A stretch of 34,298 nucleotides of DNA. Source: Prolixibacteraceae bacterium. GTDB lineage: Bacteria > Bacteroidota > Bacteroidia > Bacteroidales > Prolixibacteraceae. A model generated the notes under the pieces. The model was given only the letters and a program-made list of their open reading frames with translations, had not been told where the DNA came from and made no database searches. The stretch covers positions 1 through 34,298 of the forward strand of contig CANJNY010000041.1 of assembly GCA_947475715.1 (NCBI GenBank). The letters are read 5' to 3'. The translations under genes were made by a program, and so were the position numbers. Positions 1-34,298 of this stretch are shown in pieces (position 1 is the first letter of the stretch; each line of letters opens with the position of its first letter).

Positions 1-24
1 AAAGCATATATTTAATAAAATCAG

Positions 25-55
25 TTTGTCCTTAAATAAAATGCGGTTATCTTTG
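25..55 (+). promoter_or_regulatory. Bacteroidota-type promoter for tRNA-Lys
   Basis: A TTTG at 25-28 is followed by a 19-base spacer and TATCTTTG at 48-55. This is an exact match to the Bacteroidota housekeeping promoter pattern (TTTG, 19-21 bases, TAnnTTTG). Transcription would start near 61, about 23 bases before the tRNA. Confidence 0.75.
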
Positions 56-83
56 CACAGCTTTTTAGGAAAGCTTTTAAAAT

Positions 84-156
84 GACTCTGTAGCTCAGCT
101 GGTAGAGCAATTGACTCTTAATCAATGGGTCGAGGGTTCGAACCCCTCCGGGGTCA
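84..156 (+). tRNA. tRNA-Lys (anticodon CTT)
   Basis: The sequence folds into a full 73-nt cloverleaf. The acceptor stem GACTCTG pairs with CGGGGTC (two G-U pairs), the D arm contains AGCTGGTAGA, and the T arm is GAGGG-TTCGAAC-CCCTC. The anticodon stem ATTGA/TCAAT encloses the loop CTCTTAA, which places CTT at positions 34-36 and so reads the lysine codon AAG. The discriminator base is A and the 3' CCA is not encoded, so it must be added after transcription. A consensus promoter lies just upstream and strong hairpins lie just downstream. Confidence 0.96.
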
Positions 157-158
157 CA

Positions 159-193
159 AATATCCTTGTAAATCTTAGATTTACAAGGATATT
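159..193. terminator. Hairpin after tRNA-Lys
   Basis: A perfect 17-base inverted repeat (159-175 with 177-193) begins three bases after the tRNA. It is AT-rich and followed by TCTTTA rather than a clean T run. It probably acts as a transcription terminator or as a 3' processing structure for the tRNA transcript. Confidence 0.6.
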
Positions 194-198
194 CTCTT

Positions 199-250
199 TA
201 ATAATCAAAAAGCTCCCTGTAAATTAATACAGGGAGCTTTTTGATTATTA
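199..250. terminator. Two-way intrinsic terminator between tRNA-Lys and the sigma-factor gene
   Basis: A perfect 22-bp stem (199-220 with 229-250) encloses an 8-base AT loop. The GC-rich core AGCTCCCTGT/ACAGGGAGCT is flanked by A and T runs, so it can terminate transcripts arriving from either side: the tRNA on the plus strand and the sigma factor on the minus strand. Confidence 0.85.
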
Positions 251-265
251 AAATACGTTATTTTT

Positions 266-778
266 CTAATTGATGTATTCACTTAGCCATTTCCCCAATT
301 TTTTACGGGTGAAAAATATACGGCTTTTTACAGTTCCTAAAGGCAAATCGAGTTTTTCTGCAATCTCTTTGTACTTGAAACCACTTAAAAAAAGCTGAAA
401 AGGCTCGCGAAACTCATCTTCAAGCATATCAATTTTTTTATAAATCTCTTTTTCTGAATGAATCGAATCAGGTGCCGGAGAATAGTCATCTTTTGAAAAC
501 GAAATTTGTAATTTGTGCGATGAACTCTCAAGGGTTGTCTTTGCTTTTACATTTCTGCGGTAATCATTAATGAACGTGTTTTTCATGATTGTATAAACCC
601 ACGCCATCAAATTCGTGTCAGCCGAAAACTTATCACGGTATGTTAATGCCTTCAAATAGGTCTCCTGTACAAGATCATGTGCTTTGTCTGAGTCGCTGGT
701 TAAACTTAATGCAAAGAAATATAGTTTACTGTGAAGGCTTGTGAGTGAATTTTGAAATTGTATTTGTGTCATAGTCAA
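266..778 (-). CDS. RNA polymerase sigma factor, ECF (sigma-70) family
   Basis: A 170-residue ECF sigma factor that directs RNA polymerase to a small regulon. Region 2 spans about residues 12-76; it includes the core-binding/-10 helix around DLVQETYLKAL (35-45) and a segment around MAWVYTIMKNTFINDYRR (58-75). Region 4 spans about 113-165 and has a helix-turn-helix in which YKEIAEKLDLPLGTVKSRI contacts -35 DNA. The length is usual for an ECF sigma. No anti-sigma factor or TonB-linked FecR/SusC pair adjoins it, so the signal it answers to cannot be inferred here. A well-matched promoter is present at 831-861. An alternative ATG two codons downstream would change little. Confidence 0.9.
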   Translation of the reverse strand: MTMTQIQFQNSLTSLHSKLYFFALSLTSDSDKAHDLVQETYLKALTYRDKFSADTNLMAWVYTIMKNTFINDYRRNVKAKTTLESSSHKLQISFSKDDYSPAPDSIHSEKEIYKKIDMLEDEFREPFQLFLSGFKYKEIAEKLDLPLGTVKSRIFFTRKKLGKWLSEYIN

Positions 779-1280
779 TGATTGCTAAAATGATGATCAA
801 ATAATAGTTTTGAATTATCAAACAACACATCAAAGATACCAAACACGAAAATAAAAAGCAATAGTGGTTATTCGTTTATGACTTTAGGGACCATTTTTAT
901 CTGAACTGATTCTAAATAAGGAAATCCTAATTATCAATAATACAAGACAGTTCGAATAAAAATATACTCCATTATAAATTACCTGTGAATTAAAATAATC
1001 CTGGTTCATTTCTAAAATAGATCTATAAATCGGGCATCTAACAGTTAATTAAGGGGTAAGGGAGATATTTTCAACATTTAGTCAGCTGATTTTCGGGATT
1101 AAAAAGAGGTTAAATTTTGCTCAAATATTTTACCAAACCGGAGGCTTCTGATAAATTTATATATCTTTAGATATTTAAATTTTGAAGGTTTATAAGTGTT
1201 CATTATTTCAAACAGAAATCTAAAGTTTGAAAATAAATGGACCATTTTTAATAAACATTTTTAATAAGTTAAATTATATT
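779..1280. other. Intergenic region, 502 bases, AT-rich
   Basis: This is the gap between the divergent sigma-factor gene and the nucleotide-sugar dehydrogenase gene. The sigma-factor promoter (831-861) is the only convincing element. On the plus strand TATCTTTA at 1162-1169 resembles a -7 box but has no matching upstream box. I see no RNA gene, repeat array or credible ORF. Confidence 0.6.
831..861 (-). promoter_or_regulatory. Bacteroidota-type promoter for the ECF sigma gene
   Basis: Read on the minus strand, TTG (861-859) is followed by a 20-base spacer and TATCTTTG (838-831), an exact TAnnTTTG match. Transcription would start near 824, giving a leader of about 46 bases. The housekeeping-type promoter suggests that basal transcription does not depend on the sigma factor itself. 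Confidence 0.65.
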
Positions 1281-2576
1281 ATGCACCCTATTCGCATTGG
1301 AGTAATTGGACTTGGGTATGTTGGTCTTCCGTTGGCCCGACTTTTTGCCACTAAATTTCCAGTTATTGGCTTTGATCTTAATCAACAGCGGGTTAAAGAG
1401 ATAAATGAAGGGTTAGATAAAACACTCGAGGTGGATAAAAATATTCTTCAGGGAGTGCTGGTGGCCGAAAATCCTTTAATCTCGGGAAGAAATGGGCTGT
1501 ATTGTTCCTTTAAACCGGAAGATATTAACGATTGTAATTTTTATGTTATTACAGTTCCCACCCCCGTTGATAAAAATAACCGGCCCGACCTCACTCCGCT
1601 TATTAAAGCCTCTGAAACCGTTGGGCGGGTAATCTCAAAAGGAGACATTATCGTTTATGAATCAACCGTTTACCCGGGAGCAACCGAGGATGATTGTATC
1701 CCTGTTATAGAGAAAGTTTCTGGGCTAAAATTCAACACTGATTTCTTTGCCGGTTATAGCCCTGAACGGATAAATCCAGGAGACAAAGAACATACAGTTG
1801 AAAAAATTCTTAAAGTCACCTCTGGCTCAACTCCAGAAGTGGCAGAAATTGTCGATGCAACGTATCGTTCTGTCATTCTGGCAGGAACCCATAAAGCACC
1901 CTCTATCAGGGTGGCAGAAGCAGCAAAGGTTATCGAAAACAGTCAACGTGACATTAATATTGCTTTTGTTAATGAACTTGCCAAAATATTTAATGCCATG
2001 AAGATTGATACCCATGATGTTTTGGAAGCGGCTGGGACAAAATGGAATTTTCTATCCTTTAAACCTGGCCTGGTCGGAGGCCATTGTATTGGAGTCGATC
2101 CCTATTATCTGGCTCAAAAAGCACAGGAAGCTGGTTATCATCCCGAAATTATCCTTGCAGGGCGAAGATTAAACGATAGTATGGGAAAATATATTGCCAC
2201 TGAGGTTGTTAAACTTATGATTAAACGTGAGATAACAGTCAAAAATTCAAAAGTACTCATGTTGGGAATTACGTTCAAAGAAAATTGCCCTGATATTAGA
2301 AATACCAAAGCGACAGATATATATCATGAGTTAATTAGTTATGGGATTGATGTTGATGTTTTTGATCCATGGGCCTCTGTAAATGAGGTCAGGCGTGAAT
2401 ATGGGATTTCAATAATCAGTGAACTTATTGAATCAATAAATTATCGCGCAGTAATTTTGGCAGTAGCACACAATGAATTCATGAAGATTGATCTGCAACT
2501 GTTTAAGGAAAAAGGTTCAATCATTTATGACGTAAAGGGGATTTTACCCCGCGATCTGATCGATGCCCGGCTGTAA
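1281..2576 (+). CDS. tviB: UDP-N-acetyl-hexosamine 6-dehydrogenase, TviB/WbpA type (nucleotide sugar dehydrogenase)
   Basis: This 431-residue UDP-glucose/GDP-mannose dehydrogenase family enzyme most closely recalls TviB, which oxidises C6 of a UDP-N-acetyl-hexosamine to the uronic acid for a capsule, Vi-like polymer or LPS O-chain. A Rossmann motif GLGYVG is at residues 10-15, VPTP near 92 begins the nucleotide-sugar part, and [10 protein letters not shown] follows. The catalytic cysteine is C269 in [12 protein letters not shown]. The C-terminal domain carries [16 protein letters not shown] chose ATG 1281 because an upstream in-frame start at 1227 would add 18 residues before the Rossmann strand. 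No epimerase, glycosyltransferase or polymerase gene is adjacent, so its polymer is unknown. Exact substrate (UDP-GlcNAc or UDP-ManNAc/GalNAc) is inference. Confidence 0.88.
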
Positions 2577-2656
2577 TGAATCCCTTAGCGAATAGAACCA
2601 CCGGAAACCAATAAAATTTAGTTAACTACATTAATTAACTATAGAAAAATAGATTT

Positions 2657-3022
2657 ATGATTATTGCAATTGATTTTGATGGAACAATCGTGGAGCACCG
2701 TTATCCTGCCATCGGCAAAGAGCTGCCGTTTGCATTGGAGACAATCAAAGCACTCCAGAAAAAGCAACATCAAATTATACTTTGGACATACAGGTCTGGG
2801 AAGACATTAGATGAGGCTGTAGAATTTTGCAGGAAGGGTGGTGTTGAATTTTATGCAGTGAACAGAAGTTATCCCGAGGAGAGGTTTGATATATCAGTCA
2901 GCCGGAAGATCCATGCTGATTTGTTTATTGATGACCGCAATGTTGGTGGTTTTCCAGGTTGGGGTGAAATATATCACATGATTTGTCCCGAAGAATCGGG
3001 GCAGCAACGAAAAAAGAGATAA
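2657..3022 (+). CDS. Small HAD-superfamily phosphatase-like protein
   Basis: A compact 121-residue HAD-fold protein with little or no cap domain. Motif I is DFDGT with nucleophile D6 and acid/base D8, a motif II-like threonine is in WTYRSG (T44), a candidate motif III lysine is K84, and the metal-binding motif IV is IDDRN with D92-D93. The set is consistent with a Mg-dependent phosphatase and resembles short HAD proteins common in Bacteroides. The substrate is unknown. It lies 80 bases after the nucleotide-sugar dehydrogenase in the same direction, so cotranscription is possible. The stop codon lies inside the terminator stem. Confidence 0.8.
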   Translation: MIIAIDFDGTIVEHRYPAIGKELPFALETIKALQKKQHQIILWTYRSGKTLDEAVEFCRKGGVEFYAVNRSYPEERFDISVSRKIHADLFIDDRNVGGFPGWGEIYHMICPEESGQQRKKR

Positions 3023-3049
3023 TCTGGAAATTCCAGATTATCTCTTTTT
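3011..3049. terminator. Two-way intrinsic terminator
   Basis: A near-perfect stem (AAAAAGAGATAATCTGGAA at 3011-3029 with its complement at 3031-3049) is flanked by an A run on one side and a T run on the other. It overlaps the stop codon of the HAD gene and faces the end of the converging dehydrogenase gene, so it probably ends both transcripts. Confidence 0.85.
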
Positions 3050-3057
3050 CTAAAGAT

Positions 3058-4254
3058 TTAGTCCATTTCAAGCCTTACATCGTGCAATTCCCACCATGGA
3101 AGTCCATGTAAATTAAGCTGTTCCATAAATGGATCGGGATTAAATTCTTCAACATTAAACACTCCCGGTTTTTTCCATTTTCCCTGAAGGAACATCATCG
3201 CACCAATCATTGCAGGCACTCCTGTTGTATAACTCACTGCCTGCATCCCCGTTTCGGCATATGCAGCCTCATGACTACAATTGTTATAGATATAATAGGT
3301 CTTCTTTTTTTTATCTTTTATCCCCTTAATTCTGCAACCTATCGAAGTTTCCCCCTTATAATTGGAGCCCAATTCTTCGGGAGCGGGAAGTACTGCTTTC
3401 AAAAACTGAATAGGAACAATCTCCTTCCCTTCATACATGACCGGCTTGATTCCTGCCATACCAATATTTTGAATCACACGAAGATGTGTCAGATATTCCT
3501 GACCAAAAGTCATCCAGAACCGCGCTTTTTTTATCGTAGGAAAATTTTTCACCAACGATTCAAGTTCTTCATGGTAAATCACATAAGATTCCCGCTCACC
3601 GATATGTGGATAAGTGAGTGGTTTGTGAATTTCATGAGGTTCGGTTACCACCCATGCTCCATTTTCCCAATATTTACCCTTTTGCGTCACCTCCCTGATA
3701 TTAATTTCAGGATTGAAATTTGTTGCAAACGCTTTTCCATGATCCCCGGCATTACAATCTACGATATCCAGATAGTGGATTTCATCAAAAACGTATTTGG
3801 CAGCCCACGCGGTAAAAATACTGGTAACTCCGGGATCAAAACCACATCCAAGAATTGCCGTTAACCCTGCATTTTTAAATCGTTCCTGATAAGCCCATTG
3901 CCAACTGTACTCAAATTTCGCCTCATCCTTTGGCTCATAATTGGCTGTATCAAGATACGAAACACCGGTTTCGAGACATGCATCCATGATGGTTAGATCC
4001 TGGTAAGGAAGGGCCACATTAACAACAAGATCTGGCCTAAAAGAACGGATTAATGCCACTAATTGAGGCACTTCATCGGCATCAACCTGCGCAGTTTGAA
4101 TCCGGTTTCCGCCAATGCGCTCAGCAATCACATCACATTTCGATTTGGTGCGGCTAGCAAGCAAAATCTCCGTAAATACTTCCGGTAAACCGGCCATTTT
4201 ATGTGCAACGACGGTTCCAACACCACCGGCACCAATAATCAAGACTTTTCCCAT
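3058..4254 (-). CDS. Carboxynorspermidine/carboxyspermidine dehydrogenase (saccharopine dehydrogenase family)
   Basis: A 398-residue NAD(P)-dependent enzyme that reductively condenses putrescine (or diaminopropane) with aspartate semialdehyde to give carboxyspermidine (or carboxynorspermidine), the step before decarboxylation to spermidine. The N-terminal Rossmann motif GAGGVG is at 8-13, ASRT near 33 fits the cofactor pocket, and LGCGFDPGV plus NFNPEINIREV are typical of this branch of the saccharopine dehydrogenase family. Length is normal. The putrescine-forming aguA and aguB genes lie 3-5 kb away on the same strand, which supports the polyamine role over lysine metabolism. The decarboxylase partner (nspC) is not in the window. 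The gene ends facing a two-way terminator. Confidence 0.9.
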   Translation of the reverse strand: MGKVLIIGAGGVGTVVAHKMAGLPEVFTEILLASRTKSKCDVIAERIGGNRIQTAQVDADEVPQLVALIRSFRPDLVVNVALPYQDLTIMDACLETGVSYLDTANYEPKDEAKFEYSWQWAYQERFKNAGLTAILGCGFDPGVTSIFTAWAAKYVFDEIHYLDIVDCNAGDHGKAFATNFNPEINIREVTQKGKYWENGAWVVTEPHEIHKPLTYPHIGERESYVIYHEELESLVKNFPTIKKARFWMTFGQEYLTHLRVIQNIGMAGIKPVMYEGKEIVPIQFLKAVLPAPEELGSNYKGETSIGCRIKGIKDKKKKTYYIYNNCSHEAAYAETGMQAVSYTTGVPAMIGAMMFLQGKWKKPGVFNVEEFNPDPFMEQLNLHGLPWWELHDVRLEMD

Positions 4255-4314
4255 TTAAAATTCTTAATGAATAGGATTAAACAATCAAATATTGCGCAAA
4301 ATAACCATATTTTT

Positions 4315-4322
4315 CAAAGCTA
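4315..4322 (-). promoter_or_regulatory. Candidate -7 box for the carboxyspermidine dehydrogenase gene
   Basis: On the minus strand 4322-4315 reads TAGCTTTG, an exact TAnnTTTG match about 60 bases before the start codon. The expected upstream TTTG is only weakly matched. Confidence 0.4.
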
Positions 4323-4454
4323 TTGCTGATTTTAATCTGAAAAGAAAATTATTTTGTATTTTTATTGCAATCACTTAATCTTATTTCAAAGTGCAATTTT
4401 CAGGATAAAATTGTCCGCAATATCAGATCTTAGAATCTTCTTATTTATTTACCT

Positions 4455-7166
4455 GTGAGAAAATCACTTTTAACCTCGCTCCTCCTCTTTTTGGCCCTTG
4501 CCACTTTTTCTCAACAAAAAAATCACCAAAGTAGTGACAACACAAAGCCATGGACCTATTGGTGGTGGCAAGGAAGTGCAGTAACCAAAGCTGGAATAAA
4601 GTTACAGTTGGAGCATTTCAGAATGTCCGGGCTTGGAGGAGCTCATATTATTCCGATCTATGGTGTAAAAGGTGAAGAATCTCATTTTATCCCCTTTCTG
4701 TCTGACAGTTGGCTTGATATATTTAATTATACAACCTCCGAAGCAAAAAAACTTGGGCTTGGTATAGATCTCACAACTGGTACAGGATGGCCGTTTGGCG
4801 GTCCTCAAATTACCGCGCAATATGCGGCGAAACAGCTGGTTTTTAATGAGGTTAATCAGAATGATACCTTGAAAATAGCTGAACTATTTCGAAAGAGTAT
4901 TTACCAAAGACCGGATATTTTCAGAATAAATAAAGATGGATTTTATAAACAAACAGATAAGATAGCAACTCATAATAAATTAAACTTAAGCAATATAAAA
5001 AAATATTTAATTGTATCCTATGAACCAACTAATCAGCAGGTTAAAAGAGCAGCTCCGCGGGGAGAAGGATTAGTCGTAGACCATTTCGATCGCACCGCTA
5101 TGAATAAATATCTGCAGCTCTTTGATACAACTCTCCTTATTAACCGCGACCAAAGTGCTCCAAGGGCCTTTTACAACGATTCCTATGAGGTCTATAATGC
5201 CAATTGGACATTCCGATTTTTCGAAGCTTTCAGAAATCAGCATGGGTATGATCTTAAACGAATTATTTATATACTGAGTCCAAATTATCCCAATGCGACC
5301 ATAAAAGCAAAAGTTATTTCAGATTATCGTGAGACCCTATCCTCCCTGCTCTATGATACGGAACAATACTGGGCAACGTGGGCAAGTGAAAACCGTATTC
5401 TCACCCGTTATCAGGCTCACGGTTCGCCGGGAAACCTTCTCGACCTTTATGCCCTTGCCGATATCCCTGAAACAGAATCGTTTGGAAGTAGCAGTTTCAC
5501 TATTCCCAATGTGCGAATAGATGAGGATTATACCGAAAAAACCTTCGGTCGCCCCAATTTTCTCATGATGAAGTTCGCCTCCTCCCCTGCTCACCTGTTT
5601 GATAAAAAACTTGTCAGCTCCGAATCTGCAACCTGGCTTGGAAATCATTTTAAGGTGGCACTTTCACAGATTAAACCTCAAATTGATGAGCTGTTTACTG
5701 CCGGAATTAATCACATATTCTTTCATGGCACAACCTACTCACCTCCGGACGAGCCATTTCCTGGCTGGCTGTTTTATGCCTCTACAAACTTTGGTTCATA
5801 TTCGCACTTTTATAATGAACTCCCTTTATTAAACCACTATATTGCGAATTGCCAAAAACTGCTTCAGGAATCAGAACCGGATAACGATATACTGATTTAT
5901 CTGCCGGTTTATGATTTTTGGGCAGACACAAAAGCCCCTCTATTACAATTATTTAGTGTTCACCATGCCGATAAATGGTTGCTGAATACCCCATTCGGAA
6001 AATTATCGAACCACCTTTGGCAAAAGGGTTATGGATTTGATTATATATCTGATCTTCAATTGAGTAAATTAAAAGTGAATTCTGATCATCATGTTTCAAT
6101 AACCGGGAATTACTTTAAGGTAATAGTCATTCCTCAAACGACCCACATGAGTATTGAGACAATGCAAAATCTCCTTGCTCTTTCCAACAATGGTGCAACT
6201 CTAATTTTTGATCAATCACTTCCGGAAACATTCCCGGGGATGGGACGCAATAACCGCCAATCTTATTTTGAAACTTTAAAAAAGAAATTAATCCACAATC
6301 CCGGAGTCATTACCGGAAATGCTGATTCTATATTGAATCAATTGAATATCAGAAAAGAAACAATGGTTACTTCCAATCTTAGTTTTATCCGAAAACGTTC
6401 AAAACAAGGCTACACTTGGTTTATTACTAACCTTTCAAATAAATTCTCTGACGATACAATAACCCTTTCAGGGAATGCTAAATCACTCGAATATTACAAT
6501 CCGATGAACGATGATCGCGGATTTATTGAATTTAAAAGTGAAAATAATCAAATTCGCACCAAACTTTTTCTCCCTCCCGGAAGCTCATGTTTCCTTATCT
6601 CAGATGACCTTCCCCAAAGAGGAAAAAAATGGAGATTCCACTACCCGTCAAATGAATCGATTTCCATTTCCGATTGGGAAGTTAAATTTCCTGTCGGGAC
6701 ACCTTTCCTGCCAAAAAACACCTTTCATCCCCGGGAGCTTACCAGCTGGACGAGCTGGCCAGACTCAACGCTTCAATGGTTTAATGGATACGGTACTTAT
6801 TCTGCACATTTCAGTCTTCCCTACTCATGGATCAATAAATCAGGCGTTTATATACGGATTGATGATCTGCGTGAAACAGCCAGAGTAACAATTAATGATA
6901 AGGAGGTTGGAACGATTTGGGCTGTTCCTTATCAATTATTTATTCCAAAAGAGCTTTTGAAATTTGGTCACCAAAATTCAATAAGTTTGAATGTAAGAAA
7001 CCTTTCAGCCAATGAAGCCAGATATCTGGATACAAAGCAGATATACTGGAAGAAATTTTATGATGCAAATATTGTCGACATTACCTATAAACCTTTTGAC
7101 GCCTCGAAATGGTCACCTGTTCCATCCGGAATCATAGGAAAAGTTCAGATTATCGCGGCAGAATAA
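4455..7166 (+). CDS. Secreted GH106-like glycoside hydrolase (alpha-L-rhamnosidase related)
   Basis: A 903-residue exported protein of the glycosyl hydrolase 106-related family, whose characterised members cleave alpha-L-rhamnose from plant or pectic glycans. A signal peptide (about 1-20, ending TFSQQ) is followed by the family hallmark PWTYWWWQGSAVTKAGI (32-48), where a TIM-barrel-like catalytic region begins. Conserved acidic patches are NDSYEV (241-246), ETESFG (339-344) and SSESATW (388-394); I cannot assign catalytic glutamates with certainty. The last 150 residues look like a galactose-binding jelly roll. The start codon is GTG. It lies alone on the plus strand between two minus-strand polyamine genes, with no SusC/SusD pair or other glycosidase nearby. 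Rhamnose specificity is inference. Confidence 0.85.
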   Translation: MRKSLLTSLLLFLALATFSQQKNHQSSDNTKPWTYWWWQGSAVTKAGIKLQLEHFRMSGLGGAHIIPIYGVKGEESHFIPFLSDSWLDIFNYTTSEAKKLGLGIDLTTGTGWPFGGPQITAQYAAKQLVFNEVNQNDTLKIAELFRKSIYQRPDIFRINKDGFYKQTDKIATHNKLNLSNIKKYLIVSYEPTNQQVKRAAPRGEGLVVDHFDRTAMNKYLQLFDTTLLINRDQSAPRAFYNDSYEVYNANWTFRFFEAFRNQHGYDLKRIIYILSPNYPNATIKAKVISDYRETLSSLLYDTEQYWATWASENRILTRYQAHGSPGNLLDLYALADIPETESFGSSSFTIPNVRIDEDYTEKTFGRPNFLMMKFASSPAHLFDKKLVSSESATWLGNHFKVALSQIKPQIDELFTAGINHIFFHGTTYSPPDEPFPGWLFYASTNFGSYSHFYNELPLLNHYIANCQKLLQESEPDNDILIYLPVYDFWADTKAPLLQLFSVHHADKWLLNTPFGKLSNHLWQKGYGFDYISDLQLSKLKVNSDHHVSITGNYFKVIVIPQTTHMSIETMQNLLALSNNGATLIFDQSLPETFPGMGRNNRQSYFETLKKKLIHNPGVITGNADSILNQLNIRKETMVTSNLSFIRKRSKQGYTWFITNLSNKFSDDTITLSGNAKSLEYYNPMNDDRGFIEFKSENNQIRTKLFLPPGSSCFLISDDLPQRGKKWRFHYPSNESISISDWEVKFPVGTPFLPKNTFHPRELTSWTSWPDSTLQWFNGYGTYSAHFSLPYSWINKSGVYIRIDDLRETARVTINDKEVGTIWAVPYQLFIPKELLKFGHQNSISLNVRNLSANEARYLDTKQIYWKKFYDANIVDITYKPFDASKWSPVPSGIIGKVQIIAAE

Positions 7167-7172
7167 AAAATA

Positions 7173-8051
7173 TCAGTCAATAAATCGTTTGATAAGCTCC
7201 CCGTACGCATCGATACGACGATCACGTAAAAATGGCCACCACCGTCTGACCGATTCCGATCGTTTAAGATCAATATCTACGATAAGATTAACTTCCTCTG
7301 ATTCAGAAGCTAAAGCGAGTAATTCTCCCTGTGGGCCGGCCACAAAACTATTCCCCCAAAACGAGATACCCCTGGTATGACCCGATGGATCAGGTTCGAA
7401 CCCGGTCCGGTTAACCGTAATCACAGGAATACCATTTGCAACCGCATGGGCCCGTTGCGAAATCGTCCAAGCTTCGCGTTGCCTGATTTTTTCTTCTTCC
7501 TGATCCGAAGATTCATATCCTATTGCGGTAGGATAAATCAATAGTTCAGCACCTGCCAGAGCCATAAGCCTTGCTGCTTCGGGATACCATTGATCCCAAC
7601 AAATAAGAACTCCGAGTTTTCCCACCGAAGTCTCAATCGGAACAAAACCAAGATCTCCCGGAGTAAAATAAAATTTTTCATAATACGCCGGATCATCAGG
7701 GATATGCATTTTGCGATATTTCCCTGCAATCGACCCATCTTTTTCAAAAACTACTGATGTATTATGATAAAGACCAGCAGATCGTTTCTCAAAGAGGGAG
7801 GTCACCAATACCACACCATGTTTCCGTGCAAGGTCACTGTAAAAAATTGTGGAGCTACCAGGGATAGGTTCAGCATGATCGAAAAGTACCGTATTTTCTG
7901 TCTGACAGAAATAGAGCGAATTATGAAGTTCCTGCAAAACAATAAGTTCTGCACCCGCTTCTGCGCACAAGGCAATATTAGCTGCCAATTTAGACTTATT
8001 TATCTCTGCATCAGCACAGTTTTTCTGCTGTATTAATCCGGTCTTGAGCAT
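7173..8051 (-). CDS. aguB: N-carbamoylputrescine amidohydrolase
   Basis: A 292-residue carbon-nitrogen hydrolase (nitrilase superfamily) that converts N-carbamoylputrescine to putrescine, CO2 and ammonia in the cytoplasm. The catalytic triad is visible: E41 in LQELHNSLYF, K114 in KYRKMHIPDD and C151 in LICWDQWYPEAAR. KMHIPDDPAYYEKFYFTPGD and the C-terminal RRWWPFLRDRRIDAYG are typical of AguB. I chose ATG 8051 because a longer reading frame to 8138 would overlap aguA and add 29 residues unrelated to the family N-terminus. It follows aguA after 34 bases, so the two are almost certainly one operon. It converges with the GH106-like gene with only 6 bases between the stops. Confidence 0.95.
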   Translation of the reverse strand: MLKTGLIQQKNCADAEINKSKLAANIALCAEAGAELIVLQELHNSLYFCQTENTVLFDHAEPIPGSSTIFYSDLARKHGVVLVTSLFEKRSAGLYHNTSVVFEKDGSIAGKYRKMHIPDDPAYYEKFYFTPGDLGFVPIETSVGKLGVLICWDQWYPEAARLMALAGAELLIYPTAIGYESSDQEEEKIRQREAWTISQRAHAVANGIPVITVNRTGFEPDPSGHTRGISFWGNSFVAGPQGELLALASESEEVNLIVDIDLKRSESVRRWWPFLRDRRIDAYGELIKRFID

Positions 8052-8085
8052 TTTATGTTCTATTAAAGATATTTCTAATTTAAAG

Positions 8086-9117
8086 TTACGCCAATACCCC
8101 CTTTGGAAATTGCATGGTAACGCAATGAAGAGATCCATTTTGCCGGATCAGTGCCTGACAATCAATCCCAATAATTTCCCTGGCTGGAAAAGCCTTCTGA
8201 ATTTGTAATTCTGCTATTTCATCCTTTGGGGAATTATAAAAGGGAACCAACACAGCTTCATTAATAATTAAAAAATTGGCATACGTTGCGGGCAATCTAA
8301 GCTCTCCGTCATATGCAGCGTCAGCCATGGGAAGGGATATCAGATTATATGGTTTATTATTTACGGTTGTAAATGAAATGAGTTCCTCTTCCATTCTTTT
8401 TAAAGCTTCATAATGTTCGTCCTCAGGATCGTCACATTTTACATAGGCTATTGTATTCCGATCACAAAACCTTGCAAGGGTATCTATATGACTATCAGTA
8501 TCGTCACCTGCCAGATAGCCCGATGATAGCCAAAGAATTTTTTTGAGGTTAAAGGTTTCTGTCAATCGTTGTTCAATCTGTTTTTCAGAAAGATAATGAT
8601 TTCTGTTTTTTGAGAAGAGGCATTCTCGGGTAGTGAGAAGAACCCCTTCGCCATCAGATTCGATACTTCCACCTTCCAAAACAAGATCCTGCATATTCTC
8701 ATAACCGACCTCATTTTGAAAAACACCTTTCTGAAAAAGAGAATAGGTAATTTGATTGTCATAATTTGAGGCAAACTTCATCCCCCAACCATTAAATGTA
8801 AAATCATATAATGTAAACTTACCCTCGCACATTACCGTTATCGCGCCATGATCGCGTGCCCAGGTATCATTCGAGGGAAGCTCTGCAAAAATAATATTCC
8901 CGATTCGACATTCTGCCAATTTAGGTGATAATACGTCCTTATCCGGACATACAACAAGAACCTTCTCTTTCTGTGAAATGGCTTTTGCAATTGAGATAAA
9001 ACATTGCTCTACCTCATCCAAAATCTCACTCCAGTCGCTGTTTTTATGTGGCCATGTAAGCATCACCCCGCTTTGTTCAGCCCATTCTGGCGGCAAAATC
9101 ATTTTTTTTAATTTCAT
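8086..9117 (-). CDS. aguA: Agmatine deiminase
   Basis: A 343-residue peptidyl-arginine-deiminase family enzyme that converts agmatine to N-carbamoylputrescine and ammonia. The family signatures are complete: PPEWAEQSGVMLTWPH near the N-terminus, NDTWARDHG (83-91), EGGSIE (148-153), DDTDSHID (205-212), and the catalytic cysteine C332 in GSLHCVTMQFP. Length is normal. It is cotranscribed with aguB immediately downstream, giving the agmatine to putrescine pathway. The arginine decarboxylase (speA) that would supply agmatine is not in the window. Confidence 0.96.
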   Translation of the reverse strand: MKLKKMILPPEWAEQSGVMLTWPHKNSDWSEILDEVEQCFISIAKAISQKEKVLVVCPDKDVLSPKLAECRIGNIIFAELPSNDTWARDHGAITVMCEGKFTLYDFTFNGWGMKFASNYDNQITYSLFQKGVFQNEVGYENMQDLVLEGGSIESDGEGVLLTTRECLFSKNRNHYLSEKQIEQRLTETFNLKKILWLSSGYLAGDDTDSHIDTLARFCDRNTIAYVKCDDPEDEHYEALKRMEEELISFTTVNNKPYNLISLPMADAAYDGELRLPATYANFLIINEAVLVPFYNSPKDEIAELQIQKAFPAREIIGIDCQALIRQNGSLHCVTMQFPKGVLA

Positions 9118-9181
9118 TTTAACCTTTTTACTGTTTTCTGAATTTCAGTATATTGTTTAAATTAAATACCTTAAGCAGAAA

Positions 9182-10540
9182 TTATTTAATGGAACCAAGG
9201 ATCTCTTTTAGAAATTGATTATGGTCAAAACCTTTTTCAGAGAATCCTAAGCGCACCACTACCAGATTACGGGATGGGATAATAAAAATTCGTTGTCCCC
9301 TATGCCCATCGCAAAAATACAGGTCAGCTGGAACATCCGGAAGTATTTTTGAATTATTCAACCAGAATTGAGCGCCATATTCACCCTTTGAATCGATGGC
9401 AGGAGTTCGGGTATAATTAACCCACCCTTTAGGAAGAATGGTATCCCCCTTCCAGACTCCATCGTTATAATACAACAATCCAAATCTGGCCCAGTCCCGG
9501 GCTGATGCATTGCTGTATGAAGATCCAACAAAATATCCGGCCGCATCGGTTTCCAGTATCATTGTTGAGATTCCTATCCTGTTAAAAATTTCAGTATAAG
9601 GAAATTCGTGATAAATCTGATCGTTTGCGATCAAAGTTCGCATAATTCCGGAGAGGATATTCGACGTTCCGGATGAGTATTTCCATGATGTACCAGGCTT
9701 ATTCTGATAGGGTACATCTATCGCAGAACCATAGCAATTAGCTGAACGATAAAGCATTGAAGTAACAGAAGAAATTTCTCCATATTCTTCATCCCACTTT
9801 AATCCACTGGTCATATGCATTAAGTCGTTTATCGTGATATCCCGACGACGATCGTTTAGCCATTGAGAAACGGGCGCCATAGCATTTACATCAAGTTTTC
9901 GGCGACTCGTTAATACACCAGCCATCGCATTAATAATACTTTTGCTCATTGACCATCCCCAGATTCGTGTGTCGGTGGTTATTCCCAATTCCTGAGAATA
10001 TTTTTCAGCAATTAACTCTCCCTTATAGAGTACAACAACTGCTGCAGTCCATCGTTTATCCACATCGGGAGACCCAAACGCCCGATCCACTGCACTTTTC
10101 AGTTTCAGTGTATCAATTTCCGGAAAAACGGTATCTTTTTTCAATTCACCATTAGGCCATGGGATACGCCATATTCCCGGACGTTTCAGGCGAGGTATGG
10201 CAAAACTGAATTTTACTAAAGAATCTATTGGGCTATCATTGATAAGAGTGCATCCCAAACCTTCGCGGTAAACGGCTGTCTGTTTTGCCATTCCCCAGAA
10301 AGAGGTCGTTACCGACTTATTTTTAAAATCTATTTTATTTGTAGTGTATTTGACCAGTGAATAGTTCAAATCGTACGATTGAACCACCTGAGGATCTCTC
10401 CCTGAAATAAATACGGCAGTGGCCATCGCTTTCGCGCCATACCCCGTTGCCAAAAAAAGTTTTGGATACTGCGATTTTACAATAAGTGCAATTAGCACAA
10501 CACCAATCAAAATCCAAATTACATTTTTTTGTTTTCTCAT
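9182..10540 (-). CDS. Membrane-anchored serine hydrolase, class C beta-lactamase family
   Basis: A 452-residue protein of the penicillin-binding/beta-lactamase superfamily. One N-terminal membrane segment (about 6-22) anchors it, with the catalytic part presumably in the periplasm. The catalytic SxxK is SMSK (S197, K200), the second motif is Y288 in YSSGTSN, and HRGQ near the end sits where the family has its third motif. Such proteins can be D-amino peptidases, esterases or cell-wall enzymes; a true antibiotic-degrading role is unlikely from sequence alone. ATG 10540 is chosen over a TTG at 10570. It lies 64 bases upstream of aguA in the same direction and could share a transcript, though no functional link is obvious. 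Confidence 0.85.
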   Translation of the reverse strand: MRKQKNVIWILIGVVLIALIVKSQYPKLFLATGYGAKAMATAVFISGRDPQVVQSYDLNYSLVKYTTNKIDFKNKSVTTSFWGMAKQTAVYREGLGCTLINDSPIDSLVKFSFAIPRLKRPGIWRIPWPNGELKKDTVFPEIDTLKLKSAVDRAFGSPDVDKRWTAAVVVLYKGELIAEKYSQELGITTDTRIWGWSMSKSIINAMAGVLTSRRKLDVNAMAPVSQWLNDRRRDITINDLMHMTSGLKWDEEYGEISSVTSMLYRSANCYGSAIDVPYQNKPGTSWKYSSGTSNILSGIMRTLIANDQIYHEFPYTEIFNRIGISTMILETDAAGYFVGSSYSNASARDWARFGLLYYNDGVWKGDTILPKGWVNYTRTPAIDSKGEYGAQFWLNNSKILPDVPADLYFCDGHRGQRIFIIPSRNLVVVRLGFSEKGFDHNQFLKEILGSIK

Positions 10541-10660
10541 AGTCAAAAGTTTAGGATTAAAATATATCAAGAATCAAATTCAGTTTACAAACGCTTCATT
10601 ATCAGCTCTTTAATTTACATATGTATATTAAAAATTTACATATCACAATTTGAACCTATC

Positions 10661-11413
10661 CTACTCGTCCTCCAAGGCAAGCTCCAGTTCATCGGTCATC
10701 TCAAGATTATGATAAACATTTTGCACATCTTCGTTATCCTCCAATTCTTCAATCATTCGGAGGATAATTTTGGATTCAGATACAGACAGTCTTTTATCTA
10801 CACGAGGAACTCTTTGTAATTCAGCTTTTTGTGGCTCAATTTTCAATTCTTCCAGTTTTTTATTAAATTTTCCAAAGTCTTCAAAAGCAGTCGTTACTGT
10901 GATTATATCCTCTTCTGTATCAATATCTTCAGCCCCGGCTTCGATAAATTCAAGTTCTAAATCATCAAGATTTATATTCTCCTTAATTAAGATGGAAAAT
11001 ACCCCCTTTCGATCAAAAATAAAATTCAACGACCCTTTGGAGGTAAGGGCTCCTCCCCTTTTTGTTATGATATGGCGAATGTCGGCCACCGTTCGGTTAT
11101 TATTATCACTCAAGCATTCCACATATACAGCTACCCTGCCAATGCCATAAGCTTCAAGAAAAATCTCTGAAAGATCTCCACCATCCTTCTCACCTTTACT
11201 TATTGCCCGGTCAATATTATCTTTAGGCATATTCTGCCCTTTGGCATTCAAAACTGCAATTCGCAATCTGGCATTCATCGAAGGATCACTAATACCACCC
11301 TCTTTAACTGCAACAGTTATCTCTTTGGCTAACCTGGAAAAAATATTTGAACGCCTGGCATCCAAAGCACCTTTCTTCCGTTTAATCTTTGACCACTTAC
11401 TATGTCCTGACAT
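10661..11413 (-). CDS. yebC: YebC/PmpR-family protein (TACO1 family)
   Basis: A 250-residue member of the widely conserved YebC family, begun by MSGHSKWSKIKRKKGALDARR, the usual family start. The N-terminal three-helix part is followed by the two alpha/beta domains, with GxGGxL-like MPKDNIDRAISKG and an acidic C-terminus. The family has been described as DNA-binding transcriptional regulators and, more recently, as translation factors that relieve ribosome pausing at proline-rich stretches. The RNA/ribosome role is the safer general reading. It has its own likely -7 box just upstream and is 120 bases from the next gene, so it is probably transcribed alone. Confidence 0.95.
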   Translation of the reverse strand: MSGHSKWSKIKRKKGALDARRSNIFSRLAKEITVAVKEGGISDPSMNARLRIAVLNAKGQNMPKDNIDRAISKGEKDGGDLSEIFLEAYGIGRVAVYVECLSDNNNRTVADIRHIITKRGGALTSKGSLNFIFDRKGVFSILIKENINLDDLELEFIEAGAEDIDTEEDIITVTTAFEDFGKFNKKLEELKIEPQKAELQRVPRVDKRLSVSESKIILRMIEELEDNEDVQNVYHNLEMTDELELALEDE

Positions 11414-11435
11414 ATTCCATTTTTTACTGGGAGTA

Positions 11436-11443
11436 CAAATTTA
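11436..11443 (-). promoter_or_regulatory. Candidate -7 box for yebC
   Basis: On the minus strand 11443-11436 reads TAAATTTG, an exact TAnnTTTG match 22 bases before the yebC start codon, implying a short leader. No clear TTG box lies at the expected distance. Confidence 0.4.
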
Positions 11444-11678
11444 ATAAATGAAATGAGCATGATTGCAGAAACGTCAACCTAATAAAAATAAAATTTATGA
11501 AATAACTCCTGAATCAGATCAATTTCCCTCGTTGTGAATTAGATATTCCGCACCATTAGCGGGTTTAAATTTTCTGTCCCATTCTCAGAGGGTTATAATC
11601 TCCGGACTTAAAGATATAATTAATAGATTTATAGTCATTTATGTATCCTGAAAATTCGTTAAAACCACGTTTAAACTA

Positions 11679-11709
11679 TTTGGTTTTTGATTGATAATCT
11701 ATTACTTTG
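11679..11709 (+). promoter_or_regulatory. Bacteroidota-type promoter for the acyl ligase fusion gene
   Basis: TTTG at 11679-11682, a 19-base spacer and TTACTTTG at 11702-11709 match the Bacteroidota promoter pattern with one mismatch. The leader to the ATG at 11837 would be about 120 bases. Confidence 0.5.
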
Positions 11710-11836
11710 CACACTTTGAAACAATAAAATATCTGATCATCCACCGTGTTGTAATAGTGATCCATCTTTAACATCTTCGGAAGATATCATCGAATATTTG
11801 TTATTTAAAAACTGCAATAATATTGAATAAAAACAA

Positions 11837-14302
11837 ATGAATAAGTCAATTATAAACAGGGATAATCTGGAAAAGACCTATGTGATCACGCAGGATCTTC
11901 ACCTTAGTGGAAGTGATTTACTAAAATATATCCAACAGTATTCGTATTTAATTGCAAACAAGGGGTTTAATAAAGTTTGTATCTATTCAGAGAACCGTGT
12001 GGAGTGGATTTATGCGCTATATGCCTCCCTCCAAAGTAATTGTATTGCTGTTCCTATTGATTATTTGGCCTCAGCCGAAGATGTGGCCTATATTATTGAG
12101 GATTGTCAGCCTGAATTGCTTTTTATCAGTAGCTCTATGGAAGAGTCTTATGAAAAAGTAAAGGATAAAATATCTTTTCAACCACAAATCATCCGATTTG
12201 AGGATCATCCCCCCGAGCGTGATCAGGATCAAAGCAGTTGGATCGGTCCCGAAGATAATGAGACTACAGCAGTAATTATTTATACTTCAGGAACTACCGG
12301 AAACCCTAAAGGGGTTATGCTTTCATATACTAATATTCTCGCGAATATGAAGGCAGTTGTTGATTGCCGTATTTTCAGTTCAAGGAGCCAGGTTCTTGTA
12401 CTGCTTCCCTTGCATCATGTATTTCCATTAATTGGATCATTAATGGTTCCACTTTATGCCGGAGGGTCTGTCGTTATTAGTCCATCGATGCAGACCTCGG
12501 ATTTAATGAAAACGCTAACCGATAATAAGATAACGGTAATAATAGGTGTGCCTAGACTTTACGATTTAATTTATCGGGGACTAATGACCAAAATCAATAA
12601 AAGTTTTATTGCCCGAAGTTTTTTAAAACTGGTATATTTAACCAAAAGCCGAAAACTGGGAGCCTTGCTGTTTAAGAAGGTACATATTGGATTGGGAGGG
12701 CATATAGAATTTATGATTGCTGGTGGAGCGGCGTTAAATAAAGAAGTGGGAAATTTCTTCTATGCTATTGGTTTTGAAATACTTGAAGGATTTGGCATGA
12801 CTGAAGCTGCCCCCATGATTACCTTTCCAAGACCAGGAAATATAAAAATTGGTTCTACCGGACAAGCTCTTCCTGGACTATCCTTAGAGATCAGAGATGG
12901 AGAAATTGTGGCTAAAGGGGCTAATATTATGAAAGGATATTATAATCGACCGGAGGAAACCGCTGAAGTAATCCGGGATGGATGGCTTTATACCGGAGAC
13001 CTGGGCAGGATTGAAAAAGGAGGCTTCTTATATATAACAGGAAGGAAGAAAGAAATAATTGTTTTGCCTAACGGGAAGAACATTAATCCGGTAGAACTCG
13101 AAATGAAACTCGAAGGAACAACACCGGCAATAAAGGAGGTTGGTGTATTTATGTATAAGGAGAACCTTCATGCGGTGATATTTCCTGACTATAAATACTT
13201 GTCAGATAATAAGATAATAGATATTCAATCCTATTTCAGAGATTTTGTCTTATCACCTTTTAATGCAGTGATAAGCCCATCCAAACAAATTAAACAATTT
13301 ACCCTAGTTGATCAGGAGTTACCCCGTACCCGATTGTCTAAACTTCAACGGTTTAAACTTGAGGAGTTGATTTTAAATAGTGTAAGCAAAAAAGTTAAGC
13401 TCAAGGATCCGGACAGTGCAGAATATCTTTCATTAAAAACCTTCATTGAATCACAGGTCGACATGGATATTTCATCCGGTGATCATATCGTATTTGACCT
13501 GGGACTTGACTCGTTAAGCAAACTTAGCTTAATCGATTTTATTGAAAAAACATTTGGAGTAAAAATAAGCGAGGAGGAATTGATTAAATTCCCCTCCGTT
13601 TTGGCTATTTCGGATTTCATCAATCTCAATAAACTTTTTTTCAGGCAAGATGAGTCTAATTGGATGGGACAACTCAATGAGGAGACGAATGTTAATTTGC
13701 CCGGAACTTCGTTTTTATTAAAAGCGATTGTCCGTTCAGTGCAAAAAATATCTAAGCTTTTTATTACGATAGAAGTTAAAGGATTTGAAAATATTCCAAA
13801 GGGAGCCTGTTTCTTTGCTGCCAACCATCAAAGCAAACTCGATGCCTTTTTGATCCTATCCTATCTTGACCCAAACACACTTCGAGATACTTTTTCATAC
13901 GCCAAAAAAGATCATGTGAATGATCCCATTCGCCGATACCTTGCTGCACGAACGAATCTTATTGTTATGGATTTAAATAAAGACCTGAAAGAGTCTATTC
14001 ATAAAATGGCTCAGGTGATTAAGTTGGGAAAAAAGATTTTGATATTCCCGGAGGGAACCCGCACTAAAACCGGCGATTTAGGGAAATTTAAAAAAACTTA
14101 TGCTATCCTAAGTTCGGAACTAAAAACACCAGTTGTCCCAATCGCCATATCGGGCGCATTTTACGATAAATCAACAGATCGGAATAGGATTAAAAGGTCG
14201 AAGATCACGATAACATTCCTCCCGGCAATTGAACCGGCAGGTTTATTACCCGAAGAGTTGAATGACAAGGTAAGAAAGTCGATAGCTGTGCACATAAAAT
14301 AA
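11837..14302 (+). CDS. Trifunctional acyl-AMP ligase / acyl carrier / 1-acyl-glycerophosphate acyltransferase fusion
   Basis: An 821-residue protein of three fused modules. Residues 1-515 are an AMP-forming acyl ligase: YTSGTTGNPKGV (149-160), GFGMTE (318-323), YTGDLG (385-390), and a likely catalytic lysine K502 near LPRTRLSKLQR. Residues about 530-600 are an acyl carrier domain with LGLDSL (555-560), S559 being the phosphopantetheine site. Residues about 630-821 are a PlsC-type acyltransferase with NHQSKLD (663-669) and FPEGTR (737-742). The likely role is activating a fatty acid, loading it on the built-in carrier and transferring it to a lysophospholipid or similar acceptor. It resembles E. 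coli Aas, but the module order is reversed and a carrier domain is included. Acceptor and physiological role are inference. It appears to be a single-gene transcript. Confidence 0.88.
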   Translation: MNKSIINRDNLEKTYVITQDLHLSGSDLLKYIQQYSYLIANKGFNKVCIYSENRVEWIYALYASLQSNCIAVPIDYLASAEDVAYIIEDCQPELLFISSSMEESYEKVKDKISFQPQIIRFEDHPPERDQDQSSWIGPEDNETTAVIIYTSGTTGNPKGVMLSYTNILANMKAVVDCRIFSSRSQVLVLLPLHHVFPLIGSLMVPLYAGGSVVISPSMQTSDLMKTLTDNKITVIIGVPRLYDLIYRGLMTKINKSFIARSFLKLVYLTKSRKLGALLFKKVHIGLGGHIEFMIAGGAALNKEVGNFFYAIGFEILEGFGMTEAAPMITFPRPGNIKIGSTGQALPGLSLEIRDGEIVAKGANIMKGYYNRPEETAEVIRDGWLYTGDLGRIEKGGFLYITGRKKEIIVLPNGKNINPVELEMKLEGTTPAIKEVGVFMYKENLHAVIFPDYKYLSDNKIIDIQSYFRDFVLSPFNAVISPSKQIKQFTLVDQELPRTRLSKLQRFKLEELILNSVSKKVKLKDPDSAEYLSLKTFIESQVDMDISSGDHIVFDLGLDSLSKLSLIDFIEKTFGVKISEEELIKFPSVLAISDFINLNKLFFRQDESNWMGQLNEETNVNLPGTSFLLKAIVRSVQKISKLFITIEVKGFENIPKGACFFAANHQSKLDAFLILSYLDPNTLRDTFSYAKKDHVNDPIRRYLAARTNLIVMDLNKDLKESIHKMAQVIKLGKKILIFPEGTRTKTGDLGKFKKTYAILSSELKTPVVPIAISGAFYDKSTDRNRIKRSKITITFLPAIEPAGLLPEELNDKVRKSIAVHIK

Positions 14303-14397
14303 ATGCATTTCACGTTTTACCCTAAAATTTAACAGTGAATTAAAAATACTTTAAACCTTTTATTCAATTTTGTTGTTGTATATTTAGATCAGAAAAT

Positions 14398-14423
14398 TTT
14401 GTCCCTCCCTAACGAGGGACAAA
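14398..14423. repeat. Inverted repeat (possible terminator) after the acyl ligase gene
   Basis: TTTGTCCCTC (14398-14407) and GAGGGACAAA (14414-14423) form a 10-bp stem with a 6-base loop. The T-rich run lies on the left side, so it fits a terminator poorly for the plus strand. It may be a weak terminator of the ligase transcript or a structure in the leader of the next operon. Confidence 0.45.
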
Positions 14424-14546
14424 CTGCTAAATAAATATTTTAGATTAAGCAGTACTGATTCTAACTAATTGATTTGATATATTTTGATTTATAGGCTACT
14501 CTTATAAACCTATGAATAAACTGACTAATAGCATTAAATTAAACCT

Positions 14547-14570
14547 TGCACCTATTACTAAACAGGTGCA
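14547..14570 (+). repeat. Inverted repeat in the leader of the cytochrome/DUF1501 operon
   Basis: TGCACCT (14547-14553) and AGGTGCA (14564-14570) form a 7-bp stem with a 10-base loop, ending 16 bases before the first start codon of the operon. It could be a leader hairpin or an operator for a dimeric regulator. No regulator gene adjoins it. Confidence 0.4.
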
Positions 14571-14586
14571 TTCATAAACTAAAAAA

Positions 14587-15612
14587 ATGGAGAGAAGATC
14601 CTTTTTAAAAAAATCAGCGCTATCTACTGCAGGTTTATTTTTAACCAAAGATATGTTCAGTAAACCCCAGGGTGTTATTTATGGGCATAATGAGATGAAA
14701 TACCGGTTAAATAGCCAATGGGGCGCACTTAATCCCAAAAAAACACCGGTAAATGATTGTCATGAGATGATTCAGGATGTAAATGGAAGGATTATCTTGT
14801 TAACCAACGAGACAAAGAATAATATCATTATCTACAATAAAAGCGGAAAATTAATTGATACCTGGGGAAAAGATTTTCCTGGAGCACATGGACTTACCGT
14901 ACAGCACAACGGCAAGGAAGATTTTCTATTCATTACAGATACGGATAAACATCAAGTTTATAAAACCACCATTGATGGAAAAATCATACTGACAATTGAT
15001 CCGCCAGGTGATGTTCCAGCCTATCAAAAAAAAGAGGCGTTCGTCCCAACAGAAACGGCTGTCCTGGAAAACGGTGAATTTTATATCGCAGATGGATATG
15101 GTGCACAACATATACTCCACTACGATGCTGCTGGTGTTTTAAAAAATTCGTTTGGCGGACGAGGAGATGGGGATGAACATTTTGATAATGCACATGGAAT
15201 CTGCATCGACTACAGGAACCCTACCCCTACCCTACTTATCACAGACAGAACACGCAATGCTTTTAAAAGATTTTCACTCGAAGGTAAACTAATCGAAGTG
15301 ATTCATTTACCTGGAGCCTGCGTCTGTCGCCCGGTTATAAAAGGTGACTATTTATATGCGGCGGTTTTACGTTCTCCTAGTTTAGACAATGCCAAATCAG
15401 GTTTTGTAACAATCCTGAACAAAGAGAATAAAGTAGTTTCTAATCTTGGAGGATCCGAACCCATTTATGAAAACAATAAATTAACTCCACTATTCCAAAC
15501 TGATAAGATATTTGTACATCCACATGATGTCTGTGTCGACGATGAAGGAAGTATCTATGTTGCACAGTGGGCATCCGATAAAGTTTATCCATTTAAATTT
15601 ACAAAAGCATAA
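14587..15612 (+). CDS. Tat-exported NHL/6-bladed beta-propeller protein
   Basis: A 341-residue exported protein and the first gene of a four-gene operon. The N-terminus MERRSFLKKSALSTAGLFL is a twin-arginine signal (R3-R4), implying export of a folded protein. The rest consists of repeated propeller blades such as AHGLTVQHNGKEDFLFITDT, TETAVLENGEFYIADGYG, AHGICIDYR..LLITDRTRNAFKRF and HPHDVCVDDEGSIYVAQW, like NHL-repeat and peptidylglycine-lyase-like propellers. The histidine in each AHG/HPHD turn could bind a metal. No enzymatic activity can be assigned. The next gene starts 8 bases after its stop, so it is probably a partner of the haem and DUF1501 proteins. Confidence 0.82.
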   Translation: MERRSFLKKSALSTAGLFLTKDMFSKPQGVIYGHNEMKYRLNSQWGALNPKKTPVNDCHEMIQDVNGRIILLTNETKNNIIIYNKSGKLIDTWGKDFPGAHGLTVQHNGKEDFLFITDTDKHQVYKTTIDGKIILTIDPPGDVPAYQKKEAFVPTETAVLENGEFYIADGYGAQHILHYDAAGVLKNSFGGRGDGDEHFDNAHGICIDYRNPTPTLLITDRTRNAFKRFSLEGKLIEVIHLPGACVCRPVIKGDYLYAAVLRSPSLDNAKSGFVTILNKENKVVSNLGGSEPIYENNKLTPLFQTDKIFVHPHDVCVDDEGSIYVAQWASDKVYPFKFTKA

Positions 15613-15620
15613 TAGATTAT

Positions 15621-17948
15621 ATGCAGAAAAAAATTAACTCTTTCGCAATACTGGGATTAATAATTGCCGGTGTAACCTTTGGACTTGTTTATTTTATAAC
15701 GCATGGTATTAGTACTAAGGAAAATCAAATATCCTTTAACCGTGATATTCGTCCTATCCTTTCGGATAAATGCTTTTCGTGCCATGGTCCGGATGCTAAT
15801 AAACGGAAGGCCGGACTAAGGCTGGATCAGCAGTCCGGAGCATATGCTGAATTGAAGAAAAACAAAGGCCATTTTGCAATTGTTCCTGGAGATCCGGGTA
15901 AAAGCGAATTAATAAGTCGGATCGAATCCAACGATCCAGCTATTATGATGCCTTTACCCGAAAGTCATCTCACAAAACTGAATCATGATGAAATTAACCT
16001 CTTTCGGAAATGGATCAAAGAGGGTGCTAAGTACGAAAAACATTGGGCATTCGTTCCACCTTTCAAAGCACCCCTTCCTGATGTAAGCGACAAAAAATGG
16101 ACTAAGAATGAGATTGACAATTTCATTCTTCATAAAATGGATCAGAAGGGATATAGCCCTAATGACGAGGCGGACAAGGAGATCTTAATCAAACGCGCCT
16201 TCGCTGATATAACCGGATTGCCCCCAACCTTTCAGGAGGTGACCCAATGGAATAGTATAAAAGGGAAAGACTGGTATAATCAATTGCTGGATACGCTATT
16301 GCAAAAACCATCCTATGGTGAAAAAATGGCAATTTTATGGTGCGATTTAGCCCGATATGCCGACTCTTTTGGATTTCAGGATGACAATATCAGGTCACAA
16401 TGGCCATGGAGGGACTGGGTTATTAATGCATTTAATAAAAACATCCCTTATGATAAATTCTTAACTGATCAGATAGCTGGCGATTTATTGCCGAATGCGA
16501 CCAAAGAAAATATCCTGGCTACAGCTTTTTTCCGAAATCACAAATACACCGAAGAGGGTGGAATTATTGAGGAGGAGTACCGGGTATCATACAATATCGA
16601 TAAAACGAGAACTTTTGGTAAAGCAATTCTGGGGGTAACCATTGAGTGTGCTCAGTGTCATGATCACAAATATGACCCTTTTTCCAATAAGGATTACTAT
16701 CAGTTATACGCCTTCTTCAATGTAAGTAAAGAGAAAGGTTTTGAAGGAGATGTAAGTACTTCGACACCTGCAAAAGCTCCTAAATTATTTATAAACAGCG
16801 ATGAGATAAAAAAATCAATGCCTTATATCAATGCTGTAGATACCAATACTGTGCAGGTTTCTGTAATGGCTGACGATTCGGTACCAAAACCCACCTTCAT
16901 TTTAAGCAGAGGAAGGTATGATGCCCCGACTACCGAAAAAGTGAAACCAACCGGACTTGAATCAATAATGCCTTATGATACATTAGCTTATCCCAGAAAC
17001 AGATTAGGTCTTGCACAATGGACGATCAACAAAAAGAATCCCTTGACAGCCAGAGTATTTGTAAATTTTATCTGGCAAGAGATTTTTGGAAAAGGGATCG
17101 TAAAAACATCAAGCGATTATGGCTTACAGGGAGAGCTTCCCACACATCCTGAATTACTCGACTGGTTAGCTGTTGATTTCATGGATCATAACTGGGATAT
17201 TAAATATTTAATCAAGAAAATCCTTACTACAAATACTTATTGCCAATCGAGTGAGGTCAGCAAAAAACAACTTGAACAAGACCCTGAAAATATCTTTTAT
17301 TCAAGGTCTCCCCGCATGAGATTTAAGGCTGAGATTATCAGGGATTGGGTATTAAGCAGCAGCGGATTAATGAACTCTCAGATCGGCGGCCCAAGTGTTA
17401 AGCCTTATCAGCCTAAAGGGGTATGGGAAAGCACCACCTCAGGCAGAGGAGTATTGGCCGCCTACAAACAAGATCACGGATCGGCCATATACCGCAGAGG
17501 ATTGTATACAATTTTTAAACTCACCGCTCCGCCACCAAGTTTGATGATTTTTGATGCCAGCAGCCGTGACCAGTGCGAAGCACGTCGATCGAGCACAAAC
17601 ACACCTTTGCAGGCATTAACAATGCTCAATGACCCTACAGTTTTGGAAGCGTGCCGTGTTCTGGCCGAGAATATCTCACTGGTTCCCAAATCTCTGGACG
17701 AAAAGATTGATCAGGCTTTTGAATCTATCCTGGTAAGAAAACCATCGAAATTTGAAAAAAACAAACTGATGGATTATTGTAATAAGCAACAGCAATATTT
17801 CAAGGAACATCCTGACTTATTAAAACTTACATTGAATGCCGGGGAGTTCAAACATCCACTGGAAAATATGAATAATATTGAAGCCGGTGCTTTAATGAAA
17901 ACAATCTTAGTTATTTATAATTTAGAGGAAGCAATCACCAAATCTTAA
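15621..17948 (+). CDS. PSCyt1-DUF1549-DUF1553 haem protein (planctomycete-type cytochrome)
   Basis: A 775-residue exported, membrane-anchored protein. After a single N-terminal membrane helix (about 8-27) comes the PSCyt1 cytochrome segment with the haem-c site CFSCH (51-55) and a candidate axial methionine around 109-110. DUF1549 follows (about 160-370) and holds a second CxxCH, CAQCH (343-347), with YDPF just after. DUF1553 fills about 455-720 with NPLTARVFVNFIW, LLDWLAVDF, and the family marker RRSSTNTPLQALTMLNDP. The family is abundant in Planctomycetes and Verrucomicrobia and its biochemical function is unknown; electron transfer or oxidation of a secreted substrate is a guess. No haem maturation gene is in the window. 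It is shorter than many homologues and has no LamG insert. Confidence 0.88.
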   Translation: MQKKINSFAILGLIIAGVTFGLVYFITHGISTKENQISFNRDIRPILSDKCFSCHGPDANKRKAGLRLDQQSGAYAELKKNKGHFAIVPGDPGKSELISRIESNDPAIMMPLPESHLTKLNHDEINLFRKWIKEGAKYEKHWAFVPPFKAPLPDVSDKKWTKNEIDNFILHKMDQKGYSPNDEADKEILIKRAFADITGLPPTFQEVTQWNSIKGKDWYNQLLDTLLQKPSYGEKMAILWCDLARYADSFGFQDDNIRSQWPWRDWVINAFNKNIPYDKFLTDQIAGDLLPNATKENILATAFFRNHKYTEEGGIIEEEYRVSYNIDKTRTFGKAILGVTIECAQCHDHKYDPFSNKDYYQLYAFFNVSKEKGFEGDVSTSTPAKAPKLFINSDEIKKSMPYINAVDTNTVQVSVMADDSVPKPTFILSRGRYDAPTTEKVKPTGLESIMPYDTLAYPRNRLGLAQWTINKKNPLTARVFVNFIWQEIFGKGIVKTSSDYGLQGELPTHPELLDWLAVDFMDHNWDIKYLIKKILTTNTYCQSSEVSKKQLEQDPENIFYSRSPRMRFKAEIIRDWVLSSSGLMNSQIGGPSVKPYQPKGVWESTTSGRGVLAAYKQDHGSAIYRRGLYTIFKLTAPPPSLMIFDASSRDQCEARRSSTNTPLQALTMLNDPTVLEACRVLAENISLVPKSLDEKIDQAFESILVRKPSKFEKNKLMDYCNKQQQYFKEHPDLLKLTLNAGEFKHPLENMNNIEAGALMKTILVIYNLEEAITKS

Positions 17949-17957
17949 GATATCATT

Positions 17958-19403
17958 ATGAGAGAATTCTTAGAACATGGATTAAACCAAAACAGGCGGA
18001 AATTTTTATCGAAAATGAGCCTTGGAATAGGAGGACTGGCATTAGGTTCACTGATGGTGCCCGGAATATTTGACGGAAAGAACGAAGATGATCTTTTTAC
18101 CAATGTACTGCCTCATTTTGCACCAAAAGCAAAACGTGTGATTTATCTGTTCCAAAATGGAGCCCCTTCACAACTTGACTTGTTTGACTACAAACCAATG
18201 CTGCAAAAGATGCATGGCGAAGATCTTCCTGCAAGCATTCGTATGGGACAAAGGCTTACCGGAATGACCGCTAATCAGGCTAAATTTCCACTGGCAGGAA
18301 CAAAATTTAATTTCTCACAACATGGCAGAAGTGGTGCATGGTTTAGCGAAACACTCCCCCATTTAGCCAGTATGAGTGATGAAATGTGTTTTGTCCGATC
18401 AATTTATACCGAAGCCATTAATCACGATCCCGCACTGACATTCTTCCAGACCGGAGCACAGGTTGGAAACAGACCCAGTATGGGATCCTGGATCAGTTAT
18501 GGTTTGGGAAGTGAGAACAAGAATCTTCCGGCCTTTTGTGTCCTTTTAAGTAAAGGCAAAGGAAATGGTCAGGGAGTCTACTCCAAATTATGGAATAATG
18601 GCTTTTTAGATTCAATCCATCAGGGAGTTCAGTTTAGTTCTGGTGAAGAACCCGTTAAATATCTCACGGATCCTGCTTTTATTAATCGTCCGGATAAAAG
18701 AGCTATGCTGGATGAGATCTCCGCACTTAACGATGCAGCCTATAAAAATATTGGAGACCCGGAAATTGTGACCAAGATTCAACAATATGAATTGGCCTAC
18801 CGCATGCAAATGGCTGTCCCTGAACTCACTTCTCTTCAAAACGAGCCGGAATCAATTATTAAAATGTACGGTCCTGAATGTTTAATTCCCGGAACCTATG
18901 CTGCCAACTGTCTTTTAGCTAGAAAGTTATCTGAAAACGGTGTTCGTTTTGTACAGTTATACCACCAGGGTTGGGACACACACGGTAATCTTCCCAAAGA
19001 GATTGAGGGGCAATGTAAGGATATAGATCAATCATCGGCAGCATTAATAAAAGACTTAAAACAACGGGGTCTACTCGATGAAACACTGGTGATCTGGGGT
19101 GGTGAATTTGGGCGAACAAATTATTGCCAGGGTGCATTAACGAAGGATAATTATGGTCGGGATCATCATCCTCGCTGCTTTACAATCTGGATGGCCGGTG
19201 GCGGTGTAAAACCAGGAGTATTTGGAGAAACTGACGATTTTGGATACAATATTACCAACTTACCGGTACATGTCCATGATTTTCATGCTACAGTAATGCA
19301 TTTAATGGGTATTGACCATGAGAAATTCACCTTTAAACATCAAGGGAGAAGATACCGACTGACAGATGTGGCCGGTAATGTTGTCCATGATCTAATTAGT
19401 TAA
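17958..19403 (+). CDS. Tat-exported DUF1501 protein (alkaline-phosphatase/sulfatase-like fold)
   Basis: A 481-residue DUF1501 protein. The twin-arginine signal is QNRRKFLSKMSLGIGGLALG (R13-R14 plus a hydrophobic stretch). Conserved DUF1501 blocks include QNGAPSQLDLFDYKP, TEAINHDPALTFFQTG, NRPSMGSWISYGLGS, QGWDTHGNL and GGEFGRT; the Asp/His residues in them are likely metal ligands. The family belongs to the alkaline-phosphatase-like superfamily, but no activity has been assigned as far as I know. DUF1501 genes nearly always accompany DUF1549/DUF1553 genes, and here the start lies 9 bases after the DUF1553 stop and its own stop 2 bases before the next gene. A complex at the outer face of the inner membrane is inference. 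Confidence 0.9.
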   Translation: MREFLEHGLNQNRRKFLSKMSLGIGGLALGSLMVPGIFDGKNEDDLFTNVLPHFAPKAKRVIYLFQNGAPSQLDLFDYKPMLQKMHGEDLPASIRMGQRLTGMTANQAKFPLAGTKFNFSQHGRSGAWFSETLPHLASMSDEMCFVRSIYTEAINHDPALTFFQTGAQVGNRPSMGSWISYGLGSENKNLPAFCVLLSKGKGNGQGVYSKLWNNGFLDSIHQGVQFSSGEEPVKYLTDPAFINRPDKRAMLDEISALNDAAYKNIGDPEIVTKIQQYELAYRMQMAVPELTSLQNEPESIIKMYGPECLIPGTYAANCLLARKLSENGVRFVQLYHQGWDTHGNLPKEIEGQCKDIDQSSAALIKDLKQRGLLDETLVIWGGEFGRTNYCQGALTKDNYGRDHHPRCFTIWMAGGGVKPGVFGETDDFGYNITNLPVHVHDFHATVMHLMGIDHEKFTFKHQGRRYRLTDVAGNVVHDLIS

Positions 19404-19405
19404 CT

Positions 19406-21544
19406 ATGAGTGAGAAGAAAATATACCAGATCCTGGAAATGAGCCTGTGGGTTTTAAACCCTTTGCTAATCTTAATAGCATTTTACAATCAGGAAATTCA
19501 ACCCGGGCTCTTTATGCAATGGATTGGGAAATTTCATCCTTTAGTCTTGCACTTCCCCATCGTATTTGGAATGTTAATCTCCATCTATCTGCTGTTTTTT
19601 CAACATCGCAGATTTTCTTTGGATACGGAGAAATTTCTATTGGCAATAAACGCATTGTTTGCAGCAGGGGTTGCAATTTGCGGAATATTACTATCAAAAC
19701 AAAATGCCTATGACGGGGATCTTATTAACTTGCATAAATGGGGTGGAATTGCTATTGCTCTCATTAGCTGGGTTTTGATTTATTGCCAGAACTTAAAAAT
19801 CAAGTCTAAAAAATATCTCGCAGCGGGATTTCTACTAATCATAATTGGATCCGCTCATAAGGGAGCCCAACTGACTCATGGAGTAAATGCACTTAGTTTT
19901 CCTGAACCTGCAGCATCCAAAACAGAAAATAAAAACAGTGCGGAAACTCAGCTGACGCTATATGAATCAACAATTTCCCCTATTCTGGCATCAAAGTGTA
20001 TAAGTTGTCATGGCTTAGATAAAATAAAAGGGGGACTTCAACTTAATTCTCCTGAAAATATCATCAAAGGGGGTAAAGATGGTAACATCCTAAAAGGCGA
20101 TGCCAATAAGACTGCAATGTTTATTGAAAGAATCCATGCGCCACTTAACGATGAAAAGCATATGCCTCCTGATGGGAAGACACAACTCACCTCAGAGGAA
20201 ATAGCCATTTTAAGTAGTTGGATTAAAGCAGGAAGCAGTTTTACAGTTAAAGTAAACGAACTTCAAAAAGAGGACAGCCTCTATCTGTTGACGAATAAAT
20301 CGCAGCCTGCTGTTAAGCCAAATTTCGTTCCAAAAAGCAATCTTCCTGATTTAAAAGAGTTTAACTCTAATTACTGCACAACCAATTATCTTTTTAACGG
20401 ATCGGATGAGGTGGAGGTGAATTTCTTTCAAGGAGCTTTTTATGATCATGAAAACCTGAAGAAATTGGGAAAAATAAAGGATGGAATAGTTAATTTGAAT
20501 ATGCAGGGGATGCCATTAAAAAAGGAGGACCTCGATTTAATTGTTCAATTTAAAAACATCCAAAAATTAAATTTAAACGGGACGAAACTTGAAATAGCCT
20601 CCCTTGAAGTCCTAAAATCGCTGCCAAATCTTAAATCACTTTCAATCTGCGGAATAGAATTCGACGAGGCTGCCTTAGACAAGTTTTTAGATCATGCAAA
20701 GTTTACAGAATTAAATGTCTGGACTCAAAATGGAACTGAAAAGCAACTTGAAAAACTGATGTCGAAATATCCTGCCATCCGTATTGTTGTTGGAGATAAC
20801 CTGGAAGATCAGGTTTTGCAAATCAGTAATCCCACGATTGAACAGGATTCGTTGATTATTCCCAATCACGTCGATATAAAACTAAAACACCTGTTAAAAG
20901 GGGTAGTTATAAGATATACAACAGACGGCACTGAACCTGACAGTATTAAAAGTCCGGAATACAAAGAGAATTTTAGGCTGACTCAAAATACGGTCTTGAA
21001 AATTAAGGCTTATCGGACCGGGTGGAAAAGTAGTGATATTGTTCAACGAACCTACTATAAATCTGAAATTCATCCTGATTCTATCTATTTACTTACTCAA
21101 CCAGATCCCAAACACCGGGGTAATGGATCCAAAACTCTAATCGACTATGATTTAGGAGAGAATAACAGATATACCGATAAATGGTTGGGATATCAGAATT
21201 CAAATATGGATCTGGTTATTGGATTTAATCAGACAAAACCGTTAAATTCGGTATATTTTAATGCTTATATTGAAACAGGAGGTGAGATCTTTCCAATTGA
21301 ATCAATTACAGCGCACGGAAGTGACGACGGAAAGACCTATAAAAAGATTGCAGAGACCAAATTTCCTGCAGCCAAGAAGGATGACCCAAACGGGGCTAAA
21401 ACTTTCACGTGTAATTTCCCGAAAGGAACCGCCTATAAGTTTTATAAATTCAGTGTTTCCAACGTTAAAAAGATGCCGGTATGGCGAAAGGATCGAAAAG
21501 GAAAACCAGCCTGGATATTTGTAGATGAGTTATTCCTGAATTAA
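19406..21544 (+). CDS. Membrane DUF2231-like/PSCyt1 cytochrome with leucine-rich-like, chitobiase-like and discoidin-like domains
   Basis: A 712-residue multidomain protein that ends the operon. Residues about 10-160 hold four or five membrane helices with a DUF2231-like KFHPLVLHFP (42-51), whose histidines could bind haem. A PSCyt1 segment follows with CISCH (198-202) and HMPPDGK (252-258), M253 being a candidate sixth ligand. Residues about 345-465 resemble leucine-rich repeats (IVNLNMQGMPLKKEDL, IQKLNLNGTKLE, LKSLSICGIEF). Residues about 484-550 look like a chitobiase/hexosaminidase C-terminal beta-sandwich (VIRYTTDGTEPD). The end (about 570-712) looks like a discoidin/F5-8C carbohydrate-binding domain. 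This suggests an inner-membrane electron acceptor with an extracytoplasmic binding arm. Function is unproven. Confidence 0.82.
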   Translation: MSEKKIYQILEMSLWVLNPLLILIAFYNQEIQPGLFMQWIGKFHPLVLHFPIVFGMLISIYLLFFQHRRFSLDTEKFLLAINALFAAGVAICGILLSKQNAYDGDLINLHKWGGIAIALISWVLIYCQNLKIKSKKYLAAGFLLIIIGSAHKGAQLTHGVNALSFPEPAASKTENKNSAETQLTLYESTISPILASKCISCHGLDKIKGGLQLNSPENIIKGGKDGNILKGDANKTAMFIERIHAPLNDEKHMPPDGKTQLTSEEIAILSSWIKAGSSFTVKVNELQKEDSLYLLTNKSQPAVKPNFVPKSNLPDLKEFNSNYCTTNYLFNGSDEVEVNFFQGAFYDHENLKKLGKIKDGIVNLNMQGMPLKKEDLDLIVQFKNIQKLNLNGTKLEIASLEVLKSLPNLKSLSICGIEFDEAALDKFLDHAKFTELNVWTQNGTEKQLEKLMSKYPAIRIVVGDNLEDQVLQISNPTIEQDSLIIPNHVDIKLKHLLKGVVIRYTTDGTEPDSIKSPEYKENFRLTQNTVLKIKAYRTGWKSSDIVQRTYYKSEIHPDSIYLLTQPDPKHRGNGSKTLIDYDLGENNRYTDKWLGYQNSNMDLVIGFNQTKPLNSVYFNAYIETGGEIFPIESITAHGSDDGKTYKKIAETKFPAAKKDDPNGAKTFTCNFPKGTAYKFYKFSVSNVKKMPVWRKDRKGKPAWIFVDELFLN

Positions 21545-21548
21545 TTGC

Positions 21549-21588
21549 TAATAAGAAATGGGCGCTTTAGGGCGCCCATTTCTTATTA
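21549..21588. terminator. Two-way intrinsic terminator
   Basis: A perfect 17-bp stem (21549-21565 with 21572-21588) with GC core GGGCGC/GCGCCC and a 6-base loop, flanked by AT-rich arms. It sits 4 bases after the stop of the cytochrome operon and 17 bases from the stop of tkt on the other strand, so it serves both converging transcripts. Confidence 0.9.
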
Positions 21589-21605
21589 TACTATTCGATG
21601 TAAAT

Positions 21606-23633
21606 TTATGAGAGAAGCGCTTTAACCTGATTGTAAATATTCTCGGCAGTAAATCCAAGTTGCTGATCAAGAACATCATAGGGAGCAGAAAAACCAAACG
21701 AGCTCAACCCCCAGATAGCGCCGGAATCTCCAACAAGCCCTCGCAAGGTAACCGGAAGACCAGCTGTAAGTCCAAATTTAGGTACATTTACCGGCAAAAC
21801 ACTCTCCTGATAACTCTTCTCCTGCTCACGAAAAAGTCCTTCAGATGGGGCAGAAACAATACGAACGCCTAAGCCATCGCGTTCACGTAATAAGAGAGCT
21901 CCCTCTACCAACGATGCCACCTCAGAACCAGAAGCGACAAGAATTACTGCGGGATTTTCACACTCTTCAACAGTGTATGCCCCTTTTGCTGCCTGCTTTG
22001 CCTCTTCGTAACGATTGGTTTTAGCTGGAAGATCTTTTATATTCTGTCTTGAAAGAATCAAAGCTGTTGGAGTCGATGTATTCTCCATTGCCAGTTGCCA
22101 GGCTACGGTAGTCTCCTGAGCATCAGCAGGACGCAAAACGAGTGTGGAATTTTCACCGTGATGATTCTTCAGATGTTCCATTAAACGCAGCTGAGCCTCA
22201 TGCTCCACCGGTTGGTGAGTTGGTCCATCCTCCCCTACTCTAAAGGCGTCATGTGTCCAGATATATTTAACAGGCAATTCCATCAAAGCTGCCATACGCA
22301 GTGCCGGTTTCATGTAATCGGAGAAAACGAAGAAGGTCCCACACGCGGCAATAATTCCGCCATGAAGTGCAATACCGTTCATTATTGAAGCCATAGTTAA
22401 TTCACAAACACCCGCCTGTAGAAAGGCACCCGAAAAATCACCGTTTTTAAAAGCCCTGGAATTATTTAAAAATCCATCGGTCTTATCTGAATTGGATAAG
22501 TCTGCAGATGAAACGATCATATTTCCAATCTCTTTTGCGAAGGCTCCCAGGACTGTCGCAGAAGCATTACGTGTTGCAGCACCCGCTTTTTGAATAATTT
22601 TTGAATAATCAAAATCAGGAACCTCCCCGGAGAGAAATTTATCCAGTTTGGCAGCGAGTTCAGGATTGGCAGCTGCCCATGCATCCTCTTCATCATTCTT
22701 TGTATTGGCCCACGATTTTAATGTTTCGATACGCTTAGCATAAAGGTCAGCTACATCAGGGAAAATAACAAAGGGATTCTCAGGATCACCACCCAAATTG
22801 GCAATAGTCTTTTTGAATGAGGCACCTGCATGGGATAAAGGCTGTCCATGTGTTGAACATTGCCGTTCAAAATTGGAACCATCTTCCCTGATTGCACCCT
22901 TGCCCATAATTGTTTTACCAATTATAAGGGTCGGTCTTGAATTTTCATTGATGGCAGCTAGAATTGCGTTACGTATAGCATCACCATCATTACCAGCAAT
23001 GGTAAGTACATTCCACCCCCATGCTTTATACTTCATCTCAGTATCTTCCGAGGTAACAGCATCAGTTCCGCTTGAGAGCTGAATATCATTTGAATCATAA
23101 AACATGATCAGATTATTCAATCCCAAAAAGCCCGCCAGACGCCCAGCACCCTGAGAGATCTCCTCCTGAATTCCACCATCTGAAATAAAAGTATACGTTT
23201 TATGGGCCATCCATTCACCAAAACGGGCGACAAGAAATCTCTCTGCTATTGCTGCACCTACAGCCATGGTATGACCCTGACCAAGAGGGCCTGAAGTATT
23301 TTCGACTCCCCGCTCCGGATCCACTTCCGGATGTCCCGGAGTAGCTGATCCCCACTGACGGAAATTTTTCAAATCATCCAGTGAATAGTTACCTCCAAGT
23401 GCCAGAACAGAATAGAGCATGGGGGACATATGCCCCGGATCAAGGAAAAAACGGTCACGGAAGGGCCATGTCATCTCACTTGGATCATAATTTAAAAACT
23501 CAGTGAACAGGATGTTCACAAAATCGGCTCCGCCCATCGCACCTCCGGGATGGCCGGAATTAGCTTTCTCGACCATGGCTGCAGAAAGAATCCGAATATT
23601 ATCTGCTGCTCTGTTTGTTACTGAATCACTCAT
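21606..23633 (-). CDS. tkt: Transketolase
   Basis: A full-length 675-residue transketolase, the thiamine-diphosphate enzyme that moves two-carbon units among sugar phosphates in the pentose phosphate pathway. The N-terminal SGHPGGAMGGADF (H28) and the GDG-like SDGGIQEEISQGAG near 150 bind thiamine diphosphate and metal. The Pyr domain begins near 350 with ATRNASATVLGA, and THDAFRVGEDGPTHQPVE is the hallmark catalytic loop. The C-terminal domain begins near LVASGSEV. It is one polypeptide, not the split form found in some anaerobes. It follows serA by 52 bases in the same direction and is probably cotranscribed with it. Confidence 0.97.
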   Translation of the reverse strand: MSDSVTNRAADNIRILSAAMVEKANSGHPGGAMGGADFVNILFTEFLNYDPSEMTWPFRDRFFLDPGHMSPMLYSVLALGGNYSLDDLKNFRQWGSATPGHPEVDPERGVENTSGPLGQGHTMAVGAAIAERFLVARFGEWMAHKTYTFISDGGIQEEISQGAGRLAGFLGLNNLIMFYDSNDIQLSSGTDAVTSEDTEMKYKAWGWNVLTIAGNDGDAIRNAILAAINENSRPTLIIGKTIMGKGAIREDGSNFERQCSTHGQPLSHAGASFKKTIANLGGDPENPFVIFPDVADLYAKRIETLKSWANTKNDEEDAWAAANPELAAKLDKFLSGEVPDFDYSKIIQKAGAATRNASATVLGAFAKEIGNMIVSSADLSNSDKTDGFLNNSRAFKNGDFSGAFLQAGVCELTMASIMNGIALHGGIIAACGTFFVFSDYMKPALRMAALMELPVKYIWTHDAFRVGEDGPTHQPVEHEAQLRLMEHLKNHHGENSTLVLRPADAQETTVAWQLAMENTSTPTALILSRQNIKDLPAKTNRYEEAKQAAKGAYTVEECENPAVILVASGSEVASLVEGALLLRERDGLGVRIVSAPSEGLFREQEKSYQESVLPVNVPKFGLTAGLPVTLRGLVGDSGAIWGLSSFGFSAPYDVLDQQLGFTAENIYNQVKALLS

Positions 23634-23685
23634 CGCAATTTTATTCTATTATTACTTATTAAATCGTTATCAAGCTACACAAAAA

Positions 23686-24861
23686 TTATTTTCCCTCCAG
23701 GCTTCTAACCATAAATACCCCCTCAATTGATTTAATTTTAGACACAACGTCCTCCGAAAGGGAAACTTCACTGGTGTCAATGATATTATATGCGATATCT
23801 CCTTTATTCTTATTAAGCATATTATCAATATTGATTCCGGCCTGAGCCAGAATGGTAGTAATCTGACTTATGATATTGGGGATATTTTTATTCGTTACCA
23901 AAAGGCGTGCACCACCATTGCGTTCAAGTTCTGCAGCAGGAAAATTAACAGAATTCCGGATATTTCCATTCTCGAAGAAATTACGGATCTGTTCTGCTGC
24001 CATGATAGCGCAATTAACTTCCGATTCATTGGTCGAGGCACCAAGATGTGGAATTGCCACTACTCCTTCTGCGTTAACAAGCAACGCGTTAGGAAAATCG
24101 GTAAAATATGCTCCAACCTTTCCGGATTGAATTCCGGAAATAACGTCCGCATCAACAACCAATTCCCCGCGCGCAAAATTCAGAATTTTAACACCATTTT
24201 TCATCAGCTTTATTTTATCCGCATTGACAAATCCTGTGGTTTCAGCCATTAATGGGATTTGTAAAGTAATAAAATCAGCCTTGGCTAACATGGGTTCAAT
24301 TCCAAAGGCACGAACTACATCATGATGCAGATTCCAGGCATGGTCAATAGAGATATACGGATCATAACCAATAACATTCATCCCTAGCGACTGTGCGGCA
24401 TTAGCCACAAGTACCCCAATGGCACCAAGTCCTACAACGGCCAGAGTCTTACCTTTAATTTCACTGCCGCCGAAATTGGCCTTCCCTTTTTCAACAAGTG
24501 CAGGAACTTTATCTCCTTCGTTGACAAGCGTTTTAGCCCATTGTACACCACCGATTAAATCACGCGAGGCTAACAAAAGAGCTGCAATTACCAACTCTTT
24601 TACCCCATTGGCATTGGCTCCTGGAGTATTAAAAACTACAATACCCTTTTCGGTACATTTGGCTATAGGGATATTGTTAACTCCCGCCCCTGCTCTTGCA
24701 ATAGCTCTGACAGAGGATGGTATTTCCATATCATGCATACTAAAACTACGCAGAACAATCGCATCTGGGTCTGACAATTCACTGGCAATTTCGTAACTGG
24801 TAGCTGGAAAAACCTGAAGGCCTTCCGGATCGATCTTGTTAAGTGTTTGAATCTTATACAT
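23686..24861 (-). CDS. serA: D-3-phosphoglycerate dehydrogenase with ACT domain
   Basis: A 391-residue enzyme for the first step of serine synthesis: 3-phosphoglycerate to 3-phosphohydroxypyruvate with NAD. The NAD-binding motif GLGAIG is at 144-149, the catalytic arginine is likely R231 in NFARGE, and the catalytic histidine is H272 in PHLGAST. A C-terminal ACT domain (about 320-390, LVTNKNIPNIISQITTIL) is usually the site of feedback control by serine. The N-terminal substrate domain is short, as in the compact ACT-type SerA proteins of Bacteroidota. serC, which often adjoins serA in this phylum, is absent. tkt follows on the same strand. Confidence 0.93.
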   Translation of the reverse strand: MYKIQTLNKIDPEGLQVFPATSYEIASELSDPDAIVLRSFSMHDMEIPSSVRAIARAGAGVNNIPIAKCTEKGIVVFNTPGANANGVKELVIAALLLASRDLIGGVQWAKTLVNEGDKVPALVEKGKANFGGSEIKGKTLAVVGLGAIGVLVANAAQSLGMNVIGYDPYISIDHAWNLHHDVVRAFGIEPMLAKADFITLQIPLMAETTGFVNADKIKLMKNGVKILNFARGELVVDADVISGIQSGKVGAYFTDFPNALLVNAEGVVAIPHLGASTNESEVNCAIMAAEQIRNFFENGNIRNSVNFPAAELERNGGARLLVTNKNIPNIISQITTILAQAGINIDNMLNKNKGDIAYNIIDTSEVSLSEDVVSKIKSIEGVFMVRSLEGK

Positions 24862-25016
24862 ATAAAATTGATTATGAGTTCCATTGTTAATAAGACAAAT
24901 ATCATAAAAAAGAAGCAGTTTTCCTTTATTTAACAGATTAAATTTAGATTATTTTATTGTTTAATGAGAATAATCGAAATAATTATGTTTTTAAGACTTT
25001 TTATTGCAATTATCAG

Positions 25017-25024
25017 TAATTTTG
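25017..25024 (+). promoter_or_regulatory. Candidate -7 box for pta
   Basis: TAATTTTG is an exact TAnnTTTG match 44 bases before the chosen pta start codon. No clear TTG/TTTG box is at the expected distance upstream. Confidence 0.4.
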
Positions 25025-25068
25025 TATAACTTTTAATAAATAAGTTCAAAAGTTTGAATATCTGGAAA

Positions 25069-26061
25069 ATGGATTTACTTGAACAAATCAGAAAGCGGGC
25101 ACAAATGCTTCAAATGAGAATCGTCCTGGCAGAAGGAACAGAATTACGAACCCTACTTGCTACCGAGATTTGTATTCATGAAAATCTGGCCAAAATAATT
25201 TTGCTGGGTAATTTTCAGTCCATTCATGAAATTGCAGTAAGGGAAGGAATAAATATTCAAGGGGCAGAAATTATTGATCCACGAACAAGTTCAAAACGGG
25301 AGCAATATGCCCAAATTATGGTTGAAATCCGCAGAAATAAAGGATTAACCATTGAAGATGCGCTAGAATCACTCAATGATCCTCTGGTATTTGGCCCATT
25401 AATGATAAAAGCAGGGGATGCCGATGGAGAAATAGCCGGAGCCATAAACGCGACAGGGGATGTTTTACGCCCGGCTCTTCAATATGTAAAAACTCTTCCG
25501 GGTGTGACGGTTGTTTCCGGTGTATTCTTTATGCTGTTTAAAGATAAGTCGATTGGGGAAAATGGAATTCTGGTTTTTGCAGATTGTGCTGTCATGCCCG
25601 ATCCGGACGAGAGACAACTGGCAGAAATCGCTGTAACGACAGCTAAAACAGCACGTTCGATAGCTAATATTGAACCTCGCATCGCGATGTTATCCTTTTC
25701 GACCAAAGGAAGTGCCCAACATCCACTTGTAAATAAAGTTATTAATGCCACCAGAATTGCCAGAGAATTAGCTCCGGAATTGATGATTGATGGAGAGATG
25801 CAGCTTGACGCAGCTCTAAATATGGAGATTGGCCAATTAAAAGCACCTGGGAGTTCTGTTGCCGGAAAAGCCAATATACTGGTATTTCCTGGGCTTGAAT
25901 CAGCTAATATAGGTTATAAATTAGTTCAACGGCTTGCCGGTGCCCAAGCCATAGGGCCTATTTTGCAGGGAATGGCGGCGCCTATTAACGATCTCTCCCG
26001 GGGTTGTTCTGTCAGCGATATTGTGAATATGGTTGCTATAACTGCAACTCAGGCAGAATGA
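25069..26061 (+). CDS. pta: Phosphate acetyltransferase (PTA_PTB family)
   Basis: A 330-residue compact phosphotransacetylase that interconverts acetyl-CoA and acetyl phosphate. Family blocks include RIVLAEGTELRTL near the N-terminus, GDADGEIAGAINATGDVLRP, CAVMPDPDERQLAEIA, LSFSTKGSAQHP and DGEMQLDAALN. It lacks the long N-terminal regulatory DRTGG domain seen in enterobacterial Pta. I chose ATG 25069; a TTG five codons upstream is less likely. With ackA downstream it forms the ATP-yielding acetate branch. Phosphate butyryltransferases belong to the same family, so acyl specificity is inferred from the acetate kinase partner and general resemblance. Confidence 0.9.
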   Translation: MDLLEQIRKRAQMLQMRIVLAEGTELRTLLATEICIHENLAKIILLGNFQSIHEIAVREGINIQGAEIIDPRTSSKREQYAQIMVEIRRNKGLTIEDALESLNDPLVFGPLMIKAGDADGEIAGAINATGDVLRPALQYVKTLPGVTVVSGVFFMLFKDKSIGENGILVFADCAVMPDPDERQLAEIAVTTAKTARSIANIEPRIAMLSFSTKGSAQHPLVNKVINATRIARELAPELMIDGEMQLDAALNMEIGQLKAPGSSVAGKANILVFPGLESANIGYKLVQRLAGAQAIGPILQGMAAPINDLSRGCSVSDIVNMVAITATQAE

Positions 26062-26215
26062 GTGGAAAAGAAATAAAAGGAGAGTGAGTGTCACAGTGAG
26101 GAAGTCGAAGAGCAGGTGAATAGGAATTACATTCGACGATTTTAACAATTAAAAACTTGAATTTTAAACTAAATAATATTACCTTACATAGTAATAATTT
26201 AGTACGCTATTACGA

Positions 26216-26223
26216 TAATTTTG
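26216..26223 (+). promoter_or_regulatory. Candidate -7 box for the 3-hydroxyacyl-CoA dehydrogenase-like gene
   Basis: TAATTTTG matches TAnnTTTG exactly, 25 bases before the start codon. The upstream box is not recognisable. If real, the dehydrogenase and ackA can be transcribed separately from pta. Confidence 0.35.
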
Positions 26224-26247
26224 ATTTTCACATAAGAATTTTCAGAG

Positions 26248-27225
26248 ATGGAAGAGCTAATCATTGAACCCATTGAAGATTTTGGGTTAAGTAAGAAAGA
26301 GCAACAGCGGACCCTTTTCTCAAAAATCGGGATCGTGGGATGCGGTAAAGATGGGCAAAATATTGCCCGTATAGCCAGTGCAAATGGAATCGAAGTGGTC
26401 TTTATCGAACTTTCGGAAGATAGAATACAAAATGCGTATACAACGCTTGGAAACGTTCTGGACCGCCGGATAGAAAACTGGGGAATGACGCAAGGGGAGA
26501 AAAAACTAATCCTATCCAGAATTAAGGGGAGTCTGGATTATAAAGCGCTTAAAGATTGTGACTTTGTCATTGAGGCTATCCGTGCAGAATCCAGCGAAAG
26601 GAAGATTACAGAACGCATGGAGGTTTTCAAAAAAGTTGAACAGGTGGTCTCTCCGGAGTGCATTATTGCCACAAATTCCACTACAATTATCATCACCGAA
26701 TTATCCTCTGAATTGAAATATCGTGACCGATGTGTCAGTTTGCATTTCTTTGTCCAATCACCTGAAGCAAGAGTATGCGAAGTTGTTAAAGGATTATATA
26801 CCACCGAAGAGGTGTACAACAAAGTTTTGAAATTTGTGAAGATGGTAAATCGGCAGGCCATTCCGGTGGAAGAATCTGCCGGGCTAATATCAATCCGACT
26901 CTATACTGCGCTGTTAAATGAGGCGTGTGAGGTGCTACTTGAGGGGGTTGGAGCCATGGTTGATATTGATACAGTCTGGAAGGTTGGATTTGGGATGCGT
27001 TTTGGCCCCTTTGAACTGGCTGATATTTTGGGAATTGACAAGATTAACCGTTGGATGGAGAATCTCTACTCAGAGTTTGGTGACCCGCGCTACATGGCAT
27101 CACCTGTAATTAAAAAATTGGTGCGGGCAAAGCGATTTGGTGTCCACACCTGCTGTGGATTTTACAGTTACGATTGCAATGACAAGATAGTTGGACAGGG
27201 GCCAATAGCAACTGAACGGGAATAA
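26248..27225 (+). CDS. Divergent 3-hydroxyacyl-CoA dehydrogenase-family protein
   Basis: A 325-residue protein with the 3-hydroxyacyl-CoA (3-hydroxybutyryl-CoA) dehydrogenase layout: an N-terminal NAD-binding domain with GCGKDG (31-36) and a C-terminal helical domain with FGPFELADILGIDK (252-265). The catalytic pair H166 (SLHFF) and E178 is kept at the usual spacing of 12. Two usual signatures have changed: HFFNPxP reads HFFVQSP, and the conserved Asn of G(F/L)(I/V)xNR(L) is I216 in GLISIRL. The fold is clear but substrate and even activity are uncertain. It lies between pta and ackA on the same strand, which suggests a link with acyl-CoA or acyl phosphate metabolism. Confidence 0.8.
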   Translation: MEELIIEPIEDFGLSKKEQQRTLFSKIGIVGCGKDGQNIARIASANGIEVVFIELSEDRIQNAYTTLGNVLDRRIENWGMTQGEKKLILSRIKGSLDYKALKDCDFVIEAIRAESSERKITERMEVFKKVEQVVSPECIIATNSTTIIITELSSELKYRDRCVSLHFFVQSPEARVCEVVKGLYTTEEVYNKVLKFVKMVNRQAIPVEESAGLISIRLYTALLNEACEVLLEGVGAMVDIDTVWKVGFGMRFGPFELADILGIDKINRWMENLYSEFGDPRYMASPVIKKLVRAKRFGVHTCCGFYSYDCNDKIVGQGPIATERE

Positions 27226-27292
27226 TTGAGAATCAGAAAATACCGGGTCAGAGCACTTGCAAAAGGCGACAAACCCCTAATAAAACATATTT

Positions 27293-28498
27293 ATGAAAAT
27301 TTTAGTCTTAAACTGCGGAAGTTCGTCGATTAAATACCAGTTTTATACCCTTCAGGGCAATCGTATTCTGGGAAAAGGGATCGTTGAGAAAATTGGAATG
27401 AAGGGATCTGTTCTGAGACACCAAAAAGAATCGGGACAGAAGGTGCTTTTCGAGGGTGAGATTCTGGATCATAAAATTGGAGTCGAATATATTCTCGGAG
27501 TTATATCCAGTGCCAAACATGGTTCTATTAGCTCTTTAAATGAAATTGATGCTGTTGGACACCGGGTGGTTCATGGAGGAGAAGAATTCAGTGAAAGTGT
27601 ATTAATTACAGACGAAGTAATAGTGACACTCGAAAAATTCATTGAACTTGCTCCGTTGCATAATCCTCCAAACTTAAAAGGTATTTATGCACTCAGAGAA
27701 TTAGTTCCGGATATTCCGCAGGTTGCTGTATTTGACACAGCATTTCACCATACAATTCCACAACATGCCTTTATGTATGCCATACCCTATGCGCTTTATA
27801 AAAAGTATGGAATCCGAAGGTATGGTTTTCATGGAACCAGTCACAAGTATGTTTCAAATCGGGCATGCGAATTATTAGGGGTTGATCCCGCCAAAACAAA
27901 AGTTATCACCTGTCATCTTGGGAATGGTGCCTCAGCGTGTGCCATAAAAAATGGTAAATCTATAGATACCTCGATGGGGTTTACTCCGGTTGAAGGGCTA
28001 ATAATGGGAACGCGTTCCGGTGATATTGATATGGGAGCAGTAGCATATATTATGGATAAAGAGAAAATCGGAACAAAATCGGCCTCTACCCTATTTAACA
28101 AGCACAGTGGATTATTAGGAATTACAGGAATATCATCAGATTCTCGTGAGATTCGTGCGGCTGCAGAAAAAGGAGATGAACGTTGTCTGCTAGCCATTAA
28201 AATGTTCGATTATCGGATTAAAAAATATATAGGAAGTTATGCCGCAGCGATGGGCGGATTAGATGTTCTTGTTTTTACCGGAGGAATTGGTGAAAACTCA
28301 GATCTCACACGAAGTGGTGTTTGCGAAGAACTCGAATTCATGGGTATAGAAATCGACCCGAAAATTAACAAGGGGCTAAAAGGTGAAGAGTGTGTTATCA
28401 GCACAAAAGATTCACGGGTAAAGGTGATTGTAGTACCTACAAACGAAGAGTTAATGATTGCCATTGATACACAGAAGATTATATATGGCAAGGATTAA
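27293..28498 (+). CDS. ackA: Acetate kinase
   Basis: A 401-residue acetate kinase that makes ATP and acetate from acetyl phosphate. ASKHA-fold motifs are intact: LNCGSSSIKYQ at the N-terminus, GHRVVHGG, VFDTAFHHTIP, RRYGFHGTSHKYV, CHLGNGAS and the C-terminal FTGGIGENS. Length is standard. It follows the dehydrogenase-like gene by 67 bases. Its stop codon is one base from the stop of the converging MBL-fold gene, so no separate terminator fits between them. Confidence 0.97.
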   Translation: MKILVLNCGSSSIKYQFYTLQGNRILGKGIVEKIGMKGSVLRHQKESGQKVLFEGEILDHKIGVEYILGVISSAKHGSISSLNEIDAVGHRVVHGGEEFSESVLITDEVIVTLEKFIELAPLHNPPNLKGIYALRELVPDIPQVAVFDTAFHHTIPQHAFMYAIPYALYKKYGIRRYGFHGTSHKYVSNRACELLGVDPAKTKVITCHLGNGASACAIKNGKSIDTSMGFTPVEGLIMGTRSGDIDMGAVAYIMDKEKIGTKSASTLFNKHSGLLGITGISSDSREIRAAAEKGDERCLLAIKMFDYRIKKYIGSYAAAMGGLDVLVFTGGIGENSDLTRSGVCEELEFMGIEIDPKINKGLKGEECVISTKDSRVKVIVVPTNEELMIAIDTQKIIYGKD

Positions 28499-28499
28499 T

Positions 28500-29261
28500 T
28501 CAGAGTTCAAGAACCAACCCGTCGTAACCAGGTTCGATATAAGAAGGTAATTCGTTAAGCAGGTCACCATGTTTCCCCATTTCATGACTCATATGGGTAA
28601 GATACGATTTTTTTGGGGCAATTTTCTCAATCAACGCAATAGCACCTTCAAGATTAAGGTGTGATATATGTGGTGTTTTGCGTAAGGCACAAATCACCAG
28701 TTGTTCTACCCCATATAGTTTTTCCAGTTCAACATCCTCAATTAAATTAAAATCGGTTACGTAGGCAAACCGCCCAAAACGAAAACCGTAAACCGGCAAT
28801 TTATAATGGTAAAGACGGATCGGAATTATCGGAATCGGACCAATTTTAAAAGCCTTACTATCAAGGTCTATCAAATCCATCTGAGGAATTCCCGGATATT
28901 TATTGGCTGAAAAAACGTAATTAAATATAGACCGGAGATTTTTTTGAACACGCTCCTCACAATAGATATCCATTGGTGATTTTCGCAACCAGTTAAAACT
29001 GCGGATATCATCCAGACCAAAAATGTGATCTGCATGCTCATGAGTAAGCAGAATTGCATCCAGATTATCCACCTCGTGTCGTAACATCTGTTGGCGGAAA
29101 TCAGGACCCACGTCAACAACGATTCTGGCTGACCCTTCCTCCACCATAATAGCACTTCTAAGCCGCTTATCTTTTGAATCGACAGACTTACAAACCTCAC
29201 ATTTACAGGCGATAACCGGAACACCCTGGGAGGTTCCGGTTCCCAAAAGGGTTACTCTCAT
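28500..29261 (-). CDS. MBL-fold metallohydrolase, PhnP-like
   Basis: A 253-residue metallo-beta-lactamase-fold hydrolase. The dinuclear metal motif is LLTHEHADHIFGLDD with H74, H76, D78 and H79; further ligands are likely H-containing segments such as THMSHE near the C-terminus. The N-terminus has GTGTSQGVPVI and a CKCEVC cluster (C19, C21, C24) like the structural zinc site of PhnP. PhnP cleaves ribose 1,2-cyclic phosphate in phosphonate use, but no phosphonate genes are present, so a general phosphodiesterase role is safer. It is a common single gene in Bacteroidota. Confidence 0.88.
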   Translation of the reverse strand: MRVTLLGTGTSQGVPVIACKCEVCKSVDSKDKRLRSAIMVEEGSARIVVDVGPDFRQQMLRHEVDNLDAILLTHEHADHIFGLDDIRSFNWLRKSPMDIYCEERVQKNLRSIFNYVFSANKYPGIPQMDLIDLDSKAFKIGPIPIIPIRLYHYKLPVYGFRFGRFAYVTDFNLIEDVELEKLYGVEQLVICALRKTPHISHLNLEGAIALIEKIAPKKSYLTHMSHEMGKHGDLLNELPSYIEPGYDGLVLEL

Positions 29262-29635
29262 TATTTTAAATTCGTTACAAATTAGAACACAAATAAAATA
29301 AATTATTCAGTAAGAGCACATACATTGAAAAGATCAGGATACTAAAATGCCCTTCAATGACGCATTACATGAAATGTTCCTTTTTAACTGTTCGATAATT
29401 CTTAACAAAAATAGAATATTTTCCTTCATCCAAAAGGGTTTTGATATTATTCAAATGGTTAAAGAATATAGGTGTCAAATACACGAAATAAGAGTGAAAA
29501 TGATTATTTTTATAAGGTTGATTGCGAAATGATTATTCCTGGGTAGTTGTGGTAATATTTTAAGATGCGAAAACCATTTAACACTTATTCCCTATTATTC
29601 CTCCTCTATTGAAGTCTTAATTTGATTCTGGTATC
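29262..29635. other. Intergenic region upstream of hpdB, 374 bases
   Basis: This is the divergent gap between the MBL-fold gene and hpdB. It holds one weak promoter candidate for hpdB (29522-29551) and an 11-base direct repeat AAATGATTATT at 29498-29508 and 29527-29537 that overlaps the promoter region. A 61-codon frame at 29347-29532 has no recognisable features, and I do not call it a gene. No regulator gene is visible. Confidence 0.5.
29522..29551 (+). promoter_or_regulatory. Weak candidate promoter for the hpdBCA operon
   Basis: TTG (29522-29524), a 19-base spacer and TAGTTGTG (29544-29551) match the Bacteroidota pattern with one mismatch in the -7 box. The leader would be about 78 bases. 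A second AAATGATTATT copy lies inside the spacer, where a regulator could act. Confidence 0.3.
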
Positions 29636-32329
29636 ATGAAAAATAAACATGTAAATTTTGACGCAATGACTGACAATTTTAATTATTATGGAACCAGTCC
29701 GCATGAAGGAATCCTGAACAGAGATGAGAAGAAAGTCCTCCCTACACCTCGTGCTGAAAAGGCCCGAAAAAACTACCTTGATACCAAGTCATCTGTTTCT
29801 GTGGAGTTCCCTTATTGGTACACCCGCCGGTGGGATGAATTAGAAGGTGAGATACCCATTATCCGAAGAGCGGAAGCCTTAAAGACAGGATTCACACATT
29901 TGACACCTTCCATTTTTCCGGGTGAATTATTGGCCATGCGGAAATCGAACTATACCAGAGGCTCATATCCAATGCCTTGGCTTTCAGAGTCGTTCTTTCT
30001 TTCAAAGGAAGAGGAGCTATATAAGGAAGCGCAGAAATCCGGAAAAGCAAGTGCCGATGATGCCACAACTATGGGCCTGGGTGGAGGTAATGTTACCGAA
30101 AGTATTGGAAATGTACTATCGATTGCCGGAAAATTTGGTTTACGCAAGGAGGAGATGACCATCCTTATTAAAACGGCAAAAAAATGGCAAAACAGATCTG
30201 TCGAGGATTTAGGTCATAAATATGAGCAGCTTGTTCCTGGCTACGATACAAAAGAGGAGATCATGCGGGCTGTTATTTGTATGTTTGATTCGGGGTATAC
30301 ACTTCCGCAAGGACGCGAGGTAATCAACTATTACTACCCGCTTCAATATGGAATTGAAGGAATAAAAAAAATATGTGCCGATAATCGAGGTATAACAGCT
30401 GGATATCCGGAAATGAATCGGTTATATTTTTATACCGCAGTCCATACGATGCTTGAAGGAATTCAAATCTGGATCATGAATTATTCGAGGGAAGCCCGTC
30501 TGATGGCTTCACTGGAGAATGAAAAACAACAGAAAACCGAATATCTTGAAATGGCAGATCGTCTGGAGCGACTTTCGTCAAACAGACCTGAAACTTTTCA
30601 TGATGCACTTCAATTAATCTGGATTTTTCATGTTGCAGTCTTAAACGAGGATGCTATTTCTGGCTTATCCCCCGGCAGGCTCGGACAGGTTCTTTATCCA
30701 TTCTGGAAAAACGATATGGATAAGGGTATCCTAAACAGGCAAAAGACCATCGAACTGTTGGAATGTATGCGGGTTAAATTCACCGAAATTGATTGTTTTG
30801 CCGCTATGGGTGTTGTCGGTGGCGTTTTAAGTGGAAATACATTTAACAATTTATGCATCGGCGGGCTTGATAAAGAAGGGAATAGTGCAGCCAATGAACT
30901 CGAAATGCTAATCCTGGAATCGGCCATGTCGTGCGACACCCCACAGCCAACATTAAGCCTGCTTTTTGACGAAAAATTGCCGGAAGAGTTCTTGCTAAAA
31001 GGGGTTGAATGTACTAAAATTGGAACAGGATATCCTGCCTGGATCAACAACCGCGTGGCCATGGAATTTCTGCTCAATAATTTCAGAAATGAAGGAATGC
31101 AATCCGAAGAAGCCAGAGCCTGGGCTATTGGAGGCTGTCTAGAGACCTCAGCCGGAAGCTGGATGCCTTTGGAGCTTAATGGTGAAACACACTTCATCCC
31201 GGGAGGATCTGCGCCTGCAACAAGTGTCGGAGTTCATTTTATTTCACTCCCCAAGGTTCTGGAGGCGGTTCTGTTTGACGGATTGGATCAGAGAACCGGG
31301 CGGAGGGTTTATCCGGCGCATGGATTGGAATTGGACTCCTATGAAAAAATATGGACTCAGTTTAAACATTATTTTAGCCTTTCGGTTGAAGTACTCAACT
31401 TAACCAATAATATCCAGCACGATATCTGGGGAAAAGTCTCACCCTCCATAATCAACAGCATGCTAAAACCGGATTGTCTTGATACCGGCAAAGACATCAG
31501 CCATAAGGGGAGCCGATATAACAGAACCTTCAACGTCGAAATCTGTGGAGGGGTGAATCTTGTCAACTCTCTGGCTTCAATCAAAAAAAATATCTTTGAT
31601 GAGAAATACTTTTCATTATCTGAATTAAAATTTGCCATAGAATCAAATTTCGGATATCGTCCTGCGATGGAAACCGGCTCATATAGTTTAACAGACCAGG
31701 TCAGGGGAGCCGATTTTGTAACCTGGCTGAAAATTCACAAGCTTTGTCTGGAGGCTCCCAAATTCGGAAATGATGACAAATATGCGGACCATATTTTCAG
31801 AGAGTGGCAAATTTGGTTCAGTAAAATGTGTGAAAATTATCGGTCTCTATATGACCAGCCACTTTATTCATGCCAGATATCGGTATCAACCCATGCCCCT
31901 ATGGGAGCCGTTACGTTGGCTACCGCTGATGGAAGGTTATGTGGCACCACCTTTGCGGATGGTTCTGTTTCTGCCTATCCGGGTTCCGACAAGCAAGGTC
32001 CATACGCACTATTTAACTCAGCAACCTGCTATAATCACGCGTTGTCCCAGAATTCGCAACTTAACATGAAAATTCATCCCTCAGTAGTGATGGGACGGGA
32101 AGGATCACGAAAATTCCTTGAACTGATAAAAGCCTATCTTCGAAAGGGAGCCTTCCATTGTCAGTTTAATATTGTTGATTCCCGGATGCTAAAGGATGCT
32201 CAGAAAAATCCTTCACAATACAGAGGATTGATGGTCAGAGTCGCCGGATTTACACAGTATTGGGTAGAACTGGGAAAACAAATCCAGGATGAAGTAATTG
32301 CACGGACAGAATATGAACAATTAAGTTAA
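29636..32329 (+). CDS. hpdB: 4-hydroxyphenylacetate decarboxylase, glycyl radical large subunit
   Basis: An 897-residue glycyl radical enzyme that I recognise as the catalytic subunit of 4-hydroxyphenylacetate decarboxylase, which forms p-cresol and CO2 in tyrosine fermentation. The thiyl cysteine is C501 in GGCLET with E503 beside it, and the radical glycine is G871 in RVAGFTQYW. Residues that bind the substrate in the clostridial enzyme appear here with a constant offset of two: S342, H534 and E635 (Clostridioides S344, H536, E637, from memory). Long stretches such as MFDSGYTLPQGREVINY and CQISVSTH also match what I recall. E635 and H534, which hold the phenol hydroxyl, favour this substrate over phenylacetate or indoleacetate. 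The enzyme is cytoplasmic and oxygen-sensitive. hpdC starts 10 bases after its stop. Confidence 0.93.
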   Translation: MKNKHVNFDAMTDNFNYYGTSPHEGILNRDEKKVLPTPRAEKARKNYLDTKSSVSVEFPYWYTRRWDELEGEIPIIRRAEALKTGFTHLTPSIFPGELLAMRKSNYTRGSYPMPWLSESFFLSKEEELYKEAQKSGKASADDATTMGLGGGNVTESIGNVLSIAGKFGLRKEEMTILIKTAKKWQNRSVEDLGHKYEQLVPGYDTKEEIMRAVICMFDSGYTLPQGREVINYYYPLQYGIEGIKKICADNRGITAGYPEMNRLYFYTAVHTMLEGIQIWIMNYSREARLMASLENEKQQKTEYLEMADRLERLSSNRPETFHDALQLIWIFHVAVLNEDAISGLSPGRLGQVLYPFWKNDMDKGILNRQKTIELLECMRVKFTEIDCFAAMGVVGGVLSGNTFNNLCIGGLDKEGNSAANELEMLILESAMSCDTPQPTLSLLFDEKLPEEFLLKGVECTKIGTGYPAWINNRVAMEFLLNNFRNEGMQSEEARAWAIGGCLETSAGSWMPLELNGETHFIPGGSAPATSVGVHFISLPKVLEAVLFDGLDQRTGRRVYPAHGLELDSYEKIWTQFKHYFSLSVEVLNLTNNIQHDIWGKVSPSIINSMLKPDCLDTGKDISHKGSRYNRTFNVEICGGVNLVNSLASIKKNIFDEKYFSLSELKFAIESNFGYRPAMETGSYSLTDQVRGADFVTWLKIHKLCLEAPKFGNDDKYADHIFREWQIWFSKMCENYRSLYDQPLYSCQISVSTHAPMGAVTLATADGRLCGTTFADGSVSAYPGSDKQGPYALFNSATCYNHALSQNSQLNMKIHPSVVMGREGSRKFLELIKAYLRKGAFHCQFNIVDSRMLKDAQKNPSQYRGLMVRVAGFTQYWVELGKQIQDEVIARTEYEQLS

Positions 32330-32339
32330 CGAAAACCAT

Positions 32340-32576
32340 ATGAGGCACTACGATTGTCAATATTACCTGAATACAGATGTCTTTAAAGGTATATGTAAGA
32401 GAGACAAAAGTTTAATAAATGCCGATGATACGGCATGTGAGAAATTCATGAACGCCATCAAATGTAAATACTGTTTAAATTTTGCGCTCACTTCTGAGGA
32501 GCTTGGATTATGTATGAATAAATTTGATGCCTATCCTGAGATGAACGCTGTTACATGCAATGATTTTAAACAATAA
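32340..32576 (+). CDS. hpdC: 4-hydroxyphenylacetate decarboxylase, iron-sulfur small subunit
   Basis: A 78-residue protein matching the small subunit found only with this class of glycyl radical enzymes. Seven cysteines and an N-terminal histidine are placed as expected for two [4Fe-4S] clusters: H3, C6, C19 and C33 for the first, C42, C45, C58 and C73 for the second. The histidine ligand is a characteristic feature of the family. The subunit is thought to stabilise the complex and regulate the radical state. It overlaps the start of hpdA by 17 bases, so translation of the two is probably coupled. Its presence separates this system from the phenylacetate and indoleacetate decarboxylases, which lack such a subunit as far as I know. 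Confidence 0.92.
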   Translation: MRHYDCQYYLNTDVFKGICKRDKSLINADDTACEKFMNAIKCKYCLNFALTSEELGLCMNKFDAYPEMNAVTCNDFKQ

Positions 32577-33504
32577 CAGCAGCGATACAAAAGGATATAT
32601 TTTTGATATCCAAGGGTATTCGGTTCATGATGGTCCCGGATGCAGAACATTAATTTTCTTGTGCGGATGTACATTAAACTGTTTTTGGTGTTCAAATCCC
32701 GAGGGAATAAACTCCAGACCTTCACTCATGTACAACGGTCATAAATGCATAAGCTGCGGGCGTTGTGTTGAAAGTTGTCCGCACAACGCGCTTAGTCTTG
32801 ATGATCATAAAATAAAAATATCAAACGACATGTGTCATTTGTGCCATGCTACCATTTGCACAAACAACTGTTATACAAATGCATTACGGTTAATCGGACA
32901 TGAAATATCCATTGAAAGGGTTTACGAAACTATCACGCGCGATCGCCAATTCTGGGGTTCTGAAGGTGGTATAACCCTGACAGGCGGAGAACCATTATTG
33001 CAATCTAATTTTACACATGCCCTTCTCAGAAGATGTCATGAGGGCTATATTCACACAGCCATTGAAACTTGCGGAAACGTACCCTGGACAAATTTCCGCA
33101 AAATTATTCCATATACCGATTGGATCTTTTACGACCTGAAGCACATGGATAGTAACTTGCACAAGAAGGGTACAAACTCGGGAAACTCAATAATTTTAAA
33201 GAATGCCTTACGACTCTCCCGCGTATTTAAAGGGCGTCTGATATTTCGGCTTCCACTGATCCCCTCTTATAACGATTCTGCAGAAAATTTGAACCTGGTA
33301 ATCTCGTTTCTAAAGGATATTGGAAAAAATGAGATTAACATACTTCCCTTACACCATTGGGGAAGAGAAAAATATCAGATGCTGCAAAGGGAATATCCGG
33401 GAAGTTCATTCCCTCTACCAACCCCTGAAAAACTGAAAGAAATACGAGAATTATTCAGTAATTCTGGTGTCAATTGTTTTATAGGCAGTGAAACGCCCTT
33501 TTAA
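32560..33504 (+). CDS. hpdA: 4-hydroxyphenylacetate decarboxylase activating enzyme (radical SAM)
   Basis: A 314-residue glycyl-radical-activating enzyme that uses S-adenosylmethionine to make the glycyl radical on HpdB. The radical SAM cluster is C37, C41 and C44 (CTLNCFWC), preceded by YSVHDGPGCRT, the family start. A ferredoxin-like insert carries two further [4Fe-4S] sites: C63, C66, C69, C73 and C92, C95, C100, C104. TGGEP (141-145) binds SAM. The double-cluster insert is typical of activases outside the plain pyruvate formate-lyase type. The start ATG lies inside the end of hpdC, and the gene order B-C-A is the same as in Clostridioides difficile. Confidence 0.93.
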   Translation: MILNNNSSDTKGYIFDIQGYSVHDGPGCRTLIFLCGCTLNCFWCSNPEGINSRPSLMYNGHKCISCGRCVESCPHNALSLDDHKIKISNDMCHLCHATICTNNCYTNALRLIGHEISIERVYETITRDRQFWGSEGGITLTGGEPLLQSNFTHALLRRCHEGYIHTAIETCGNVPWTNFRKIIPYTDWIFYDLKHMDSNLHKKGTNSGNSIILKNALRLSRVFKGRLIFRLPLIPSYNDSAENLNLVISFLKDIGKNEINILPLHHWGREKYQMLQREYPGSSFPLPTPEKLKEIRELFSNSGVNCFIGSETPF

Positions 33505-33574
33505 AATGATTTTTTAATAGCTGAAAATTTTGCAGCGAAAATTTCAATCCAAAGATATCCCGTTCATAAATCCT

Positions 33575-33582
33575 TACCTTTG
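33575..33582 (+). promoter_or_regulatory. Candidate -7 box for the RsmI-like gene
   Basis: TACCTTTG matches TAnnTTTG exactly and lies 15 bases before the ATG, implying a very short leader. The upstream TTG box is not visible. Confidence 0.4.
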
Positions 33583-33596
33583 GCAAAATTTAAAAA

Positions 33597-34298
33597 ATGG
33601 GAAATCTATACCTTATACCAACAACGCTGGGTGAATCAGGAACATCACATGTAATACCAACCGACGTTTCTGCTATTGTTAAGAATATCAAATATTTCAT
33701 TGTTGAGAATATAAGGACAGCCAGGCGCTATTTACGAAAATTAGATCCACAGATTAACATTGACGATTTACACTTCTCTGAACTAAACCAACACACTGAC
33801 AGTCAAATAATCGATGGATATTTAAATCCCATTTCAGCGGGCTTTGATGTTGGAATAATATCGGAAGCCGGATGTCCGGGTGTAGCTGATCCAGGTGCCG
33901 AAGTTGTAAAATATGCACATATCCGTCAAATCCGGGTGATCCCTTTGGTCGGACCATCATCAATATTACTCTCACTGATGGGTTCCGGCATGAATGGGCA
34001 GAACTTTGCATTTATCGGCTATATTCCGGTAAAACATGAGGAAAGAACTAAAGCCATCAAAGATATTGAGCGAAAATCAGCAATGGAAAATCAGACGCAG
34101 ATATTTATTGAAGCTCCTTACCGTAACTCACCCCTGATAAATGATTTAATTAAAACCTTGGGGGATCACACCCGACTCTGTGTGGCATGCGACCTTACTT
34201 TGGAAACTGAATTTATAAAAACGAAAACCATAATTCAGTGGAGAAAGGAAATTCCAGATCTCAATAAACGGCCCGCTATTTTTCTTGTGCAAGCAAGC
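33597..34298 (+). CDS. RsmI-like SAM-dependent methyltransferase (tetrapyrrole methylase family), 3' end cut by window
   Basis: An open frame of 234 codons runs from ATG 33597 to the window edge without a stop. It begins MGNLYLIPTTLGE, followed by FIVENIRTARRYLRKL, ISEAGCPGVADPGAE, PLVGPSSILLSLMGSGMNGQNF, IFIEAPYRN and RLCVACDLTLETEFIKTKT. These are the blocks of the RsmI / tetrapyrrole-methylase fold, where the GCPGVADPGAE loop is the hallmark of the RsmI group that 2'-O-methylates C1402 of 16S rRNA. The shortened form lacks room for the usual RsmI C-terminal extension and resembles a second, about 235-residue, RsmI-like protein found in Bacteroidota, so only a few residues are probably missing. 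Its exact target is uncertain. Confidence 0.85.
   Translation, partial: MGNLYLIPTTLGESGTSHVIPTDVSAIVKNIKYFIVENIRTARRYLRKLDPQINIDDLHFSELNQHTDSQIIDGYLNPISAGFDVGIISEAGCPGVADPGAEVVKYAHIRQIRVIPLVGPSSILLSLMGSGMNGQNFAFIGYIPVKHEERTKAIKDIERKSAMENQTQIFIEAPYRNSPLINDLIKTLGDHTRLCVACDLTLETEFIKTKTIIQWRKEIPDLNKRPAIFLVQAS

Follow-up and report, generated by a model that had tools for sequence, protein, structure and literature searches.

The window analysed here, a stretch of 34,298 nucleotides from a Prolixibacteraceae bacterium, carries a complete hpdBCA operon that very probably encodes a working 4-hydroxyphenylacetate decarboxylase (HPAD) and probably entered, as one compact block, the spacer between an MBL-fold metallohydrolase gene and rsmI after the split from the nearest sampled relative. 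Activity, product and lateral arrival are what we infer from the features listed below and from their comparison with other genomes. The operon is of a known enzyme kind, and HPAD is already in print for the phylum.

28500..29261, - strand: left flank, gene of an MBL-fold metallohydrolase, found next to rsmI throughout the genus and outside the system
29277..33567, no strand: segment missing from the MBL/rsmI spacer of genome G010 (blastn), approximate extent
29606..29635, + strand: 30 bases 5' of hpdB, possible leader or promoter, similar to the stretch preceding hpdB in the genus-mate G002
29636..32329, + strand: hpdB, glycyl radical large subunit of HPAD, 897 aa (NF033715, alignment with 2y8n_A)
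31136..31144, + strand: hpdB codons of the thiyl-radical Cys501, Leu502 and Glu503 (Cys503-Leu504-Glu505 in the 2y8n alignment)
32246..32248, + strand: hpdB codon of the glycyl radical Gly871 (Gly873 of 2y8n; PF01228 Gly_radical domain)
32340..32576, + strand: hpdC, 78-aa iron-sulfur small subunit with eight His/Cys ligand positions (NF033716, PF18671, phmmer)
32560..33504, + strand: hpdA, radical SAM activase, 314 aa, CX3CX2C and two ferredoxin-type clusters (models, motifs)
33597..34298, + strand: right flank, RsmI-like 16S rRNA methyltransferase whose frame runs off the contig end, outside the system (TIGR00096, syntenic in relatives)

Operon organisation and family assignment

The three genes described in the initial annotation are intact open reading frames on the + strand, encoding 897, 78 and 314 residues with no internal stops, and the spacing reported there was recovered as well, with 10 bases between hpdB and hpdC and an overlap of 17 bases between hpdC and hpdA. 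The subunit make-up is common to HpdBCA/CsdBCA of Clostridioides difficile and Clostridium scatologenes (PDB 2y8n, 2yaj), and the B-C-A order is likewise that of C. scatologenes in the available part of PMC4979209. The stretch preceding hpdB is 74.7% identical to that of G002 over 95 bases in blastn, the match extending into hpdB. Promoter-like and terminator-like signals in the sequence are about as numerous as in shuffled sequence, and a scan of positions 23000-34298 against Rfam at gathering thresholds gave zero matches.

HpdB scores 1390.4 bits against the curated HPAD model NF033715 (cut-off 1150, E-value 0), and HpdC 70.3 bits against NF033716 (cut-off 50, E-value 1.4e-19); with such E-values chance is not an issue for these family matches. 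HpdC also matches the PF18671 domain and, in phmmer, chain B of 2y8n (E 6.4e-9). Its residues H3, C6, C19, C33, C42, C45, C58 and C73 align with His/Cys residues of that chain, which we take to be the cluster ligands, four for each of two iron-sulfur sites, so that the small-subunit ligands claimed to be intact are all in place. The best model for HpdA is the HPAD activase NF033717, with 341 bits against a cut-off of 420 that is also missed by all seven relatives tested (277-351 bits); against TIGR02494 it scores 320 bits, above the cut-off of 174. The CX3CX2C motif and the two ferredoxin-type Cys sets are intact, as had been stated for the activase clusters, and we read the NF033717 result as a cut-off fitted to other lineages rather than as a missing part.

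Genomic site and distribution

The operon sits in the spacer between the MBL-hydrolase gene and rsmI, a setting that the initial annotation did not see. This spacer measures 81-200 bp in 14 of the 15 other genomes of the genus that have both genes on one contig, and blastn matches of the window with G010 end at 29276 and restart at 33568. The RsmI-like protein of the right flank reaches 104.9 bits against TIGR00096, under the cut-off of 167.9. No direct repeat of at least 14 bases with one copy per junction was found, target duplications shorter than this being below detection.

Counting the window's own genome each time, HPAD occurs in 3 of the 18 genomes in the genus, in 4 of the 140 in the family, in 10 of 393 sampled from the order and in 1 of 395 sampled from the phylum, in line with the view that the system is rather rare than unheard of in this phylum. 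The Tannerella counterpart mentioned in the initial annotation does exist, since PMC6181972, in the part available, lists HPAD A0A1D3UC78 of T. forsythia. The same triad as in the window is found in the metagenome genomes L002-L008 and in G002, G011, G076, G117, G123, G223, G308, G371 and G833, with HpdB 69-87% identical to that of the window and neighbours that are mostly other than the window's. Of the 18 loci compared, the window's among them, 17 keep all three genes together and one, L035, has hpdB alone. L041 and L045 duplicate the hpdB loci of L006 and L005 and were omitted from alignments and trees. The loci occupy differing genomic sites among these genomes; their flanks were compared by blastn with a positive control, with the same result as in an earlier comparison without one.

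The HpdB tree conflicts with taxonomy. Because, in addition, the sites differ and the distribution is patchy, transfer of the operon as a compact block is suggested. A competing history, rather unlikely in our judgement and bearing only on the origin of the operon, not on the enzyme, is that of an ancestral family operon inherited vertically and lost by most members, with rearrangement explaining the differing sites. Indeed, the copies of the window, G002 and G011 form one group, and on a tree of flank genes of the genus two changes are enough to explain presence and absence, only 3 of the 15 inner branches of that tree being well supported. Against vertical descent, the copy of G833, from another genus, nests within the genus group, and a tree that forces the copies of the genus into one group is rejected (p-AU 0.007); moreover, the copies from family f100 do not group with one another (p-AU 3.9e-34). 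Both tests were run after the tree had been seen.

A broader reading, which we advance tentatively and at somewhat less than even odds, is that hpdBCA in Bacteroidales is a stand-alone cassette of about 4 kb that moves between genomes to unrelated sites, with no recognised transposon of its own, and spreads the ability to form p-cresol, and that a lineage-specific Gly-to-Ser change (see below) may alter its substrate preference. If this cassette reading is true, the ability to make p-cresol, an inhibitor of competitors, would be handed between genomes. Viral contigs scanned with the HpdB alignment gave 28 candidate stretches, none of which encodes a relative. A plasmid search at E 1e-60 returned 33 records; none looks like HPAD, since all are below 60% identity (24-31% among the 30 matches listed).

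According to the part of PMC6181972 available, p-cresol is antimicrobial and malodorous; its best-known producers are clostridia, and Olsenella (Actinobacteria) is reported as well. The accessible part of PMC5682003, which surveyed 2,738 complete genomes, predicts the tyrosine-to-cresol route in no Bacteroidetes. Complete operons in Bacteroidales assemblies lengthen the list of likely p-cresol producers, and because they occur patchily and at changing sites, lateral spread of the trait can be tested.

Active site and predicted reaction

HpdB is 51.2% identical to the C. scatologenes enzyme over 853 aligned positions, and its active site was checked in an alignment with residues 38-896 of 2y8n chain A. 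The catalytic residues named in the initial annotation, S342, C501, E503, H534, E635 and G871, correspond to Ser344, Cys503, Glu505, His536, Glu637 and Gly873 and are all intact. Ten of the 11 positions checked are kept (R223, S344, G345, L400, F405, C503, E505, H536, E637 and G873 in 2y8n numbering), and the catalytic and para-hydroxyl-binding residues, like the small-subunit ligand positions, are thereby shared with C. scatologenes HPAD. The eleventh, Gly532, is Ser530 in the window; the initial annotation mentions neither this difference nor the HpdA score below the NF033717 cut-off. A structure model of HpdB built from an eight-row alignment was too poor for use (mean pLDDT 36). Residue roles follow the available parts of PMC4979209 and PMC6181972; of Arg223, Ser344, Gly345, Phe405 and Gly532 listed in the former, all but Gly532 are identical in HpdB.

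In the proposed reaction, the radical SAM enzyme HpdA would take a hydrogen from Gly871 of HpdB, and the radical would move from there to Cys501. From 4-hydroxyphenylacetate, Cys501 together with Glu503 would remove an electron of the carboxylate, Glu635 accepting the phenolic proton at the same time; CO2 would then depart and p-cresol, the product predicted from sequence, would be released. HpdC would bind two iron-sulfur clusters and be required for the holoenzyme.

Each of the 18 copies examined in this group has serine at the Gly532 position, and none has glycine, so the pocket is not identical to that of C. scatologenes HPAD. This substitution, as well as an identity of just 51-54% to the characterised enzyme, would suit an HPAD-family enzyme whose natural substrate is another para-hydroxylated arylacetate, for example 3,4-dihydroxyphenylacetate converted to 4-methylcatechol, with the serine tuning the pocket. 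Clostridial HPAD accepts dihydroxyphenylacetate too. We consider such a substrate improbable, as L400/F405 and the His and Glu binding the para-hydroxyl are the same in all 18 copies.

Alternative assignments

It is very improbable that misassembly or contamination accounts for the operon. The assembly does have 315 contigs and an estimated contamination of 3.2%, with the operon close to the end of a contig, but the flanking DNA to the left and right aligns with the corresponding locus of G010 (79-82% identity), and HPAD genes also occur in three further genomes of the family, where HpdB is 82-87% identical to that of the window.

On the comparison with indoleacetate decarboxylase (IAD), we hardly credit the idea of another arylacetate decarboxylase, for indoleacetate or for phenylacetate, that only resembles HPAD: all these enzymes are glycyl radical decarboxylases and HpdB does reach 691 bits on the IAD model, but this is far from its cut-off of 1100, whereas the HPAD cut-off is exceeded by 240 bits. 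IAD, likewise a glycyl radical arylacetate decarboxylase, differs from the window system in the part of PMC6181972 available, where it is without the para-hydroxyl-binding Glu, having Ala and Leu in place of Leu400 and Glu637 of HPAD, and where the small subunit adjoins HPAD and is missing from the IAD clusters described; the corresponding L398 and E635 of HpdB are of the HPAD type, and hpdC is present. The HPAD reading of the initial annotation, as distinct from IAD, is thus supported by profile scores, residues and gene content.

Possible substrate supply

An aminotransferase, IorAB and an ADP-forming acyl-CoA synthetase may supply 4-hydroxyphenylacetate. The genome itself encodes an IorA-like protein and IorB (C55) and an ADP-forming acyl-CoA synthetase (C4). 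This route is uncertain, because the IorA match is under the cut-off and ends about 50 positions before the end of the profile, and because PMC13285125, in its accessible part, makes the case that in Bacteroides the biosynthetic direction may be the one in which IOR works. The HpdDEFG/JK pathway cluster reported for C. scatologenes in the same part of that paper was not seen beside the window operon. Genes for Pta, a hydroxyacyl-CoA dehydrogenase and AckA just upstream were considered as a supply set resembling HpdJK of C. scatologenes and rejected as part of the system, because the same DNA matches in 11 compared relatives without the operon at this site, some matches being partial where the fetched stretch ends. 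Among the relatives, an ADP-forming acyl-CoA synthetase gene lies directly upstream of hpdB in L004, and an aminotransferase gene lies downstream of hpdA in L043/L044.

Gene set and identity of the enzyme

The complete hpdB-hpdC-hpdA set of 4-hydroxyphenylacetate decarboxylase (HPAD) proposed in the initial annotation is borne out by three intact open reading frames, with a gap of 10 bases between hpdB and hpdC and an overlap of 17 bases between hpdC and hpdA:

29636–32329, + strand, HpdB (large glycyl radical subunit), 897 aa, intact
32340–32576, + strand, HpdC (iron-sulfur small subunit), 78 aa, intact
32560–33504, + strand, HpdA (radical SAM activase), 314 aa, intact

Comparison with NCBIfam models reveals that HpdB passes the HPAD equivalog (1390 bits, cut-off 1150) and misses the model of indoleacetate decarboxylase (IAD; 691 bits, cut-off 1100), and that HpdC passes the HPAD small-subunit model (70, cut-off 50). 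The best model for HpdA is the HPAD activase, yet its cut-off is missed (341 vs. 420), as it is by all seven relatives' HpdA scored out of 16 besides the window's own (277 to 351); for one of the seven, from L040, another model scores best. Among 41 genomes, a wide gap separates the three HPAD matches (1390–1414 bits) from other glycyl radical enzymes, the next scoring 336.

Alignment with the solved C. scatologenes enzyme (2y8n) upholds the claim of intact catalytic residues, HpdB being identical at 10 of the 11 positions checked (Arg223, Ser344, Gly345, Leu400, Phe405, Cys503, Glu505, His536, Glu637, and Gly873). The active-site residues in the available part of PMC4979209 cover nine of the 11; Leu400, and Glu637 as the mark telling HPAD from IAD, are taken from the accessible text of PMC6181972. 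The role of Gly873 as the radical site is that of the family. The sole difference is Gly532 of 2y8n, replaced by Ser530, and serine occupies this position in all 18 copies read (the window and 17 relatives). Eight His/Cys positions of HpdC line up with those of 2y8n chain B, in agreement with the intact ligands initially reported. The first ferredoxin-type cluster of the window HpdA retains its second Cys, where five of 16 activases aligned (those of L008, L040, L042, L043, and L044) have Asp. The chemistry in the excerpts of PMC4979209 and PMC6181972 is that of the characterized enzyme, and the conserved residues suggest that the window enzyme would share it.

Distribution

This kind of enzyme is already known, and the interest of the window operon lies in its distribution and possible mobility. 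A Bacteroidota HPAD, that of Tannerella forsythia, is included in the available part of PMC6181972, in agreement with the initial annotation's mention of Tannerella. In the accessible portion of PMC13228077, HPAD is one of the enzymes that Proteobacteria and Planctomycetes are said to transcribe; clostridia are therefore not its sole home. No announcement of Bacteroidales hpd operons or their transfer was found among the open-licence PMC papers retrieved, judged mostly by title and start of abstract.

Counting the window's own genome each time, HPAD occurs in 3 of 18 genomes of the genus (protein search), 4 of 140 of the family, 10 of 393 of an order sample, and 1 of 395 of a phylum sample. 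We infer that the order is Bacteroidales because two of its genomes (G209 and G385) carry the same hpd loci as Bacteroidales L005 and L006. The titles of seven named hpd loci read Bacteroidales or Bacteroidetes in six cases and only "bacterium" for L007. One locus, L035 (G118:C342, 196–2793), is a solitary hpdB with neither hpdC nor hpdA adjoining it; its HpdB shares every active-site position kept in the other relatives. The next gene, on the opposite strand, looks DnaA-like by eye, and hpdC was undetected in this genome, which is 79% complete.

Genomic location and probable history of the operon

The window operon sits between an MBL-fold hydrolase gene and rsmI. Both genes lie on one contig in 16 of the 18 genus genomes, the window's included, and their spacer measures 81–200 bp in 14 of the 15 others (11 spacers were read as sequence). 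At G006:C384 (about 14703–17098) the rsmI match is partial and ~2 kb away, so that as much as 2 kb of other DNA may lie between the two genes. DNA matches to the nearest relative, G010, end at 29276 and restart at 33568. In the genus-mate G002, hpdB lies on a separate contig (C64) and the MBL/rsmI spacer is 162 bp. With the operon masked, the DNA around each of the four copies known in the family (34.3 kb for the window, 18.3 kb for G002, 6.5 kb for G011, and 9.0 kb for G833) gave no blastn match to that of the others at E 1e-3; the G010 control matches the window.

The window, G002, and G011 copies cluster in both the HpdB and HpdA trees, and the HpdB of G833, from another genus of the family, falls inside this group beside G002 (91.5% identical). 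In tests made post hoc, after tree inspection and with groups set by taxonomy codes, monophyly of the genus HpdB was rejected (p-AU 0.007), as was uniting the four copies of family f100 (p-AU 3.9e-34). This history is most simply explained by the operon having been transferred or relocated as a block. No mobile element was recognized by the family-model scan, outside which lay most neighbors at other loci and four window ORFs (266–778, 2657–3022, 8086–9117, and 10661–11413), each of at least 100 aa and possibly genes.

Protein comparison of the flanks of 17 hpd loci (ORFs of at least 90 aa within ~7 kb) revealed a block common to L043 and L044 and, beyond it, three recurring families: an aminotransferase at L004, L043, and L044, a protein that matches no Pfam family at L004 and L044, and a ~1,030-aa protein at L038 and L040.

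Substrate supply

Tyrosine would be a possible source of 4-hydroxyphenylacetate; alternatively, the acid may be taken up. Two neighbors at other loci are candidate genes for the conversion of tyrosine:

L004, 3590–5650, ADP-forming acyl-CoA synthetase, directly upstream of hpdB
L044, 12456–13778, class I/II aminotransferase, downstream of hpdA, with a similar gene in L043

The window's own genome holds a counterpart of the L004 ADP-forming acyl-CoA synthetase (60% identity). It also encodes an IorA-like protein, which scores below its model's cut-off (510 vs. 651 bits), adjoining an IorB that passes a curated model. According to the available part of PMC13285125, the acyl-CoA can be processed further by a kinase route as well as by an ADP-forming ligase; the paper also argues that Bacteroides IOR may run in the biosynthetic direction, which weakens the supply route from tyrosine through IOR.

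Elsewhere in the window, a 3-hydroxyacyl-CoA dehydrogenase-like gene (26248–27222) is flanked by pta and ackA, and the DNA there matches in genus relatives too; a gene run at 15621–21541 carries DUF1501 and PSCyt1/PSCyt2/PSD1 domains, PSCyt1 being named after planctomycetes.
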